Of a DNA stretch of 64,000 nt, positions 1 to 64,000 are shown piece after piece (within the stretch, counting starts at the first letter, position 1; each line of letters starts with the position of its first letter). The position numbers and the translations under genes were made by a program. Under the pieces are notes generated by a model, which did not search any database, had not been told where the DNA came from, and saw only the letters and a list, made by a program, of their open reading frames with translations. Source of the stretch: Pseudomonas sp. gcc21 (lineage in GTDB: Bacteria; Pseudomonadota; Gammaproteobacteria; Pseudomonadales; Pseudomonadaceae); contig NZ_CP051625.1 in NCBI RefSeq assembly GCF_012844345.1, positions 62,001-126,000 on the forward strand, in the 5' to 3' direction.

Positions 1-899
1 TCATTAAAGAATAGCTCCCAACGCTCAGCGGTCATGATGCCGTACTGACCGTCGGCGGCGTCACCCGAGAGAAGCATCCCTTCCTCCTGCATCTTGCCCG
101 TGCTGTAGGCCAACAGATCATCTGCCATATCCGGGTTGTCCGCTTTGATCAGCGCGTTGGCCTGAGCAGGATCTTCGAAGTAGGCGGCCCAACCCTTTGC
201 TGTTGCGGCGACCATGTTCTGTACCAGCTCGGGGTTCTCGTCAATCAGCGCCTGGGTGGTGTCCAAGGTGGCGGAATATGCATTCCATCCGTAGTCGGCC
301 AGCAGCAGGCTCTGGGCTTCAACACCTTCCTTTGCAAGGAAGTAACCGTCATTGGTGACATAGCCCTGTTGCACCGTCTGCTCATCGGCAATGAAAGGAC
401 CGAAGCTGTAGTCGTAGGGCCGCAACTGATCGTCGGTGAAGCCGTATTCAGCTTTCAGCCACGGCCAATAGGCGACGCGGCCAGAGGTTGGAATACGCAG
501 GCCCTTGCCTTTCAGATCAGCCAGCGAATCGTTACCGACGCCGGTATGCGTTACCAGCGTTTGCGGGTCCTTCTGAAAAAAAGCGGCAACGGCGACCATC
601 GGAATATCTTGTTGCACTGCGTTCAGCGATTGCAGTGCATAGCCCATGCTGAAATCACCTTTGCCGCCCATCAGCAGTTGCACGTTATTGACCTGCGGAC
701 CACCCATGCGGATGGTCACGTCGAGGCCATGTTCTTCGTAAATGCCCATGGCCTTAGCGGCATACACTCCGCCTTGCTCAGCCTGGGCGTACCAGTTGGT
801 AATAATGGTTACAGGGGTTAGTTCTGCGGCAAAAGCGGTCAGGCTGTTAATGCCTAATCCGAGTGCTAGTGCAAGGGCGATTCGGCTCTTGTTGTGCAT
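1..899 (-). CDS. NMT1/THI5-like ABC substrate-binding protein (3' end outside window)
   Basis: The frame opens at the ATG at 897-899 and is still open at base 1 (about 299 codons), so the C-terminus lies outside the window. The N-terminus is a Sec signal peptide with a probable cut after TAFA; the mature protein begins with LTPVTIITNWYAQAEQGG and continues with YAAKAMGIYEEHGLDVTI, the usual opening of periplasmic NMT1/THI5 binding proteins. Members of this family bind pyrimidine precursors, nucleobase-like rings or aromatic compounds for SsuBC-type ABC importers. It sits 25 bp downstream of an Fe(II)/2-oxoglutarate oxygenase on the same strand, so the two are probably co-transcribed. The ligand is unknown; a nucleobase-related compound is inferred from the surrounding purine genes. 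A second, separate NMT1-type protein is encoded at 19612-20661. Confidence 0.85.
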   Translation of the reverse strand, partial: MHNKSRIALALALGLGINSLTAFAAELTPVTIITNWYAQAEQGGVYAAKAMGIYEEHGLDVTIRMGGPQVNNVQLLMGGKGDFSMGYALQSLNAVQQDIPMVAVAAFFQKDPQTLVTHTGVGNDSLADLKGKGLRIPTSGRVAYWPWLKAEYGFTDDQLRPYDYSFGPFIADEQTVQQGYVTNDGYFLAKEGVEAQSLLLADYGWNAYSATLDTTQALIDENPELVQNMVAATAKGWAAYFEDPAQANALIKADNPDMADDLLAYSTGKMQEEGMLLSGDAADGQYGIMTAERWELFFN

Positions 900-924
900 G
901 ATTGAAATTCCTGGGTTGAGGTTC

Positions 925-1866
925 TTAGTACGTGGCATTCAGGCGTTGCAGAAGATGATCACCTGCCGTAATCGGTGGGTAGCGCACCGGATTGCCGGCG
1001 TCGGTACAGGTGTCTATACATTCGATATGGGCGTTCTTGTTGGGTTGACAGAAAAAGGCGATCGAGTAGCGGTGGCGGTGCATCGCGGCCTTGGGCACGT
1101 TTACCCGATGAGGAGTTGAACAGAACACATGGTTGGTCCAGCGGTGCATCAAGTCGCCGGTGTTGATCACCACAGTGCCCGGAATCGGTGTCGCCTGTAC
1201 CCATTCACCCTGGCGAGTACACACTTCCAAGCCGCCGGCGTCGTCCTGAAACAGCAAAGTAATACTGCCGTAATCGGTATGCGCACCGGCGCGGCTCTCG
1301 CCCTGCTCGGCGGCAAAATCCTGCGGCAAAGGTGGATAGTGCAGCAGCCGCAGGGTGTGATGGCGAAGGTCGTGCGCATTGACAAAAAAATCGTCCGGTT
1401 GGTCAAGTGCCACCGCGAAAGCTTCCAGAATGCGGTCTGCAGTGGTGATGCAATCTGCCAGAAAGGTCTCGACGTGCGCACGGAATTCAGGCTGATCCGC
1501 AGGCCAGAGATTACGCGCCGCGCTGGCATCGCGATCCTCCGGACCGGCGTTGAACGCTTCTTTCAGGTCGCCCGGCCTGCTCGGGTCCAGACGCTCGCGG
1601 CGCACGCCCACGTAGCCTCTGTTGCTCTGTGCGTTTTGCCAGGCCACTGATTGTTTGATCTCGTCTGGCAGGGAAAAGAAGTTCTTGGATGCCTGAAAAG
1701 CCTTATCAACACTGGTCTGGGGCATGCCGCAGTTGGCCAGGTAGAAGAATCCCCACTGGCTGCTGGCGTCGCGCATCTGTGCGGCAACCTGTTGCCTGGC
1801 TGTCGGGTCGCCCTGGATAAAAGGGCCAAAGTCGATGATCGGAATGGATAGTGCCTGCTCGCTCAT
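925..1866 (-). CDS. 2-oxoglutarate/Fe(II) oxygenase, isopenicillin N synthase family (copy 1)
   Basis: A 313-residue protein with the N-terminal DIOX_N region (IPIIDFGPF from residue 8) and a C-terminal double-stranded beta-helix core. The iron ligands are visible as H196-x-D198 (AHTDYGS) and H253 (STPHRV), and the 2-oxoglutarate-binding R-x-S is R266-Y-S268. The C-terminus ends in the family-typical HLLQRLNATY. The family hydroxylates or oxidatively demethylates small molecules; thymine-7-hydroxylase and plant hormone oxygenases belong to it. The gene is divergent from an 8-oxoguanine-deaminase-like gene and directly upstream of an NMT1-type transporter protein, so a nucleobase-like substrate is inferred. 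It is one of three such oxygenases in the window. Confidence 0.88.
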   Translation of the reverse strand: MSEQALSIPIIDFGPFIQGDPTARQQVAAQMRDASSQWGFFYLANCGMPQTSVDKAFQASKNFFSLPDEIKQSVAWQNAQSNRGYVGVRRERLDPSRPGDLKEAFNAGPEDRDASAARNLWPADQPEFRAHVETFLADCITTADRILEAFAVALDQPDDFFVNAHDLRHHTLRLLHYPPLPQDFAAEQGESRAGAHTDYGSITLLFQDDAGGLEVCTRQGEWVQATPIPGTVVINTGDLMHRWTNHVFCSTPHRVNVPKAAMHRHRYSIAFFCQPNKNAHIECIDTCTDAGNPVRYPPITAGDHLLQRLNATY

Positions 1867-2272
1867 AGATGTATCTCCGGGATGCTGGATGGGCCATGTG
1901 CCCTCGCGAATCTCGCTGCGAAAAAGGTCCCTGGTTTAGCCCCGGTTGTGCTACTGAAACGGGCGGCTCATAACCTGACCGGACAATCAGGAATTTGATA
2001 GCAAAGCCTGTGCCATGCCTGAAGGCGGGCGATTCATGAGCTTTTTGCGCCATGCGGAAGCGTTTCTGCACCGACCTGGGCCGCGGTTCCGTCAACGGCA
2101 CCAAATAATGGCCCTTCCCGCTGGCTAAAGGCCGGCCCCGGATTTGCATTCGGACTTGCGCAGAGCGGAGCCCTGCGAGGTTATCGAACTCTCTGTTTTG
2201 AGCTCACTGTTTGAACACGCTGTTGAACAAACTGTTTATTGAATGACGCCGAACTGGCCAAGGAAATAGATT
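1867..2272. promoter_or_regulatory. Divergent intergenic region between oxygenase and amidohydrolase
   Basis: These 406 bases separate two divergent genes and must hold both promoters. No convincing gene is seen; open frames across it lack a ribosome site and a family match. It contains a CCTGA-N8-TCAGG inverted repeat at 1974-1991 and three spaced copies of a CTGTT(n)GAACA-like word at 2207-2243, close to the start of the downstream amidohydrolase. Confidence 0.5.
2207..2243. repeat. Three tandem CTGTT-GAACA-like words upstream of amidohydrolase
   Basis: CTGTTTGAACA (2207-2217), CTGTTGAACAA (2220-2230) and the weaker CTGTTTATTGAA (2232-2243) follow each other at 12-13 bp spacing. They end 30 bp before the ATG at 2273. 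The position and regular spacing suggest a regulator-binding region, but no regulator can be named from sequence. Confidence 0.4.
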
Positions 2273-3634
2273 ATGAGCAAGACCCTGTTACTGAAGAACG
2301 CCACGCTGGTGGCAACCATGGATGATCGAAAGCGCGAGATTGCCGGCGGTTCTGTATTCATCCGCGGCAGCCGCATCGAGGCGGTCGGTCCGGCCGCAGA
2401 GCTGCCCGATACGGCCGATCGGGTGATCGATCTGACCGGCCACGTGGTCATACCGGGGCTGATCAATACCCACCACCACATGTTCCAGTCGCTCACCCGG
2501 GTGCTGCCGGCGGCGCAAGATGCCGAGCTGTTCGACTGGCTCAGCGCGCTGTTCCCGGTATGGGCGCGGCTCACGCCGGAAATGGCCCGTGCCGCGACCC
2601 GCACTGCTGTGGCCGAACTGATGCTCAGCGGCTGCACCACGGCAATGGACCAGGCCTATCTGTACGTCAACGGCATCCAGCTCGAGGACAGCATCCAAGC
2701 TGCCCGCGAGATGGGCATCCGCTTCCACGCCGGGCGCGGTGCCATAAGCCTGGGGCAGAGCAAAGGCGGTCTGCCACCGGACTCGTTGGTGGAAGCCGAC
2801 GAGAATGCGATTCTCAGCGACATGCAACGCGTGATTGAAGCGCACAACGATGCAGCGCCCGACGCCATGACCCGCGTGGTCGTTGCGCCTTCCTCGCCTT
2901 TCACCGTGACCCGCGAGCTGATGATCGAGACCGGCAAACTGGCCCGCGCCTACGGTGTCGGCATGCATACCCATACCGCGGAAAATCGCAAGGATGTGGA
3001 TTTCTGCCGGGAGGTGTACAACATGACCCCCACAGAATATGCCGAGGAAGTCGGCTGGGTGGGTGAAAACACCTGGCACGCCCACTGCGTCAAGCTGGAC
3101 GATGCCGGCATCGCCCTGTTTGCGCGCACCGGCACAGGGGTTGCGCATTGTCCGTGCTCCAATATGCGGCTCGCGTCCGGCCTGGCGCCGATCAGGAAAA
3201 TGCGTGATGCGGGAGTGAAGGTTGGTCTTGGGGTGGACGGTAGCGCCTCGAATGACAGCAACAACCTGCTCGATGAGGCGCGCCAGGCGATGCTTTCGGC
3301 CCGCGTGCGGGATGAAAATCCCGGTGCGATGACCGCCCGCGAAGCCCTCGAACTGGCGACCCGGGGCGGGGCAGAGGTGCTCGGCCGAAGCGACGCCCTG
3401 GGCCGTATCCAGGCGGGTTATTGCGCCGATATCGTGGCGTTTCGCACTGACGATATCGCCATGGCGGGCGCGCAGACCGATCCGCTGGCCGCATTGGTAT
3501 TCTGCACACCGCCACGGGTGGCCTACAGCATTATCAATGGCCGGCTGGTAGTGGAGCGGGGTGGATTGCTGACCGGGGAGTTGCCCACATTGATCGAAGA
3601 TCACAACCGCCTGGCAGCCGAGCTGATTGGTTGA
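2273..3634 (+). CDS. 8-oxoguanine deaminase-like amidohydrolase
   Basis: A 453-residue amidohydrolase. Metal-binding motifs are NTHHHMFQSLTR (H67-x-H69), the barrel histidines in GMHTHTAEN and WHAHCVKLDD, and the catalytic Asp in LGVDGSASND. The NTHHHMFQ/LTR plus VPAAQ/LPAAQDAELF segment resembles the Pseudomonas 8-oxoguanine deaminase subgroup, which converts 8-oxoguanine to urate with release of ammonia. That product would feed the urate hydroxylase encoded at 18199. It is transcribed divergently from oxygenase copy 1. The start is the ATG at 2273; the upstream AAGGAAAT is a plausible ribosome site. Atrazine-chlorohydrolase-like or other purine-ring deaminases remain possible. Confidence 0.82.
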   Translation: MSKTLLLKNATLVATMDDRKREIAGGSVFIRGSRIEAVGPAAELPDTADRVIDLTGHVVIPGLINTHHHMFQSLTRVLPAAQDAELFDWLSALFPVWARLTPEMARAATRTAVAELMLSGCTTAMDQAYLYVNGIQLEDSIQAAREMGIRFHAGRGAISLGQSKGGLPPDSLVEADENAILSDMQRVIEAHNDAAPDAMTRVVVAPSSPFTVTRELMIETGKLARAYGVGMHTHTAENRKDVDFCREVYNMTPTEYAEEVGWVGENTWHAHCVKLDDAGIALFARTGTGVAHCPCSNMRLASGLAPIRKMRDAGVKVGLGVDGSASNDSNNLLDEARQAMLSARVRDENPGAMTAREALELATRGGAEVLGRSDALGRIQAGYCADIVAFRTDDIAMAGAQTDPLAALVFCTPPRVAYSIINGRLVVERGGLLTGELPTLIEDHNRLAAELIG

Positions 3635-3679
3635 GCGGGCTGGCCCTTGTAGCGCCAGAGCGCGACAAGGGCTCGCAGG

Positions 3680-4630
3680 CTATGCGCCAGGCTGGCGGTG
3701 GGCGTAGGTGGCGTTGAGTCTGGCCGCGAGGTACTCACCGCAGGTGACCGGCGGGTACTTCGGCTCTGCATTGGGCACAACATCGCGGGGATCAACGATC
3801 GCGTCGGGGTCCACTTCCAGAAAGAAAGCGATGGAGTAGCGTTCACGCTTCGGCGGACGTACCCGATGCGGAGTGGACACATAGATGTCATTGCTCCAGC
3901 GCATCAGGCAGTCGCCGATATTGCACACATAGGCACCGGGGACATAGGGCGCTTCGATCCACTCGTTCTGACGGGTCAGTACCTGCAAACCGGCGACCTC
4001 GTCGGTGGCTAACAGGGTGATGTTGCCATAGTCCGTGTGGGCACCTGCTCCGGCATCCTCGCGCGCCTCCTTGTGGGCGCTGGCCGGGTAGCGCAGCAGG
4101 CGCAGCGTGGCGACGGGCTCGGCCAGATGTTCTTCAAAGTGCGTTTCAGCCAGCCCCAGATCGATACTGAAACCTTTATGCAGCAGTCGGCCCAGTTCGA
4201 GGCAATCGTTGAAATACGCCAGCATCCGATCCCGCCACTGTGCAAGCTCCGGCCAGAAGTTGACGCCGCGAAAGGGTTTACCGGCCACCACGTCGGGGTG
4301 ATCGGCAGCGAACTCTGTGCCGATATTGAAGGCCTCTTTCATGTCGGCCCCGGCCCGCGGATTCAGCCGCTCATCGGCCATCGCCACGTAACCACGATTG
4401 TGCGGGGACAGCTTGATGGACATGGCTTGCTTGTCTCGAAGCGGGAGTTCGAACAGCTGTCGGGCATCGCCGAACGCACGCTGGATGCGCTCTGCAGGTA
4501 TCCCATGATCCACAACATAAAAGAAACCGACTTCACGGCAGGCGCGGCCCAGTTCGGCGGCAACCCTGGCACGGTCGGCGGGATCAGGGCTATTCAGGCC
4601 TGCGACAGAAATAATGGGTAGCGATTGCAT
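3680..4630 (-). CDS. 2-oxoglutarate/Fe(II) oxygenase, isopenicillin N synthase family (copy 2)
   Basis: A 316-residue paralogue of copy 1. The iron ligands are H198-x-D200 (GAHTDYGN) and H255 (STPHRV), and the 2-oxoglutarate motif is R264-Y-S266. Its ATG at 4630 follows the stop codon of the amidohydrolase at 4634 by only 3 bp, so translation of the two is probably coupled and they act on the same compound or successive intermediates. Order on the minus strand is rutR-like regulator, amidohydrolase, oxygenase. It shares WSND and VSTPHRVRPPKRERYSIAFF-type segments with copy 1, closer than to copy 3. The substrate is not known. Confidence 0.88.
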   Translation of the reverse strand: MQSLPIISVAGLNSPDPADRARVAAELGRACREVGFFYVVDHGIPAERIQRAFGDARQLFELPLRDKQAMSIKLSPHNRGYVAMADERLNPRAGADMKEAFNIGTEFAADHPDVVAGKPFRGVNFWPELAQWRDRMLAYFNDCLELGRLLHKGFSIDLGLAETHFEEHLAEPVATLRLLRYPASAHKEAREDAGAGAHTDYGNITLLATDEVAGLQVLTRQNEWIEAPYVPGAYVCNIGDCLMRWSNDIYVSTPHRVRPPKRERYSIAFFLEVDPDAIVDPRDVVPNAEPKYPPVTCGEYLAARLNATYAHRQPGA

Positions 4631-4633
4631 CGA

Positions 4634-5986
4634 TTAGTCCCCGAGCATGGTTGATTTGAGATGTGATATGTCGCGGCAACGCTCAAACAGCGCCAGGCCG
4701 TGCGCCTGCGCCTCAAGGATGACTTCGCGTTCATTCAGGCGCGTCGTCTGCCCATTGGCGATCAGTTGGCGACCATCGACCCAGACGCTGGCGACGTTCT
4801 GACTGCCTGCAGCAAACACCAGGTTCCACAGCACATTGCCGCCCTGGGCATCGACCTGCGCCGGGGTCATGTTGGGCATGCCCAGATCAAGCAGCAGTAG
4901 GTCGGCACATTTGCCGACTTCCAGCGAGCCGATGTCGCGGTCCAGGCCCAGCGCGCGGGCACCGTTGATGGTGGCCATGCGTAGCATCTGACTGGCTGGC
5001 AGCAAGGTGGCTTCCAGCCGGGTGGCTTTCTGGATCAGCGAGGCGAACTTCATTTCCTCGAACAGGCTCAGGCTGTTGTTGCATACCGGGCCGTCAGTCC
5101 CAAGCCCGACCGTGATACCGGCGGCCAGCATCTCGGGCACGCGGGCAACACCGCTGGCCAATTTGGCGTTGCTGACAGGGCAGTGGGCGATGGCGGTGCC
5201 GGTATCGGCAATACGTTTGATTTCATCGTCATTCAGCCACACACAATGGGCCAGCAGGGTGCGCTCGCCGAGGATGCCGTAGTGATCCAGCTGCGCGATC
5301 GAGCGGCGGCCGAAGTGTCGCTCGACCGCCTGGTCTTCCTCGCGTTGCTCGCAGGCATGGGTGTGGATGCCGACGCCATAATCGCGCTGTGCTTGTAGCG
5401 CCTGGGTGTAGGCATCGGCGGTGCAGTAGAAGAGGTGTTCGAGCCCCATCCATACCTGAATGCGGCCGTTCTGGCTGCCGTGGTGGCTGTGGATCAGGGT
5501 GTGATTTTCCGCCAGGCTGGCGAAGAAATCCTTGCCTGGCGCATCGGCTACATAGGGAGCGAGGTTCACCCGCAGCCCCACCTCTTCAGCGGCCTCGGCG
5601 CAGCGGTGCATGAAGCGGTACATGTCCATCACGCAGGTGGTGCCGCTTTTCAGGGCTTCCAGATAACACAGCCGCGCGGAATGGAATGCGTACTCTTCGG
5701 TCAGGGCACGATGCTCAAGCTGGTAGTAGGGCAGCCATTCCATCAGCTGCATGTTTTCCGTGACGCCACGCATCAGGCTCGAATGCGAGTGGCAGTCAAT
5801 CAGCCCGGGCAGCAACGCGTGCCCGCTGGCGTCGATCACCGGTATGTCGGGCGGCACCTGTATCGCTTCGGTGGTTCCTAGTGAGACGATCCGGCCTTGC
5901 TGCACAATCAGCGTGCCGCATGGGATGACCCTGTCGGCCGGGTCGACGGTAAAGATGGCTACATTGGTGATCGCAAAACTGTTCAT
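4634..5986 (-). CDS. Amidohydrolase, SAH/MTA deaminase or TrzN-like
   Basis: A 450-residue amidohydrolase with metal ligands H66-x-H68 (DCHSHSS), a barrel histidine in GIHTHACEQ, the LLAHCVWLND histidine and the catalytic Asp in GLGTDGPVCNN. HCPVSNAKLASG and the TDGP motif are typical of the S-adenosylhomocysteine/methylthioadenosine deaminase and triazine hydrolase branch, which removes amino groups from purine-like rings. It is downstream of the RutR-like gene (30 bp gap) and upstream of oxygenase copy 2 (3 bp gap), so the three likely form an operon. DCHSHSSLMRG replaces the NTHHH of its two relatives in the window, so its substrate probably differs. Confidence 0.8.
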   Translation of the reverse strand: MNSFAITNVAIFTVDPADRVIPCGTLIVQQGRIVSLGTTEAIQVPPDIPVIDASGHALLPGLIDCHSHSSLMRGVTENMQLMEWLPYYQLEHRALTEEYAFHSARLCYLEALKSGTTCVMDMYRFMHRCAEAAEEVGLRVNLAPYVADAPGKDFFASLAENHTLIHSHHGSQNGRIQVWMGLEHLFYCTADAYTQALQAQRDYGVGIHTHACEQREEDQAVERHFGRRSIAQLDHYGILGERTLLAHCVWLNDDEIKRIADTGTAIAHCPVSNAKLASGVARVPEMLAAGITVGLGTDGPVCNNSLSLFEEMKFASLIQKATRLEATLLPASQMLRMATINGARALGLDRDIGSLEVGKCADLLLLDLGMPNMTPAQVDAQGGNVLWNLVFAAGSQNVASVWVDGRQLIANGQTTRLNEREVILEAQAHGLALFERCRDISHLKSTMLGD

Positions 5987-6016
5987 TGTTGCTCGCTTTC
6001 ATGCACGTTCATGGGG

Positions 6017-6679
6017 TCAAGTCTTGGGTGGCTCCAGGCCGCAGCCACGCAGGATCACCTCGGTGAGAAAGTCGGCCGCGTGGTCGAAATCGAGCTTTTC
6101 GTATTCGGCCTTGTTTTCCACCATCAGGATCTGTATCTGGAAGTCGGCGTAGTGTTGGGTGGATGACCAGATCAGGAAGATCAGTTGCACCGGATCGACC
6201 TTGGCCATCCGGCCTTCATCAACCCATTGCTGAATGACGGTGGCTCGCCCGCGGACCCAGTCGCGCATGGTGCCGCGCAGATGGTCCATCAGAAACGGCG
6301 CGCCCTGGATGATCTCCAGTGCAAACAGACGTGAAGCCAATGGATGGGTGCGTGACATCTCGACTTTGGTGCGAATGAAGGTAGCCAGTGCGGTGGCGGG
6401 GTCGTCCTCCGGCGACACCGAGCTGAATACGGCGTTCCAGCGCGTCATGATGTCGTCGAACATGGCGCTGTAGATTTCGTTCTTGTTGCTGAAGTAATAC
6501 AGCACATTGGATTTCGGCAGCTCTGCCCGTTCGGCAATGTTCTGAATCGTTGCACCACGGAAGCCGTGTTGGGCAAATTCCTTCTCCGCGGCCGCCAGAA
6601 TGTTCCCGCGGTTACGTTCGCGTATGCGTCCGGGACGATAGGTTTTTGTTCGAGTTCGAGTTCGGCTCTGAGTGCTCAT
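6017..6679 (-). CDS. rutR: TetR-family regulator, RutR-like
   Basis: A 220-residue TetR repressor. The N-terminal helix-turn-helix covers about residues 20-66 (ILAAAEKEFAQHGFRGATI ... SNVLYYFSNKNEIY). The C-terminal domain matches RutR in several diagnostic stretches: SRTHPLASRLFALEI, GAPFLMDHLRG and, near residue 160, LIFLIWSSTQHYADFQ. E. coli RutR binds uracil or thymine and controls pyrimidine and purine catabolism genes through a TTGACCA-N2-TGGTCAA operator; three similar sites lie in this window (11130, 11205, 19470). The gene is in the minus-strand run that encodes the transporter, a deaminase and an oxygenase. The effector here may be a different nucleobase. Assignment to RutR is from sequence resemblance plus operators. 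Confidence 0.85.
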   Translation of the reverse strand: MSTQSRTRTRTKTYRPGRIRERNRGNILAAAEKEFAQHGFRGATIQNIAERAELPKSNVLYYFSNKNEIYSAMFDDIMTRWNAVFSSVSPEDDPATALATFIRTKVEMSRTHPLASRLFALEIIQGAPFLMDHLRGTMRDWVRGRATVIQQWVDEGRMAKVDPVQLIFLIWSSTQHYADFQIQILMVENKAEYEKLDFDHAADFLTEVILRGCGLEPPKT

Positions 6680-6704
6680 ACCTGTCTCGTCACTTTTATA
6701 CGGT

Positions 6705-6732
6705 AGGGAGTTCGACGTTAGCCGAACTCCCT
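6705..6732 (-). terminator. Hairpin between tsx-like gene and rutR-like gene
   Basis: AGGGAGTTCG at 6705-6714 pairs perfectly with CGAACTCCCT at 6723-6732 over an 8-base loop, just after the tsx-like stop. No U-run follows on either strand, so it may stabilise the upstream message or partially attenuate it rather than fully terminate. Confidence 0.5.
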
Positions 6733-6739
6733 GGCTTGA

Positions 6740-7492
6740 TCAAAAGTGCAGCTTGATCAGGGCGCTGGTGGCGCTTTCGGTGTCCATCACGGCATCACCC
6801 AGGCCGTACTTGTTGTTCCAGTAGGAATACTCGATCCCTGCATACAGCACGCGCGGGCTGCCGAAGTAGTTGCCGATATCCAGCTTCAGCTGCGGGTTGA
6901 AGTGGAAATCCGACTTGTGGTCGTCTGCGGCGCTGGACCAGTCAATGTAGCCGTCGAACAGGATGCGGGTAGCGCCGAATTCCATGGGCGCGCCCCAGAC
7001 GACAGTCAGCTGGTAGTCATTGTCTGTTTCGCTGTTGTTGACGTGGTAGACCCTGGTGCCAAAGTACTGGAAGCCGGGAACGTTCCAGTCAAGACCCATG
7101 CCGAGCATGTAGTTGTTGACGTTGGTGCCGCCGCCCATTTCGTACTGACCTGACAGGGTCACGTCCTTGATCAGGCCGGCGCTCAGATCCTTGCCGGTCA
7201 GCCAGCTGAGGCTGATGTTGGGCGCAAACTCGCCATACAGGTCATCGGAATCCGCGTCCTTGCCGTGGCCCTGATTGCGGTCCACGAAGAGAAAGGTGCT
7301 GCCCCAGTTGTGGCCGGTCGCGTTCTCGAAAGTGAAGTAGGTGTCGGTGCGTTGCTGCCGGCCGAACGCCTCATAGTCATCACTGTAGAGGATGGAAATG
7401 CTCGAGTCGGAGAAGAACTTCTCGGCTTGAGCAGCAGGGACGAAGGAGGCTGCGACGCAGACTGCCAGCAACGTTTTCTTCATTACTTTCAT
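6740..7492 (-). CDS. tsx: Tsx-like nucleoside-specific outer-membrane channel
   Basis: About 250 residues with a signal peptide (cut after AAQA, before EKFFSDSSISILY) and a short beta-barrel ending in LIKLHF, the terminal aromatic residue typical of outer-membrane proteins. Alternating aromatic strands, WGSTFLFVDRNQ, GLDWNVPGFQYF and IDWSSAADDHKSDFHF, match the nucleoside-specific channel family, which lets nucleosides and related compounds cross the outer membrane. AAGG at 7501-7504 sits 8 bases before the ATG at 7492 and too close to the ATG at 7498, so 7492 is preferred. It lies 52 bp below the last permease of the BMP-type ABC operon, placing outer- and inner-membrane uptake steps in one transcript. 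Confidence 0.85.
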   Translation of the reverse strand: MKVMKKTLLAVCVAASFVPAAQAEKFFSDSSISILYSDDYEAFGRQQRTDTYFTFENATGHNWGSTFLFVDRNQGHGKDADSDDLYGEFAPNISLSWLTGKDLSAGLIKDVTLSGQYEMGGGTNVNNYMLGMGLDWNVPGFQYFGTRVYHVNNSETDNDYQLTVVWGAPMEFGATRILFDGYIDWSSAADDHKSDFHFNPQLKLDIGNYFGSPRVLYAGIEYSYWNNKYGLGDAVMDTESATSALIKLHF

Positions 7493-7544
7493 GGTCATAT
7501 CCTTGATGTGGTTATTTCTCTGGTTGGCATAGGGGTACTACAGC

Positions 7545-8471
7545 TCACTTGCTTGGCCGATAAGGCTGGCCGATGGAAAAAGGGGTGTTCAGGCGCGTGC
7601 GCGCCGGGTTGCACGACAACAGCACCAGTACCGCGATGGTCACGACGTAGGGCAGCGTCGCCAGCAGCTCGGTGGAGCTGCGCCAGCCGAGACCCTGCAA
7701 GACCAGATGCAGAATGCTCGCGGCGCCGAACAGGTAGGCTCCGAGTAATACGCGCTCGGGTTTCCAGGTGGCGAATACCACCAGGGCCAGGGCGATCCAG
7801 CCGCGGCCCGACGTCATGTTTTCAGTCCACATGGGCGTGTAGGCCAGCGATAGATAAGCGCCCGCCAGGCCGGCCATGCCGCCACCGAAGGCGACTGCCA
7901 GGTATCGCACCGCGAGCACGCGCATGCCATTGGCGTTGGCGGCTTCAGGTGATTCACCCACGGCGCGCACGATCAGGCCGCCCCGGGTGTAGCGCAGGAA
8001 CACATAGACCAGCACGAACAGGACCAGCGAGAGGTAAACCAGCAGGTCCTGGCGAAACAGCACTGGCCCCAGCACAGGAATGTCGGACAGATAGGGAATG
8101 GCGATCTTGGGGAAGCCGGAGATGGACTGGCCGACGTAGCTGCTGCCGATGAAGGCGCTCAAGCCGGTGCCGAAGATCGTCAGCGCCAGACCGGCGGCGT
8201 ACTGGTTGGCCGCCAGCGTGACTGCCATGAGCGCGAAGAGCATCGACATCACAATCCCGGCAAGGATGGCCACCAGCACCCCGACGGCCAAACTGCCGCT
8301 GGTGACCGCGGCGATAAAGCCCATCACCGCACCCATCAGCATCATGCCTTCCTGCCCGAGGTTGAGTACGCCGGAGCGTTCGCACACCAGCTCGCCGAGG
8401 GCCACCAGCAGCAGCGGCGTGCCGGCGATGATGGTCGCAGCCAGAATGTTGGTGATCAGTAGCGTATCCAT
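7545..8471 (-). CDS. BMP-type ABC transporter permease (NupQ/YufQ-like)
   Basis: A hydrophobic protein of 308 residues with about eight to nine membrane segments, starting MDTLLITNILAATIIAGTP. The segment LGELVCERSGVLNLGQEGMM is the signature of nucleoside/branched-chain-type permeases of BMP importers. An AGGAGG ribosome site lies directly upstream of ATG 8471, and the preceding permease stops 1 bp earlier, so this start is preferred over one 72 bases upstream. It forms the inner-membrane channel with the permease at 8473-9561 and is energised by the ATPase at 9548-11104. Substrate is probably a nucleoside or nucleobase, by family and neighbours. Confidence 0.9.
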   Translation of the reverse strand: MDTLLITNILAATIIAGTPLLLVALGELVCERSGVLNLGQEGMMLMGAVMGFIAAVTSGSLAVGVLVAILAGIVMSMLFALMAVTLAANQYAAGLALTIFGTGLSAFIGSSYVGQSISGFPKIAIPYLSDIPVLGPVLFRQDLLVYLSLVLFVLVYVFLRYTRGGLIVRAVGESPEAANANGMRVLAVRYLAVAFGGGMAGLAGAYLSLAYTPMWTENMTSGRGWIALALVVFATWKPERVLLGAYLFGAASILHLVLQGLGWRSSTELLATLPYVVTIAVLVLLSCNPARTRLNTPFSIGQPYRPSK

Positions 8472-8472
8472 G

Positions 8473-9561
8473 TCAGGCCTCCTGCCCGATGGCCACACTC
8501 GACTGCGGACGACGCAGGCGCAGGCGGTAATGGATGAAGGCATCGCAGGTCAGCAGATAGAACAGCAGCAGCCCCTGGAACAGACCGGTGATGGCCTTGG
8601 GCATGTTCATGGCGATCTGCAGCATTTCGCCGCCCATGAAGGTGAGGGCAAGCAGGGCGCTGGCGAGGATGATGCCGACCGCCTGCATACGGCCCAGGAA
8701 GACCACGATGATGGCCGTGTAGCCGTAACCCGGGGATACCTGCGGGATCAGCTGGCGGATAGGGCCGGATACTTCCGAGGCCCCGGCCAGACCAGCGAGA
8801 CCGCCTGCAATCAGAAAAGCCAGCCAGATCAGCCGTTTCTCACCGAAGCCTGCGAAGGCCGCGGCGCGGTTGTCCTGCCCCAGTACGTTGAGCTGGAAGC
8901 CGACGAAGGTCCGGGTGAACAGCACGCCGACAGCGACAGCGGCAAACAGCGCGAACAGCAGGCCGATGTGCAGGCGGGTCCCGTCGATCAGCTGTGGCAG
9001 CAGCGCAGAGGCGGCGAACATCTCGGACTGCGGGAATCCGAAGCCCATCGGATCGCGCAGCGGACCATGCACTGCATAGAGCAGCAGGTTCAGCGCGATG
9101 TAGTTGAGCATGATGGTGGTCAGGATTTCATTGCAGTGAAACTGCGTTTTAAGCACTGCCGCCAGCCAGGCCCACAGCGCGCCCGCGACAATGCCGGCAC
9201 CCAACACCACGGGCAGGACCCAGAAGCCGGTGGCGTCGCTCAAGTTGAGTGCAGCCACCGACGCCCAGAGCGCGCCCATCAGGAACTGGCCTTCAGCCCC
9301 GATATTCCAGACGCGGGTGCGGTAGCACACCGTCAGTCCCGCTGCGCAGAGCAACAGTGGCGCCATTTTCAGTCCGAGTTCGGCCCAGCCGTGGGTGTCG
9401 CTCAGAGGGACCAGAAAGAAGAAACCGAGGGCGGCCAGCGGGTCCTTACCCAGCGCCCAGAACAACACCAGACCGGTGAGGACAGTGAGCAGCAGCGCCA
9501 GTACCGGTGAGGCCCACTGCATCAAACGCGAATCGACCGCGCGCCGTTCAAGCGACAGCAT
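8473..9561 (-). CDS. BMP-type ABC transporter permease (NupP/YufP-like)
   Basis: A 362-residue permease with about nine to ten hydrophobic segments. Family marks include VWNIGAEGQFLMGALWAS and EILTTIMLNYIALNLLLY. Its ATG at 9561 overlaps the 3' end of the ATPase gene by 14 bp and its stop is 1 bp from the next permease start, so the three are translationally coupled. Together they form a two-permease importer of the nucleoside/purine class (BMP binding proteins, e.g. Bacillus NupNOPQ). No binding-protein gene is in this operon; the candidate is at 25264-26331. Confidence 0.9.
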   Translation of the reverse strand: MLSLERRAVDSRLMQWASPVLALLLTVLTGLVLFWALGKDPLAALGFFFLVPLSDTHGWAELGLKMAPLLLCAAGLTVCYRTRVWNIGAEGQFLMGALWASVAALNLSDATGFWVLPVVLGAGIVAGALWAWLAAVLKTQFHCNEILTTIMLNYIALNLLLYAVHGPLRDPMGFGFPQSEMFAASALLPQLIDGTRLHIGLLFALFAAVAVGVLFTRTFVGFQLNVLGQDNRAAAFAGFGEKRLIWLAFLIAGGLAGLAGASEVSGPIRQLIPQVSPGYGYTAIIVVFLGRMQAVGIILASALLALTFMGGEMLQIAMNMPKAITGLFQGLLLFYLLTCDAFIHYRLRLRRPQSSVAIGQEA

Positions 9562-11104
9562 GGGTCACCTCCGCTGCCGACGGAGCGGCGTGCGAGCGCG
9601 GAAATTCTCCGGCCATCCATTGCCCCAGCTGTTCAATGCCCAGCTCGCTAGTGCGTACCAGTGGCGACAGGCGTCCGCTGCATAGGGCGCCCAGGCGGTC
9701 ACACAGCTGATACAGCTCGTCCAGATCTTCGGAAATCAGTAATACAGCTGCGCCCTGATCGCGCAGCTGTATGAGGGCTTCGTGGATGGCTACTGCCGAG
9801 CCGACGTCCACGCCCCAGGTCGGGTGCGAGGCAACCAGCAGGCGCGGCTGCTGCAAGGCTTCGCGACCGATGATGAATTTTTGCAGGTTGCCGCCGGACA
9901 GGCTGGCCGCCGTGCTATCAATGCTTGCGCTGCGCACGTTGAAGCGCTCACGTATACGCGCGGCGTATTCGCGTACCTTGCCGCTGCGCACCCAGTCGCG
10001 CTTGACCAGTCCGTGGCCATAGGCTGTGAGCAATGTATTGGAGACCAGTGACATGCCCGGCACGGCGCCACGCCCGAGGCGCTCTTCCGGCACGATGGCC
10101 ATGCCGGCCTCGCGGCGTTGGGCCGGGCCGGCTGGGCCTATATCCTCACCATCGATCAGCAGGCAGCCCGCTGCGCTGCGGCGCTCGCCGGACAATGCAC
10201 GGAGCAGTTCATCCTGACCGTTGCCCGCGACGCCGGCGATACCGACGATCTCGCCGGCGCGCAGCTCCATGTCAATCGCATCCAGGCTGGAGCCAAACGG
10301 GTCCGTAGTGGGGTGACTGAGCTGGCGCATGCTCAGCAGTACGCCTCCGGGTTGGGAGGGCGTGGCCTGCGCAGAGAGCGGCGTGTCGCTGCCGACCATC
10401 ATCCGAGCGATATCATCCACCGATACCTCGGAAGGCACGCAGGACCCGGTTACCTTGCCGCCGCGCATGACGGTAGCCTTGTGGCAGAGGTCGCGGACTT
10501 CCTGCAATTTGTGGCTGATAAACAGAATGCTGCAGCCCTCCGCCGACAGCTGACGCAGGGTACGGAACAGAATCTGTACTTCCTGTGGAGTCAGAACCGA
10601 GGTGGGCTCATCCAGGATGAGCAGCGCGCTCTGCTGGATCAGGCAGCGCACGATTTCAACGCGCTGACGCTCGCCGATCGACAGATTGGACACATGCCGC
10701 CTGGGATCCAGCGCCATGCCGTAGCGCGTCGATACATCCCTGATCCGTGCCTCCAGCTCGCGGCTATTCCTCGCTTCGCTTGCTGGCAGACTTAATGCAA
10801 TGTTTTCCGCAACGGTCAGGGCTTCAAACAGGGAAAAGTGCTGAAACACCATGCCCACGCCGATATCACGTGCGTGACGTGGCCCCTGGATAGAGAGGGG
10901 CGTACCGTTCCAGATGACGCTTCCTTCATCCGGCTGAACGACACCGTAGATGACCTTCATCAAGGTGCTCTTGCCTGCGCCGTTCTCCCCGAGCAAAGCA
11001 TGTATCTCGCCCGCGGCTACCTTGAGGTGAACGCCGTCGTTCGCCCGGCAGCCGGGGTACTGTTTAACGATGTTCACTAATTCCAGACGCGCGGTACTCG
11101 CCAT
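9548..11104 (-). CDS. BMP-type ABC transporter ATPase, two fused nucleotide-binding domains
   Basis: About 518 residues with two ABC domains in tandem. Domain 1 has a full Walker A (GENGAGKST), the signature LSIGERQRVEI and Walker B LLILDEPTSV. Domain 2 has the degenerate Walker A (GVAGNGQDELL) and LSGGNLQKFIIGRE usual for ribose/nucleoside-type ATPases. An upstream in-frame GTG at 11110 is possible, but ATG 11104 has AAGGG at a better distance. It is the first gene of the minus-strand operon, and two RutR-like sites lie in the 214 bp between it and xdhA. It powers uptake through the two permeases that follow. Confidence 0.9.
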   Translation of the reverse strand: MASTARLELVNIVKQYPGCRANDGVHLKVAAGEIHALLGENGAGKSTLMKVIYGVVQPDEGSVIWNGTPLSIQGPRHARDIGVGMVFQHFSLFEALTVAENIALSLPASEARNSRELEARIRDVSTRYGMALDPRRHVSNLSIGERQRVEIVRCLIQQSALLILDEPTSVLTPQEVQILFRTLRQLSAEGCSILFISHKLQEVRDLCHKATVMRGGKVTGSCVPSEVSVDDIARMMVGSDTPLSAQATPSQPGGVLLSMRQLSHPTTDPFGSSLDAIDMELRAGEIVGIAGVAGNGQDELLRALSGERRSAAGCLLIDGEDIGPAGPAQRREAGMAIVPEERLGRGAVPGMSLVSNTLLTAYGHGLVKRDWVRSGKVREYAARIRERFNVRSASIDSTAASLSGGNLQKFIIGREALQQPRLLVASHPTWGVDVGSAVAIHEALIQLRDQGAAVLLISEDLDELYQLCDRLGALCSGRLSPLVRTSELGIEQLGQWMAGEFPRSHAAPSAAEVTHAVA

Positions 11105-11129
11105 CTTCACACCCTTAGCCTCAGATTAA

Positions 11130-11145
11130 CTGACCAGTTAATCAA
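11130..11145. promoter_or_regulatory. RutR-like operator, near ABC ATPase start
   Basis: CTGACCAGTTAATCAA matches the recalled RutR consensus TTGACCA-N2-TGGTCAA at 11 of 14 fixed positions. It is embedded in a perfect palindrome TTAACTG-AC-CAGTTAA at 11126-11141, 26 bp upstream of the ABC ATPase ATG at 11104. The position suits control of the transporter-regulator operon. Confidence 0.6.
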
Positions 11146-11204
11146 CATTTGGCTAATAGCAATTTGCTTGCCAACAGCATCATGTCGTCAAAAAAATCGG
11201 TATT

Positions 11205-11220
11205 TGGACTAAGTGGTCAG
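11205..11220. promoter_or_regulatory. RutR-like operator, upstream of xdhA
   Basis: TGGACTAAGTGGTCAG matches TTGACCA-N2-TGGTCAA at 11 of 14 positions, with an almost intact right half. It lies about 100 bp before the xdhA start and 60 bp from the first site, so one regulator could control both divergent operons. Confidence 0.55.
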
Positions 11221-11318
11221 CTTTTTGCAGAGGTCAGGGTGAATATCCCGCCACCCTTGCGGAATCTAGGGGCGCCAAGCGGCGTAACACTTCACGATGT
11301 CGGGATCCGGAGACAACA

Positions 11319-12776
11319 GTGATCGAATTTTATCTGAACGGGCGTCCAGAACTCCTTGAAGGAGTTGACCCAAATTTGAGCATTCTGGAATGGCTACGCA
11401 CCGAAAAGCGGCTCACAGGCACCAAAGAGGGCTGCGCCTCGGGTGACTGCGGCGCTTGCACGGTACTGCTCGGCGTGCCGGGCGAAGATGGCGAAACGCA
11501 CTACCAGAGCATTAATAGCTGCATTGCTCTGATTGGCAGCCTGCACGGCCGCCATCTGGTCACGGTAGATGCGCTGCGCGATGAGCCAGCGCACCCGGTG
11601 CAAACGGCTATGGTCGAATGTCACGGCTCGCAGTGCGGCTTCTGTACGCCGGGCTTCATCATGTCGATGGTCGGGCTGCACCGCGAGGTGACAGTACATG
11701 GGCGTGATTGTGATCAGGAGCGCCTGATTGAAGCGCTCGCCGGTAATCTGTGTCGCTGTACCGGTTACCGGCCCATTATCGAAGCGGGGCGTCAGTCCAT
11801 TATTGATGAATCGGCGGCCTGGGAAGGCGACGCGCTCTTTGTCAATGCTGCACAGACGCCTGCCCCCGCGCAGTCGGTGTCCATGAGCCATGCATCGGGC
11901 CGCACTTATCACGCGCCGGTATCGCTGGCGGAACTGCGGCAGCTGCTGGCGGACAATCCCGCAGCGCGTCTGATGGCCGGCACCACTGATCTGGCGTTGG
12001 AAATCACCCAGCAGCTTCTCGATGTGCCGCATCTGGTGTCAGTGGAGCGGGTGCCGGAGCTACAACGTCTGAGCAGAACCGAATCGGTCCTTGAGATCGG
12101 GGCGGCGGTGACCTACACCCAGGCGGATGATCTCTTGGTAGGCGACTGGCCGACATTCGGCCCGCTGCTGGATCGCCTGGCCTCCCTGCAGATACGCAAC
12201 CGCGGCACGCTCGGCGGCAACATCGCCAATGCCTCGCCGATTGGCGACATGCCGCCCCCGTTGCTGGCGCTGGGCGCTGAACTGGTGCTGGACAGCGCCG
12301 AGGGCGAACGCCGCGTGGCGCTGGATGATTTCTTTCTGAGGTATCGCAAAACCGCGCTGCGCCCGCAGGAATTCATTCGCAGCGTGCGTATCCCGACGGC
12401 GACGCAGGACGATCGGCTGTTCATCTACAAGGTCTCCAAGCGGCTGGATGACGATATCTCCGCCGTGCTCGGGGCTTTCTGGTTCCGCTTTGCGGGCAAT
12501 GAGATCCTCGACTGCCGGCTGGCCTATGGCGGCATGGCTGCAACGCCCAAGCGAGCGCAGGCCGCCGAAGCCGCGCTGCGCGGTCAGGCCTTTGATGAAG
12601 CTGCCGTGAGCGCCGCGATCAACGCGCTGGCGCAGGACTTCACGCCGCTATCCGATGCGCGCGCCTCCGCCAGTTATCGGAGCCAGATCGCCGGCAATCT
12701 GCTGCGTCGCGCGCTACTCGAACACCGCGCCGGCGTTAATGCCCAACCTCTGCTTTCGGTGACCCATCATGCGTAG
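11319..12776 (+). CDS. xdhA: Xanthine dehydrogenase small subunit (2Fe-2S and FAD domains)
   Basis: 485 residues. The N-terminal ferredoxin-like cluster uses C39, C44, C47 and C68; the second cluster uses C106, C109, C145 and C147 (NLCRCTGYRP). A FAD-binding domain follows from about residue 190 (LMAGTTDLALEITQ, RNRGTLGGNIANASPIGD). The subunit passes electrons from the molybdenum site in XdhB to NAD+ while hypoxanthine and xanthine are oxidised to urate. The start is the GTG at 11319 with GGAG 8 bases upstream. The gene overlaps xdhB by 8 bp and opens a seven-gene operon. Likely control is by the RutR-like sites in the divergent promoter. Confidence 0.95.
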   Translation: MIEFYLNGRPELLEGVDPNLSILEWLRTEKRLTGTKEGCASGDCGACTVLLGVPGEDGETHYQSINSCIALIGSLHGRHLVTVDALRDEPAHPVQTAMVECHGSQCGFCTPGFIMSMVGLHREVTVHGRDCDQERLIEALAGNLCRCTGYRPIIEAGRQSIIDESAAWEGDALFVNAAQTPAPAQSVSMSHASGRTYHAPVSLAELRQLLADNPAARLMAGTTDLALEITQQLLDVPHLVSVERVPELQRLSRTESVLEIGAAVTYTQADDLLVGDWPTFGPLLDRLASLQIRNRGTLGGNIANASPIGDMPPPLLALGAELVLDSAEGERRVALDDFFLRYRKTALRPQEFIRSVRIPTATQDDRLFIYKVSKRLDDDISAVLGAFWFRFAGNEILDCRLAYGGMAATPKRAQAAEAALRGQAFDEAAVSAAINALAQDFTPLSDARASASYRSQIAGNLLRRALLEHRAGVNAQPLLSVTHHA

Positions 12777-15123
12777 ACTCCCAAGCGAAACCGCACATCA
12801 GCCAGCGGCGGCGACCGGTCTGGCAGGGCAGAGCACCCTGCACGACAGCGCCTGGAAACACGTGCGCGGCGAGGCCCGCTACATTGATGACCTGCCCGAG
12901 CCGGAGGGCCTTCTGCACGCAGCTGTAGGCCATAGCCAGCATGCGCATGCGCGCATTGTGTCGATGGATCTGAGTGCGGTGCGCAGTTATCCGGGCGTGG
13001 TTGCGGTGGTGACAGTTGACGACGTACCGGGCCATACCGACATAGGTCCGGTGTTCCCCGGTGATCCGGTGCTGGCTGGCGAACTGGTCGAACATATCGG
13101 CCAGCCGATCTTTGCGGTCGCCGCCACCAGCCACATCGCAGCGCGCAAAGCGGCGCGCCTGGCCAAGGTCGAATACGAACTGCTCGAACCGGTGCTGACA
13201 ATCGACAAGGCGCTTGAACAGGAATTTTTCGTCCGTCCCACCAATACCCATTTGCGCGGCGATCCTGATCAGGCCCTCGCGGCAGCGCCGCACCGGTTGC
13301 AAGGCCAGCTGGAGGTTGGCGGGCAGGAGCATTTCTATCTGGAAGGGCAGGCCTGCCTGGTTGAGCCAACCGAAGATGGCGGCATGTTCGTGCATACCTC
13401 CAGCCAGCATCCCTCCGAAGTGCAGAAGCTGGTCGCCGAAGTGCTGGGGCTGCCGATTCACGCGGTGCAGGCTGAGGTGCGGCGAATGGGCGGCGGTTTC
13501 GGTGGCAAGGAGACCCAGGCTGCGGCGCTCGCCTGCGTCGCCTCGCTGCTGGCGCATGTCACCGGCAAGGCGATCAAATATCGCCTGTCGCGCGCCGATG
13601 ACATGGTGCAGACCGGCAAGCGCCATGATTTCTTCAACACCTTCGATCTGGGTTTCGATGATCAGGGCGTGATACGCGGCGCCGATATCATGGTTGCCGG
13701 GCGCTGTGGTTATTCACCGGATCTGTCCGATGCCATTGTCGATCGCGCCATGTTCCACGCGGACAACGCCTATTTTCTCGATCAGGCCCGGGTGACCGGC
13801 CACCGCTGCAAGACCCATACAGTGTCGAATACCGCGTTTCGCGGTTTTGGCGGGCCGCAGGGGATGATGATCATCGAGAAGGCTATGGATGACATCGCCC
13901 GCTATCTGCAGCTCGATCCGCTGGAAGTGCGCAAACGCAACCTGTATGGCGAAGGCCGGGACATCACCCATTACGGTCAGCAGATCGAGCAGCACGTGCT
14001 CGCCGAGCTGATCGGTCAGCTGGAAACCAGCTCGGATTATCAGGCGCGACGTGAGCAGATCCGTGCGTTCAATTCGCAGAGCTCGGTGCTTAAACGCGGC
14101 CTGGCACTCACGCCGGTCAAGTTCGGCATTTCCTTCACCGCCACGCACCTGAACCAGGCCGGCGCGCTGGTGCACATCTACACTGACGGTAGTATCCACA
14201 TCAACCACGGCGGCACCGAAATGGGCCAGGGGCTCTATATCAAGATTGCCCAGGTGGTTGCCTCGGCGTTTCAAGTGGATGTGAGCTGCGTTGCCGTTTC
14301 GGCCACGCGCACCGACAAGGTGCCCAACACCTCGCCGACCGCGGCATCCTCGGGCAGCGATCTGAATGGGATGGCGGCGCTGGATGCCTGCGAGAAGATC
14401 AAGGCGCGACTGATTGAATTCGCCGCGGAGCACTGGTCATGCAAGACCGGTGATGTGCGTTTCGAGAACAACGAAGTGGTCATGGCCGAGCAGCGCGTCA
14501 GCTGGGGCACCTTCGTGCGCACCGCCTACATGAACCGAATCTCGCTGTCCTCGTCCGGGTTCTACTCGACGCCAAAGATTCACTTCGATTACGCCAAGGG
14601 GCACGGCCATCCATTCCTGTACTACGCCAACGGCGCCGCGTGCTCCGAGGTGCTTGTCGACACTCTGACCGGGGAATACAAGGTCACCCGCGCGGATATC
14701 CTGCATGACGTGGGGCAATCGCTCAATCCGGCGATTGATATCGGGCAGATCGAGGGCGGCTTCATTCAGTGCATGGGCTGGCTGACCACAGAGGAGCTGG
14801 TGTACAGCCCGGAAGGGCGGCTGATGACGACCGGGCCCGCGACCTACAAGATCCCCGCGATTTCCGATACGCCCGCCGATTTTCGCGTGCAGTTGCTGGA
14901 GAACAGCCCGAACACCGAGGCGACCATCTTCCGCTCCAAAGCGGTGGGTGAACCGCCTTTCATGTTGGGTATATCGGTCTGGTGCGCGCTGCGCGATGCG
15001 GTGGCCAGCCTGACGGATTACCGTTTCAGTCCGCCACTGGATGCACCGGCCACGCCCGAGCGCATGCTCGGCGCGGTGAACGCGGCGCAGAGCTGGCTGG
15101 CCGCGCAAGAGGAGAACCGGTAA
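12769..15123 (+). CDS. xdhB: Xanthine dehydrogenase large subunit (molybdopterin-binding)
   Basis: 784 residues of the molybdenum hydroxylase large-subunit family. Seen are the substrate/cofactor motifs RRMGGGFGGKETQ, NTAFRGFGGPQGMM, GGTEMGQGLYIKIAQV and the C-terminal VGEPPFMLG segment with the catalytic glutamate. It holds the Mo-pterin active site that hydroxylates hypoxanthine and xanthine. The ATG overlaps the end of xdhA, and the stop TAATG contains the start of xdhC. Full family length; no frameshift seen. Confidence 0.95.
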   Translation: MRRLPSETAHQPAAATGLAGQSTLHDSAWKHVRGEARYIDDLPEPEGLLHAAVGHSQHAHARIVSMDLSAVRSYPGVVAVVTVDDVPGHTDIGPVFPGDPVLAGELVEHIGQPIFAVAATSHIAARKAARLAKVEYELLEPVLTIDKALEQEFFVRPTNTHLRGDPDQALAAAPHRLQGQLEVGGQEHFYLEGQACLVEPTEDGGMFVHTSSQHPSEVQKLVAEVLGLPIHAVQAEVRRMGGGFGGKETQAAALACVASLLAHVTGKAIKYRLSRADDMVQTGKRHDFFNTFDLGFDDQGVIRGADIMVAGRCGYSPDLSDAIVDRAMFHADNAYFLDQARVTGHRCKTHTVSNTAFRGFGGPQGMMIIEKAMDDIARYLQLDPLEVRKRNLYGEGRDITHYGQQIEQHVLAELIGQLETSSDYQARREQIRAFNSQSSVLKRGLALTPVKFGISFTATHLNQAGALVHIYTDGSIHINHGGTEMGQGLYIKIAQVVASAFQVDVSCVAVSATRTDKVPNTSPTAASSGSDLNGMAALDACEKIKARLIEFAAEHWSCKTGDVRFENNEVVMAEQRVSWGTFVRTAYMNRISLSSSGFYSTPKIHFDYAKGHGHPFLYYANGAACSEVLVDTLTGEYKVTRADILHDVGQSLNPAIDIGQIEGGFIQCMGWLTTEELVYSPEGRLMTTGPATYKIPAISDTPADFRVQLLENSPNTEATIFRSKAVGEPPFMLGISVWCALRDAVASLTDYRFSPPLDAPATPERMLGAVNAAQSWLAAQEENR

Positions 15124-16004
15124 TGGACAAGCGCATGCCCTGGTATCAGGCGGTCGCCGACTGCGAAGCGCGCGGCGAACCCTATGTGCTGGTGACCGTT
15201 CTGGGCGTGGCGGGCTCGGTGCCACGTGAGCCGGCCAGCAAGATGGTCATCACCGCAGAGCACAGTTACGACACCATTGGCGGTGGCCATCTGGAGTTTC
15301 AGATCATGACCCGCGCGCGCGAGCAACTTGCCGCGCGCCGCTATGAAACCCAGCTGCAACACTTCCCGCTGGGCGCGAGCCTTGGCCAGTGTTGTGGCGG
15401 CAGCGTCTCGGTATTGCTCGAGGGTCAGCCCGGGAGCGAGGCGCGGCTGGTGGTATTCGGTGCAGGCCATGTGGGCCGTGCACTGATGACCATCATGGGA
15501 CATTTGCCTTGGCAGGTGGTCTGGGTCGATTCCCGGGCCGACGCTTTTCCCGAGGCGGCGGCATTGTCCGCGAATGTGCGACAGCACCTGACGGACGATC
15601 CGGTGGGTGATGGCCAGGACCTGTGCGCCGGTAGCCATGCGTTGATCCTGACGCACAATCATCAGCTCGATTACGAGCTGTGTCGGGCCTTGCTGGACGC
15701 AGGCAGCGCGACCAGCATCGGCCTGATCGGCTCGCAGACCAAGGCCGAACGCTTCCGGCTGCGGCTGGAACACCGTGGCTATACCGCCGAGCAGATCGCT
15801 TCGATCCGCTGCCCGGTCGGGCGCAGCGATGTGCCCGGCAAGCGGCCAATGGAGGTCGCGGTATCCATTTGCGCAGAACTGCTGTCACTGGCCGCGATCG
15901 ATCAGCCCAAGGCCAGACGCCGTGGCGTCAAGTGGAATGAGCTGAAGGCGTTGCTGCCGGGCGCTGAACATACTTCCCCGAATCAGCCTGTGGAGGCGCA
16001 ATGA
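15123..16004 (+). CDS. xdhC: XdhC, molybdenum cofactor sulfuration/insertion factor
   Basis: 293 residues when started at the ATG at 15123, which overlaps the xdhB stop; longer upstream starts would lie inside xdhB. The N-terminal XdhC/CoxI domain contains VLGVAGSVPREPASKM and the CCGG segment; the C-terminal half is a Rossmann-like domain (VVFGAGHVGRALM and GLIGSQTKAERF). XdhC binds the molybdenum cofactor, helps add the terminal sulfur and delivers it to XdhB. The 3' end overlaps uraD by 4 bp. Confidence 0.93.
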   Translation: MDKRMPWYQAVADCEARGEPYVLVTVLGVAGSVPREPASKMVITAEHSYDTIGGGHLEFQIMTRAREQLAARRYETQLQHFPLGASLGQCCGGSVSVLLEGQPGSEARLVVFGAGHVGRALMTIMGHLPWQVVWVDSRADAFPEAAALSANVRQHLTDDPVGDGQDLCAGSHALILTHNHQLDYELCRALLDAGSATSIGLIGSQTKAERFRLRLEHRGYTAEQIASIRCPVGRSDVPGKRPMEVAVSICAELLSLAAIDQPKARRRGVKWNELKALLPGAEHTSPNQPVEAQ

Positions 16005-16501
16005 CCCTTGAAGAGCTCAACCAGCTGCCTGCCGACGCAGCGCTGACGTTGTTTCGTGATTGCTGTGCGGCGGATGCCTGGGCCAGACCCATGGTGGAGA
16101 GGCGGCCCTTTCACTCCATGGATGCACTGCACGACGCGTCGCGCGCGCTCTGGCCGACCTTGACCGAAGCCGACTGGCTGGCGGCGTTCGAGGCGCACCC
16201 CAAGATTGGCGACATCAAGAGCCTGCGCAGCAGATATGCCAGTACCGAAGCGCTGGCGAGTGGCGAACAGTCCGGCGCCCAGGCCGCTCCGGAAGAGGTT
16301 CTGCAGCGCCTGAAGGAGGGCAACGAGGCCTACGAAAACAAGTTCGGCTTCATCTTCATCGTCTGCGCCACGGGCAAGAGTGCCCAGGAAATGCTCACGC
16401 TGCTCGAAGCCCGTCTGCCCAATTGCCGGGAAACGGAAATCGACATCGCCGGTGCCGAGCAGGCCAAAATCACCCATATCCGTTTGGACAAACTGCTATG
16501 A
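16001..16501 (+). CDS. uraD: OHCU decarboxylase
   Basis: 166 residues of the 2-oxo-4-hydroxy-4-carboxy-5-ureidoimidazoline decarboxylase family. ERRPFHSMDALHDASRALW carries the active-site His region and FEAHPKIGDIKSLR is a family hallmark; KFGFIFIVCATGKSAQEML forms the C-terminal conserved helix. The enzyme makes S-allantoin from OHCU, the last spontaneous-prone step after urate oxidation. It overlaps xdhC and uraH by 4 bp each (ATGA junctions), indicating translational coupling. Confidence 0.93.
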   Translation: MTLEELNQLPADAALTLFRDCCAADAWARPMVERRPFHSMDALHDASRALWPTLTEADWLAAFEAHPKIGDIKSLRSRYASTEALASGEQSGAQAAPEEVLQRLKEGNEAYENKFGFIFIVCATGKSAQEMLTLLEARLPNCRETEIDIAGAEQAKITHIRLDKLL

Positions 16502-16839
16502 GCAAAAGCCCTCTCACTACCCATATCCTGGATCTCGGTAGCGGGCGACCCGCCGCTGATGTGTGCATCGTGCTGGAGCGCCAGAGTGAATCCGGCTGGG
16601 AACAGATCGCCAGCGCCAAAACCAATCAGGACGGCCGCGTTACGGACGGCTTTGCCGGCACATTTTCGGCGGGTGTCTACCGGCTCACCTTTGACACCGA
16701 GGGGTATTTCCGTGCCCAGGGCAAGGAGTGTTTTTACCCTTCAGTGAGCATCAGCTTCCGGATTGACGATCCCGCGGCGCATTACCACGTGCCGCTATTG
16801 CTGAACCAATGGGGTTATTCAACGTACCGGGGTAGCTGA
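16498..16839 (+). CDS. uraH: 5-hydroxyisourate hydrolase (transthyretin-like)
   Basis: 113 residues, the normal length. The start ATG at 16498 overlaps the uraD stop. THILDLGSGRPA contains catalytic His9, and the protein ends with the invariant YRGS. It hydrolyses 5-hydroxyisourate, the product of urate hydroxylase, to OHCU in the cytoplasm (no signal peptide). Its gene lies between uraD and guaD in an unbroken overlapping operon. Confidence 0.94.
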   Translation: MSKSPLTTHILDLGSGRPAADVCIVLERQSESGWEQIASAKTNQDGRVTDGFAGTFSAGVYRLTFDTEGYFRAQGKECFYPSVSISFRIDDPAAHYHVPLLLNQWGYSTYRGS

Positions 16840-18218
16840 TGAGCCTAGCGACGATTCCAATTCAATCCTTTCCGGAGGGTTGCACCGCAGTGCGCGGTCC
16901 GCTGCTGCATTTTCTTGCCGAACCCGGGTTGGGTGTGCCCGACCCGACAAGCTATGAACACCTTGAAGACGGTCTGCTGATCATTGCCGACGGCCGCGTG
17001 CTGGCAGTGGGGGAGGCCGAGCGCTTGCTCGCGCAGCTGCCGACCGGCACGGTGGTCGAACACTGGCCGGACAGCCTGATCGTACCGGGCTTTATCGATA
17101 CCCACGTGCATATGCCGCAACTGTCTGTCATGGCAAGCTACGGCACGCAGCTGCTCGACTGGCTGGAAACCTACACCTTTCCGGCGGAGGCGCGCTTTGC
17201 CGATGCGGACTGGGCAACGGAGCGGGCTGAGCTCTTTGTTGAACTGCTGCTGGCGCACGGCACCACCTCGGGGCTGGTCTTCAGCACCTCCCACGAGGTC
17301 GCCACCGAGGCGCTGTTCAGCGCGGCCCATTCGCGCAATATGGCGGTCACCGCCGGCAGGGTGATGATGGATCGACACGCGCCCGATGGCGTGCGCGATA
17401 CCGCCGAAACAAGCTACCTGGAAAGCCGCCGCCTGATCGAACGTTGGCATGGCACCGGCCGCCAGCGCTACGCCGTTACCCCGCGTTTCGCTGCCACTTC
17501 CAGTCCCGAACAGCTTGAGCTGGCTGGTCGGCTTCTGGCCGAAAACCCCGGAGTTCTGATGCAGACACACTGGGCCGAGAATCACGCCGAGATCGCCTGG
17601 ATCAAGGAGCTGTTTCCCGAATGCGAAAGCTATCTGGACGTTTACGACCACTTTGCTCTGCTCGGGCCGACCAGTGTGCTCGCCCACGGTATCCATATCG
17701 ATGACCGCGATCGCCAGCGTCTGCGGGAAACCGGTACGCGCATAGCCTTCTGCCCGACCTCCAATACCTTTCTCGGCAGCGGCCTGTTTGATCTGGCCAG
17801 AGCGCGGGCGGCGGGGGTGAGCGTGGGGCTGGCCTCGGATGTAGGCGGCGGCACCAGCCTGTCGATGCTGGCGACCATGGCCGAGGCCTACAAGGTATGT
17901 CAGCTACGCGAGCGGTCGCTGAATCCCTTCCAGGCGTTCTACATGGCCACGCTGGGGAATGCCGAGGTGCTGCACCAGGCCGATCAGACCGGCAATCTGC
18001 AGCCTGGCAAGTACGCTGATTTTGTGGTTCTGGACCGCGCCGCCAGCCCCATGCTGAAGATGAAAGCCACGGCGGCCGATGATCTGCAGGGCATCCTGTT
18101 CGATCTCATGATCCTCGGGGATGACCGCGCCATCCAACGCACCTATGTTGCCGGCCAGTGCCGGTACGATCGTGATACTGCACAAGGAGTTGTACTGAAT
18201 GCATGCGTACCTGGCTGA
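16839..18218 (+). CDS. guaD: Guanine deaminase
   Basis: 459 residues. The ATG at 16839 overlaps the uraH stop. Metal ligands H89-x-H91 occur in PGFIDTHVHMPQ, followed by GTQLLDWLETYTFPAE, typical of guanine deaminase; MQTHWAEN and the Asp in LASDVGGGTSLSM complete the site. It deaminates guanine to xanthine, which XdhAB then oxidises. It overlaps puuD by 20 bp. It is a different amidohydrolase branch from the three deaminases paired with oxygenases elsewhere in the locus. Confidence 0.94.
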   Translation: MSLATIPIQSFPEGCTAVRGPLLHFLAEPGLGVPDPTSYEHLEDGLLIIADGRVLAVGEAERLLAQLPTGTVVEHWPDSLIVPGFIDTHVHMPQLSVMASYGTQLLDWLETYTFPAEARFADADWATERAELFVELLLAHGTTSGLVFSTSHEVATEALFSAAHSRNMAVTAGRVMMDRHAPDGVRDTAETSYLESRRLIERWHGTGRQRYAVTPRFAATSSPEQLELAGRLLAENPGVLMQTHWAENHAEIAWIKELFPECESYLDVYDHFALLGPTSVLAHGIHIDDRDRQRLRETGTRIAFCPTSNTFLGSGLFDLARARAAGVSVGLASDVGGGTSLSMLATMAEAYKVCQLRERSLNPFQAFYMATLGNAEVLHQADQTGNLQPGKYADFVVLDRAASPMLKMKATAADDLQGILFDLMILGDDRAIQRTYVAGQCRYDRDTAQGVVLNACVPG

Positions 18219-19404
18219 GTGGCTGAGTCTGATCATCCGCTGGTTTCATGTCATTGCAGGCGTAGCCTGGATCGGCGCTTCGTTTTATTTTATCTGGCTC
18301 GACAACCATCTGCGCGAACCGCCGCAATGGAAGAAGGACAAGGGCATCAAGGGTGACCTGTGGGCCATCCATGGCGGCGGTATCTATGAGGTCGCCAAGT
18401 ACCAGCTGGCGCCGGAGAAGATGCCCGGTGAGCTGCACTGGTTCAAGTGGGAGGCCTACAGCACCTTCATCAGTGGCATGGCGCTGCTGTTTGCGGTGTA
18501 TTACTTCGGCAACCCCGGCTATCTGATCGATGCCAGCAAGGTGGCGTTGAGCACGGGCGGGGCTGTCGCCGTCGGGCTCGGCACGCTGGCGGTGGTGATG
18601 CTGGTGTACGAGGCGCTGATTCGCAGTCCGCTGGCCCGCCACGGTCTGGCCTTTGGCGCAGTGCTTTACGGGCTGCTAGTGCTGGTCGCCTGGGGCCTGT
18701 TTCAGGTGTTCGCCGGGCGCGGTGCATACATCCATGTGGGCGCGGTAGTGGGCACCATCATGGTCGCCAACGTCTTTCTCGGCATCATGCCGGCGCAGCG
18801 CGCGCTCGTGGATGCCATCGAGAAAGGGCAGGAGCCGGATGCACGCGTCGCGCAACTTGCCGCGCGTGCCAAGCTGCGGTCAGTACATAACAACTACATG
18901 ACGCTGCCGGTCATCTTCATCATGATCAGCAATCACTATCCGATGTTGTATAGCCACGCGTACGGGTGGGCGATTCTCGCGGCGATCGGCTTCATCACGG
19001 CCTTTGCGCGGCACTTCTTCAACCTGCGCCACCACGGCGTGACGCGTCCATCGATCCTGATTATCAGTGCGCTGCTGACACTGGCGCTGATCTGGGCGGT
19101 GGCACCTGCGCCGCGCACCGCAGCAGAATCCAGCGCCGACGCGCCTGCTGTCACTGACGCGACGGCAACAGCCATAGTGCGCAACCACTGCGTCGCCTGT
19201 CACGCAACGTCCCCCGAGCATCCCGCATTTCAAGCGGCCCCCGCCGGCATTGCGCTTGATGAGCTGTGGGCGTTGATTCAGCACGGGGCGAAGGTGCGTC
19301 AGGCCGCGGTTGATACGCACTACATGCCGCTGGGCAACATGACCGGAATGACGGATGAAGAGCGCGCCCAACTGGGGCAATGGTTGAGCCAGAATGCACC
19401 CTGA
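18199..19404 (+). CDS. puuD: Urate hydroxylase PuuD, membrane bound with C-terminal cytochrome c domain
   Basis: 401 residues. The N-terminal 300 residues carry about eight membrane segments and the PuuD opening WLSLIIRWFHVIAGVAWIGA with WLDNHLREPP. A single haem-binding C331-V-A-C-H335 lies in the C-terminal periplasmic cytochrome c domain. PuuD oxidises urate to 5-hydroxyisourate and passes electrons to the respiratory chain, replacing soluble uricase. AAGGAG at 18184-18189 precedes the ATG at 18199. It is the last gene of the xdh operon; uraH and uraD continue the pathway. Confidence 0.94.
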   Translation: MHAYLAEWLSLIIRWFHVIAGVAWIGASFYFIWLDNHLREPPQWKKDKGIKGDLWAIHGGGIYEVAKYQLAPEKMPGELHWFKWEAYSTFISGMALLFAVYYFGNPGYLIDASKVALSTGGAVAVGLGTLAVVMLVYEALIRSPLARHGLAFGAVLYGLLVLVAWGLFQVFAGRGAYIHVGAVVGTIMVANVFLGIMPAQRALVDAIEKGQEPDARVAQLAARAKLRSVHNNYMTLPVIFIMISNHYPMLYSHAYGWAILAAIGFITAFARHFFNLRHHGVTRPSILIISALLTLALIWAVAPAPRTAAESSADAPAVTDATATAIVRNHCVACHATSPEHPAFQAAPAGIALDELWALIQHGAKVRQAAVDTHYMPLGNMTGMTDEERAQLGQWLSQNAP

Positions 19405-19469
19405 TAGTGCGATCGTACCTGCGTCTGGAGCAGATGTTTCACGCCGGGCAGGGCGCTTGGGTCGCTGAC

Positions 19470-19485
19470 TCGACCATTTGGTCAG
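19470..19485. promoter_or_regulatory. RutR-like operator upstream of NMT1 operon
   Basis: TCGACCATTTGGTCAG matches TTGACCA-N2-TGGTCAA at 12 of 14 fixed positions, with a perfect GACCA-TT-TGGTC core. It lies in the 207 bp gap between puuD and the NMT1-type binding-protein gene, 127 bp before that start, suggesting separate promoter control of the second transporter. Confidence 0.65.
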
Positions 19486-19611
19486 CTTTGTAGGAGTTTG
19501 TTGGTAAAAGCGTTGAAAGTGGTACGCCTATTGCTCTGGAAGTTGTGAACAGGTCAGGCACTGCGCCTGGCTTCACAACGATGTACGAAGATTCCAGAGA
19601 CGAGGTAACGC

Positions 19612-20661
19612 ATGAAGGAACATTCTACGACAAGCGGACTTTTCCAGCGTCTGTCCAAGGGGCTGGCGCTCACCGCCGGCGTCGGTGCCCTGGCCCTGAG
19701 CATGGCCAGCCACGCGGCGACCGATATCCGCTTCACCCTCGATTGGCGCTTCGAAGGACCCTCCGCGCCATTCCTGCTGGCGCGAGACAAGGGCTACTTC
19801 AAGGAAGAAGGCCTGAACGTGACCATCGATTCCGGTAGCGGCAGCGCCGGTGCGGTTACGCGTCTGGCCTCCAACAGCTACGACATGGGGATCGCCGATT
19901 ACAGTGCGCTGACCGAAACCGTGGCAAACAATCCTGGCACCGAAGTCACCGGAATCTACATGCTCTACAATTCGACCCCCGCTACGGTGTTCGCCCTGAG
20001 CAATTCCGGCATCAAGGTACCAGGAGATCTTGCGGGCAAGACGCTGGGTGCGCCGGTATTCGACGGCGGGCGCAAGGCCTGGCCGGCCTTTGCTCAGGCC
20101 AACGGGCTGGCTGTCGACTCGGTCGATTGGCAATCGGTGGAACCAGCCCTGCGCGAGACGCTGCTGGCCCGTGGGCAGCTGGACGCTATCTCGGGTTTCT
20201 ACTTCACCAGCCTGCTAAACCTAGAGGCTCGTGGCGTTGACGCCAAGGACATCGTGGCAATGAAGTATCCCGACCACGGGGTCGAGTTCTACGGCAACAC
20301 CATTATCGCGCGAGATGACTTCCTGCAATCCAATCCTGAGGCTGTGCGGGGTTTTCTCCGCGCCTTTAATAGAGCAGTGCAAGAGACCCTGGCGGACCCG
20401 GAAGCGGCTGTCACCTACGTCAAGAAGCAGGACGCACTGGTCGATGAGGCGCTGGAGCTGCGCCGTCTGAAGCTGGCCTTTGAGACCTATGTTGTCACCG
20501 ATGAAACCCGCGCCAACGGTCTGGGCAGCGTTGATGATGCACGTCTGGCTCGCGCCTTTGACGGCATGGTGTCGGCCTATGGTCTGAGCGCTTCGCCTGA
20601 GCTGGCCAACCTGTTCGACAGCAGTTACCTGCCACCGGTTGAAGACCGCAAGGTCGACTGA
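19612..20661 (+). CDS. NMT1/THI5-like ABC substrate-binding protein
   Basis: 349 residues with a signal peptide (cut after SHAA or SHA, before TDIRFTLDWRFEGP). The mature start DIRFTLDWRFEGPSAPFLLA and KGYFKEEGLNVTID are typical of NMT1/THI5 binding proteins, which bind hydroxymethylpyrimidine-like or other ring compounds. ATPase and permease genes follow on the same strand. A RutR-like operator lies upstream, so a nucleobase or a degradation product is the likely ligand; this is inference. A GAGGTAA ribosome site precedes the ATG. Confidence 0.88.
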   Translation: MKEHSTTSGLFQRLSKGLALTAGVGALALSMASHAATDIRFTLDWRFEGPSAPFLLARDKGYFKEEGLNVTIDSGSGSAGAVTRLASNSYDMGIADYSALTETVANNPGTEVTGIYMLYNSTPATVFALSNSGIKVPGDLAGKTLGAPVFDGGRKAWPAFAQANGLAVDSVDWQSVEPALRETLLARGQLDAISGFYFTSLLNLEARGVDAKDIVAMKYPDHGVEFYGNTIIARDDFLQSNPEAVRGFLRAFNRAVQETLADPEAAVTYVKKQDALVDEALELRRLKLAFETYVVTDETRANGLGSVDDARLARAFDGMVSAYGLSASPELANLFDSSYLPPVEDRKVD

Positions 20662-20681
20662 TACACCCACTATCCCTGCAA

Positions 20682-20700
20682 GGGCTCGCGTAGCGGGCCC
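20682..20700 (+). other. Intercistronic hairpin between binding-protein and ATPase genes
   Basis: GGGCTCGC (20682-20689) and GCGGGCCC (20693-20700) pair with one G-T wobble over a 3-base loop, followed by GTATTTT. Such hairpins after binding-protein genes usually protect that message and lower expression of the downstream ATPase and permease. Confidence 0.5.
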
Positions 20701-20724
20701 GTATTTTGCGGTCGCGGAGAGTTT

Positions 20725-21510
20725 ATGGATCTGGTTCATTTTGAGAACGTCAGCATGCGCTATGGCGATGACGGCCCGTTAGCCATCGAAGACGTCAGTT
20801 TGCGTGTGAAGCAGAACGAGTTTGTTGCCGTGGTCGGCCCGTCCGGCTGCGGCAAATCGACATTGATGAAACTGGTCACCGGGCTGGCACCGCCCAGCGA
20901 GGGCCAGGTCTACCTGGGTGGCAATCCGGTAAAGGGGCCGCAGGAGGGCGTGGGCATGGCCTTTCAGGCTTCAAACCTGCTGCCCTGGCGCACTACGCTG
21001 GAAAACATCCTGCTGCCCATGGAAATCGTCAAGAAATACCGCCATCGGTTCAGCAAGGACAAGGCCGAATTTGAAGAAATGGGTCGGGCGCTGCTCAAGC
21101 GCGTCGGGCTGGCGGGCAACGAGGACAAATACCCCTGGGAGCTCTCCGGCGGCATGCAGCAGCGCGCTTCGATCTGTCGCGCGCTAATCCACAAACCCAG
21201 CCTGTTGATGCTCGATGAGCCCTTCGGCGCGCTGGATGCCTTCACCCGGGAAGAGCTCTGGTGCATGGTGCGCGATCTCTGGCAGGAGGATCCCTTTACT
21301 GTCGTACTGGTGACCCACGATTTGCGCGAAGCGGTGTTTCTCGCCGATACCGTCTATGTGATGAGTAAAGGGCCGGGGCGGATTCTGGTACGCAAAACGG
21401 TCGATCTGCCGCGCCCACGGGACATCGCCGTGACCTATACCGACACGTTCGCCGAGCTGGTGTTCGAGCTGCGTGATCACATTGGCCGTATCCGGGAGAA
21501 CAGACCATGA
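20725..21510 (+). CDS. ABC transporter ATPase, SsuB/TauB type
   Basis: 261 residues with Walker A GPSGCGKST, Q-loop GMAFQASNLLPWRTT, signature LSGGMQQRASI, Walker B LLMLDEPFGALD and the switch histidine in VLVTHDLREAV. This is the nitrate/sulfonate/taurine/thiamine-precursor ATPase class that partners NMT1-type binding proteins. It overlaps the permease gene by 4 bp. It energises uptake of the ligand captured by the product of 19612-20661. Confidence 0.92.
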   Translation: MDLVHFENVSMRYGDDGPLAIEDVSLRVKQNEFVAVVGPSGCGKSTLMKLVTGLAPPSEGQVYLGGNPVKGPQEGVGMAFQASNLLPWRTTLENILLPMEIVKKYRHRFSKDKAEFEEMGRALLKRVGLAGNEDKYPWELSGGMQQRASICRALIHKPSLLMLDEPFGALDAFTREELWCMVRDLWQEDPFTVVLVTHDLREAVFLADTVYVMSKGPGRILVRKTVDLPRPRDIAVTYTDTFAELVFELRDHIGRIRENRP

Positions 21511-22289
21511 CCCGTGCCCAACGCAAACGCCTGCTGATCAAGGCGTCCCCCTGGCTGTTGCTGGTATCCCTGACCCTGTTGTGGGAACTGGTGTGCTTTG
21601 CTTTCACCATCCCCACTTACCTGTTTCCCGCGCCGAGCGATATCTGGGCTGCCTGGCTGCAGTACCGCGGGCCGATCATGCAACACGCGTTGCAGACACT
21701 CTTCACCACGGTGGCCGGGTTCGGTCTGGCGGTGGTGTTCGGCCTGTTGCTGGGCATTCTGGTGGGCTCGTCGCCGGTCATCTACAAGGCGCTGTATCCG
21801 CTGTTGGTAGGTTTCAACAGTATCCCCAAGGTGGCCTTTGTGCCGGTGCTGGTGGTGTGGTTCGGCATTGGAACGGTGCCGGCGATCCTGACGGCCTTTC
21901 TGATCTCCTTCTTCCCGGTGGTGGTGAATATGGCGACGGGGCTGGCGACGCTGGAGCCTGAGCTGCAGGACGTGCTGCGCTCATTGGGTGCCAGCAAGCT
22001 GGATATCCTGAAGAAGGTAGCGCTGCCGCGCTCGATGCCTTATTTCTTCGCTTCGCTGAAAGTGGCAATTACCCTGGCCTTCGTCGGCTCGGTGATCTCT
22101 GAAACGGTCGCCTCGAACCTGGGCATCGGCTATCTGATGATGTCGGCCAGCTCCACCATGAACATGGGTCTGGTGTTTGCCGGACTGGTGGTGATCGGCG
22201 TCATGGGTGTAGCGATGTACGAGGTGTTCGCCCTGGTTGAACGGCGCATGACGCGTTGGGCTACTCGGGGGTCGGATATCGCGTTCTGA
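21507..22289 (+). CDS. ABC transporter permease, SsuC/ThiX type
   Basis: 260 residues with about six membrane segments. The EAA-like cytoplasmic loop LRSLGASKLDILKKVALPRS, shown here by its key residues G and P, contacts the ATPase. FLFPAPSDIW near the N-terminus (seen as YLFPAPSDIW) is typical of this permease family. It is the last gene of the NMT1 operon and is followed by a strong hairpin facing oxygenase copy 3. Confidence 0.9.
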   Translation: MTRAQRKRLLIKASPWLLLVSLTLLWELVCFAFTIPTYLFPAPSDIWAAWLQYRGPIMQHALQTLFTTVAGFGLAVVFGLLLGILVGSSPVIYKALYPLLVGFNSIPKVAFVPVLVVWFGIGTVPAILTAFLISFFPVVVNMATGLATLEPELQDVLRSLGASKLDILKKVALPRSMPYFFASLKVAITLAFVGSVISETVASNLGIGYLMMSASSTMNMGLVFAGLVVIGVMGVAMYEVFALVERRMTRWATRGSDIAF

Positions 22290-22320
22290 TACGTTGGCTG
22301 GGTTGATGGCCTGGTCTTGC

Positions 22321-22354
22321 CAGCCAGCACAGTGTGAAAGCGCTGTGCTGGCTG
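22321..22354. terminator. Bidirectional hairpin between convergent genes
   Basis: CAGCCAGCACAG (22321-22332) and CTGTGCTGGCTG (22343-22354) form a perfect 12-bp stem with a 10-base loop between the convergent permease and oxygenase genes. No clear U-run follows; likely shared by both transcripts. Confidence 0.6.
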
Positions 22355-22366
22355 CGCGTTAACCTG

Positions 22367-23383
22367 TTAGGTCGGGTTCTTTTCCGCGAAGTTCGCCTGA
22401 ATTCTCTGCAGCAGATAATCCGCTGCGGAGATCGGTTCGTACTTGCCCGCCGGGCCCTGAATCATCACATCCTTGTTCGCCTGACAGAAGAACGCGAGGC
22501 TGTAGCGTGGTCCGCGGTATTCGCCTGGCTTGGGCATGCGCACCCGGTGCAGCGTCGACTTGAGCTGGTCATCACTCCAGCGCATCAACATGTCGCCGAC
22601 ATTGCAGGTGATCACGCCATCGTGCGGGATAACCGAATACCACACCCGATTATCGCCGGCACCTTCGGCATCCTTACCGGGGCTGACCTGCAATCCGCCC
22701 TGGCCCTCCTGTTGAAACACCATGGACAGGCAGTCGTAATCGGTGTGCGCGCCTGCCCGCCAGAGACTGGCGTCGAGCTCGTCGTCGGGCAACGGCAGAT
22801 AATGCAACAGGCGGAGTGTGCTCTGGTATTCAGGACGGGAACGGTCATGCGCCCGGGTGAAGAAATCGCGCTCGAAGCCGAGTCTTTCGGCGAAACACGA
22901 CAGCACTTGCATGCCGATCTGCCAGGAGCGGTATTCGAAATCCAGCATCACCCGCTGGAATTCCGGTACCACCGTCTGGTTGGGCCATAGATCATCCATA
23001 TACGGCAGGGTGATCTGGAAGGATTCCTTCTGATCCGCGGTGCGGGTAGATGGGCGCACCTGCGACATGAATTCCCATCCGGTATTCAGGCCCTTCTTGA
23101 GCGCAAAGGCGGCTTTCTGCTCGTCCGGCAAATCAAAAAAAGCCTCCGATAACCGGAATGCCTTGTGGATCTGTTCAGTGGGCAGGCCGTGATTCACCAG
23201 CTGGAAAAAGCCCACCTCCGTGGCAGCACGCCACAACTGATCAGAAATTTCTTCTCGCCGGTTATCGAAATCGGTGAGGTCGATCATCGGGATTTCTCCC
23301 GCCGCCTCGACGCCGAAGCCCCCAAAGGTGGTTTCCAGCTGAAGCTCTTTGAGTCCGTATTCCTGGGTAAGGGTATTAATCAT
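22367..23383 (-). CDS. 2-oxoglutarate/Fe(II) oxygenase, isopenicillin N synthase family (copy 3)
   Basis: 338 residues from ATG 23383, chosen over an upstream in-frame start because CGGAG sits 7 bases before it. The iron ligands are H213-x-D215 (GAHTDYD) and H279 (STLHRV); the 2-oxoglutarate motif is R293-Y-S295. It has an N-terminal extension of about 30 residues relative to copies 1 and 2 and AHTDYDCLSMVFQ in place of their AHTDYG. It is divergent from a second 8-oxoguanine-deaminase-like gene at 23851, repeating the oxygenase-deaminase pairing. Substrate unknown. Confidence 0.87.
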   Translation of the reverse strand: MINTLTQEYGLKELQLETTFGGFGVEAAGEIPMIDLTDFDNRREEISDQLWRAATEVGFFQLVNHGLPTEQIHKAFRLSEAFFDLPDEQKAAFALKKGLNTGWEFMSQVRPSTRTADQKESFQITLPYMDDLWPNQTVVPEFQRVMLDFEYRSWQIGMQVLSCFAERLGFERDFFTRAHDRSRPEYQSTLRLLHYLPLPDDELDASLWRAGAHTDYDCLSMVFQQEGQGGLQVSPGKDAEGAGDNRVWYSVIPHDGVITCNVGDMLMRWSDDQLKSTLHRVRMPKPGEYRGPRYSLAFFCQANKDVMIQGPAGKYEPISAADYLLQRIQANFAEKNPT

Positions 23384-23850
23384 GATGTTCTCCGAGTAGC
23401 ACCCGTTAACGGGTGAGGGCAGCGGAGGCCTGCAAAGGGGAGGGAGTGCCTGCACCCTTGTGGCCACCGACCATAACTGAGCAATGACCTGGGCTTCGCC
23501 CTGCCAGCTTCTACTCAAGTCCGGGATCCGAGGATCCGCTCTGATCAGAAAGCACGAATCAGGCCAGATTATTTCAGTCTGGCCGGGCGCTTTTCAGTGC
23601 GTTGCTAACCGCCCGCGCGGTGCCGCTGCGCACTCTCGGCGAGCAAAAGCTGACCGTCTGCACCAAATTTGAACTGTCACCAGGTTCTACCGGCTCGCGC
23701 CCAGCGGTTTCCGGCGCGTTCCGGGCCACCCCAGTTGGAAAGGAATTTGCACCGCACATGAGTGCAACCAACAGAGTGCACATAGCAGAGTAGAAGCGGT
23801 CAGGAGTCGTGCTCCGGGACATTGCTCGCCGACAGAAAAAGGAGTGATTC
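23384..23850. promoter_or_regulatory. Divergent intergenic region between oxygenase copy 3 and amidohydrolase
   Basis: These 467 bases contain no convincing gene. Seen are a perfect 16-bp palindrome at 23400-23415, a GGATCCGAGGATCC repeat near 23524, and a short hairpin with 7-bp stem at 23562-23584 (GGCCAGA/TCTGGCC). It must hold the promoters of both flanking genes. GGAG at 23841-23844 (AAAGGAGTG) is the ribosome site of the gene at 23851. No known riboswitch fold was recognised. Confidence 0.5.
23400..23415. promoter_or_regulatory. Perfect 16-bp palindrome, possible operator
   Basis: CACCCGTTAACGGGTG is exactly self-complementary and lies 17 bp upstream of the oxygenase ATG at 23383. The place fits a repressor operator or leader hairpin. 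It does not resemble the RutR-like sites, so another regulator would be needed. Confidence 0.45.
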
Positions 23851-25206
23851 ATGTCTTACCTGATCAAGAATGCCGACGCGTGCTTTACCCGGGATAATGC
23901 CGCCACGGTGCGCGACATCCGCATACGCGACGGTCGAATAACCGAGATGGGAGCCGGGCTACTGCCCGACGCATCCGAACAGCTCATCGACGCCAGCGGC
24001 TGCGTCGTCTGGCCCGGGCTGGTCAATACGCACCACCATCTGGCGCAATCCATCATGAAGGGCGTGCCCGCCGGCCTCAACCAGAACCTGGGCGACTGGC
24101 TCGGCTCCGTACCCTATCGTTTCTGGCCCAAGGTCACGCCGCAGCTTATGTATCACGCGGCGCGGTTGGGGCTGTACGAGCTGCTGCGCTCGGGTGCGAC
24201 CACCTGCGCGGATCACCATTACCTGTATCACTCGACCACCTCGCCGGAGCTTGAGGACGCGGTCTGGCAAGCGGGTGACGAACTCGGTATTCGTCTGGTG
24301 TTATGTCGCGGCAGCGCGACCGAGACGGGGACGCATCAGGGCATGCTCGAACACGGCATTGAGCCGGAATCCCTCGATCAGGTGCTGAATCGCCTGGAAC
24401 ATACCCGCAGCAAATACCATCAGTCCGGGCCGGACGCCATGCGCAAACTGGTGGTGGCGCCTACCAGCCTGATCCATTCGAGTTCAGTCGATGGCCTGAA
24501 AGCCCAGGCCGCCTATGCCCGGGAGTTCGGCCTTGGCATGCACTCTCATCTGCTGGAAGTGGGTTTTGATGAGCAACAGGCACGCCAGAAATACGGTAAG
24601 AGTGCGATCGATCACGCCGGTGACTGTGGCTGGCTGGGGGAGGATGTCTGGTATGCGCACCTGGTGCATTCTGACGCGCACGCCGTCTCACGGTTAGCTG
24701 AAACAAACACCGCGATATCCCATTGTCCGACCTCAAACTGCAGGCTCGGCAGCGGCGTCGCGCCGGTGCATGCAATGCAGGAAGCAGGGGTAAAGATCAC
24801 GCTGGGCGTGGATGGATCGGCCTCCGCGGAGTCGGGTTCGATGCTCCAGGAGCTGAACCTTGCGTGGCTTATCCACCGCGCATTGCACGGTCCGGAGGCA
24901 ACATCCCTTGAAAGCGTTCTGAAATGGGGCAGCCGTAACGGCGCTGAGCTGTTGGGGCTGGATAGCGTGGGTGAGATTGCCGTCGGTATGGATGCTGATC
25001 TGGTGCTCTACGACATCAACCAGCCGCGCTTTGCCGGCGTACATTATCCGTTGATGGCGCCCTTGATGTGCGGCGAGCCGGCCACAGTGAAGCATAGTTT
25101 TGTGCAGGGCCGGCAGGTGGTGGCAGGCGGAGAGGTGCAGGGGCTTGATGAGGCAGAGCTCACCGCCCGCGTGAAAGAGTGTGTGGCTCAGCTGCCCGCG
25201 TCCTGA
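23851..25206 (+). CDS. Amidohydrolase, 8-oxoguanine deaminase-like (second copy)
   Basis: 451 residues. VNTHHHLAQSIMKGVPAG carries the H-x-H metal pair and resembles the 8-oxoguanine deaminase group, but the following residues (GLNQNLGDWLGSVPYRFW) differ from the PAAQDAELFDWL of the paralogue at 2273, so the substrate may differ. Other site residues are in MHSHLLEVG, YAHLVHSD and LGVDGSASAESG. It is divergent from oxygenase copy 3 and convergent with the BMP binding-protein gene. Expected reaction: hydrolytic loss of an exocyclic amine from a purine-like ring. Confidence 0.8.
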   Translation: MSYLIKNADACFTRDNAATVRDIRIRDGRITEMGAGLLPDASEQLIDASGCVVWPGLVNTHHHLAQSIMKGVPAGLNQNLGDWLGSVPYRFWPKVTPQLMYHAARLGLYELLRSGATTCADHHYLYHSTTSPELEDAVWQAGDELGIRLVLCRGSATETGTHQGMLEHGIEPESLDQVLNRLEHTRSKYHQSGPDAMRKLVVAPTSLIHSSSVDGLKAQAAYAREFGLGMHSHLLEVGFDEQQARQKYGKSAIDHAGDCGWLGEDVWYAHLVHSDAHAVSRLAETNTAISHCPTSNCRLGSGVAPVHAMQEAGVKITLGVDGSASAESGSMLQELNLAWLIHRALHGPEATSLESVLKWGSRNGAELLGLDSVGEIAVGMDADLVLYDINQPRFAGVHYPLMAPLMCGEPATVKHSFVQGRQVVAGGEVQGLDEAELTARVKECVAQLPAS

Positions 25207-25211
25207 TAAGC

Positions 25212-25243
25212 AAAAAAGACCCCGGCGCGGTGCCGGGGTCTTC
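25212..25243 (-). terminator. Rho-independent terminator between convergent genes
   Basis: GACCCCGGC (25218-25226) pairs with GCCGGGGTC (25232-25240) over a 5-base loop. On the minus strand the stem is followed by TTTTTTG, so it is a good terminator for the BMP binding-protein gene; on the plus strand only TTC follows. Confidence 0.8.
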
Positions 25244-25263
25244 AACGGAGCAGCAGAACGGCA

Positions 25264-26331
25264 TTACTGCGGGCTGGTGGCGTCAATGCCCTCGACGTAC
25301 CAGTTCATTTCAGCAAGCTCCTTCTGGCTCAGATGCTCGCCTTCCTTCACTTTCAGCTCGCCGGCCTGGTTCTTCAGAGGACCGCTGAAAGGGTGGAATT
25401 CACCGCTACCGATCGACGCGATAAGACCATCCACCTGGCTGCGCTGCGCTTCGGTCAGACGGTCGTTGATCGCTGCGATCCTGATCACGTCATCAGAGAT
25501 GCCGCCCCAGTAATCCTCGGATTTCCAGTTGTCATCCATAACGGCCTGGACCTGTTTGATGTAGTACGGACCCCAATCGTTGACCACTGACAGCAGGTGC
25601 GCTTCAGGCGCAAAGTGGCTCATGTCAGAGGCCTGACCCACGCCCCACTTGCCACGCTTGTTCGCCGCAAGCAGCGGAGCAGGGCTGTCGGTGTGCTGGA
25701 CGATTACATCGGCGCCCTGATCCATCAGCGTATTGGCCGCATCCGCCTCCTTGGCCGGATCGAACCATGTATTCACCCACACGACCTTCATCTGAACGTC
25801 AGGGTTGACCGCCTTCGCACCAAGATAGGTCGCGTTGATGTCACGGATAACTTCCGGGATCGGGAATGATGCGATATAGCCGATGGTGTCCGACTCGGTC
25901 ACCAGGCCGGCCGCAGTACCCGTGACATAACGTCCCTCGTAAGTGACCGAGAGGTAGGTGCCCAGGTTATCGGCCTGCTTGTAGCCGGTGGCATGCATGA
26001 ATGTCTTGTCCGGATAGTCCGCCGCCACGCGCGCGGTCGGGTTCATGAATCCGAAGGAGGTGGTGAAAATCAGGTCATTGCCGGCCTGGGCCAGGCGGCG
26101 AATAGTGCGCTCCGCATCCGCCCCTTCGTTCACGTTTTCCACATAAGTGGTCTGCACCGCCTCGCCAAAATGTTTCTCCACCGCGAGCCGACCCTGATCA
26201 TGCTGATAACTCCATCCGTGATCACCAATGGGGCCGACGTATACGAAGCCGATCTTTAATGGATCATCCGCCAGCACCTGGGTCGAAAAAGCCAACGCAG
26301 CCGCTAAGGCCAGTTTCTGCTTCAAGCTCAT
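25264..26331 (-). CDS. BMP-family ABC substrate-binding protein (nucleoside/purine type)
   Basis: About 355 residues with signal peptide (MSLKQKLALAAALAFSTQVLA by its ends; cut before DDPLKIGF). IGFVYVGPIGDHGWSYQHDQG is the PnrA/BMP opening, and ADVIVQHTDSP and NDWGPYY are later family marks. The ATG at 26331 has AGGAG seven bases upstream and is preferred over an ATG at 26361. This is the likely binding protein for the distant permease/ATPase operon at 7545-11104, which lacks one. The first 60 residues and leader recur as a decayed copy near 30640-30956. Confidence 0.9.
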   Translation of the reverse strand: MSLKQKLALAAALAFSTQVLADDPLKIGFVYVGPIGDHGWSYQHDQGRLAVEKHFGEAVQTTYVENVNEGADAERTIRRLAQAGNDLIFTTSFGFMNPTARVAADYPDKTFMHATGYKQADNLGTYLSVTYEGRYVTGTAAGLVTESDTIGYIASFPIPEVIRDINATYLGAKAVNPDVQMKVVWVNTWFDPAKEADAANTLMDQGADVIVQHTDSPAPLLAANKRGKWGVGQASDMSHFAPEAHLLSVVNDWGPYYIKQVQAVMDDNWKSEDYWGGISDDVIRIAAINDRLTEAQRSQVDGLIASIGSGEFHPFSGPLKNQAGELKVKEGEHLSQKELAEMNWYVEGIDATSPQ

Positions 26332-26955
26332 CGCACATCTCCTGATTTCAATTTTGGTCATGCCATTCGCTTTCGGCGATTCGCACTCAGGGATGGATGA
26401 AGCAAAAAGCTGGCCAATTGATCAGGAAAGTTGCTGGGCAGGGACAGGCCAGGCGTTCTATAGCTCAACGCCTTGCTTGGGCGGGGAAGGAATGTGGCGA
26501 GTGCACCAAAGCGGTAGCGGTTGCGGTCATCACCCGTAGGACTGGCGCCGGTCCAAAGCACTCGTCTGAATCGTTAACGTATCGTCCTCGGCTAACTTTC
26601 AGTTACGCGAGCTCCTCAAGTTATGCCATTTGCTTATGGACTGATATTCAAAAAGGATGTTTGGCTAGTTCAGGTCTGGCCATTCCGCTGTTATGCCGTA
26701 ATGTCACGCGTCGCGGTGACTCCTATAAGCCTGAGTCCCGGCATTCGCTCGGGGCTGAATATTACTCGCGACAAAACTCAACAATTCTGCGCTCCACCGT
26801 ACCCCGCTATGCCGATATAGTGGCAAGGTTCGTCTAGTCGGGTAGGGGCTTTCAACTGTTCTTAAGGCCAGACAAACACCGCCTGGAGTGGGCAATATCA
26901 GCGGGCGATACAGCGCGCATTTATCTATAACAACATACTTAGAAGGGGGACTGTC
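26332..26955. other. Non-coding region between BMP binding protein and MFS gene
   Basis: About 620 bases, more A+T rich than its flanks, with no supported gene. The part at 26332-26437 is shared, with many changes, with 30855-30956 as part of a partial duplication. The remainder should contain the divergent promoters; I could not place -10/-35 elements confidently. AGAAGGGGG at 26940-26948 is the ribosome site of the MFS gene. Confidence 0.4.
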
Positions 26956-28407
26956 ATGAGACCTATCACTGCGGGAGAGGGGGGAGCCCAAGGCCACTTG
27001 ACCGGCTACGGCTCCAAGGCCTACCGCAATTATGTGCTCTTCGCGCTGACATTCATTTACATCCTGAATTTTGTCGACCGCGCACTGCTCGCGGTCGTCG
27101 GCCCCGACCTGGTGCCGGACCTCGGGATTACAGATACCCAGTTCGGGCTTCTCACCGGCTTCGGTTTCGCCTTGCTCTACACCGCCGTGGGCGTCCCGCT
27201 AGCGCGCTTTGCCGATGTCGCCAATCGCGTGTGGATCATGACTGTCTGCGTGGCCTTGTGGTCGGTGATGACAGCGCTTTGCGGCTTGGCGACGGAAGTC
27301 ACTATCGGCTCGGTCACCATCGGCGCGTTCTGGATCCTGCTGATGTGTCGCGTCGGTGTGGGTATTGGCGAGGCCGGCTGTACGCCTCCAGCCAACTCTC
27401 TGATCGCGGACTATTTCATTCCGCGCGAACGGTCTCAGGCACTGGGCTTCTACGCCATGGGCGTTACGCTCGGCACCATGTTCGCCAACATCATCGGCGG
27501 CTGGGTTACCGACACATTTGACTGGCGCACCGCCTTTTTCGTCGTAGGTTTGCCGGGCTTGCTGGTCGCCCTTGTCTTCAAACTCACGGTCAAAGAGCCG
27601 CCGCGCGGCTACACCGATCCGCCGGAAGCCGCGAAAAAGGAGCGAGCCAGCCTGGGCGAGGCTGTCCACGAGTTGATGGGCAAGCCTGCTTTCTGGCTGA
27701 TGACCGCCGGCGCCACCATTGCCGCGTTCTGCGGTTACGGTATCTCCTCCTTCCAGTCGCTCTTTCTGGTCCGCACCTATGAAATCACCGCCGGTCAGGC
27801 GGCGATCTGGATCAACACGCCCGTCGCCCTGTCCGCCGCCGTTGGCACCTTCGCCACCGGTTGGCTGGCAACCAGGATGTACAAGAAGCATCCGGGCGCC
27901 ATCGCCTGGGTACCGGCGATAGGCCTGGCCCTGTCGATCCCCTTTTATATCTTTGCCTTCACCGCCGACAATCTGCTTTTCGCTGCAATCGGCTTGATCA
28001 TCGGTGGCTTTGTGAAGTACGGCTATCTAGCTGCCCAGTACACGATCGGCCAGGGCGTAGTGAGCATGCGTGTGCGCGCAATGGCCACAGCAGTGATGCT
28101 GCTGCTCGTCAACCTGCTTGGCTACGGCTTCGGCCCGCTGTTCATTGGCGCGATCTCCGACATCTTCTTCAAGTCCGGCATCGCCGAGCTTGGGGTTGCG
28201 GCTGGCGAACTGACGCGGAATCAGTGTCACCCCGCCGTCGTCGGTCAGCTGAACCAGAGCCTGCAGGACGTCTGTGGACAGGTTTACGCACAAAGCCTGC
28301 AAACCTCCATGATCATAATGGCCTGCCTGTACGCTGCCAGCGCTCTGTGCTTCCTGCTGACCTGGACCCGGTTGGGCAAGGATATGGTGGACAGAGAGGG
28401 GAAATAA
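26956..28407 (+). CDS. MFS transporter, spinster-like
   Basis: 483 residues with about twelve membrane segments. IYILNFVDRALLAVVGP in helix 1 and GVGIGEAGCTPPANSLIADYF in helix 4-5 are characteristic of the spinster-type major facilitators that move aromatic acids, lipids or drugs. A 60-residue loop with two cysteines (NQCHP ... DVCGQ) precedes the last helix and is longer than usual. It stands alone, with a strong terminator after it. Substrate cannot be told; a role in nucleobase or product export is possible only by proximity. Confidence 0.85.
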   Translation: MRPITAGEGGAQGHLTGYGSKAYRNYVLFALTFIYILNFVDRALLAVVGPDLVPDLGITDTQFGLLTGFGFALLYTAVGVPLARFADVANRVWIMTVCVALWSVMTALCGLATEVTIGSVTIGAFWILLMCRVGVGIGEAGCTPPANSLIADYFIPRERSQALGFYAMGVTLGTMFANIIGGWVTDTFDWRTAFFVVGLPGLLVALVFKLTVKEPPRGYTDPPEAAKKERASLGEAVHELMGKPAFWLMTAGATIAAFCGYGISSFQSLFLVRTYEITAGQAAIWINTPVALSAAVGTFATGWLATRMYKKHPGAIAWVPAIGLALSIPFYIFAFTADNLLFAAIGLIIGGFVKYGYLAAQYTIGQGVVSMRVRAMATAVMLLLVNLLGYGFGPLFIGAISDIFFKSGIAELGVAAGELTRNQCHPAVVGQLNQSLQDVCGQVYAQSLQTSMIIMACLYAASALCFLLTWTRLGKDMVDREGK

Positions 28408-28433
28408 CCGGCCACGCCGTAATATCAACATCC

Positions 28434-28460
28434 AGAGGGCGCATCGCGCCCTCTTTTTTT
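28434..28460 (+). terminator. Rho-independent terminator of MFS gene
   Basis: AGAGGGCGC and GCGCCCTCT form a 9-bp stem with a 3-base ATC loop followed by seven T residues, a textbook terminator 27 bp after the MFS stop codon. Confidence 0.92.
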
Positions 28461-28560
28461 GCGCTTGGGAAAGCGTAACGCGCGAGATCCGACCCCACGA
28501 AGTCGAGTTCTGGCCGCCATGCTAGGATGCGCCATTCTTGATTACTGGTGGGAATCGAGC

Positions 28561-29475
28561 ATGGACCAGCTGCAGACAATGCAGATCTACGTTCAGGTAG
28601 TGGATAGCGGCAGCTTCACGCAGGCCGCCGAGGTTTTGCAATTACATCGCCCGACCATCACCAAGGCCGTACAGCAGCTCGAGCGGGAGTTGGGAGTGCG
28701 GTTGCTGCACCGAACCACACGCAAGGTCAGCCTGACCACAGAGGGCGGCGAATTCTATCACCGCTGCAAGCGGCTCCTGGAGGACGTGAATGACACATTC
28801 AGTTCGTTCACCAGCCATGCCGTCGTTCCTACAGGCCGGTTGCGCCTGGACCTGCCCGTCACACTGGCGAAGTCTGTCATCATTCCAGCCTTGCCCGAAT
28901 TCCAGCAGCGCTACCCACAGAACGAACTGACCCTGGGTGCGACGGATCAGCCCGTGGATCTGTTGGAGGATGGCATCGACTGTGTCGTCAGGCTGGGGGA
29001 GCTGAAGGACTCCAGCCTGATAGTGAGGCGGATCGGTGCAATACCGATGGTGACCTGCGCTTCGCCACAGTATCTCGAGCGTTATGGCATGCCGGGGACC
29101 CTGGAAGACCTTAAGCAGCACCAGGCGATCAACTTCTTCACTGGCCGTGAGCGCAAGCTGGTGGATTGGGCCTTTCGCGTTGAAAACACTACCGTCACCT
29201 TGAAGCTGCGCAGCGGCATCGTGACCAACGAATCCGAGGCGCTTCTGGCCTGCGGGCTGGCAGGGTTCGGCTTGTTGCAGGGCGTAAGGCCCGCCCTGCA
29301 ACCCTATCTCGATACGGGACAGCTGGTTCAGGTGCTGGCGGATTATCCCGCCATGCCCAAAGCTGTTTCGATCCTGTATCCGAGCCGGACTTATCTGGCG
29401 CCCAAGGTGCGTGTCTTCATTGACTGGTTGACCGAGCTGCTCGACCAGCAACATTTAACAGGCGAAGATTGTTAA
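28561..29475 (+). CDS. LysR-family transcriptional regulator
   Basis: 304 residues from the ATG at 28561, chosen because MDQLQTMQIYVQVVDSGSF is the usual LysR start; an earlier in-frame start would add 34 unrelated residues. The winged helix covers residues 1-65 (SFTQAAEVLQLHRPTITKAVQQLERELGVRLLHRTTRKV). The effector domain follows from about residue 90. It belongs to the PA/AaeR-like group that often controls an adjacent oxidoreductase. The oxidoreductase gene begins 114 bp downstream on the same strand, after a palindrome that may be its binding site. Confidence 0.9.
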   Translation: MDQLQTMQIYVQVVDSGSFTQAAEVLQLHRPTITKAVQQLERELGVRLLHRTTRKVSLTTEGGEFYHRCKRLLEDVNDTFSSFTSHAVVPTGRLRLDLPVTLAKSVIIPALPEFQQRYPQNELTLGATDQPVDLLEDGIDCVVRLGELKDSSLIVRRIGAIPMVTCASPQYLERYGMPGTLEDLKQHQAINFFTGRERKLVDWAFRVENTTVTLKLRSGIVTNESEALLACGLAGFGLLQGVRPALQPYLDTGQLVQVLADYPAMPKAVSILYPSRTYLAPKVRVFIDWLTELLDQQHLTGEDC

Positions 29476-29491
29476 CCCTTCGGTAACAATC
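29467..29491. promoter_or_regulatory. Palindrome between LysR gene and oxidoreductase
   Basis: GATTGTTA (29467-29474) and TAACAATC (29484-29491) are perfectly inverted around a 9-base centre and overlap the LysR stop codon. The T-N11-A character fits a LysR-type box controlling the oxidoreductase; a weak terminator is the alternative. Confidence 0.45.
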
Positions 29492-29589
29492 ATTTCGCAA
29501 TTGATGAGCTGATCTTTACCAGTCCAGGGACTAATGTGCTCCCCATGTCCCGTCTTCTTCCCGAGGACGACAAACAGGAGTATGTCTTC

Positions 29590-30579
29590 ATGTCGCGAGT
29601 TGTCCGTTTTCACCATACCGGCGATGCCGAAGTTCTGCAGATCGACGAGGTGGATGTTGCCGCCCCACAAGCGGGTGAGGTGCAGATTCGTGTAAAAGCG
29701 CTCGGAATCAATCGCGCCGAAATAATGTACCGAACCGGCCAGTACGTCATCGAGCCCCGCTTTCCTGCCATTCTGGGTTATGAAGCTGCCGGCCTCGTGG
29801 AAGCGCTCGGGCCGGATGCGGCTGGCTTCAACATCGGCGATGCCGTCAGCGTCGTCCCGGCATTTTCGTTTGCGGATTACGGGATGTATGGCGAGTTGGT
29901 CAATGTTCCCGTGCACGCTCTGGTCAAGCATCCGGAGAACCTCTCATTCGAAGAGGCCGCAGCCAGCTGGATGATGTTCGTCACCGCCTACGGTGCGCTG
30001 ATCGATATCGGCAATCTGCAGGCCGGAGAAACTGTGCTCATTCGAGCCGCGTCCAGCAGTGTCGGCCTGGCGGCCATTCAGATCGCCAACATGGTCGGTG
30101 CGGTGCCGGTCGCGCTGACGCGTACCAGTCAAAAAAGCCAGGCGCTACTCGACGCCGGCGCAGCCCACGTGATTGCCACTGAAGAACAGGATCTGATCAA
30201 CGAAGTGATGTCGATCACCGACGGCAAAGGCGCCCGCATGGCCTTCGATCCGGTTGGCGGTGCGTACGCCGGAAACATCTTCAAGGTGCTCGGCATGCAG
30301 GGCATCTTCTTCCAGTACGGTGAACTGGATGTCGAGGACATTCCCGTGCCGGTCATGGATGTCCTTGGCAAGCATCTGACCCTGCGAGGATATGAGCTGT
30401 TCGAGATCACCGGTAATTCGAAAAAGCTTGAGCAAGCCAAGGCCTTCGTCAACGCAGGACTGGCCAGCGGCAAACTGCACCCGGTTATCGACCGTACCTT
30501 TGCGTTCGAAGATATCGCCAAAGCGCATCGCTACATGGAAGCTAATGCCCAGGTTGGCAAGATTGTCGTGACGGTGTGA
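29590..30579 (+). CDS. Zinc-independent alcohol dehydrogenase/quinone oxidoreductase (MDR family)
   Basis: 329 residues from ATG 29590, preceded by AGGAG at 29577-29581. The N-terminal GroES-like domain has KALGINRAEIMYRTGQY and GYEAAGLVEALGPDAAGF; the Rossmann domain begins near residue 145 with ETVLIRAASSSVGLAAIQIA. The catalytic-zinc Cys/His set is not evident, as in quinone oxidoreductase-like members using NADPH. Likely reduces a quinone or an enone. It probably responds to the neighbouring LysR regulator. Confidence 0.87.
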   Translation: MSRVVRFHHTGDAEVLQIDEVDVAAPQAGEVQIRVKALGINRAEIMYRTGQYVIEPRFPAILGYEAAGLVEALGPDAAGFNIGDAVSVVPAFSFADYGMYGELVNVPVHALVKHPENLSFEEAAASWMMFVTAYGALIDIGNLQAGETVLIRAASSSVGLAAIQIANMVGAVPVALTRTSQKSQALLDAGAAHVIATEEQDLINEVMSITDGKGARMAFDPVGGAYAGNIFKVLGMQGIFFQYGELDVEDIPVPVMDVLGKHLTLRGYELFEITGNSKKLEQAKAFVNAGLASGKLHPVIDRTFAFEDIAKAHRYMEANAQVGKIVVTV

Positions 30580-30591
30580 CAGCCATTGGAA

Positions 30592-30618
30592 GCAGTCCAA
30601 CCCGACGGGTTGGGCTGC
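30592..30618 (+). terminator. Hairpin terminator after oxidoreductase
   Basis: GCAGTCCAACCC and GGGTTGGGCTGC form a 12-bp stem with one G-T wobble and a GAC loop, 12 bp after the stop codon, followed by TTC. The U-run is short. Confidence 0.65.
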
Positions 30619-30639
30619 TTCACGAGTGGACGCTTCGCA

Positions 30640-30854
30640 TCCGCGCCTTCGTTTACGTTTTCCACATAAGTGGTCTGCACCGCCTCGCCAAAATGTTTCT
30701 CAACCGCGAGCCGACCTTGATCATGCTGATTACGCCTCCATCCGTGACCAACGGGGCTGACGTATACGAAACCGATCTTTGATGGATCATCCGCCAGCGT
30801 CTGGGTCGAGAAAGCCGACGCAGCCGCCAAGACCAGTTTCTGCTTCAAGCTCAT
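30640..30854 (-). pseudogene. Truncated duplicate of BMP substrate-binding protein gene
   Basis: Reading from ATG 30854 gives MSLKQKLVLAAASAFSTQ followed by TLADDPSKIGFVYVSP, nearly the signal peptide and first strands of the intact protein at 25264-26331. A few bases are lost (GPIGDHGWSYQ becomes SPVGHGWRRNQ), homology ends after VENVNEGADAKR, and the frame then runs into unrelated sequence. The leader upstream (to about 30956) is also shared with the leader of the intact gene. It cannot encode a working binding protein. It marks an old partial duplication, probably at the edge of inserted DNA. Confidence 0.85.
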
Positions 30855-31369
30855 CGCACATTGTTGGATTATTGTTTTGGTCATGCCATTCGCTTGCGGC
30901 GATTCGCATTCAGAAATTAATGAAGCGGAAAGCTAGTTAACTGATCAGGAAAACTATGAGGAGGGAAACAGTGCTGAATGAGGACTGGTATGCTTTGCGG
31001 GCTTCATCGGTACGACCGAGGCCCAAGCAGACGCCCGCGTATCTCTTGAAATGGTCTGATTTTCGTAATGGAACAGCGCAAGTTCAAATCGGCAGTAGTA
31101 GCGGTCAATAACCTTCAGAATCAACCAAAGTCGGAAGAAGTAAAGTCGGCGAGGACGAACTGAAACCGAGAATTAGAGACGCTAACTGGTTTGCAGATGA
31201 ACGGAAGTAGCACCGGGGAGAGACTAATTGCCGAGTAAACCTTGGGTTTTTTTTGATTCGTTTCGTTTCAAATTTATCCCATTCTCTGAGGTGGTTAACG
31301 CTTGTCGCTATTTGTTAGGCTTCGCGATAAGGTGACCATTGGCCGTCACTATGGAGGCGGGAGATCGGG
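30855..31369. other. A+T-rich region upstream of the orphan nuclease gene
   Basis: The first 100 bases belong to the duplicated BMP leader. The rest (30957-31369) is visibly more A+T rich than the surrounding genes and holds no supported gene; a small hairpin AAACC-TT-GGTTT followed by a T-run lies near 31240-31253. GGCGGGAGATCGGG precedes the ATG at 31370. Confidence 0.4.
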
Positions 31370-32548
31370 ATGAAGAAAGTCTTAGTTGACGGAACAACGC
31401 TCATTAAACCGATCGTACAGGATCTAGAGTCGCCGGGAATGACCCCTGTCCTTGCTATAGAACGTGCTCTTGAGGCTCATCTGCGGCAATGCTTCATGGA
31501 ATCGTTCTCTGATATTCTCATTAAGCCCCCCGCTGTCAGATTTCACTCTTCTTACTTCAAGCAGCGATTCGCTTCTCTTCCAACTTTGCTGAGCGTTGGC
31601 TATGACACGTGGTATCCAGAAATCACTATCGCAACGAAGCCTGAGGATAGCTTTGAGGATGTCAGTTTCGCTTCATCGGGAATAGAGTTGCTGCCTATTA
31701 TGTACGGAGGTGTAGTGTCGCGAGTCTTCCGGCTGAAAGTCAAAAAGCTCAAGCGCCAGATAAATCATACGATTACGATCAACCATATCCGGCTTGGCAC
31801 AGATTTTATTCAAGCCATTCAGAACGCTCTATCTCACGCCACTTTGCTTCAGCCCCTCATCGCCAATTTTGGTCCAGAGGTAGTATCTTGGTGGCACCGA
31901 GCCGTAACGTTCGATCATATGTTGACTGGCGAGCGGTTCCTGTGCTCGTGTTCTATGCCTTACCACAACGACGCGATAATGCGCCCTCATTTCGAACACA
32001 TTGGTATAGGGGACTTGAGAAAATGTCTTGTCGGGTTCAAATACAGCGAAAATCTCTGCCACCTTTGCATATCACGTAAGGCCTCCGATGATGAAAGATA
32101 TGGCGCGAGTATTGAGACTAATTACAACGCCTATGTCGCCCAAGTAATGCTCGATCTGGGTGTTGACGAACGAACAGCCAGAGCAGAGATTATGCACGTC
32201 CTTGGTTTAAGTCGATGGAAACGTGAATCGGCGCTTTATGGCCTCATTCGTGAAATCTTTCCAGACAATCTGGTATTGCGGGAAGCGTCGCCAGACTGGC
32301 TGGGTAGGATGCGTATCGACATTTATCTGCCAGAACTGGGACTTGCGATCGAGCATCAAGGAGAACAGCACTACAAGCCTCTACCTGTATTCGGAGGGGA
32401 GGAGGCTCATCATCGTGTGGTTATGCGTGACGAACTGAAGCGGCGGATGTGTCTGGAAAATGGTGTGGCCGTCATTGATTTCAAATACGATGCTGCGCTT
32501 ACCAAGACTGCTGTTAAACACCGGCTTCGCCGATATTTAGAGCCGTGA
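31370..32548 (+). CDS. Orphan protein with Cys cluster and C-terminal PD-(D/E)XK-like nuclease domain
   Basis: 392 residues, no named family recognised. Residues 192-233 hold C192-S-C194 and C230-H-L-C233, a likely zinc-binding knuckle. The C-terminal 90 residues read IDIYLPELGLAIEHQGEQHY followed by FGGEEAHHRVVMRDELKRRMC, the pattern of Vsr/DUF559-type PD-(D/E)XK nucleases, with D317, E328 and Q330 as probable metal-site residues (Q in place of the usual K). A helical segment before it (NYNAYVAQVMLDLGV, IREIFPDNLVLREA) is common in phage- and island-borne nucleases of this type. Codons are more A+T rich than the neighbours, suggesting transfer. Nuclease activity is inferred. Confidence 0.7.
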   Translation: MKKVLVDGTTLIKPIVQDLESPGMTPVLAIERALEAHLRQCFMESFSDILIKPPAVRFHSSYFKQRFASLPTLLSVGYDTWYPEITIATKPEDSFEDVSFASSGIELLPIMYGGVVSRVFRLKVKKLKRQINHTITINHIRLGTDFIQAIQNALSHATLLQPLIANFGPEVVSWWHRAVTFDHMLTGERFLCSCSMPYHNDAIMRPHFEHIGIGDLRKCLVGFKYSENLCHLCISRKASDDERYGASIETNYNAYVAQVMLDLGVDERTARAEIMHVLGLSRWKRESALYGLIREIFPDNLVLREASPDWLGRMRIDIYLPELGLAIEHQGEQHYKPLPVFGGEEAHHRVVMRDELKRRMCLENGVAVIDFKYDAALTKTAVKHRLRRYLEP

Positions 32549-32602
32549 ATATGATAGCTCAGGTGTTACGAAAACAAGCTGGGTGCTTTATGGGGGGATT
32601 AC

Positions 32603-32845
32603 CTAACTCCTGATGTCGCAAGACTTCAGCATCGGACGGCCTGCTGTGCTGGAGGGCTCAGCATCGTCAGCTGCCGAGCTATGCGCGTCAGCTAGAAGCG
32701 CCCACCACGCATGGGCGCAGCCGGCATGCAGCTCGATCACGCGGGCTTGCGCCGCAGTGCGATCAGGCACGGGCTCGACAAAAGCAAGAAATCGGCTTCT
32801 GCGAATTTCCAGAATATGGGTGACGGGCTGGACAAGACTGTACAT
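32603..32845 (-). pseudogene. Truncated yigZ (IMPACT/UPF0029 family)
   Basis: From ATG 32845 the frame encodes 80 residues. THILEIRRSRFLAFVEPV matches the YigZ N-terminus and HSSAADDAEPSSTAGRPML its conserved D-D-x-E-P-S-x-T-A-G-R-P motif. The family is usually about 195-200 residues; here it stops soon after GRPML, and the A+T-rich island with the orphan nuclease begins just beyond. The C-terminal two-thirds is absent. Likely a gene cut by insertion of that island. Confidence 0.75.
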
Positions 32846-33116
32846 GGCGCAAGCTTAACCCGGCGTCAGCTGTGCATACAGGGTCCCGCAAGCGTGCCCG
32901 CAGAACTCGCAGCGGCATAGGGCAGGATGCTGTCGGTCACAAGCTGGCACGTAGTATTGAGGCAAATTATTTTCGAGCTGATCTTCCGCTTCCCGCCGAT
33001 AGCTGCTTATTTATTCGTCAGGATCAATTGCTGCGGGCCGTGATATTTAGCCGCTATGTGTTGCAGCATCATTGATGCGATCGCACCCCCACAACTCATT
33101 CAACAAGGAGCCGATC

Positions 33117-33902
33117 ATGGATCTAGGTATCAAAGGCCGCTGGGCGATTGTTTGCGCTGCCAGCCAGGGGCTGGGCAAAGGCTGCGCCGAGGCGCTGGCG
33201 GGCGAGGGCGTTAATCTCGTGATCAATGCGCGTACCGCAACTACGCTGGAGCAAACGGCTGCCGAGCTGCGTGGCCGGTTTCCGGCAATCGAGGTGGTTA
33301 CGGTCGCCGGTGATGTCGCCGAACCTGCGACACGTCAGGCGCTGCTTGGCGCTTGCCCGCAGGTCGACATTCTGGTCAACAACGCAGGGGGGCCGCCGCC
33401 GGGGGATTTCCGTGATTGGGATCGAGACGACTGGCTCAAGGCGCTGGACGCCAATATGCTCACGCCCATCGAGCTGATCAAGGCTGTGGTCGACAGCATG
33501 GCAGAGCGCGGTTTTGGCCGGGTGGTGAACATCACTTCCGGTGCGGTGAAGGCACCGATAGACATTCTCGGCCTGTCCAATGGTGCACGTAGCGGCCTGA
33601 CCGGTTTTATTGCCGGCATAGCGCGCCAGCAGCGCCTGGCCGGGCGCAACGTGACGCTGAACAATTTGCTTCCGGGCGCGTTCGATACGGCACGCCTGCA
33701 CAAAACCCTGCAGGCCGCGAGCCAGGCCAGCGGTGACTTGCAGGCAACCACGGAGGCACGCCGCAAGGCGATACCGGCTGCGCGGTTTGGTTCTCCTGCG
33801 GAGTTTGGGGCGTATTGCGCGTTTCTCTGTAGCACCCATGGCGGCTACATCACCGGGCAGAATCTGTTGATCGATGGCGGGGCCTACCCGGGGACCTTCT
33901 GA
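33117..33902 (+). CDS. SDR-family protein without the usual Tyr-Lys catalytic pair
   Basis: 261 residues from ATG 33117, preceded by AAGGAG at 33105-33110. The Rossmann start AIVCAASQGLGKGCAEAL, NNAGGPPPGDF and the active-site serine in VVNITSGAVKAP mark a classical SDR. Where YxxxK is expected 13 residues after that serine there is S-N-G-A-R (LGLSNGARSGL), so Tyr is Ser and Lys is Arg. A subfamily annotated as 3-oxoacyl-ACP reductase-like shares this change, as I recall. It stands alone. An altered reaction or a non-catalytic role is possible. Confidence 0.82.
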   Translation: MDLGIKGRWAIVCAASQGLGKGCAEALAGEGVNLVINARTATTLEQTAAELRGRFPAIEVVTVAGDVAEPATRQALLGACPQVDILVNNAGGPPPGDFRDWDRDDWLKALDANMLTPIELIKAVVDSMAERGFGRVVNITSGAVKAPIDILGLSNGARSGLTGFIAGIARQQRLAGRNVTLNNLLPGAFDTARLHKTLQAASQASGDLQATTEARRKAIPAARFGSPAEFGAYCAFLCSTHGGYITGQNLLIDGGAYPGTF

Positions 33903-34026
33903 GAAACAGCGTCATCCAATAGCCGGACACGCTGCCGTTCTTGAGGGAAATAATGGGGGTGAGATCGACATTCCTTTCTGCAGGGTTGGTTATAACAGTA
34001 GCGGCGCCATGGTGTTCGGCGCTCAG

Positions 34027-34239
34027 CTACTTGTTGCCTTGTTCGACCTGTTGTTCATCCATCTCCTGCTGTTTAAGCAAAGCCTGTGTGACGTGCTCAA
34101 TGTAATCAAATACCTCAGCTTGCACCGAGTATTGATACTGCTTGCGACGGTTGTTGGAGGCCACCCCGTTATGCGTCAGGCACATCATTACCAGGTTCGC
34201 CTTTAATTCTCTGCGTGGTTCGCATTTTTTCTTCAGCAA
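34027..34239 (-). CDS. Small hypothetical protein
   Basis: A 70-residue frame with a TTG start at 34239. It is basic at the N-terminus (MLKKKCEPRRELKANL), then NRRKQYQYSVQAEVFDYI and a Gln/Glu-rich C-terminal helix. No family recognised. The amino-acid mix looks protein-like, but no good ribosome site is seen and the frame may be a remnant. Confidence 0.3.
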   Translation of the reverse strand: MLKKKCEPRRELKANLVMMCLTHNGVASNNRRKQYQYSVQAEVFDYIEHVTQALLKQQEMDEQQVEQGNK

Positions 34240-34454
34240 CCCAAGAAAATATTAACTTTCCTGGATTATCCTCATTTTTTATTAACTGGCTAGTGGTAAC
34301 CCTGATGCCTTGCGCTGCCAGCCCGATAGCATGAACAGGTTCAAACAGCAGCGCGGCGTGCGGGGAGGTACATAGCAGAATCGTCAGACTGATCATTCGC
34401 TATGGTGTACTGCCTGATTCTATTGGATGAGTCTAACGAAGAGACCATCAGGTA

Positions 34455-34658
34455 CTAACGAAACTGAGAAAGGCTCGATTGCCTGGGGGCTTGGCGTTCA
34501 CTGCCGAGGTGGCGTTGGTCGATGAGCAGGATGGAGGGATGCTCTCTGCGGATTTGCTCCAGAGCGCGGCCGGAGTGTTTGCCGACCCACAGACCGGGCA
34601 GTACCTCGCGTGCGGGTTCGAGTGTCACGTTCTGGTCGGGTAGATAAAAGCATCGCAT
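34455..34658 (-). CDS. Small hypothetical protein
   Basis: A 67-residue frame starting ATG 34658, MRCFYLPDQNVTLEPAREV, then LPGLWVGKHSGRALEQIRRE and HPSILLIDQ. Codon choice resembles genuine high-GC genes here. No family recognised and only a weak ACAGG upstream. It lies just below a decayed dioxygenase fragment; a remnant is possible. Confidence 0.35.
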   Translation of the reverse strand: MRCFYLPDQNVTLEPAREVLPGLWVGKHSGRALEQIRREHPSILLIDQRHLGSERQAPRQSSLSQFR

Positions 34659-34800
34659 GCCTGTGGGACTCGCTCGCGGGCGCTGTGTTCGGCATTCAAA
34701 CGCCCGTTCGTCGGATTATGGTTCCGGGGAGCGACGGCTCAACCTCGGGGGCTGTGCTCCATCTGTTCGCAGTACTGGCGCAGGTTCTTGTCGAAGTGCA

Positions 34801-34905
34801 AAAGCCTTCCCTGACGCTGTGGCACAGGTTATTCGCACAGCCATTCTGAAGATCGGTTCGGCCGCAGCCATCGACCAGCAGGGCGTCCCCGGTGAAAAGC
34901 GGACG
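34801..34905 (-). pseudogene. Fragment of ETHE1-like persulfide dioxygenase (MBL fold)
   Basis: In one minus-strand frame, PLFTGDALLVDGCGRTDLQN and GCANNLCHSVREGF match the conserved F-T-G-D-x-L-L-x-x-G-C-G-R-T-D core of ETHE1-type persulfide dioxygenases. Only about 35 residues remain, with neither the metal-binding H-x-H-x-D-H part nor the C-terminus. It adjoins a DUF2892 gene, a normal partner of such enzymes, so this is a deleted member of the sulfur cluster. Confidence 0.65.
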
Positions 34906-34928
34906 CCGAGCTGATAGGCACTCGTTGA

Positions 34929-35357
34929 TCAAGTTGACGGCGTAGAGCTTTCCAGTGCATTGATCAGTGCGTACTTTTCCCGATCTATCTCGCCCCGGGT
35001 GCGGATACCCAAGCGCCGCAGGATGGGAAGCGGCGGACACCAGCCCTGCACGCCATGTTGCAGCAGGAAGGGCAATACCACGCCGGGCAGGAATAGCCAC
35101 TTACGGTTGGTGGTCAGCCCTAACACCAGACCGGTAAGCGCAAGCGTTGAAGCATTCACCTCCAGCACGCGCTCCACGTCCCACTCCCGGTCCAGAGCTT
35201 CGATCCGCTGTCTGATGTCGTTATGACTCCGCTGGCTAAAGCGTCTGATGTTGGCATCGGTCTGGTCATCGATGCTGCGGTTGATGTCATCGGATGTTGA
35301 ACGGCGGACGCGGTCGGCCTGATCGTTGGTTGCAAGGTTTTGCTGGCTGGGTGTCAT
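34929..35357 (-). CDS. DUF2892 (YgaP-like) membrane protein
   Basis: 142 residues from ATG 35357, with AGGAG 8 bases upstream. The N-terminal 75 residues are hydrophilic and repetitive (DDINRSIDDQTDANIRRFSQ). Two hydrophobic segments follow (VNASTLALTGLVLGLTT and LFLPGVVLPFLLQHGVQGW) with the conserved CPPLPILRRLGIRT motif of DUF2892. These proteins occur beside rhodaneses and persulfide dioxygenases; their exact role is not established. Context fits sulfide or persulfide handling. Confidence 0.8.
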   Translation of the reverse strand: MTPSQQNLATNDQADRVRRSTSDDINRSIDDQTDANIRRFSQRSHNDIRQRIEALDREWDVERVLEVNASTLALTGLVLGLTTNRKWLFLPGVVLPFLLQHGVQGWCPPLPILRRLGIRTRGEIDREKYALINALESSTPST

Positions 35358-35497
35358 GGTTGGCTCCTGATCCTGTACGCCGCCGGGTGGGCGGCGTTTC
35401 ATGAAAGGGTTATCAGCCTTCAGGATTAAGAAAGCCCGATCAGCGCTCTGTTCCTGTACGAACCAGACACCAGATAGGCGGCCATGGGTTCTGGACG

Positions 35498-35516
35498 ATA
35501 TATTGAATTATATATT
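35498..35516. promoter_or_regulatory. A+T-rich palindrome upstream of ArsR/BigR-like gene
   Basis: ATATATTGAATTATATATT has ATATAT arms around TGAATT and ends 44 bp before the regulator start. BigR/SqrR-type repressors bind A+T-rich palindromes in their own promoters, so autoregulation here is likely. The TATATT may also serve as a -10 element. Confidence 0.55.
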
Positions 35517-35560
35517 GTGAAAGCATAATGTAATCTTTCCTTTACTTCACAGGACCAGCC

Positions 35561-35893
35561 GTGAACCCTTCTTTTGACCTAGAAACGCTTCGCCAGTCGG
35601 CTACCGAGGCCTGCGCTCTGCTCAAGGTGCTGGGTAACGCTGACCGGCTTTTGCTCCTCTGCCAGCTGACCCAGGGCGAGTACTGCGTCGCCGAGCTCGC
35701 GGATTCGACGGGCGTTACGCAACCGACGCTTTCGCAACAGCTGACCGTGCTCCGGCAGAACGGTCTGGTCAGCACGCGCCGGGAAGGCAAACAGGTCTAC
35801 TACAGCATCATCAGCGCGAACGCGATGGCGGTCATGCAGGTGCTTTACGCGCTTTACTGTGAGCAGCAGCCAGACGGGGAGGAGGCGATATGA
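35561..35893 (+). CDS. ArsR-family repressor, BigR/SqrR-like
   Basis: 110 residues with a winged helix ([13 protein letters not shown] ... [31 protein letters not shown]). Cysteines at 18, 34, 42 and 100 are visible; C42 and C100 are placed like the two cysteines that form a persulfide-dependent tetrasulfide bridge in BigR/SqrR. GTG start at 35561 with AGGA upstream. It overlaps the first YeeE/YedE gene (ATGA), so it likely represses this sulfur operon until sulfide or persulfide accumulates. Confidence 0.82.
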
Positions 35894-36321
35894 CCATTGA
35901 TTGGGCAAACTTTACGCCCTGGGCTTCACTGGCAGGCGGCATGTTGATTGGTTCGGCGGCGGCCATGTTCATCCTGCTTAACGGTCGAATTGCCGGCATC
36001 AGCGGGATTGTCGGCGGCCTGCTGCGACCTGCAAAAGGTGATGTGTTCTGGCGGGTGGCATTTATTGTCGGGTTGGTGCTGGCGCCGCTGTTGTACCAGA
36101 GCGCCTTCACGTTGCCGGCAGTCGAGGTGAAAGCCAGTGTGGCAGTGCTCATCGCTGCCGGCTTGCTGGTCGGCGTTGGCACCCGTTATGGCTCGGGCTG
36201 CACCAGTGGTCACGGCGTGTGCGGGTTGGGGCGCCGTTCGCCGCGCTCGCTGGTGGCGACGCTGGCGTTCATGGCCAGCGGGTTCCTCACCGTGTTCATC
36301 GTCCGTCATCTGATTAGCTGA
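35890..36321 (+). CDS. YeeE/YedE-family sulfur transporter half (first)
   Basis: 143 residues with about four membrane segments. [19 protein letters not shown] (key residues G-C-T-S-G-H-G-x-C) is the signature of YeeE/YedE channels that take up thiosulfate or related sulfur. The protein is half-size; the second half is the next gene. Overlaps the repressor gene by 4 bp. Confidence 0.88.
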
Positions 36322-36329
36322 GGCCTGAT

Positions 36330-36761
36330 ATGAATATTCTGAGCGCGTTTGTAGTCGGCCTGGTGTTTGGCTTCGGACTGATCCTGTCGGGCATGACCGA
36401 TCCGTCAAAGGTGCTGGGCTTCCTTGATATTGGCGGTGTGTGGGACCCCTCGCTGGGTCTGGTGATGGGTGGCGCCATTCTGGTGTCGAGCGTGGCGTTC
36501 TTCTTTGCTTCGAAGCGCACCCGAGCCGTGCTGGGCGAGGAAATGCGCCTCCCGACTGCTACCCAGATCGACCGGCGTCTGGTGCTGGGCGGTCTGGCTT
36601 TTGGTGCGGGTTGGGGATTGGCCGGATATTGCCCGGGGCCTGCGGTGGCATCGCTGTTCACTGGCATGGTTGAGCCGGTCATATTTGTCGCAGCGATGCT
36701 GGCGGGTATGGGGATTTATGAACTGCATTCGCGGATGACGGCCGGTTCGGCCCGCCAGTAA
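36330..36761 (+). CDS. YeeE/YedE-family sulfur transporter half (second, DUF6691)
   Basis: 143 residues with about four membrane segments and the second-half signature GAGWGLAGYCPGPAVASL with its conserved cysteine, plus SGMTDPSKVLGFLDI near the N-terminus. It starts 8 bp after the first half and presumably pairs with it in the inner membrane to import reduced sulfur species. It converges on the CstB-like gene across a hairpin. Confidence 0.88.
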   Translation: MNILSAFVVGLVFGFGLILSGMTDPSKVLGFLDIGGVWDPSLGLVMGGAILVSSVAFFFASKRTRAVLGEEMRLPTATQIDRRLVLGGLAFGAGWGLAGYCPGPAVASLFTGMVEPVIFVAAMLAGMGIYELHSRMTAGSARQ

Positions 36762-36779
36762 CGGCGGGTTTGTTTCGCA

Positions 36780-36816
36780 CGTCAGCAGGCGGCACGCGAT
36801 GGTACGCCTGCTGACG
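36780..36816. terminator. Hairpin between convergent sulfur genes
   Basis: CGTCAGCAGGCG (36780-36791) pairs perfectly with CGCCTGCTGACG (36805-36816) over a 13-base loop, in the 61 bp between convergent stops. Likely a shared terminator, though no U-run is seen. Confidence 0.6.
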
Positions 36817-36822
36817 CGCGAT

Positions 36823-38211
36823 TCAGTCCTTCTGTACCGGCAAGCCGGCCGCGTTCCATGCCATCCAGGAGCCCGGCGTATTGGCGACCTTCTGGAAGCC
36901 TTCTCGTTTGAGAATGCTCGCTGCGATGGACGCGCGGTAGCCGGAGCCGCAATAGGTGACCGTGATTTTATCCCGATCAAGTTTATCGAGATGCTCTGCG
37001 AGGTGAGCGACGAAGATATGTCGGGCACCGGGTACACGCCCATTGGCTACCTCGCCCGGGCTGCGTACATCGAGCACCTGCACGTCGGCCTCTGCGCGGC
37101 GGGCGTTCAGTTCATGAACCGTCCATTCCCCGATCTGCGCCAGCGGCAGGGCAGCGTTCTGCCAGTCGGTCATGCCATTGCGCAGATAGCCTCTGACATC
37201 ATCCACACCGATGCGGTAGAGCTGCATGATGGCCTGCTGGACGTCCTCGTCTGATTCGCCAATCAGCAGAATGGGTCGCTCAGCGCTGAGCATCCAGCCT
37301 GCCCAGTTGATGAACTCGTTACGCAGGGCGATGTTGATCGCGCCGGGCACATGGCCGCCGCCAAACGCCAGAATGGAGCGGATATCGACGATCTGCACGC
37401 CGTCCTGCCCGGCGATTTCCTGAAACGCCTGAGGGGAAAGGGGCGGGGGCAGGGCGGGGCCGTCCATGTTGGCGCGCTTGGTATTGGTCTTTTTCAGTCG
37501 TGCGTAGTGGCGAGGCGGCTCCGGCATGTCCTTGAGTAGCCAGTCGACGAACTCCTCTTCGCTGCGTTGTTCGCGCAATGCAGGATTGAACAGCAGTTCG
37601 TTACCGAGGGTGGAGTGTTGACGGTCGCCAATCGACTTGCCGCACGCCGATCCGGCTCCGTGACAGGGATACATCTCGACGCGCTCGCCGAGCGGCAGAT
37701 AGCCGTTCATCAGGGTATCGAACAGTTTTGCAGCCATTTTCCGCTCGCTGCCATCGCCGAGCAGATCGGGCCGGCCGACGTCGAGATTGAACAGGGTGTC
37801 GCCGGTGAACAGAGCGAAGGGCTGGTCGCCCTGCTGGCTGTCAAACAGAAGCAGGGAAATGTGTTCAGGGGTATGTCCCGGGGAGTGCATTACCTGCAAA
37901 CGAACCTGACCCAGCTCGAAAGTCTCTCCGCCACTGACCTGGCGCAACTCGAACTCGTAGGCATCCGAGCGCCCGCCGATGAGTTCGGCACCGGTTTGCC
38001 TGGCCAGGGCCTGCGCGCCGGATACAAAGTCGGCGTGGATATGGGTTTCGATTACATAGGCGATGCGCAAACCGCGCTCTCTGGCCATGCGCAGATACAC
38101 ATCGGTATCCCGTCTGGGATCAATGACCGCCGCGACGGCGGCTTTACTGTCACCCACCATATAGGAAAGCTGGGCTAATCCGTCGGTATACACGCGCTCG
38201 AAAACAAGCAT
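36823..38211 (-). CDS. CstB-like persulfide dioxygenase with rhodanese domains
   Basis: 462 residues. An MBL-fold persulfide dioxygenase domain comes first (H57-x-H59-A-D61 in ETHIHADFVSG, HSPGHTPEH, FTGDTLF), then two rhodanese domains. The first rhodanese lacks an active-site cysteine (LLIGESDEDV); the second has VTYCGSGYRAS. Such proteins oxidise low-molecular-weight persulfides to thiosulfate or sulfite, detoxifying sulfide. AAGGAGATAACC precedes the ATG at 38211. It follows the dsbS gene on the same strand after 75 bp and faces the YeeE/YedE genes. Confidence 0.9.
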   Translation of the reverse strand: MLVFERVYTDGLAQLSYMVGDSKAAVAAVIDPRRDTDVYLRMARERGLRIAYVIETHIHADFVSGAQALARQTGAELIGGRSDAYEFELRQVSGGETFELGQVRLQVMHSPGHTPEHISLLLFDSQQGDQPFALFTGDTLFNLDVGRPDLLGDGSERKMAAKLFDTLMNGYLPLGERVEMYPCHGAGSACGKSIGDRQHSTLGNELLFNPALREQRSEEEFVDWLLKDMPEPPRHYARLKKTNTKRANMDGPALPPPLSPQAFQEIAGQDGVQIVDIRSILAFGGGHVPGAINIALRNEFINWAGWMLSAERPILLIGESDEDVQQAIMQLYRIGVDDVRGYLRNGMTDWQNAALPLAQIGEWTVHELNARRAEADVQVLDVRSPGEVANGRVPGARHIFVAHLAEHLDKLDRDKITVTYCGSGYRASIAASILKREGFQKVANTPGSWMAWNAAGLPVQKD

Positions 38212-38286
38212 GGTTATCTCCTTCGGTTAATCGCTCTTACTGCAGTGGGACAGGTCGGGCGCCGATAGTTCGGTACGCCGACCATC

Positions 38287-39618
38287 TCAGTCGGCTGGTT
38301 GCAGCCCGACGATAAAGTCCACTTGCAGCCCGTCATCCAGCGACACGAAGCGCAGCTCGCATTCGCAGCGCTCAGCGATGGCCTTGACGATGGACAGGCC
38401 GAGCCCGCTGCCGTCACCGTCGCTGTTGCGCCAGAAGCGCTCGGTAATCTGCTCCAGCTTGTCGGTGGAAATACCAGGGCCGTAATCCCTGACCCTGAAG
38501 CAGACCCGGTCGGCATCCGACGCAGTTAGCCTGAGTTCAACACGGGTGCCGACGCGCGTATGACGGCGCGCGTTGTCCAGCAGGTTGCGCAGCGCGGCGA
38601 TCGCCAGCACCGGGGGCATGGCGATGAACCTCTCCGGAATATCCTCAGCAGTGATCAGCTCCACCGGCGCGCCCTGTTGCTGGTTGGCATCGGCAAGCGC
38701 GGTGTGAGCGACATCGATCGGCAGGCAGCGCAGGCCATCATCAAAGGAGACGCGCCCTTCAACCCGCGCTAGCATCAACAGCTGCTCAAGCGTGCGGTGC
38801 ATGCGGTCGGCACCGACTTCGGCCTGAATCAACGCCTGCCGGGAACGCTCGCCGGTGGTCATCGAGGCGACCTGCAGATGGGTCTTGATTGCCGTAAGCG
38901 GGCTGCGCAATTCATGCGCGGCGTCATCGGTCAGGCGGCGTTCGCGTTCGATGGTCTGAGCGAAGCGCTGGAATAACTGATTCTGCGTGGCTACCAGCGG
39001 CGCCAACTCGGCAGGCAGCGGCTCGATACGCAGCGGCTCGACTGAATCGGCAGTGCGCTCGGCCAGTGCGGTGCGAATACGCCGCAGGGGCGCGAGCCCG
39101 TTGCTTACTCCAAACCACAGCGCGATCAGGCTCCCCAGCAGGGCAAATAGAACCGGGACGGCGGCGGCGAGCAGCACCGAGCGCTGGAGTGTGTCGCGTT
39201 CGTCGAGCCGGTCGGCGGTAGTGATGCGCATACCGTTCTGAACCAGTGTGAAGCTGCGCCAGGCCGTATCGCCAACCATCTGATCGCGGAAGCCGACCTG
39301 CTGAGCGTCGAGCACTGAATCCGGCGAGGAGTGGCTGCGTGCAATGACCTCACCGCGCAGTGAACTGACCTGGCAGGCGAGGCCGTTCTCGATGCCCAGT
39401 TGTTCGGCACGCAATCGGGTGACGCCGCCCTCGGTGAGTTCGGGCTGGGGCAGCTGAACCAGCAATCGGGCGACCATGCGCGCGGAGGCAGCCAGACGCT
39501 GATCCAGCGACAGCATCAGCTGATTGCGCACATCGAACAGCATCCAGGCCGCTGCCAGGCTCCATAACAATACGAAGGCCGAGCCCAGCGTGATGATCAA
39601 CCGCAGTCGCAAACTCAT
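38287..39618 (-). CDS. dsbS: Sensor histidine kinase, DsbS-like
   Basis: 443 residues. Membrane segments at about residues 8-28 and 147-170 enclose a periplasmic sensor region; then HAMP-like linker, phospho-acceptor His235 in DDAAHELRSPLTAIKTH, and ATPase motifs NLLDNARRHT, DYGPGIS and GSGLGLSIV. It overlaps the response-regulator gene by 4 bp. The pair lies divergent from dsbD-dsbE-dsbG, the arrangement of the copper-responsive DsbRS system in P. aeruginosa as I recall it, so it probably senses copper or envelope thiol stress. Confidence 0.87.
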   Translation of the reverse strand: MSLRLRLIITLGSAFVLLWSLAAAWMLFDVRNQLMLSLDQRLAASARMVARLLVQLPQPELTEGGVTRLRAEQLGIENGLACQVSSLRGEVIARSHSSPDSVLDAQQVGFRDQMVGDTAWRSFTLVQNGMRITTADRLDERDTLQRSVLLAAAVPVLFALLGSLIALWFGVSNGLAPLRRIRTALAERTADSVEPLRIEPLPAELAPLVATQNQLFQRFAQTIERERRLTDDAAHELRSPLTAIKTHLQVASMTTGERSRQALIQAEVGADRMHRTLEQLLMLARVEGRVSFDDGLRCLPIDVAHTALADANQQQGAPVELITAEDIPERFIAMPPVLAIAALRNLLDNARRHTRVGTRVELRLTASDADRVCFRVRDYGPGISTDKLEQITERFWRNSDGDGSGLGLSIVKAIAERCECELRFVSLDDGLQVDFIVGLQPAD

Positions 39619-40301
39619 GAGTCGGAATGATCCGGTAAACGCCCCGGCGGCCCCAGGCGATAGCCGAGCCCGCGCACCGTCTCGACAATACCGCCGCCCA
39701 GCTTGCGGCGTAGATGGTGGATGTGCACGTTCAAGGCGTTGCTCTCGACCTCGTCGCTTAATCCGTACACCGCGTCTTTCAGTTGCTCGGCCGAGAGCAC
39801 ACGGCCGGGGTTCTGCAGCAATGCCTGCAGCAGTGACTGCTCGCGGCGTGATAGCTCAATCGACTCGCCGTTGAAGGTGGCGGTGCAGGCTGCCGGATCA
39901 TAAATGAGCGGGCCATGTTCGATCAGATGACTGCTGCGCCCGGCGGCGCGGCGCAGCAACGTATGCAGGCGTGCGGCCAGTTCGCGCAGGTCGAAGGGTT
40001 TGATCAGGTAATCATCAGCGCCCGCCTGCAATCCCGCGACGCGCTCGGTTACTGCATCGCGTGCGGTCAGGATCAATACGGGCAGTTCAACACCGCGTCG
40101 GCGCAGGCGCTGCAGAAGCTGCAAGCCATCCTCATCGGGCAGCCCGAGATCCAGAATCATCACGTCGACCCTCGCATTGCGCAGGGTGGCATCAGCCTGC
40201 GCGGCCGTAGCGGCGTGCGTCACCACAAAGCCCTGGGCTTCAAGTCCGGCGGAGACGCCGCTGGCAATGAGTGCGTTGTCTTCGGTGAGCAATACGTGCA
40301 T
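39615..40301 (-). CDS. dsbR: OmpR-family response regulator, DsbR-like
   Basis: 228 residues with a receiver domain (D51 in VMILDLGLPDEDG; K in YLIKPFDLREL) and a C-terminal winged helix (SRREQSLLQALLQNPG, NALNVHIHHLRRKLG). It is the first gene of the minus-strand pair and divergent from dsbD. A TTA-N8-TTAAT element lies between them at 40438-40453. Expected target: the dsb operon, under control of the partner kinase. Confidence 0.88.
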   Translation of the reverse strand: MHVLLTEDNALIASGVSAGLEAQGFVVTHAATAAQADATLRNARVDVMILDLGLPDEDGLQLLQRLRRRGVELPVLILTARDAVTERVAGLQAGADDYLIKPFDLRELAARLHTLLRRAAGRSSHLIEHGPLIYDPAACTATFNGESIELSRREQSLLQALLQNPGRVLSAEQLKDAVYGLSDEVESNALNVHIHHLRRKLGGGIVETVRGLGYRLGPPGRLPDHSDS

Positions 40302-40437
40302 GGGACGGGTTCGTTGAAAATATCGGGGAAGTGTCCTCCGCCAGGATTAACGGAGCGTTATGAGCATAGCATCCGGGAAGCTTGCCCCTGGTTTGCCGGG
40401 CGGGCTGGTGCGCAATTTCGGCAGCGATCCGCCAACC

Positions 40438-40453
40438 TTAATCGTCAGTTAAT
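40438..40453. promoter_or_regulatory. Putative DsbR-binding element
   Basis: TTAATCGTCAGTTAAT fits the TTA-N8-TTAAT pattern that I recall for P. aeruginosa DsbR (not checked). It also contains a TTAATC direct repeat at 11-bp spacing, usual for OmpR-type regulators. It ends 45 bp before the dsbD start. Confidence 0.55.
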
Positions 40454-40498
40454 CCCGAGCCGCCATGCTCCGCTGGACTGTTTATCGGGTAGGGAACT

Positions 40499-42256
40499 AT
40501 GCGCGCGATCGTTTTTTTACTGGTGATATGTATCTGGTTGCTGCAACCGGCAAACGCCTCGCTATTTTCAAGCGGGGGGCTGCAGGAGGATTTTCTACCT
40601 GTGGATCAGGCATTTGAGCTGCATGTCGAGCCGCAGGAGGAGGGCGGAACGCTGGTTCGGTGGAATATCGCGCCCGGGTATTACCTGTATCAGGAGCGCC
40701 TGCGTTTCGGCGGCCTGGATGCAGAGTCGCAACCCACCTTGCCGCCGGGTGAGCCTTACACCGATGAGTTTTTTGGCGACTCGCAAATCTACCGCGGCAG
40801 TCTGGAAGTGCTCATTCCGCAAGCGGCCGCCAACTCCATTGAGCTGGGCTGGCAGGGTTGTGCGGACGCCGGCTTGTGCTACCCGCCGCAGTCGAAACAG
40901 GTCAGTCTGGATGGCGCCGGGCCGGCGAGTGCGTCGGGTTCGGTCCAGGCCGATGACGAAGCACTAGTCAGTGGCTTGCAGCAACAGGCGCTGTGGCTGA
41001 GCCTGCTGGTTTTCTTCGGTCTGGGCCTGTTACTGGCTTTTGCACCTTGCTCGCTGCCGATGCTGCCGATTCTTGCGGGGATTGTCGTTGGTAGCGGGGC
41101 GACGCCGCGGCGCGGCTTTGCCCTGGCGATTGCCTATGTCGTCAGCATGGCGCTGGTATATGCCGCACTCGGCGTTGTTGCCGCATTGCTCGGAGCCAAT
41201 CTGCAGGGTCTGCTGATGCAGCCCTGGTTGATCGCGAGCTTTGCCGGGCTGTTCATATTGCTGTCCCTGCCGATGTTCGGCTTCTTCGAGTTGCAACTGC
41301 CGGCTGGCCTGCGCGACCGCCTGGAGAACGCCGGGCGCAAGCGCAAGGGCGGCAGCCTCGCGGGTGCCAGTGTGCTGGGCGTGCTCTCCGGCTTGCTGGT
41401 CGGACCCTGCATGACCGCGCCCCTGGCTGCGGCGCTGTTATATATCGCGCAAAGCGGCAACGCTGTACACGGCGGCCTGGTGTTGTTCGCGCTGGGTCTG
41501 GGCATAGGCACGCCGCTGGTGTTGCTGGTCACGCTGGGCAACCGCTTTCTGCCCAAACCGGGCGCCTGGATGGACCGCGTCAAGGTCTCCTTTGGCTTCC
41601 TGTTCCTTATTGCAGCGTTCTATGTACTGCGGCCGCTGCTATCGGACTCACTATGGGTAGGGTTGTGGGGCGCGCTGTTGGTGGTATTGGCCAGCGGTCT
41701 GCTGCACCTCGCGCGTGAGCTGCACAAGCACAAAGCGTTGAGCAGGGCGATTGCATCGCTGACGGGCATCTGGGGGATCGCTATGTTGCTCGGCGCCGCC
41801 GGCGGCGCGCATGACCCCTTACGTCCGCTGTCAGTATTTACGGCTGGGGCTGCAACAGTTGCGACCGTTCAGGCTGCTGAAGTGAGCGAAGGGTATGTCG
41901 GCTTCAGTGAGCCTGCCGTGCTGGACAGTGAACTCGCAGCGGCCAAAGCGGCCGGACAATGGGTGCTGGTCGATTACTACGCTGACTGGTGCGTGTCCTG
42001 CAAGGTGATGGAGCGGGAGGTGTTCGGTAATGCCGAGGTGCAAGCGGCCCTTGAAGACGTGCGCATCCTGCGGCCCGACGTCACAGTCACCAACGCAGCC
42101 TCCCGGGAACTGCTGGGTCGCTATCAGGTGATGGGACCGCCGACGTTACTCTGGATCGGTCCGGACGGCGTTGAACGGCGCTCGCAGCGTATCACCGGCG
42201 AAGTCGATGCCAGGCAATTTCTGGCCAACTGGAATGAAACACGGGAGCGCGGTTGA
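40499..42256 (+). CDS. dsbD: Thiol:disulfide interchange protein DsbD
   Basis: 585 residues: signal peptide, N-terminal periplasmic domain (GCADAGLCYPPQ holds its redox cysteines), eight-helix membrane domain with the paired cysteines in FAPCSLPMLPIL and VGPCMTAPLAAAL, and a C-terminal thioredoxin domain with C498-V-S-C501. It carries reducing equivalents from cytoplasmic thioredoxin to periplasmic DsbE and DsbG. First gene of the dsbDEG operon; it overlaps the next gene by 4 bp. Confidence 0.95.
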   Translation: MRAIVFLLVICIWLLQPANASLFSSGGLQEDFLPVDQAFELHVEPQEEGGTLVRWNIAPGYYLYQERLRFGGLDAESQPTLPPGEPYTDEFFGDSQIYRGSLEVLIPQAAANSIELGWQGCADAGLCYPPQSKQVSLDGAGPASASGSVQADDEALVSGLQQQALWLSLLVFFGLGLLLAFAPCSLPMLPILAGIVVGSGATPRRGFALAIAYVVSMALVYAALGVVAALLGANLQGLLMQPWLIASFAGLFILLSLPMFGFFELQLPAGLRDRLENAGRKRKGGSLAGASVLGVLSGLLVGPCMTAPLAAALLYIAQSGNAVHGGLVLFALGLGIGTPLVLLVTLGNRFLPKPGAWMDRVKVSFGFLFLIAAFYVLRPLLSDSLWVGLWGALLVVLASGLLHLARELHKHKALSRAIASLTGIWGIAMLLGAAGGAHDPLRPLSVFTAGAATVATVQAAEVSEGYVGFSEPAVLDSELAAAKAAGQWVLVDYYADWCVSCKVMEREVFGNAEVQAALEDVRILRPDVTVTNAASRELLGRYQVMGPPTLLWIGPDGVERRSQRITGEVDARQFLANWNETRERG

Positions 42257-43071
42257 TGATGACGATGAATGTTGGGCCGTTCGCACTGGCGGTGCCACAC
42301 ATCATATTGATGGTGAGCCTGTTGCTCGCCACCTTGACCGGCTGGTGGGTTGGCCGGCGCAGCAAGCTTAATCCCGAAGCGCAGTTGTTCAAGTTGCTGA
42401 TGGTCGCATTGCTGGTCGCCCGTCTGGCCTTCGTAATCGTCTATTTCGATCACTTTCGGGACGACCTTTGGGGCGTCATCGATATCCGCGATGGTGGCTT
42501 TTTCGCCTGGCCGGGGTTGATTGCCGCGATTGCGCTGGGTGCCTGGATGGCCTGGCGCGAGAAGACGTTGCGCATCCCGCTGGGGTCGGCCATGGCGGTG
42601 GGTGTGCTGATCTGGGGGTTCAGCAGCTTTGTGTTGCACGCCTTCGAGCAGGGCACGCGGCTTCCGGAACTGGCGCTGCGCGATAACCACGGCGCCCCGG
42701 TCGCGCTGGTGGACTATGTAGGCAAGCCGCTGGTAATCAACCTCTGGGCGACCTGGTGCCCGCCGTGCCGACGGGAAATGCCGGTGCTGGCCGAAGCGCA
42801 GCGCAAGGAGAGCGACCTCACATTTCTGTTCGTCAATCAGGGTGAAGGCGAGACCGTCATAGGCGAATTTCTGGCCTCACAAGGGCTGGGGCTGGAAAAC
42901 GTGCTGCTGGATACCGGCGGGCAACTAGGCCAGAAGCTGGGCTCGGCCGCGCTGCCTACAACGATTTTTTACGATGCCGAAGGTCGCCAGGTGAGTAGCC
43001 ACCTCGGTGAGCTGTCGCGGGCCAGCCTGGCGCGCGAACTGGATAAACTCAAGATGGATGCTCAACCATGA
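42253..43071 (+). CDS. dsbE: Membrane-anchored thioredoxin-like protein (TlpA/DsbE type)
   Basis: 272 residues. The N-terminal 125 residues carry three to four membrane segments resembling a small piece of a prolipoprotein-transferase-like fold; the C-terminal domain is TlpA-like with W-C168-P-P-C171 and the cis-Pro loop AALPTTIFY. It is probably reduced by DsbD and in turn keeps periplasmic thiols (e.g. for copper proteins or cytochrome c maturation) reduced. Overlaps dsbD and dsbG by 4 bp each. The membrane extension is unusual for plain DsbE. Confidence 0.88.
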   Translation: MMMTMNVGPFALAVPHIILMVSLLLATLTGWWVGRRSKLNPEAQLFKLLMVALLVARLAFVIVYFDHFRDDLWGVIDIRDGGFFAWPGLIAAIALGAWMAWREKTLRIPLGSAMAVGVLIWGFSSFVLHAFEQGTRLPELALRDNHGAPVALVDYVGKPLVINLWATWCPPCRREMPVLAEAQRKESDLTFLFVNQGEGETVIGEFLASQGLGLENVLLDTGGQLGQKLGSAALPTTIFYDAEGRQVSSHLGELSRASLARELDKLKMDAQP

Positions 43072-43847
43072 AACACACTTTTCCGCTGTCCCTGATTGTT
43101 TCTGCTATTGCCATGTTATCTGCGCCGCTGGGCGTCGCCGAGGAGCTGCCCGCTGCGGTCAAGGCCGTCGAAGCCCGTGGCGCTGAAATAGTCGGCAGCT
43201 TTGATGCACCGGGCGGGCTCAAGGGATATGCCGCCCGATTCAACGGCCAGGGCGTTTCCCTGTACCTGACGCCGGACGGGGAGCATGTGCTGGTGGGCAC
43301 CCTGGTCAATGCACAGGGCGAAGACCTGAGCCGTCCGCAGCTGGAGCAACTGGTCTATGAGCCAATGGGTAAGGAAATGTGGCAGCGTCTGGAAGACAGC
43401 ACCTGGATTGCGGATGGCTCTGCGGACGCGCCGCGCATCGTCTACATGTTCTCCGACCCGAACTGTCCGTTCTGCAACATGTTCTGGGAACAGGCGCGCC
43501 CCTGGGTCGAGGCGGGCGATGTGCAGGTTCGTCACGTCATGGTGGGTATGCTGCGCCCGGATAGCGCAGGCAAATCCGCAGCGCTGTTAGCCGCTGATAA
43601 CCCGGAGCAGGCACTCAATGAACATGAGGCGGCGGGCAAGGCCAGCACGCTCAAGGCAATGAAGAATATCCCCGCTGACCTGGACGAACAGCTACAGGCG
43701 AACCTGGCGTTGATGGGCGAGATGGGCGCCTCTGCTACGCCGGCCATTTACTTCATGGATGAGAACAACCGGTTGCAGCAACAGCAGGGTGCACCGCAGC
43801 CCGACACGCTGAATAAGATCATGGGGCCGCTGTCGGAAAATCAGTAA
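43068..43847 (+). CDS. dsbG: Thiol:disulfide isomerase DsbG
   Basis: 259 residues with signal peptide (cut after GVA), a DsbC/DsbG N-terminal dimerisation domain (residues 27-100), and a thioredoxin-fold domain with C133-P-F-C136 and cis-Pro in SATPAIYF. It protects or isomerises single cysteines in periplasmic proteins and is kept reduced by DsbD. Last gene of the operon; it converges on the ctaG-like gene. Confidence 0.93.
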   Translation: MKHTFPLSLIVSAIAMLSAPLGVAEELPAAVKAVEARGAEIVGSFDAPGGLKGYAARFNGQGVSLYLTPDGEHVLVGTLVNAQGEDLSRPQLEQLVYEPMGKEMWQRLEDSTWIADGSADAPRIVYMFSDPNCPFCNMFWEQARPWVEAGDVQVRHVMVGMLRPDSAGKSAALLAADNPEQALNEHEAAGKASTLKAMKNIPADLDEQLQANLALMGEMGASATPAIYFMDENNRLQQQQGAPQPDTLNKIMGPLSENQ

Positions 43848-43882
43848 TCGAGCGCAGGTCCTTACTGACGCGCTGCTGCCGA

Positions 43883-44527
43883 TCACGCGGCGGCGCTGCT
43901 GTCGTCCGGCTCTTCACGCAACAACAGGCGCGCACCGAACACCACGCCGCCCGCCATGTATACTAGTCCGCCCCAGGCGGCCATCAGTACGCCGCCGAAT
44001 CGCTGGTCCTCCAGCTGCTCGAAGCCAAAGGCACCGAGGCAGAGATCGGCGGGGTAGATGAGCGCAGGCGCGAGAATCAGCAGCATGCCGAGCATGGTCA
44101 TGTGTACGAAGCTGAAGAAGAACCCGATGACTGTTGCGCTTGCAGCTGCCTTTGAACGGGCCGCGAAACCCAGCAACCAGACGGCCAGGCCGGCAAGCAG
44201 AAAGCTGAGCTGCTGTACGACGAAGACCGACACGTGGCGCGCGGCTGCCTCATGCAGTACGGGCGCATGCCAGCCCCAGACAACGATCATCTCTACAGAG
44301 AACGCCAGGATCGCCCAGCCGCGAAGATTGCGCATGCCGTCCAGCTGAACGCCAGCGCGGGACAGCCCCAGCGCCAGGAGCGGGGCGACCAACGCAACGA
44401 TACCCAGGTGCAGCAGCATATGCGCAGAGAACGCGGTGCGACTCATCGCAGGTAAAGGACCAAGCCAGAAGCTGGCCAGCAGCAGAAAGCCCAACGTGAG
44501 CGGCCACATTTCGCGGATGGCTCTCAT
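43883..44527 (-). CDS. CtaG/caa3-type cytochrome c oxidase assembly factor
   Basis: 214 residues with six to seven membrane segments. MSRTAFSAHMLLHLGIVALVAP and FVHMTMLGMLLILAPALIYP are marks of the Caa3_CtaG family, whose conserved histidines bind copper for cytochrome oxidase assembly. It overlaps the Sco gene by 4 bp (ATGA), so both probably act in copper delivery to a terminal oxidase; the oxidase genes are not in the window. Confidence 0.88.
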   Translation of the reverse strand: MRAIREMWPLTLGFLLLASFWLGPLPAMSRTAFSAHMLLHLGIVALVAPLLALGLSRAGVQLDGMRNLRGWAILAFSVEMIVVWGWHAPVLHEAAARHVSVFVVQQLSFLLAGLAVWLLGFAARSKAAASATVIGFFFSFVHMTMLGMLLILAPALIYPADLCLGAFGFEQLEDQRFGGVLMAAWGGLVYMAGGVVFGARLLLREEPDDSSAAA

Positions 44528-45138
44528 TGATGATCTCCGGCGGAGCGGGGCAAGGCGTCGGCTATTTCGCGGGCCATGGCGTCCGTATCCATCTGCTGGG
44601 TGAAGTGCTTGACCAGCTCGCCATCCGGACCGATCAGGTACATCACAGCGCTATGATCCAGCGTATAGGCATCGCCCATAGGCACCTTCCTGGCATAAAC
44701 ACGGTACGCGTCGGATATAGCGTCTATCTGTTCGGGTGTGCCGGTCAGACCCAGAATGCGCGGATCGAAATGCCGGGTGTAGTCGGACAGTATCTCAGGC
44801 GTGTCGCGCTCGGGATCCAGGGTGATGAATAAAGGTTGTAACTGCCCGGCTTGCTGGTCGAGCGTTCGCAGAATTGCAGCTACTCTTGTGAGAGTCGTCG
44901 GACAGATATCAGGACAGTGTGTGAAGCCGAAGAACATCAGGGTCCACTGACCGCGGAAGGTTTGCTCGGTAATGGTTCGGCCGGTGGGGTCACGCAGTTC
45001 GAAAGGGCCACCAATGGCTGCGCCTTCGGCGATGGCAACCGAGGCGGACGTGCGGGCAGGCCACGACAGGTAAGCGACCGGCAAACCGGCGGCTAACAGA
45101 AGGATGCCAAGCCCACAGGCGATCAGTGTCTTGTTCAA
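44524..45138 (-). CDS. SCO1/SenC-family copper chaperone
   Basis: 204 residues with an N-terminal membrane anchor (ACGLGILLLAAGLPVAYL) and a thioredoxin-like domain. The copper ligands are C75 and C79 (FTHCPDICP) and the distal histidine in YTLDHSAVMYL. Sco proteins reduce and load the CuA centre of cytochrome oxidase. It leads the two-gene Sco-CtaG operon; closeness to DsbRS-DsbDEG gives a local envelope copper/thiol cluster. Confidence 0.92.
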   Translation of the reverse strand: MNKTLIACGLGILLLAAGLPVAYLSWPARTSASVAIAEGAAIGGPFELRDPTGRTITEQTFRGQWTLMFFGFTHCPDICPTTLTRVAAILRTLDQQAGQLQPLFITLDPERDTPEILSDYTRHFDPRILGLTGTPEQIDAISDAYRVYARKVPMGDAYTLDHSAVMYLIGPDGELVKHFTQQMDTDAMAREIADALPRSAGDHQ

Positions 45139-45327
45139 CGGCTAGGAACCAGCGTCAGGAGAATGAATGCATGCCAGTTGAGTCCATTGCGGCCGGAAAG
45201 TTTGCCAGGTGCGCTAGCCTGCGTCATTTGATCAGGTTAGCGGAACCCTTTGGTCCGGGCCTGGTCGCAGCATGGGTACACCTGCGGATCATCCGCGGTG
45301 CTCGCATTACGAACAAAGGAGTGATCG

Positions 45328-46305
45328 GTGAATTATAAAAGCATAAGCGACGTGACGACTCTCATGAACTACGGTGCCGGCAAGCTGCCCGCGGATGTGG
45401 ATTTGATTGTTGGTACGAGTCGCTACGGAATGCTTCTGGCGGACATTGTTTCGCTGAAGCTGAACCTGCCCCACACCAGCCTTGATGCCTTCCTGCGTAA
45501 CGATAAGGTAACGCCTGCCAACACGGCTGCCAGCTCGCTGGCCCGGTGCTGGGATGCGAAAAAAATTCTGGTCGTGGACGATGTTCACAATGAGTCAAAA
45601 CCCATCCGCAAGGTGGCGACAGAAATGGCCAGGCTGTTTTCCGGAAAGGTGATCACTCTGATCGCTTTTCCCGAGAAGGCCGAGGTTAATCAGGCTGACC
45701 ATCATCTTGACGTCGTCGACAGCCCACGGGTCTTCGAATGGAACATGATGCATGATCCGCTTATCAATAATGCCTGCCTGGATATCGACGGCGTGCTTTG
45801 CCTCGATCCGACCGTTGCGGAAAACGACGATGGCGAGAAGTATCTGCAGTTTCTGAACAACACGCTGCCATTGCACATTCCTTCCCAGCCGGTCGCTCAT
45901 CTGGTGACCAGCCGGTTGGAGAAATACCGCGAACAAACCGAGCAGTGGCTGGAGCGCCAGGGGGTTCGATACGGGCAGTTGCACATGTTGAATCTGCCCT
46001 CGGCGGCGGAGCGGCAGCGGTTGCGTATTCATTATCGGTTCAAGGCCGAGGTCTATCGTAGCCTGCCGGACTCTGTGCTGTTTATCGAGAGTGAGAAGGC
46101 GCAGGCGGTGGGTATCATGGAAGCAACCGGTAAGCCGGTGTTCTGTGTGGAAACCAATCGTATGTATGTGCCTGGCATGGCGTTTCATCCGGATGATGCG
46201 CAATCGAGGGGCGGGCTGTTGGAAAAGATCAGGCAGCTCAAGTACCGCCTTGGCCTGATGTTGAGCAGGCAAGCGTCTCCCACCGCCGCAACACGCATTA
46301 CCTGA
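45328..46305 (+). CDS. Phosphoribosyltransferase fused to a HAD-like phosphatase domain
   Basis: 325 residues from a GTG at 45328, with AAAGGAG at 45315-45321. The N-terminal domain has a PRPP-binding motif, ILVVDDVHNESKPIRKV near residue 79, in which the usual T-G-x-T is N-E-S-K. From about residue 150 a HAD domain starts with CLDIDGVLCLDP (Asp-x-Asp), followed by LVTSRLEKYREQTEQWL (motif II) and LFIESEKAQA (motif III/IV). The fusion could make and then dephosphorylate a ribose-phosphate compound, or modify a carbohydrate. It stands alone. No named family recognised with certainty. Confidence 0.8.
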   Translation: MNYKSISDVTTLMNYGAGKLPADVDLIVGTSRYGMLLADIVSLKLNLPHTSLDAFLRNDKVTPANTAASSLARCWDAKKILVVDDVHNESKPIRKVATEMARLFSGKVITLIAFPEKAEVNQADHHLDVVDSPRVFEWNMMHDPLINNACLDIDGVLCLDPTVAENDDGEKYLQFLNNTLPLHIPSQPVAHLVTSRLEKYREQTEQWLERQGVRYGQLHMLNLPSAAERQRLRIHYRFKAEVYRSLPDSVLFIESEKAQAVGIMEATGKPVFCVETNRMYVPGMAFHPDDAQSRGGLLEKIRQLKYRLGLMLSRQASPTAATRIT

Positions 46306-46483
46306 CCCTCCGCATAACCCGCATTTCTTTGGCTTCGGCCGGGCAGTGCTTGCCCGGCGATAACCTGCTCCGGCCGATTTGCACGTTTCGTACTAGGATG
46401 AAGTAGGCGTTTCGCTCTTAACGCGTGGGCGGAACGGCATCTTCCAGCAGCTGAATTCTGACGGTGTCACCTAAGGGGGCGTG

Positions 46484-47392
46484 ATGGATTGGCGAGGCAG
46501 ACGACGTAGCAGCAATATCGAAGATCGGCGTGGTCAACCCTTGCGGGGCGGAGCAGGCGGGGGCGGGCTGCTGCTGTTGTTGCGGTTTCTGCCGATGATG
46601 CTGCGTAGCAAGATCGGACGCATCGTATTGGCACTGGGTGTGGTCGCGTTTATCGGCGCGCGGATGCTGGGCATCGACCTGCTGCAGTTTGTCGACGGTG
46701 GCGCATCCAGCGTCGCCCAGACACCGCGCGAACTCACCCCGCAACAAAAGGAGCTTTCCGACTTTGTTTCGGTGGTGCTGGCGGATACCGAAGAAACCTG
46801 GAACGGCATTTTTGCCGCTGCAGGCGAAAACTATCAGGAACCCACCCTCGTGCTGTTCTCCGATCGTGTGAATTCGGCTTGCGGTACTGCCAGCTCGGCG
46901 GTCGGTCCCTTCTATTGTCCCGGCGATAATCAGGTTTACCTCGACCTGACCTTCTTCCGTGATCTCAAGCAACAGCTCGGCGCGCCCGGGGATTTTGCCC
47001 AGGCATATGTCATTGCGCATGAAGTCGGGCATCACGTGCAGAACCTGCTCGGCATCAGCGCCAAGGTTCGTAGCGCCGGTCAGGGCAGAAGCCAGGCCGA
47101 GGTGAATGAGCTGTCGGTACGCCAGGAATTGCAGGCTGATTGCTTCGCCGGCGTATGGGGTTATAGCGCTAACGAAGAGCGCCAGTTATTGGAAGAGGGC
47201 GATCTGGAGGAAGCGCTCAGGGCTGCCTCGGCCATCGGTGATGACAGGTTGCAGAAGCAGGCGGGGCAGGATGTGGTGCCGGACAGTTTCACCCATGGCA
47301 CCTCCGAGCAGCGCATGTCGTGGTTCCGTCGCGGCTTCGAGAGCGGCGATATCTCACAATGTGATACGTTCTCGGCGGCGCTGGGCGGCTGA
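46484..47392 (+). CDS. ypfJ: Neutral zinc metallopeptidase, YpfJ family
   Basis: 302 residues from ATG 46484, which has AAGGGGG at a normal distance; a GTG 3 bases earlier is possible. A Gly-rich basic N-terminus (RRGQPLRGGAGGGG) precedes one membrane segment (residues 49-63), then the metallopeptidase domain with H-E-V-G-H-H (near residue 180) and FSDRVNSACGTASSAVGPFYCP. Expected to be an inner-membrane-anchored protease facing the periplasm; substrates unknown. It converges on the LpxR-like gene. Confidence 0.9.
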   Translation: MDWRGRRRSSNIEDRRGQPLRGGAGGGGLLLLLRFLPMMLRSKIGRIVLALGVVAFIGARMLGIDLLQFVDGGASSVAQTPRELTPQQKELSDFVSVVLADTEETWNGIFAAAGENYQEPTLVLFSDRVNSACGTASSAVGPFYCPGDNQVYLDLTFFRDLKQQLGAPGDFAQAYVIAHEVGHHVQNLLGISAKVRSAGQGRSQAEVNELSVRQELQADCFAGVWGYSANEERQLLEEGDLEEALRAASAIGDDRLQKQAGQDVVPDSFTHGTSEQRMSWFRRGFESGDISQCDTFSAALGG

Positions 47393-47406
47393 CCGAAGCG
47401 GAAAAT

Positions 47407-47430
47407 GCTGGCGCGCATGGCCGCGCCAGC
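47407..47430. terminator. Hairpin between convergent ypfJ and lpxR-like genes
   Basis: GCTGGCGCG (47407-47415) and CGCGCCAGC (47422-47430) form a perfect 9-bp stem with a 6-base loop in a 45-bp gap between convergent stop codons. No U-run. Confidence 0.55.
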
Positions 47431-47437
47431 TGGCTGA

Positions 47438-48424
47438 TCAGAAAGCCTTGGAAAGCGTGATCGAACCAAACTCGTCATGCTGGTGCTGGTCAGTGAACTC
47501 CTTGGTGCGCCATACCTGGGCCAGGGCCAGCTGCCAGTTGCTCAGGGTAAAGGCTAGCCCGACCTTGGCATCGCCCACCCATTCCTCTCGATCCACGGAA
47601 TGGCTGTCTGTCCAGGTGTTGCCGTCCAGCAACATGTTCTGCGCCATGTAGCGTCCTTCGAGGTCGGCAAAAACGTACCAGCTCACACCGTTACCGGAAG
47701 TGAAATATTGACTGCCGCTGCGCCCAGGCGTAACCGAGGGCACGCTGAAGCTGCGATCCAGCCGATGCCCGAAGCGAAACCCAAGCCCGGCGGAGGCGTA
47801 GGTATACAGGTTGCCGAGCGTAAAGCCGGCACTGGGGCCGTATTCGAAATCCAGCCCCAGCAGGTTGTTCTGTTTCCACCAGCGCTGATCGTAGCCCAGG
47901 TTGATAAAGGGCTCGTTTTCCAACTGATGTTCCCAGCCCATCGGTTCATCGCTGTCGGTAACCTTGTGTACGGCGCGCTGGATCTTCTCGGCGCCGGCTG
48001 CGGGTCCTACCATGCCCGCATCAAGGTGCAAGCCGCGGGCCTTGCGCCATCCGTCCAGCTGTTCATTGGTAAATATCGAGGTGCCGAGGAAGAACAGCCC
48101 GGCGTAGGGCCGGTCATTGATAATCCGGCGTCGGTAGTTGATGTCAAAGGGCGTATAGATCTGATGGCCGCCACGGTAGGACACGTTGGCTACCTCGCTT
48201 CCGGACCAACCGGGCAGCGAGTCGGCGAGCCGGCGTGACCAGTGCTGTTGCTCCGGCTGGAATGACCAGAAGACCTCGAAACCGTTGCTGTAATGGCCGT
48301 CGCTATTGCGTGAAAAGGCGTCGTTTTCCACCTTGAGCGACAGCGTATCGGCAACCGCAGACGCTTGTAGCGCCCCACAGGCGAGACCAACGATCAGAAA
48401 CTTCCGGGCATTCGTCACTGGCAT
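47438..48424 (-). CDS. Outer-membrane LpxR-like lipid A deacylase (DUF2219)
   Basis: 328 residues from ATG 48424, with CAGGAG 7 bases upstream; the longer frame adds 16 residues without a ribosome site. Signal peptide (cut after SAVA), then SLKVENDAFSRNSDGHYSNG, the LpxR opening, and YTPFDINYRRRIINDRPYAG. The barrel ends in TLSKAF with a terminal Phe. LpxR removes the 3'-linked acyl chains of lipid A. The conserved N/H/Y motif residues near N-D-A-F and R-P-Y-A-G are present. Confidence 0.85.
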   Translation of the reverse strand: MPVTNARKFLIVGLACGALQASAVADTLSLKVENDAFSRNSDGHYSNGFEVFWSFQPEQQHWSRRLADSLPGWSGSEVANVSYRGGHQIYTPFDINYRRRIINDRPYAGLFFLGTSIFTNEQLDGWRKARGLHLDAGMVGPAAGAEKIQRAVHKVTDSDEPMGWEHQLENEPFINLGYDQRWWKQNNLLGLDFEYGPSAGFTLGNLYTYASAGLGFRFGHRLDRSFSVPSVTPGRSGSQYFTSGNGVSWYVFADLEGRYMAQNMLLDGNTWTDSHSVDREEWVGDAKVGLAFTLSNWQLALAQVWRTKEFTDQHQHDEFGSITLSKAF

Positions 48425-48660
48425 ATCCAACTCCTGGAACAAGGAATACTGATAGAAGGATGCGGCGAACAAGGGGAGGCCAGGAGAAGCTCCAGCGGGG
48501 CGAATGCGCCGTTATGAATTATCTCGGCCGCTGCGCTGCGTCCATTCCATGGACCTCTGGCGAGGCGGGTTGTTCAGCCGGAACTCTCAGCCTGCACACA
48601 CCGTCCCAATTCGTGTAACAGCAAAGTAGATGCGGCTAAGCGAATCCTGGGAGCGTAACG

Positions 48661-49002
48661 ATGAAGTTCATCTTTGAGGTGCGAATGAAACCCGGCTACA
48701 CAGTCGAGGAATACGCGGATGCCTGGATTCGCGCCAGCGAAGTTATCCAGCAGACACCCGGCGCGCTGGGCACGCGCCTGCATCGCAAGATTGGTGAGCC
48801 GGATACGCTGCTGGCGATCGCCAGCTGGGAGTCCAAGGCTGCGCGGGATGCCAAGGACGATCGACGCGACGAGATGGTGCGCGGCATTCTGGAAAAACAC
48901 GCCAGAAATTGCGAGATAACCATTATTGGTGAGTTTGAAGAGCCTGAATGGGAGGTGCTGCCGGGACACGGCCGCGCGGCTGATACAGGCTCACTGGGCT
49001 GA
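48661..49002 (+). CDS. Small ferredoxin-fold protein (antibiotic biosynthesis monooxygenase-like)
   Basis: 113 residues. MKFIFEVRMKPGYTVEEYADAW followed by GALGTRLHRKIGEPDTLLAIASWESKAARDA (key pattern I-A-S-W-E-S) matches the dimeric alpha-beta barrel fold of ABM/EthD-type proteins. Function cannot be set: members are small monooxygenases, stress proteins or regulators. GGGAG at 48648-48652 precedes the ATG. It lies 150 bp upstream of an acyl-CoA ligase gene on the same strand. Confidence 0.7.
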   Translation: MKFIFEVRMKPGYTVEEYADAWIRASEVIQQTPGALGTRLHRKIGEPDTLLAIASWESKAARDAKDDRRDEMVRGILEKHARNCEITIIGEFEEPEWEVLPGHGRAADTGSLG

Positions 49003-49152
49003 TACCAGACAGTGACGTCATGCAACATTAGCGAGCCTGTCTGACTTGCGCTGTATAAGGGCGGATTCCCGGCGGTAATGCGGGTCAGTGTCAATTGACG
49101 GTCACTTCGCTTCGTGCCAGTTTCTGATGTCCAATACAACGAGGAGCGCCCC

Positions 49153-50721
49153 ATGCAGGCCCCTGATGAAATGATCGATGGACGTCTCGCAAGCGAAATT
49201 CTGCAAGCTCTACCTGCCCGCATCAGCCATCGTCCTTTGAGGTGGGCCAGAGAGACGCCGGATGCCGAAGCAATTGTTGATTCCGAGGCCCGTTGGACCT
49301 ACGCCGAGTTGGCCCAGGCCATCGCATCCACCCGCCAGCTGCTGCTTGATCACGGGGTTCGCCCCGGCGATCGCATCATGGTGGTCAACGAGAACTGCAG
49401 AGCGCTGGTAGCGCTGATTTTTGCTGCCAGCGAGCTGGATGTCTGGTGTGCCGTCGTCAGCTCACGTCTGTCCGATAATGAAATCGACACTATTGCCGCG
49501 AGTTGCGATCCCAGGCGCCTGATCTATACGACCGCTACCTCGCCCGATGCACGGCACCATGCCGATCGTCATGGCGCTTGCTACCTGAAGCGCGAAGACA
49601 TCGGCGAGATTGCGCTGGGCCCGCTGAATGAAGACGCCGAACCCGAGCCGGTGGTTGCGGACCCGGCAGCCCAAGTGGCAACCATGATATTCACCTCGGG
49701 TACCACCGGAACGCCCAAAGGCGTCATGCTGACTCACCGTAATATGTTGTCCATCGCTTCGGTTGCCAGCGGCTTGCGCGGTTTTTCACCCGCCGACCGG
49801 GTGTATGCGGTTCTGCCCATCTCCCATGTCTTCGGCCTGAACTCTGTGTTTCTGGGTTCGCTCTACGCGGGCGCAACCTTGTATCTGACGGAACGCTTTG
49901 ATCCGGAGCGCACGAGAGACGTGCTGCTGCGTGAGAAGATCTCGGTGCTGCAGGGCGTGCCGGCAATGTTTCAGCGTTTTCTGGAGCATCTGAACGCCAA
50001 TCAGCTTGAGCTGGCCGCGCCGAATCTGCGCTATATCTCGGTCGGCGGAGCGCCGCTGGATCCGGGCGTCAAACAGCGCATCGAGGCTGCATTCAGTCTG
50101 CCACTGCACAACGGGTATGGGCTGACGGAAGCCTCTCCGACCATCTCGCAGACGCGTCTGGACGAACCTCTGGATGACACGTCTTGCGGCCGGTTGTTGC
50201 CTTTGATGGAGTACCGATTGCAGGACGCCGATCGGGCCGAGGTGGCTGCGGGGGAGGTGGGCGAACTGTGGGTCCGCGGACCTAACGTGATGAAGGGCTA
50301 TTACCGGCGCCCGAAGGAGACAGCTGACGTTCTGCTCCCGGACGGTTGGCTTAACACCGGTGATCTTGCGCGGGTGGACGACAAGGGTCGCCTGCATATC
50401 GTAGGCCGGACCAAGGAACTGATTATCCGCTCAGGGTTCAATGTTTACCCACCGGATGTCGAGGCGGTGCTCACGCAGCATCCGGATGTGACGCTGTCGG
50501 CCGTGGTCGGGCGGACGGTGCCAGGTAACGAAGAAGTGATTGCCTACGTTCAGCTGGTCCCTGGCAGTGTCACCAGCGCAGACGACATCAAGGCGTTTGC
50601 GGCTGAGCGATTGGCTCCCTACAAACGCCCTGCCAGAGTGATCATCATGGACCTGCTCCCGGCTACGCCCTCTGGCAAGATTCTCAAAAGTCAGCTCCGG
50701 CAGCGACTCAATTCGGAATAA
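49153..50721 (+). CDS. AMP-dependent acyl-CoA synthetase/ligase
   Basis: 522 residues from ATG 49153, with GAGGAG at 49140-49145; an in-frame start 39 bases upstream lacks one. ANL-superfamily motifs: FTSGTTGTPKGVMLTH (phosphate loop), NGYGLTEASPT, NTGDLARVDDKGRLHIVGR, KELIIRSGFNVYP and the C-terminal catalytic Lys in PATPSGKILK. It activates a carboxylic acid as acyl-AMP then acyl-CoA. Substrate unknown; the neighbouring TRAP/TAXI importer may supply an organic acid. It converges on the TRAP permease gene. Confidence 0.9.
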   Translation: MQAPDEMIDGRLASEILQALPARISHRPLRWARETPDAEAIVDSEARWTYAELAQAIASTRQLLLDHGVRPGDRIMVVNENCRALVALIFAASELDVWCAVVSSRLSDNEIDTIAASCDPRRLIYTTATSPDARHHADRHGACYLKREDIGEIALGPLNEDAEPEPVVADPAAQVATMIFTSGTTGTPKGVMLTHRNMLSIASVASGLRGFSPADRVYAVLPISHVFGLNSVFLGSLYAGATLYLTERFDPERTRDVLLREKISVLQGVPAMFQRFLEHLNANQLELAAPNLRYISVGGAPLDPGVKQRIEAAFSLPLHNGYGLTEASPTISQTRLDEPLDDTSCGRLLPLMEYRLQDADRAEVAAGEVGELWVRGPNVMKGYYRRPKETADVLLPDGWLNTGDLARVDDKGRLHIVGRTKELIIRSGFNVYPPDVEAVLTQHPDVTLSAVVGRTVPGNEEVIAYVQLVPGSVTSADDIKAFAAERLAPYKRPARVIIMDLLPATPSGKILKSQLRQRLNSE

Positions 50722-50746
50722 CCACCAGTTCTTTGTTGCTGCCCCG

Positions 50747-52729
50747 TCAAGCCTCGGAACGCCTTGGGCGGGCGTTCTGCCACCAGGCTAACGCCACCGC
50801 CGGCACGCCCGTTACGACGCTGATCAGTGCCAGCTCGGTGTTGGTCAGCGGCACGGCTCCTCCGCCCGGGATCGCCATGGTGATCCCGGCGACGATCAAC
50901 ATTAGCCGTATCGGCCATTGCAATATAGCGTTGAGCGTCAGATCGCCCACCCAGACCAGGTAGCCCTGCATGGCGCTGGCAATCAGTACGACACCGACGA
51001 AAGCTTGCACCAATACCACAGAGATCTCTGCCCATCCTCCCTGGAGAATCAAGGCGGGGTTTAGGACGAACAGGAACGGAATCACGTAGATGACGCTGCC
51101 CAGACGCATGGCCTGGAGCCCCGTTTCCATGGGCTTGGCGCCCGCTACCGTGGCCGCTGCGAATGCTCCAAGAGCCACCGGCGGGGTAATGAAACTCAGC
51201 ATCCCCCAGTACAGAATGAACATATGCACTGCCAGCGGATCCAGGCCGCCACCCTGTATCAGCGCCGGAGCCAGGGCAACGGCGAGGAAGATGTACGCTG
51301 CTGTAACCGTCATCCCGATTCCCAGAAGAAAGCTGGTGGCAGCCCCCATCAGAAGCAGGATCAGAATATTGCCGCCGGCCAGAAAGATCAGATCATTGGC
51401 AATGGTGCCTGAGAGGCCTGTTACCGAAAGCGCGCCCACCAGCAAGCCAACGCCTGCGAGGATGGCGATCAGTTCGGCAAAGAGTTTGGCAGACCCGGAG
51501 AGAAAATCCTTCACCTCGGCCCAACCCCAACGTTGATAAGGAAGCACCTGATTGATAACCAGCAGCAAGGCTGTGGCATAAAAGGGTGCAATGGCTTCGC
51601 GACGTAGTATGAAGAGCATCCAGATGAGCAGTATGAAGACGAAGATGAAATACCAACCTTCCTTGATCGTCTGCTTCAGCGATGGCAATTCTTCCTGTGG
51701 CAGCCCGCTCAGTTCGTACTTGGCCGCGTAGGCGTCGATCTGGATGAAGAGTCCGAGAAAATACAAGGCCGATGGGACTACCGCAGCCAGCGCTATGTCG
51801 CTGTAGGGGATATTCAGGAAACTGGCCATAACGAAGGCCGTCGCGCCCATGACCGGTGGCATCAACACGCCCCCGGTCGAGGCGCACGCCTCCACACCTG
51901 CGGCGTATGAGCGGCTGAATCCGACCCGGCGCATGGCCGGAATGGAGAGAACGCCTGTTGTGAGGACGTTGGTAATAACGCTGCCGCTCATCGAGCCCAT
52001 GAGACCGCTTGAGAAAATAGACACCTTGGCGGGCCCGCCGCGTACATGTCCGAGCAGCGCAAACGCGAGGTTAATGAAAAACTTTCCGCCACCGGTCTTC
52101 TGCAGCGCAACCCCGAACAGCAGAAAGCCGATTACCAGGTTGGCAAAGGACTGCAGCGGGATGCCCATGATGCTTTCCCGGCTCATGGTGTGGTAAATCG
52201 CGGTCTGGTCGGCGCTCGACGGGAAGCCCTGGATCGGTCCGGGCATGAGGTCGGCGAAAATCGGATAGAGGCTCGCCAGCCCGACAATAAGCGCAATCGG
52301 GGTGCCGCCGGCGCGCCGTACGGCTTCCAGAACGATCGCCCACATCAGAAAGCTCATCACGATAGCGTGGTCTGGCGCTGAAAACGCCCAGCCGCGGTCC
52401 AGAATGCGCTCGCCGTGATAGACAAAGTATCCGCAGACAACCAAAGCGATGAGATAGAGTAGCACGTCGTACCAGGGCACCCTGTTGCGTGCAGCCCGTT
52501 CGCTTATTGGCCACAACAGGTAGACCTGCGGAAGCATCAGGGCCACCACTGCGTAGAAGAACTGGCTTTCAACCGATGTGATGAAGGAGAAAAAGCCCAG
52601 ATTGAGAAGGTAATCCAGGGCGGTGACGGTCAGTATCAGCGTGCTTAGCCGCGGTAGCCACGCCCACTTTTCCGGAAGGCTTCTGATGCCGGAAATGGCG
52701 CCCGCGTCGGTTTCCCGTTGCTCGTGCAT
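50747..52729 (-). CDS. TRAP transporter fused 4TM/12TM permease
   Basis: 660 residues with about seventeen hydrophobic segments. The DctM-like part has GSVITNVLTTGVLSIPAMRR and EACASTGGVLMPPVMGATAFVM, the signature of fused TRAP permeases of the TAXI class. It partners the TAXI-type binding protein encoded 83 bp upstream on the same strand (52813-53970). Such systems import organic acids with an ion gradient. Confidence 0.92.
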   Translation of the reverse strand: MHEQRETDAGAISGIRSLPEKWAWLPRLSTLILTVTALDYLLNLGFFSFITSVESQFFYAVVALMLPQVYLLWPISERAARNRVPWYDVLLYLIALVVCGYFVYHGERILDRGWAFSAPDHAIVMSFLMWAIVLEAVRRAGGTPIALIVGLASLYPIFADLMPGPIQGFPSSADQTAIYHTMSRESIMGIPLQSFANLVIGFLLFGVALQKTGGGKFFINLAFALLGHVRGGPAKVSIFSSGLMGSMSGSVITNVLTTGVLSIPAMRRVGFSRSYAAGVEACASTGGVLMPPVMGATAFVMASFLNIPYSDIALAAVVPSALYFLGLFIQIDAYAAKYELSGLPQEELPSLKQTIKEGWYFIFVFILLIWMLFILRREAIAPFYATALLLVINQVLPYQRWGWAEVKDFLSGSAKLFAELIAILAGVGLLVGALSVTGLSGTIANDLIFLAGGNILILLLMGAATSFLLGIGMTVTAAYIFLAVALAPALIQGGGLDPLAVHMFILYWGMLSFITPPVALGAFAAATVAGAKPMETGLQAMRLGSVIYVIPFLFVLNPALILQGGWAEISVVLVQAFVGVVLIASAMQGYLVWVGDLTLNAILQWPIRLMLIVAGITMAIPGGGAVPLTNTELALISVVTGVPAVALAWWQNARPRRSEA

Positions 52730-52812
52730 AGTAGTTTGGTATCCGGTTGGAATTATTGTTGGCTACTGGCCTTCGCGTCACGGTCCGGCCAGCAGCGCAA
52801 TAAACAGCATGT

Positions 52813-53970
52813 CTAACGGAATACCGGGTTCATTCCTGCCGATTCAAGCGCCTTGGCGCGGGCATTCATCCAACCTTGCTTGAATTCCTCCTCGTCGCGT
52901 GGGGGTGTTGCGTCGGTGTACTCCTTCCATGTGGTCAGGAGAATCTCCTGACGCTTCACCAGACCGTCCTGATGGCTTTGCATCTCATCGGTCCAGTGTC
53001 CGATCTCCTTGTAATACTCGACAACTTCGTCATGGAACGGGATTACCCAGGACATGTTCTGGTTTTCGAGTGAGTAGCCCGCATTACCCGGCGCCGCATC
53101 CTTGTACTTGTCGATGTCTTCGATCAGAACACGTACCAGATTGCGCGCCACGCCTTTTTCAAGCGTCTCGTTAGCAACATAGATGGGGTAGGGGTAGCTT
53201 GCGCCTATCCAGGGATTCTCCTCGTTATAATTGCCCGCGGCGGCGGTCACTCTGTGAGGTTGAAAATAAGGCGCTACGGCCTGCAAACGCTGCCAGCCTT
53301 TCTTGTCATCAGGGTCCAAAGTCGGCCAGGTTATGCCTCGTGGGCTGGCTGCCAGCTGTTGGGCGGGCGGGGCAACGCTCATGGTGAAGGCCGTGTCGGA
53401 CTGATGGCCAACGATGCCCTCAAAAGCGCGGCCATAGCCTGGGAACTCCACGCGTTTGACGTCATTCCATGTCAGGCCGCCGAAGGCGAGAAAGGCTTCG
53501 GTCCCGATGTTCAGCGCGTCATCACCGCGCACATATGAAATCCGCTTACCTCTGAGGTCGGCGGGTGTTTTGACGCCGATGTCTCCGGCGACAGCGACGC
53601 CGAGGCCAAAGTTGGCTGTTGAGGTAATGATCACGCGGATCGGCTGCGGCCCCCAATCAGGACCAGCGAACATCAGTACGCCCTCGAATCCGTAATAGCT
53701 GGCAACACCGCAAGCGCAGATCGGGACCCGGCCGGTCCGTAGCGGTGTCATACGGGAGACGTCGTTTTCTCCCGGCAGGATCCGGATCGAGGTGCCGTAT
53801 TCGTTCTGCAGCAGATTACCGATGGACACCGCCTGAGTGTATCCGGCGGAGCCGGTTCCATAAGCGGTCATGACGAGAGTTTTGGGAAGGGTGACATTGT
53901 CGGCGCCGTTAGCCACACCGGTGGCAGCCGCCAGCAATCCGACAACTAGTCCTCTGGACATCGCAAGCAT
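52813..53970 (-). CDS. TAXI-family TRAP solute-binding protein
   Basis: 385 residues with a signal peptide (cut near GVANGA). LVMTAYGTGSAGYTQAVSIGNLLQ is the TAXI opening; GYGRAFEGIVGHQSDTAF is a later ligand-pocket part. GGGGA precedes the ATG at 53970. It delivers the ligand to the fused TRAP permease downstream. A cysteine pair (ICACGV) is unusual in the mature protein. Ligand unknown; glutamate, 2-oxoglutarate or other carboxylates are known for the family. Confidence 0.9.
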   Translation of the reverse strand: MLAMSRGLVVGLLAAATGVANGADNVTLPKTLVMTAYGTGSAGYTQAVSIGNLLQNEYGTSIRILPGENDVSRMTPLRTGRVPICACGVASYYGFEGVLMFAGPDWGPQPIRVIITSTANFGLGVAVAGDIGVKTPADLRGKRISYVRGDDALNIGTEAFLAFGGLTWNDVKRVEFPGYGRAFEGIVGHQSDTAFTMSVAPPAQQLAASPRGITWPTLDPDDKKGWQRLQAVAPYFQPHRVTAAAGNYNEENPWIGASYPYPIYVANETLEKGVARNLVRVLIEDIDKYKDAAPGNAGYSLENQNMSWVIPFHDEVVEYYKEIGHWTDEMQSHQDGLVKRQEILLTTWKEYTDATPPRDEEEFKQGWMNARAKALESAGMNPVFR

Positions 53971-54217
53971 TGTGTATCCCCTGGCTTAAAGCCTTCACGT
54001 TATTGTTTTGCTATCGAAACGGGGTCGCGCAGCCTTATTCAAGGTAGTTGGCTTGGGCACGCGACGCAAACTGGCCTCCCCGGTGAGAGTGGCTGCGTTG
54101 CATTGGAGATCAATGGGAGCGTGCGGCTGTAGCGGTGCGGTAGGAGGCTTTTACGACCTCCCCGAGCCCGCTGCAGCGTTGCGCTGCGCGCTGTGGCTCA
54201 GGTCGGTGTCGGACGGC

Positions 54218-55171
54218 TCAGCGGCAGTTGCCTGCCTTGCGATAACCGCTGCTTATCGCCTGGGATTCACTGGAGAAGATGACCTGGTTCTTATCGCTGA
54301 CACTTTCGTAACTGGGGCATCCGACGGGCAGGTGGTAGACCTTGCTGCGGCTGTTGCCGATGATCGGAGGAGCGGCTTCTGTGGGTTTCTGGCGAGTGTT
54401 CAAAGCGACGCGCACCCCGTCGGCAGTATTCTTATGGCCTTCATTCCAGACCCGCTGACCAGTAACGAATTCATTGTGATGCCCCATCAGGCGCGCTAAC
54501 CGGCGGTCGCGCTCTTCTTCCCAGCGAGTAGGCGGAAACTGCCGGTTCCAGACCATCAACAGTTGCTGTTGCTGACTGGACATCCGCAGATCGTAGCGAT
54601 CATGCATATAGAAATAGGTTCGGGCGATCTGGCCCTTTATCTCGTCGCGTGGCTGAACCACCCGCTGCGGGAAATCCACTTTGAAATCGCAGGCACCGTG
54701 CTGGTAAGGCGCATCAGGCAGCATGCCGAAGCGGTAGTTGCTGCGGTCGGCATTGGTCTCGCCAATCGATGGCGCCAGGTTATGCAGATCGGCCTCCATC
54801 ACGTTGAATACCGGATCGCTGCGCTTGCAGTTGGAACGGCCGCCTTGCTGCCAGCACTGTCGCTGTTGGCCGAACAAGGACGCAGGAACGATGTGCTCCC
54901 ATTCGATGCGTATCGCCCGGGTATCCTGGGCGCGAATGCTATAGCCGCAACTGTCGAGATCAACGCGGCCGCCTGAGCGCCCCGTCCACTCCCATTTGCA
55001 TCCGCAGTAGAAAGTGCCAGTGCCTTGCTGATTCTGATCCTGATACACCTGCTGGCGGGTGAGGATCTTTGCTGCTTCAAAGGAAACGGGCGCTGCGAGG
55101 GCCGGGAGGGTGACGCAAAGAAAACTCACCACGAAGGTGGCAAATGAAGACAGGCGAGAGTGTTTGAGCAT
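54218..55171 (-). CDS. Secreted endonuclease I with C-terminal Ada-like metal-binding domain
   Basis: 317 residues with signal peptide (cut after PALA). The endonuclease I domain contains YCGCKWEW, IEWEHIVPASLFG (H in the beta-beta-alpha metal site) and NVMEADLHNLAPSIGETNADRS. After residue 270 a separate 45-residue domain reads IIGNSRSKVYHLPVGCPSY and ends KAGNC, the pattern of small Ada-N/SH3-like metal-binding modules fused to nucleases. Acts as a periplasmic or extracellular DNase, giving nucleotides and perhaps feeding nucleobase uptake (inference). Confidence 0.9.
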   Translation of the reverse strand: MLKHSRLSSFATFVVSFLCVTLPALAAPVSFEAAKILTRQQVYQDQNQQGTGTFYCGCKWEWTGRSGGRVDLDSCGYSIRAQDTRAIRIEWEHIVPASLFGQQRQCWQQGGRSNCKRSDPVFNVMEADLHNLAPSIGETNADRSNYRFGMLPDAPYQHGACDFKVDFPQRVVQPRDEIKGQIARTYFYMHDRYDLRMSSQQQQLLMVWNRQFPPTRWEEERDRRLARLMGHHNEFVTGQRVWNEGHKNTADGVRVALNTRQKPTEAAPPIIGNSRSKVYHLPVGCPSYESVSDKNQVIFSSESQAISSGYRKAGNCR

Positions 55172-55268
55172 GAAGGCTGCTTATACGAGAAATGAGCGAG
55201 CGCAAGCGGTACTGCATAGCGGTGCTAGCGAAACGGTAAGTGCGCTATTTTAAAGGAGTTTTTCAGAT

Positions 55269-55295
55269 AGTGCGCAACAGTTTGCGCACTTTTAT
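55269..55295 (+). terminator. Hairpin with short T-run in intergenic region
   Basis: AGTGCGCAA (55269-55277) and TTGCGCACT (55282-55290) form a perfect 9-bp stem with a CAGT loop followed by TTTAT. No plus-strand gene lies upstream, so a terminator for an unseen small RNA, or an operator in the endonuclease promoter, is possible. Confidence 0.4.
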
Positions 55296-55329
55296 GGGCT
55301 GTTACTTCCGGCGCGGAATTGGGTTTCTC

Positions 55330-55498
55330 GGGGTTGGCGTGCGTCTCGGGCCGCGTTGCGACGCGCCGACAGGGTCTGGTTGCTCGCTTTGGTGGCTAGC
55401 GAACTCGGCGTAGCGCAGGCGCGCTACACCCCCAGGAAAACCCGTCCCTGCGAGAGAGACTTCTTCCTGGGGTTGGCGTGCGCCTGCGCGCCGACAGG
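55330..55498. repeat. Paired REP-like palindromic repeats
   Basis: Two copies of GGGGTTGGCGTGCG-N-GCGCCGACAGG (55330-55373 and 55469-55498) flank two inverted repeats (55410-55427; 55430-55438 with 55464-55472). The density of G+C-rich palindromes and duplication outside genes is typical of Pseudomonas repetitive extragenic palindromes. Confidence 0.5.
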
Positions 55499-55681
55499 TC
55501 GGCTAAACACGCAAACCCGGCGTAGAGTCCGATGCGCCCAAACCTGCATTCACGTTGTGAATGCGCCCGATCACGGGGATTCGTTTCAAATCCATGCTGA
55601 TTTTGCGTAATGTATCGGTCCTCAGCGGGCAGACCGGCTGGTCACCTGCGCCACATTTTTCAGATCTGGAGGTGAGCTGCG

Positions 55682-56905
55682 ATGGCATCATTCGAGAGTA
55701 TCAAACAGGTAGGTGTGATCGGCGCCGGGACCATGGGTCGCGGTATCGTGATGAACTTCGTCAACGCCGGCTACCCGGTGGTCTGGCTGGATGTAAATGC
55801 CGAGATGCTTGAAAAAGGCCTCGAGGATATCCGCAACACCTACAAACGCTCCGTTGCCCAGCAGCGCTTCGATGAAAACGAAGCGAACGCCCGCGTCGAG
55901 CGCATCCGTACCACGCAGAACTATGCGGATTTGGCTGATATGGATCTGGTGGTCGAAGCCGTCTACGAGAACATGGAGCTGAAAAAGCAGATCTTCGGTG
56001 AGCTGGACAAGGCGGTTAAGGCTTCCGCTATCCTGGCGACCAATACGTCCTACCTGGATATTGACGAAATCGCTTCCGCTACCCAGCGTCCGGCCCAGGT
56101 GCTGGGTCTGCACTTCTTCAGCCCTGCACACATCATGAAGCTGTTAGAAGTGGTCCGCGGCAAGGCTACCGCGCAGGACGTGCTGGATGCCTGTCTGGCG
56201 GTCGGTAAAAAGATCGGGAAGGAAGCTGTGCTGGCGGGTAACTGCCATGGCTTCATCGGCAATCGCATGCTTTCCATGTACTCGCGCCAATCCCGTGAAG
56301 TGGTGCTGGAAGGCGCGACTCCGTGGCAGGTCGACCAGGCGCTCCAAGGTTTCGGCATGGCGATGGGTCCGTACCGTATGTACGACGTGGTCGGTGTGGA
56401 TCTGGGCTGGCGCTCACGTCAGTTGGCTGGCGTCGGTCGCGGCGAGCCTATCGTATGGCTGGATAACAAGCTGTGCGAAATGGAGCGCTTTGGTCAGAAG
56501 AGTGGTCACGGTTTCTACAAATACGAGCCCGGCAGCCGCCAGGCGATCCACGATCCGGAAACCGACATGCTCGCGCGCGAAGTCGCCGAAGAGGCTGGCT
56601 ACACCCAGCGTGATGTGGGTGACGAAGAGATCGTTCGCCGCTGTATCCTGGCGCTGGTCAACGAAGGCGCGCGCATTCTGGACGAAGGCTTTGCCGAGTC
56701 CGCCGAGGATATCGACCGCGTATACCTGTACGGCTATGGTTTTCCGAAAGAGCGTGGCGGCCCGATGAGCTATGCAGACAGCCTGGGGCTGGATGTGGTT
56801 CTGGAGCAGATTCGCGAGCTTGAAGCGTCCAACGGCGAGTTCTGGAAGCCAGCGGCCGGTTTGGTCAAGCGCGCTGAAGCTGGCGAGCGTTTCACCAAGG
56901 GCTGA
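55682..56905 (+). CDS. 3-hydroxyacyl-CoA dehydrogenase
   Basis: 407 residues. NAD-binding Rossmann motif VGVIGAGTMGRGIVMNFVNAG at residues 9-29 (G-x-G-x-x-G), catalytic region LGLHFFSPAHIMKLLEVVRG, and two C-terminal 3HCDH domains, the second with GYGFPKERGGPMSYAD. It oxidises 3-hydroxyacyl-CoA to 3-oxoacyl-CoA in beta-oxidation or a related acid pathway. GGAGGTGAGC precedes the ATG. It is larger than the 280-residue stand-alone enzymes, resembling the dehydrogenase half of FadB/FadJ without the hydratase. A strong terminator follows. Confidence 0.92.
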   Translation: MASFESIKQVGVIGAGTMGRGIVMNFVNAGYPVVWLDVNAEMLEKGLEDIRNTYKRSVAQQRFDENEANARVERIRTTQNYADLADMDLVVEAVYENMELKKQIFGELDKAVKASAILATNTSYLDIDEIASATQRPAQVLGLHFFSPAHIMKLLEVVRGKATAQDVLDACLAVGKKIGKEAVLAGNCHGFIGNRMLSMYSRQSREVVLEGATPWQVDQALQGFGMAMGPYRMYDVVGVDLGWRSRQLAGVGRGEPIVWLDNKLCEMERFGQKSGHGFYKYEPGSRQAIHDPETDMLAREVAEEAGYTQRDVGDEEIVRRCILALVNEGARILDEGFAESAEDIDRVYLYGYGFPKERGGPMSYADSLGLDVVLEQIRELEASNGEFWKPAAGLVKRAEAGERFTKG

Positions 56906-56952
56906 TTTGCTGATGGTCTGAGCAGCCTGTATCGACGCTGTTTGGATCGACT

Positions 56953-56990
56953 AAAAAACCGCGTCTGGGTTCACCTGCGCGGTTTTTTTT
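56953..56990 (+). terminator. Rho-independent terminator of dehydrogenase gene
   Basis: AAAAAACCGCG pairs with CGCGGTTTTTTTT over a 14-base loop, giving an 11-bp stem with a T-run of eight, 48 bp after the stop codon. Confidence 0.9.
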
Positions 56991-57018
56991 GTGGGGTTTT
57001 GGCTGGCCTGGCGGCCAG

Positions 57019-57038
57019 GTCGTGCCGAGGGCGACCCT
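57019..57038. repeat. REP-like element, left of the insertion sequence
   Basis: GTCGTGCCGAGGGCGACCCT is, in reverse complement, identical at 19 of 20 bases to AGGGTCGCCCTCGGCGCGAC at 58575-58594. A CTGGCC-TGGC-GGCCAG hairpin at 57003-57018 adjoins it. Conserved head plus variable hairpin is the usual Pseudomonas REP layout. The left IS inverted repeat begins 3 bp away. Confidence 0.65.
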
Positions 57039-57053
57039 TATATGGACCCGTCC

Positions 57054-57301
57054 TGTGTTGCAAGCCACATGACATTCGAGAATGAGATTGCACGCTTATA
57101 TCCGGCCTTGTATATCGGGGTGTACGGCCCCTGGCCATTATGAGATGTGCATTCACTGTCCTTAATCTCCTACTCGGCTTCTAAGAGCCAGGTGTCGCCT
57201 AAGGTTTCAGTGAATCGATCTTATCTGTCGTGTCGTAATGGTCTGCGCAACCTCGGATGAGTAATAACTCTGTTTACTATCTGCCTGCCGCGGTCAGTCT
57301 C
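57054..57301 (-). ncRNA. Candidate bridge RNA region of the IS1111-type element
   Basis: This 248-bp stretch lies between the transposase stop and the left inverted repeat, has no gene, and is more A+T rich than its flanks. In IS1111-group elements the bridge RNA that pairs with donor and target DNA is made from the non-coding end after the transposase; by position it belongs here. Folding was not computed. Confidence 0.4.
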
Positions 57302-58342
57302 TCAGGCTTCCAGGCCTCGCATTGGCTGATAGGGCTGGCCTGTTTTCATGATTGCCCAGACGATACGAGCCAGCTTGTTCGCCAGGGCCACCACAATCTT
57401 GTTCACATGTTTGCCTTCCATGCTTTTGCGTTTGACCCAGCGACCTAGTCGCGAATCATTATCCGGCTGAACAAGCACCCGGTACGCCGCTCGTGCATCA
57501 TGCACCAGTTGTTTGCGCACATGCTTGCTACCTTGCTTGGAAATGCCCAGCATTTTTCCTACACCACCCGTAGCATGCTGGCGGGGAGTCAGTCCCAGAT
57601 AGGCGCCGAACTGTCTAGCCGACTTGAAGTGCGCGGCGTCACCAGCATGGCTGTACAGCAGCGTCGAGTTGACCAGACCAATACCCGGCAAGCTCTGTAT
57701 CGCCTCGCAGACTGCATTTTCCTTAGCGATCAATTTCAACTCACGGTCGTAATCTGCAATCCGTCGCTCGCGTTCCAGCCATTGCTCGCGCAGATCATGG
57801 ATCAAATGGCGAGCGCGTACACTCAGTGCTCGCTCGGCATCCTCAAGTATCAACGGCACAGTCTCACGCAGACTTTTGTGCCCTTGGGCAATGGTGATAC
57901 CCATTTCCAGTAGCAGGCCACGCAGCTCGTTACCGATGGCCGTCTTCTCCTTGACCAGGCGTTCACGTACCCGGTGCAAGGCCTGGATATCCAGCTGTTC
58001 AACTGACTTTACTGCGACCGAAGGCATACTAGGCCGGGCAGCAGCCTCGGCAATAGCCTGAGCATCACGCTGGTCATTCTTGTGCACCTGCACGAAGGGC
58101 TTAACGTAGCGAGGGTGAATGATCTTCACCTCATGCCCCAGCGCCTTGATTTGGCGAGCCCAGTAATGCGCTCCGCCGCAGGCTTCCATGGCAACTAAAC
58201 AGATTGGCTGAGTGGCCAGGAAAGGCAGCAACTGATCACGCTTGAGCTGCTTGCCGAGTATCTTATGTCCCCGGCTATCGTTGCCGTGAAGCTGAAATAC
58301 CTGTTTGGCGAGATCGATTCCAATAATGCTAATCTTGCTCAT
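57302..58342 (-). CDS. IS110-family transposase (DEDD)
   Basis: 346 residues from ATG 58342, with AGGAGG upstream. The RuvC-like N-terminal domain shows the acidic set in IIGIDLAKQVFQLHG, VAMEACGGAHYWAR and KNDQRDAQAIAEA; the C-terminal domain has SLPGIGLVNSTLL, FGAYLGLTPRQHATGG and the catalytic Ser region GISKQGSKHVRK. No frameshift or stop is seen, so the enzyme may be active. An upstream in-frame start at 58396 would overlap the right terminal repeat side and lacks a ribosome site. Confidence 0.93.
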   Translation of the reverse strand: MSKISIIGIDLAKQVFQLHGNDSRGHKILGKQLKRDQLLPFLATQPICLVAMEACGGAHYWARQIKALGHEVKIIHPRYVKPFVQVHKNDQRDAQAIAEAAARPSMPSVAVKSVEQLDIQALHRVRERLVKEKTAIGNELRGLLLEMGITIAQGHKSLRETVPLILEDAERALSVRARHLIHDLREQWLERERRIADYDRELKLIAKENAVCEAIQSLPGIGLVNSTLLYSHAGDAAHFKSARQFGAYLGLTPRQHATGGVGKMLGISKQGSKHVRKQLVHDARAAYRVLVQPDNDSRLGRWVKRKSMEGKHVNKIVVALANKLARIVWAIMKTGQPYQPMRGLEA

Positions 58343-58574
58343 GGATGGACCCTCCTGCTGTGATGCCGACCCGTGATTGTGGACAAACTCAATCATGGCA
58401 CAGGGTGGGACGGGTCCATCTCATTTCCTACTGGGTAGATCGAGCTTTCTTTTGAGATTGGCGCTCGGACCGACGATGCGTCGAATCTCCCACAGGTCGG
58501 TTTCGCTTAATATTGCTCGTGGAGCGTCGCGCGGACCCTGCGTCCGACACAGATTGGTTTACGGTCTTGGTAGG

Positions 58575-58594
58575 AGGGTCGCCCTCGGCGCGAC
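58575..58594. repeat. REP-like element, right of the insertion sequence
   Basis: AGGGTCGCCCTCGGCGCGAC, the inverted partner of 57019-57038, is followed by the hairpin GGCGTCC-GCA-GGACGCC (58595-58611). Without the IS the two units would face each other about 155 bp apart, as in a REP doublet. Confidence 0.65.
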
Positions 58595-58647
58595 GGCGTC
58601 CGCAGGACGCCTGATTTTAGCTTGTATTGAGCCTTGTTCGTTCTGTC

Positions 58648-59412
58648 TCAGTTCTTTTTGCCCGGCGCAAGCCCTTCCACGGGCTCGCCGCCCAGCGTGG
58701 CCTCTTTCAGCACAATTTGGTAATGCTGCCCGTCTGTCTCGATCTGATTCAGGCGCACCAACAGATATTGCCAGTCCTTGGCAAACCAGATGGTGGTTTC
58801 ACGCTCGGCGTCGGGTTCGCGTACACGCTCAACCTCAACGGCATCGAACTGCCCGACACGAGTCGTGACCCGATCTTCACCCACCACCCGGAAGTGATAT
58901 TCCTCGATGTCGTCGCCATCCACTACCCGGTAACGCATGTCGGTCTTGCCTGCGATGAGGTCGCGTTGCAACGCGAGCTGGTAGGTTGTCTTGTCGAGCA
59001 GGCCCGGTTCGGTCGGGAGAGTGAAACGCTCTTTTTTATGATCGCCCGTTACAACGCCCGATTCCCAGTCGAAGTGCTGGGTGGTGGTACGGCTGCGGCC
59101 CAGGCCGCGACGCTTGTATTCATATTCTGCGGGGATAATCGCGTCTTCCTGTAGCAGGAAGGTGCTTTTTTCGGAGAGCCGTGCGACGAACATGCCGGCA
59201 CTGAACTCCAGGGTCCAGGTGCCGTCTGCGTTTTCGGTGAGTGAATGATTGGCTTCGCCGTTGAGCGGTACGTTGCGCATGTCCGCAGCGTAACTTGCGG
59301 TAAAGGGGAGAATTTCCTGGGCACTTGCCATGCTACTGCCGATTACAAAGGCGAGAGCTGTGAGCCAGCCTGCCTGGCGTAACCCGCGTATGTGCCGCTG
59401 TCGATCATGCAT
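58648..59412 (-). CDS. DUF3108 periplasmic protein
   Basis: 254 residues with a signal peptide (cut after SMASA, before QEILPFTASYAADM). The DUF3108 pattern is seen in LTENADGTWTLEFSAGMFVARLSEKSTF and TTIWFAKDWQYLLVRLNQIE (key W-F-A-x-D). The family is thought to be exported and of unknown function; it typically lies beside purN/purM in Pseudomonas. It follows purN on the same strand after 71 bp. Confidence 0.85.
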   Translation of the reverse strand: MHDRQRHIRGLRQAGWLTALAFVIGSSMASAQEILPFTASYAADMRNVPLNGEANHSLTENADGTWTLEFSAGMFVARLSEKSTFLLQEDAIIPAEYEYKRRGLGRSRTTTQHFDWESGVVTGDHKKERFTLPTEPGLLDKTTYQLALQRDLIAGKTDMRYRVVDGDDIEEYHFRVVGEDRVTTRVGQFDAVEVERVREPDAERETTIWFAKDWQYLLVRLNQIETDGQHYQIVLKEATLGGEPVEGLAPGKKN

Positions 59413-59483
59413 GTGTATCCCTCAATTTTCAGAGACTGCTGGATGTTCACGGCAGATGGCCACAACACAGACGGCAGCAGACC

Positions 59484-60128
59484 CTATTCAATTTGTTCCG
59501 GTTCGATACCTCTGGGCCCAAGGGGCTCGTTATCCAGGCAGGCACGACTATCAATCAGTCGGAGCCGGCCGCTTGCGAACAGGTTCATGGTTAGAGGATA
59601 TAGCACATGTTCCTGGTGCTGGACTCGCTCGGCCAGGGATTCGGGCGTGTCGCCTGCAATAACCGGAACCCGTGCTTGTACGACCAACGGTCCGCCATCA
59701 AGTTCTTCTGTGACGAAATGCACTGTGGCTCCGTGCTCGCTGTCGCCCCCTTCCAGGGCACGCTTGTGCGTGTGCAGTCCCTTGTATTTGGGTAGCAGTG
59801 ACGGATGGATGTTCAGCAGTCGGCCGTGGTAGTGGTTGACGAATTCCGGGGTTAGGATGCGCATGAAGCCGGCAAGGATCAGCAAGTCTGGTCGCAAGGC
59901 GTCCAGGCTGCTGATCATCGCCCGGTCGAAACTCTCGCGGTCCGGGTAGTCCTTGTGGTTGAGTATCAGCGTGTCGATACCGGCGCGCCTGGCGCGTTCC
60001 AGCCCATAGGCATCGGGCCGGTTGCTCAACACGGCGACGATTTCGCCGTGTTGCCGGTCAAGCTTGTCGATCAATGCCTGCAGATTGCTGCCAGATCCGG
60101 AGATCAGCACTACGATGCGACAGGCCAC
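59484..60128 (-). CDS. purN: Phosphoribosylglycinamide formyltransferase
   Basis: 214 residues from a GTG at 60128 placed 3 bp after the purM stop. N-terminal VVLISGSGSNLQALID binds GAR; LAGFMRILTPEFVN and NIHPSLLPKYKGLHTH hold the catalytic Asn/His, and VTEELDGGPLVVQARVPV the catalytic Asp. It transfers a formyl group from 10-formyl-THF to GAR in de novo purine synthesis. Coupled with purM. Confidence 0.95.
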   Translation of the reverse strand: MACRIVVLISGSGSNLQALIDKLDRQHGEIVAVLSNRPDAYGLERARRAGIDTLILNHKDYPDRESFDRAMISSLDALRPDLLILAGFMRILTPEFVNHYHGRLLNIHPSLLPKYKGLHTHKRALEGGDSEHGATVHFVTEELDGGPLVVQARVPVIAGDTPESLAERVQHQEHVLYPLTMNLFASGRLRLIDSRACLDNEPLGPRGIEPEQIE

Positions 60129-60131
60129 AGG

Positions 60132-61196
60132 TCAGTGACCGTTACGCAGGACGACAGCTTCACCGTTTTCTGCAGCGGCCTCGATCCGGCCGATCACCCA
60201 GGGCTGCTCACCGGACTCTTGCAGGTTCTGCAGTACCGCATCCGCTTGATCGGCGCCCACGCAGATGACCATGCCCACGCCGCAATTGAGTACACGGTGC
60301 ATTTCGGTCTCGTCCACGTTGCCCTGTTCCTGCAACCAGTTGAATACTGCAGGACGCTGCCAGCTGGACAGATCGATGCTGGCACCAGCGCCGTCGGGCA
60401 GGACGCGCGGAATATTTTCCAGCAGCCCGCCGCCGGTGATATGTGCCATGGCCTTGACCGCGCCAGTCTGCTTGATCAGCTGCAGGAGGGCTTTGACATA
60501 GATGCGCGTCGGCGCCATCAGCAGTTCGGCCAGTGGCTTGCCGTCCAGAGTGATATCGCCGATGTCGACATTGGCCGTCTCGATGATCTTGCGAATCAGA
60601 GAGTAGCCGTTGGAATGGGGACCGGAGGAGGGCAGCGCAATGAGGACGTCGCCGGTCTGCACCTTGCTGCCGTCAATGATTTCGGATTTTTCGACCACGC
60701 CGACACAGAAGCCCGCCAGGTCGTAATCGTCGCCCTCATACATGCCGGGCATTTCGGCGGTCTCGCCGCCCACCAGTGCGCAACCGGCCAGTTCGCAGCC
60801 CGCACCGATACCGGTCACGACTTGCGCAGCGACATCGATATTCAGCTTGCCGGTGGCGTAGTAATCCAGGAAGAACAGCGGTTCTGCACCGCACACGACC
60901 AGGTCGTTGACACACATCGCCACCAGATCGATACCGATGGTGTCGTGTTTGCCCAGGTCCATCGCTACGCGCAGTTTGGTGCCCACACCGTCCGTGCCGG
61001 AGACCAGTACCGGCTTTTTATATCCTTCGGGGATTTCGCAGAGCGCGCCAAAGCCGCCCAGTCCACCCATGACTTCAGGGCGAGTGGTACGTTTGGCGAC
61101 ATGCTTGATGCGGTCTACCAGAGCGTTCCCAGCGTCGATGTCGACCCCGGCATCCTTGTAGCTGATCGAAGGTTTGGAAGGGTTCTGGCTGCTCAT
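60132..61196 (-). CDS. purM: Phosphoribosylformylglycinamidine cyclo-ligase (AIR synthetase)
   Basis: 354 residues. [20 protein letters not shown] opens the protein; [46 protein letters not shown] by its key residues, and [17 protein letters not shown] are AIR synthetase marks. It closes the imidazole ring of AIR, ATP-dependent. First gene of the purM-purN pair, divergent from the DUF2066 gene. Confidence 0.96.
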
Positions 61197-61478
61197 GCGT
61201 CGGTCTCGATGGTCGAAAAAAGGGGCGAGCGGCCAGTGCTCGGGCCGGCCGCAGGGAAGTGGGCTAGTGTATCAATACAACCGCATCAGGACCATGCTCA
61301 CGACGCCTTCGGCACATTGAACGGGAAGCCGCTCTAGCTACCTCGAAGCCCAGCTGCCAGGGCTGTTGGTGCGGCTTGGTTGCCGCCGCTCCGGCGCTTG
61401 TTTAATGTATGCGCTTTAATACAGCTGCAGTACTCGCATCAGCGAGACAAAACCAGCACCAGCCGAGCGGAATCGCCC

Positions 61479-62681
61479 ATGTTTTCTTTGCGCACTGTTG
61501 TCGTCAGCCTGCTATCTCTGGTGCTGTGGACGCCTTTCAACCTGTCTGCCGCGGTCCTCGAGGGGTTGTATCGGGTCAATCAGCCACAGGCAGAAGACGC
61601 GTCCCGGGACGAGACGCTACGCCAGGCGGCGGAAGTCATGTTCACCCGCGTGGGTGGCGCGAATGTCAATCTGGACAGCGGTCCAGTGGCGAATGCCTTG
61701 AGCGACCCGCGTGATCTGGTGCGCCGGATCAGCGGACGGGACGGGTCCCTGCTCGTTGAGTTTGAGCCCTCCGCCGTACGCCGGGTGATGGTCAGCGGTG
61801 GCCTGCCCATGCTGGGGCGCAGTCGCCCCGGTATGCTGGTCTGGGCGGTCGAGGCGCGGACCTTGGGTGATGAGCTGATCGGTGCCGGGAGCACCTGGGG
61901 CGATCGTCTGAAAACCGCCGCTGCCTATCGCGGTGTTGCGTTGAGCTTTCCCATGGGTGACCTCGAAGACCGGGGCATGGTGACTGAAGAAGTCGTGCGC
62001 CAGGGCAATCGCGAGGATTTGCTGGAAGCCAGCGAGCGTTATTCCAGTGAGGGCGTGCTGGCCGTCGCGTTCACCGCCAACGGCGAAAGTACCCGTGCTG
62101 ACTGGCATATGTGGCTGAACGATCGAGCTTACTCCGGTCGTGTCAGCGAGGATGACCCCGCCGCGGCTGCCGATCAGATAATGCGCGAGGTGGCAGCGGC
62201 TGCGTTTGAGCAATATGCCGTGCCCGCGGTATCCGAGGAGGAGCTGACCCGCTGGACGCTCGTGGTGCAGGACATCAACAGCGTCAACGATTACGCCAGC
62301 CTGCAGGGAATGCTGCAGCAACTCGGTGGCCAGAGCACACCGCAGATGCTCTCGGTGGACACTGACGTGGTGACCGTCCGTATTGATTTCCCTGGCAGCG
62401 AGTCGCAGCTTGAGCGCATGCTGAGCCTCGATCAGCGTCTGGTACGCATACCGGCTCCCGAGCCTGAACCTGTCGAGCAAGGGCCCATCCTGCTGCCTGA
62501 GCCTGCCCCTCAACCGACGCCTGCATTGGGCGCTACTGATCAGTCGGGCGAAACAGGTCCTACCGATGACCCGCTGAATGCGGACGCCGACACGCTGACG
62601 GAGCCGGAACAGGCTCCGGTGAATGTGTTGCCGGAACCGGTCGAGCCGGATCCCCATACGCTGTATTACCGGTGGCGTTGA
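61479..62681 (+). CDS. DUF2066 exported protein
   Basis: 400 residues from ATG 61479, at which a signal peptide begins (MFSLRTVVVSLLSLVLW ... NLSA); a longer in-frame start would bury it. The DUF2066 domain spans about residues 30-240 (LRQAAEVMFTRVGGANVNLD, VEFEPSAVRRVMVSGGLPMLGRSRP). The C-terminal 70 residues are rich in Pro, Glu and Asp. Function unknown. Conserved neighbour of purM and the AI-2E transporter in Pseudomonas. Confidence 0.85.
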   Translation: MFSLRTVVVSLLSLVLWTPFNLSAAVLEGLYRVNQPQAEDASRDETLRQAAEVMFTRVGGANVNLDSGPVANALSDPRDLVRRISGRDGSLLVEFEPSAVRRVMVSGGLPMLGRSRPGMLVWAVEARTLGDELIGAGSTWGDRLKTAAAYRGVALSFPMGDLEDRGMVTEEVVRQGNREDLLEASERYSSEGVLAVAFTANGESTRADWHMWLNDRAYSGRVSEDDPAAAADQIMREVAAAAFEQYAVPAVSEEELTRWTLVVQDINSVNDYASLQGMLQQLGGQSTPQMLSVDTDVVTVRIDFPGSESQLERMLSLDQRLVRIPAPEPEPVEQGPILLPEPAPQPTPALGATDQSGETGPTDDPLNADADTLTEPEQAPVNVLPEPVEPDPHTLYYRWR

Positions 62682-62711
62682 TCACTGCTCGATTGCCACG
62701 AGGGCAACAAG

Positions 62712-63809
62712 ATGATTTTTGATTCGCGATGGTTATGGCTGGCGGGGCTGCTTGCCGCAGTGACGATGGTCTATCTGCTCAGTCCGATCCTGTCGCCCTT
62801 CCTGATCGGCATGTTGCTCGCTTATCTCGGTGACCCGCTGGTCGATCGGCTGGAATCCTACGGGATGTCCCGGGTGGTGGGTGTGTTGGTGGTGTTTGCA
62901 GCGGGCGCAGGTATCCTGGCGTTGGCGCTTGTTGTGCTGATTCCGCTGCTGGGTAATCAGATTTCTGCCTTACGTGAACAGATTCCGGACATGCTTCGCT
63001 GGATAACTGAGGTTGCGCTGCCCTGGATCCAGACCAGAACCGGTGTGCCGATTACCGAGGTCAGACTTTCAGATGTGGGCGAGCGCATCCGCGAAAATCT
63101 CGGCGAAAACACTGGCGTAGTGGGTGCGTTGCTGGCGCAGGCAACCCGCTCGACAATGGGGTTGCTGACCTGGGTGGTCAATTTCGTGATGATCCCCGTG
63201 GTTGGCTTTTACCTGCTCAGGGATTGGGATGTCATTGTTGCGCGCATCAAGGGTCTGCTGCCGCGCGACCACGAGCCGCTGGTAGTCAAGCTGGCCCACG
63301 ATTGCGACGAAGTGTTGGGCGCCTTCATCCGCGGCCAACTGCTGGTGATGCTCGGTCTGGGTATTCTCTACTCGCTGGGCCTGTGGGCGGTGGGCCTGGA
63401 GCTGGCTTTATTGATTGGCATGGTTGCGGGGCTGGCGAGCATCGTGCCCTATCTCGGATTTGCTGTAGGCATGGCAGCGGCACTGGTAGCTGCTATTTTC
63501 CAGTTCGGTGATGTGGCGCATCTGGTTGCAGTGGTTGCTGTGTTTACCGTGGCGCAAACCATTGAGGGGACCGTGCTTACGCCCTGGCTGGTGGGCGACC
63601 GTATCGGTTTGCACCCGGTGGCGGTGATTTTTGCGGTGCTTGCGGGCGGACACCTGTTCGGCTTCGTCGGTATACTTCTGGCCCTGCCGGTGGCGGCGGT
63701 GATCATGGTGCTGGTGCGTCATGCACATCAGAGCTATCTGGCGTCCGAGACCTATCAGAAATCCGACGATGAAGGGATTATCGAACTGGACGAGTTGAGA
63801 GAAGAGTGA
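62712..63809 (+). CDS. AI-2E/PerM-family membrane transporter
   Basis: 365 residues with about seven to eight membrane segments. LSPILSPFLIGMLLAYLGDPLVD near the N-terminus and GTVLTPWLVGDRIGLHPVAVIFAVLAGGHLFG (P-W-L and G-L-H-P motifs) are typical of the AI-2E transporter/PerM family. It starts 30 bp after the DUF2066 stop and its stop overlaps hda. Substrate not certain; members are proposed exporters or Na+/H+ antiporters. Confidence 0.9.
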   Translation: MIFDSRWLWLAGLLAAVTMVYLLSPILSPFLIGMLLAYLGDPLVDRLESYGMSRVVGVLVVFAAGAGILALALVVLIPLLGNQISALREQIPDMLRWITEVALPWIQTRTGVPITEVRLSDVGERIRENLGENTGVVGALLAQATRSTMGLLTWVVNFVMIPVVGFYLLRDWDVIVARIKGLLPRDHEPLVVKLAHDCDEVLGAFIRGQLLVMLGLGILYSLGLWAVGLELALLIGMVAGLASIVPYLGFAVGMAAALVAAIFQFGDVAHLVAVVAVFTVAQTIEGTVLTPWLVGDRIGLHPVAVIFAVLAGGHLFGFVGILLALPVAAVIMVLVRHAHQSYLASETYQKSDDEGIIELDELREE

Positions 63810-64000
63810 TGCTACCGGGCCAACCGATGCAGTTGCCACTTGGCGTCAAGCTCCGGGATGAGGCGACTTTCGCCAATTATTTTGCTGGCCCCAATGCAGT
63901 GGTCGTTGCGGCTGTGGAAACGCTTGCTGATCCGGCGTCATCCGCTGCGGAGCAGTGTGTCTATCTGTGGGGCGCGGCGGGAAGCGGCAGGTCGCATCTG
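63809..64000 (+). CDS. hda: DnaA-related protein Hda (5' part)
   Basis: The ATG at 63809 overlaps the preceding stop (TGATG). 64 codons are inside the window: MLPGQPMQLPLGVKLRDEAT, FANYFAGPNA and VYLWGAAGSGRSHL, the last being the start of the AAA+ Walker A region. Hda, with the beta clamp, stimulates ATP hydrolysis on DnaA after initiation; QMQLPL-like QLPL near the N-terminus is the clamp-binding motif. Cut by the right edge. Confidence 0.93.
   Translation, partial: MLPGQPMQLPLGVKLRDEATFANYFAGPNAVVVAAVETLADPASSAAEQCVYLWGAAGSGRSHL

Follow-up and report, generated by a model that had tools for sequence, protein, structure and literature searches.

The oxygenase gene oxC and the amidohydrolase gene amC (pair C) form a widespread module found in many genera. 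On balance, we read the pair as a two-step catabolic unit that probably acts on an imported amino-purine derivative, its product joining the xanthine/urate pool. Two further oxygenase-amidohydrolase pairs, A and B, lie in the window (the whole 64,000-nucleotide stretch of NZ_CP051625.1 analyzed here); they are related yet distinct and look largely local, having been added to a nucleoside-import/purine locus mainly at the level of the genus.

Locus and protein families

The six pair ORFs are uninterrupted. They and their neighbors are as follows:

925–1866, minus strand: oxA, Fe(II)/2OG oxygenase of the thymine-7-hydroxylase (T7H)-side lineage (pair A)
2273–3634, plus: amA, predicted 8-oxoguanine deaminase, NF006055 above cut-off (pair A)
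3680–4630, minus: oxB, Fe(II)/2OG oxygenase (pair B)
4634–5986, minus: amB, TRZ/ATZ-type amidohydrolase, no equivalog cut-off reached (pair B)
6017–6679, minus: RutR-like TetR regulator, 194 bits, below the cut-off of 368
6740–7498, minus: Tsx-like nucleoside channel, PF03502 above cut-off
7545–11110, minus: ABC importer (two permeases, ATPase) of the sugar/nucleoside/B6 kind, below equivalog cut-offs
11319–16004, plus: xdhABC, xanthine dehydrogenase (XDH) and accessory protein, equivalogs above cut-off
16060–19404, plus: hiuH, guaD (guanine deaminase), and puuD-type urate oxidase
19612–22289, plus: NMT1/SsuA-type ABC importer (SBP, ATPase, permease)
22367–23383, minus: oxC, Fe(II)/2OG oxygenase of the riboswitch-linked clade, start corrected (pair C)
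23474–23521, minus: xanthine (NMT1, RF03054) riboswitch upstream of oxC, 41.2 bits (gathering 36)
23783–23832, plus: xanthine (NMT1, RF03054) riboswitch upstream of amC, 46.3 bits (gathering 36)
23851–25206, plus: amC, PRK12393/NF009059 amidohydrolase, above NCBIfam cut-off (pair C)
25264–26361, minus: Bmp/PnrA-type substrate-binding protein

Pairs A and C are divergent, with 406 bp between the ORFs of pair A; those of pair B lie on the same strand, 3 bp apart. This is the geometry given by the sequence-only reading, which had also described three full-length oxygenases with intact H-x-D...H and R-x-S residues, each beside an amidohydrolase of the purine/triazine class. Both descriptions were borne out: oxA, oxB, and oxC each match PF14226 and PF03171 (DIOX_N/2OG-FeII_Oxy) and keep these residues, and the three amidohydrolases keep the HxH, H-x-H-xx-E, and HCPxSN metal motifs. 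The listed TTG start of oxC (23518) falls inside the riboswitch, and the ATG at 23383, with GGAG at 23390–23393, is the likely start. The urate oxidase has a sub-threshold C-terminal cytochrome c match, and the guanine deaminase (16839–18218), inside the xdh gene run, adds a fourth member to the amidohydrolase class.

The 8-oxoguanine deaminase cut-off in NCBIfam was passed by amA (654.6 bits vs. 532), which also keeps the metal-binding motifs; by family assignment, pair A likely ends in a deaminase of this type, with urate as the probable product. The known 8-oxoguanine deaminase is not named with an oxygenase partner in the part of PMC5270733 (citing Hall et al. 2010) drawn on here, whereas a divergently oriented 2OG oxygenase often accompanies amA. 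amC falls below the same equivalog cut-off (410.8 vs. 532) but passes that of PRK12393/NF009059 (614.3 vs. 543); its metal motifs are NTHHH, HSHLLE, HCPTSN, and GVDGSAS. No curated cut-off was passed by amB among the 25 families listed (best, 353.1 vs. 522). The top PDB match of amC is 2paj (363 bits), which we take to be an isoxanthopterin deaminase. Of the 32 positions separating 80 amC from 22 amA sequences, 2paj has the amC residue at 16 and the amA residue at 3; it differs from amC at, among others, His123, His127, Trp139, and His209 (P0006 numbering). This kinship would suit a pterin substrate equally.

The three oxygenases belong to separate old lineages. Another oxygenase of this type, the fourth, is located 0.9 kb ahead of the window (G000:C1:60163–61098); the ORF that it overlaps encodes an alpha/beta-hydrolase rather than an amidohydrolase. 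A fifth lies far off in the same genome (L007, 9501–10559), in a locus with guanidine-I and guanidine-II riboswitches, on the opposite strand from the oxygenase, and a urea/guanidine carboxylase context; by this context, which is that of MgdH, the locus resembles MgdH/MgdL. According to the part of PMC12508155 consulted, MgdH is a 2OG oxygenase that N-demethylates methylguanidine. Like pair C, it is a 2OG oxygenase within riboswitch-controlled catabolism of a nitrogen compound; unlike pair C, the partner is a lyase rather than a deaminase and the substrate is guanidine, not a purine.

Distribution of pair C and apparent exchange of its enzymes

Genes downstream of the xanthine-I (NMT1) riboswitch were listed by Yu and Breaker (2020; PMC7373994). 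In the portion of that paper used here, they include isopenicillin-N-synthase-type dioxygenases, whose functions are called unestablished, and PRK12393 amidohydrolases, together with tauA/NMT1 transporters, Rieske (hcaE), tsx, and tadA. Pair C shares the riboswitch class and the listed gene types with this regulon; a two-step unit, an enzyme exchange, or pairs A and B are not described in that portion. The earlier statement that no description of a threefold system was known may hold for the trio, but not for pair C, an association already known, with its reaction undescribed in the sources covered: no assignment for oxC or amC was found among the open-licence papers listed, mostly titles and abstract openings.

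Eighty loci found with amC made up the recurrence set. oxC is present in 65 of them, with a riboswitch upstream in 64; at amC a riboswitch was found in 67/80 by script, or 68 including L024 by eye. (A regular-expression match in L091 was dropped, as the covariance model did not confirm it.) In many loci, amC and oxC are separated by related NMT1/SsuA-type importers. Fifteen amC loci are without oxC; 14 of their genomes were searchable, and 11 carry oxC elsewhere, with the riboswitch motif upstream in all nine copies fetched (9/9). No oxC was found in the amC genomes L064, L085, and L087, and no riboswitch at amC either in these or in L068, L080, and L083, where oxC is elsewhere.

Co-occurrence was also evident in a sample of 398 genomes, where amC is present in 11, oxC in 14, and both in 6 against 0.4 expected (Fisher, 2.4e-7 including the window's own genome and 3.7e-6 excluding it, kinship not corrected). 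Among the sampled oxC genes other than the window's, 12/13 have a same-strand riboswitch match beside the oxC start. amC is missing from 8 of the 14 oxC genomes, which was counted against a two-step unit; in five of these eight, an ORF for a CDA-fold deaminase lies within ~1.5 kb of oxC.

The 11 sampled amC genomes divide into six with oxC, four others with a Rieske oxygenase, none with both, and one (G307) with neither. Of 80 genomes checked, five have the Rieske clade, and none of these five has oxC. In four of the five, amC is in the same gene run as the Rieske gene; in the fifth (G107), the Rieske gene is behind a xanthine riboswitch. A xanthine riboswitch precedes the run-initial NMT1-SBP gene of the Rieske-amC runs in G490 and G562, and no riboswitch match was found for the runs in G441 and G434; in the search tables for G434, one stop is counted inside both the amC match and the first Rieske match. 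Among the solved relatives of the Rieske enzyme, SxtDIOX/SxtT come first, with the methylxanthine demethylases NdmA/NdmB behind them. oxC is replaced by an unrelated enzyme class, and the deaminase appears, less firmly, to be replaced likewise.

In 10/69 leaders, vs. 155/4100 random stretches, the sequence CTACTC just before the oxC SD can pair with GAGTAG of the aptamer. A general platform is not claimed, as 9/10 carriers are Pseudomonas/Halopseudomonas kin; for the window's two leaders, folding gave no clear gain in stability over shuffled sequences (z −1.07 and 0.09).

Candidate reactions and rival readings

In the proposed unit, amC would strip the exocyclic amine from an imported aminopurine and oxC would oxidize the base, in our view most likely by oxidative N-demethylation, as in methylguanine to methylxanthine to xanthine, with ring hydroxylation as the second most likely chemistry. 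The product would enter the xanthine/urate pool on which the neighboring XDH, HiuH, and PuuD draw, and oxC and amC would be shut off via their own riboswitches by xanthine or urate in free form. Other RF03054 members bind xanthine/urate and turn genes off, and xanthine or urate carrying a methyl group at N1, N3, or N7 is not accepted by the xanthine-I aptamer (PMC7373994, in the portion used), which fits a sensor of the demethylated product. We infer the substrate, the order of the steps, the demethylation, and the action of both riboswitch copies. The sequence-only reading had proposed oxidation and deamination of a non-canonical nucleobase, leading to xanthine or urate, for all three pairs as a single system. 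This survives as the best reading for pair C because of the riboswitches on both genes, the recurrence in many genera, and the unrelated Rieske enzyme standing in for oxC within the amC run. No formaldehyde-handling gene was recognized among the annotated part of 45 listed recurrent-neighbor families. XDH is present in 35/36 such genomes and guanine deaminase in 24/80 amC loci, leaving the need for the unit unproved. Also weighing against the unit are the amC genomes that have no oxC or no riboswitch at amC, the lack of either oxygenase in G307, and the two Rieske-amC runs with no riboswitch match.

It is rather less likely that oxC (or oxA) hydroxylates the ring of guanine or a pterin and that the resulting oxo compound is then deaminated by the amidohydrolase; guanine, for example, would pass via 8-oxoguanine to urate, bypassing XDH without molybdenum. 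The assignment of amA and the 2paj kinship of amC are consistent with this, as is the likening of riboswitch-linked dioxygenases to HpxDE, which oxidizes hypoxanthine/xanthine, by Yu and Breaker (PMC7373994, same portion). Carnimonas (G250, L079) has oxC-amC with no XDH or PuuD match, which favors a bypass, but urate could then go no further without another uricase; the near-universal retention of XDH leaves little need for a bypass, and oxC as a general XDH replacement was rejected for that reason.

The oxygenases and amidohydrolases might instead serve separate steps and lie together because purine/nucleoside genes cluster. For pairs A and B this draws on their rarity outside Halopseudomonas. 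Of 44 outside-genus oxygenase entries (43 distinct; 41/59 matches, two oxC, and one gene seen twice), only five, in three genomes, have an amidohydrolase within 1.5 kb, and a universal pairing rule for the oxygenase family was rejected on this count; 16/44 are within 3 kb of one of twelve purine/nucleoside genes. Moreover, amA in G160 and G170 has no oxygenase match at E 1e-30, and five more distant amB copies (41–43%) have no directly adjoining oxygenase where the region is visible. Against it, pair B is adjacent and in the same order in 15/15 Halopseudomonas genomes whose amB reaches at least 77%, the two pair C genes occur together even where they are not linked, and a Rieske enzyme takes over from oxC within amC gene runs. 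Mere neighborhood is therefore unlikely. Pair A is directly adjacent in 10/13 within the genus, and no riboswitch was found at pairs A and B. Recurrence of such neighbors, raised by the sequence-only reading, thus holds across many genera for pair C and within Halopseudomonas for A and B; the single threefold system does not hold, given the different old lineages of the oxygenases, the mainly genus-level A and B, and the few pairings outside the genus.

That the substrates of pair B are s-triazines or similar ring compounds, and not purines, is quite improbable. amB is TRZ/ATZ-like, and an AtzD equivalog (cyanuric acid amidohydrolase; 463 bits vs. a cut-off of 360) ends 10.8 kb before the window, but within the genus amB-oxB adjoins RutR- and Tsx-like genes wherever the region extends far enough; AtzD was not seen there, most regions being too short to reach that far.

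Pyrimidine catabolism, with the oxygenases as T7H equivalents on methylated pyrimidines, is very improbable: fungal T7H is the top PDB match of oxA (222 bits) and oxC (97.6), oxA groups with it (96/89), and a RutR-like regulator is nearby, but T7H is a long branch, oxB best matches 6jyv (PA4191), the riboswitch ligand and most named neighbors are purine-related, and the T7H base contacts E122 and N294 occur in 0/123 aligned oxA, oxB, oxC, and oxD sequences, oxC having Gln at both (68/68). T7H identity was rejected on these pocket residues. Compared with T7H (5c3p; PMC4787775, consulted in part), the window oxygenases share the Pfam fold family, the metal triad, the 2OG residues, and the stacking Phe292, and differ in the replaced E122 and N294; N87 aligns to a gap in oxC. 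The earlier T7H analogy is retained for the oxA lineage only, and even there two base-contacting residues differ.

Implications

Returning to pair C as a two-step purine unit, we tentatively suggest, as a possibility, a xanthine-riboswitch-controlled pathway for methylated bases of the guanine type in which both steps are interchangeable (amidohydrolase or CDA-fold deaminase; 2OG or Rieske N-demethylase) and the riboswitch senses only the demethylated product. If so, bacteria would possess in oxC an N-demethylase for purine bases that is not a Rieske enzyme. Because a Rieske enzyme takes the position of oxC within amC gene runs, the missing reaction is defined and directly assayable, and pair C could show by what route marine bacteria reclaim the nitrogen of modified purines.

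Three oxygenase-amidohydrolase pairs and two xanthine riboswitches

The own genome (G000) is a single contig of 3.98 Mb, of which the window is G000:C1:62001-126000. ORF and domain checks found three pairs of a DIOX_N/2OG-FeII_Oxy oxygenase (ox) and an amidohydrolase (am) there, as the sequence-only reading had described: pair A (oxA, 925-1866; amA, 2273-3634), pair B (oxB, 3680-4630; amB, 4634-5986) and pair C (oxC, 22367-23383; amC, 23851-25206, protein P0006). Rfam at gathering score gave two matches in the 64 kb, both to the xanthine (NMT1) riboswitch RF03054 and both absent from that reading:

23783-23832, + strand, RF03054 riboswitch ahead of amC
23474-23521, - strand, RF03054 riboswitch ahead of oxC

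Because the listed start of oxC, TTG 23518, falls inside the riboswitch, ATG 23383 is preferred. The motif CTACTC at 23394-23399 (- strand) lies directly ahead of the oxC Shine-Dalgarno sequence and could pair with the aptamer GAGTAG; it is so placed mostly in Pseudomonas and Halopseudomonas leaders. Pairs A and B and a fourth oxygenase have no riboswitch nearby by Rfam at gathering score or by our own model, R1, in the window and its upstream flank (L006), and R1 had no match at L088, L089 and L091, which hold the pair A/B cluster or its remnants in three other Halopseudomonas genomes.

Recurrence of pair C

A P0006 search of genome contigs yielded 236 relatives, and the best 80 by identity were taken as amC loci. 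The closest in named genomes is 91% identical ('Pseudomonas profundi') and the next are mainly from Halopseudomonas, so that the genus of the window is probably Halopseudomonas and is so called here; hosts also include Marinobacter, Halomonadaceae, Vibrio, Photobacterium, Marinomonas, Alteromonadaceae, Endozoicomonas, Oceanospirillaceae and others. Among these best 80, oxC is present in 65 loci, within 2 kb of amC in 36, and R1 matches upstream of oxC in 64 of the 65; 35 of the 37 training sequences of R1 came from the 80 loci, and for those 35 the match is by construction. A riboswitch stands at amC in 67 of the 80 by script (68 with L024, a long-ORF case judged by eye) and at an NMT1-type substrate-binding protein (SBP) gene in 42. 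A frequent arrangement runs from amC through two back-to-back riboswitches, the SBP-ATPase-permease genes and a further riboswitch to oxC; Halopseudomonas and Marinobacter mostly have just two riboswitches between amC and oxC. For the 15 loci lacking oxC, the gene was found elsewhere in 11 of the 14 genomes searched, and all nine unlinked copies examined from those 11 genomes have the riboswitch motif upstream. At L064, L085 and L087, amC has no riboswitch and the genome no oxC; at L068, L080 and L083, amC has none although the genome has oxC. The genome of Marinobacter salarius R9SW1 holds two copies of the oxC-amC unit (L026, L041), as well as partial matches to xdhB and puuD. Carnimonas nigrificans (L079), whose genome gave no match to XDH or PuuD, has a riboswitch-led oxC-amC on one strand and is a good case for testing the end product.

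Since the 80 loci are the nearest by identity, a less biased phylum sample of 398 genomes was added. It holds amC in 11 genomes, oxC in 14 and both in six, a co-occurrence with a Fisher's exact probability, shared descent ignored, of 2.4e-7 with the own genome and 3.7e-6 without it. The two genes lie less than 4 kb apart in four of the six (G000, G469, G586, G616). Of the 13 sampled oxC genes outside the own genome, 12 have a same-strand R1 match less than 270 bases from the aligned start, and in two cases this match is weak (E 3e-4 and E 6e-4); L168 has no R1 match at its oxC.

Exchange of enzymes and the oxC reaction

Under strict filters RF03054 matched 2 of 143 class genomes, and in one of these, G107, it stands ahead of a Rieske/VanA_C oxygenase gene. 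Three genomes with amC and no oxC carry a Rieske gene 55-60% identical to it within the amC run: G490 and G562 (riboswitch, NMT1-type SBP, Rieske, ATPase, permease, amC) and G441 (SBP, ATPase, permease, amC, Rieske; no riboswitch match). G434, from another family of the same order, has oxygenases of two unrelated classes around amC: on one strand, two NMT1-type SBP ORFs are joined by an oxA-like gene, a Rieske gene, amC, then oxA and another Rieske gene (L116 and L117, G434:C1:80001-112000), the amC and first Rieske matches each bearing one internal stop in the search tables. Of the four runs with both Rieske and amC (G434, G441, G490, G562), two have a riboswitch, those of G490 and G562. A search with the Rieske protein (E 1e-80) in 80 hand-picked genomes (19 from the phylum sample with amC or oxC, 15 from other searches, 46 sampled with neither) matched G107, G434, G441, G490 and G562, and none of the 46. 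The 11 sampled amC genomes thus divide into six with oxC, four with Rieske, none with both and one with neither (G307). A CDA-fold deaminase ORF, its limits uncertain in GC-rich loci, occurs in 15 of the 80 amC loci (in three, after amC and not adjoining oxC) and in the locus of 5 of 8 sampled oxC genomes without amC. From these gene contents we read the pair-C unit as a deamination and an oxidation step, each apparently filled by enzymes of different classes and, as a rule, controlled by a single metabolite sensor.

Yu & Breaker (PMC7373994) place both pair-C types, Rieske and tadA types downstream of this riboswitch, and describe the functions of the linked dioxygenases as not established. 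Among the matches listed, the open-licence literature held no description of the two-step unit, of the oxC-for-Rieske exchange beside amC, or of pairs A and B.

N-demethylation is one candidate for the oxC reaction, as the Rieske protein replacing oxC is akin to NdmA/B: the closest solved structures to that of G107 are SxtDIOX (105 bits) and SxtT (104), followed by NdmA (101) and NdmB (89), both of them methylxanthine demethylases. MgdH is a 2OG N-demethylase (PMC12508155), and the aptamer rejects xanthine or urate methylated at N1, N3 or N7 (PMC7373994), so that it would answer the finished product only. However, no formaldehyde gene was recognised among annotated neighbours, and ordinary purines are already covered by XDH and GuaD. 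Hydroxylation, the other candidate, is suggested by partner deaminases of the 8-oxoguanine/isoxanthopterin type (2paj is presumably an isoxanthopterin deaminase). A comparison with HpxDE by Yu & Breaker (PMC7373994) points the same way. In 68/68 oxC sequences, R190, Y194, H214, D216, H271, R286, S288 and F292 of fungal thymine-7-hydroxylase (T7H) are kept, whereas E122 and N294 are Gln, so oxC would read the base edge differently from thymine. The control rows 6jyv and 9ovh keep the generic residues too, and those alone are therefore no evidence for a nucleobase substrate.

Pairs A and B and further oxygenases

Further loci of the own genome are:

L006 18051-19004, oxD, the fourth DIOX_N/2OG oxygenase, just upstream of the window
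L006 18976-19761, alpha/beta-hydrolase ORF overlapping the oxD ORF, just upstream of the window
L006 7915-9099, - strand, cyanuric acid amidohydrolase (AtzD equivalog, above cut-off), its end lying 10.8 kb short of the window
L007 (G000:C1:642001-662000), fifth oxygenase locus, beside a 315-aa ORF without Pfam match

The fifth oxygenase adjoins a urea/guanidine carboxylase locus that carries riboswitches of both the guanidine-I and the guanidine-II class, and L007 is possibly a methylguanidine demethylation (MgdH/MgdL) locus.

Among 37 Halopseudomonas genomes, own included, oxA (at least 69%) occurs in 13, directly divergent from amA in 10 (counting G156, with an amA fragment at a contig end); G152, G155 and G172 have a further oxB-like gene between the two. 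amA occurs in 19 of the 37, with an oxygenase nearby in 17 and none in G160 and G170; oxD and the alpha/beta-hydrolase, a couple found together in most genus regions examined, precede it on its own strand in G148, G153, G165 and G175, which lack oxA. amB (at least 77%) is followed by oxB in 15/15 genomes (14 viewed in region, G156 by coordinates only); five remoter amB copies (41-43%) show no such pairing where the region is visible. The full set of three pairs is present in 11 of the 37 genomes, with oxC assigned from its identity range.

At a threshold of E 1e-45, 50 of the 398 genomes, own included, have an oxygenase match (62 matches, 59 beyond the own genome). The 40 regions examined cover 41 of the 59 and give 44 entries outside the genus, one gene being counted twice. 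An amidohydrolase lies within 1.5 kb of five (three in G434, one each in G431 and G372, the last two with a Bmp gene between an amA-like gene and oxB), and any of twelve purine/nucleoside genes within 3 kb of 16. The pairing that the sequence-only reading proposed to look for elsewhere thus recurs for pair C (65/80 loci; 6/398 genomes) and, for pairs A and B, within the genus and rarely outside it (5/44 entries).

In the tree, oxA groups with T7H (96/89, long branches), oxC stands on its own (100/100) and oxB and oxD fall elsewhere; with oxA, oxB and oxC in separate lineages, the trio is not a recent duplication. The single threefold system once envisaged gives way to what is mainly a local collection. 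The pairs themselves are real and non-random, and their core part comes down to a reaction that can now be tested.
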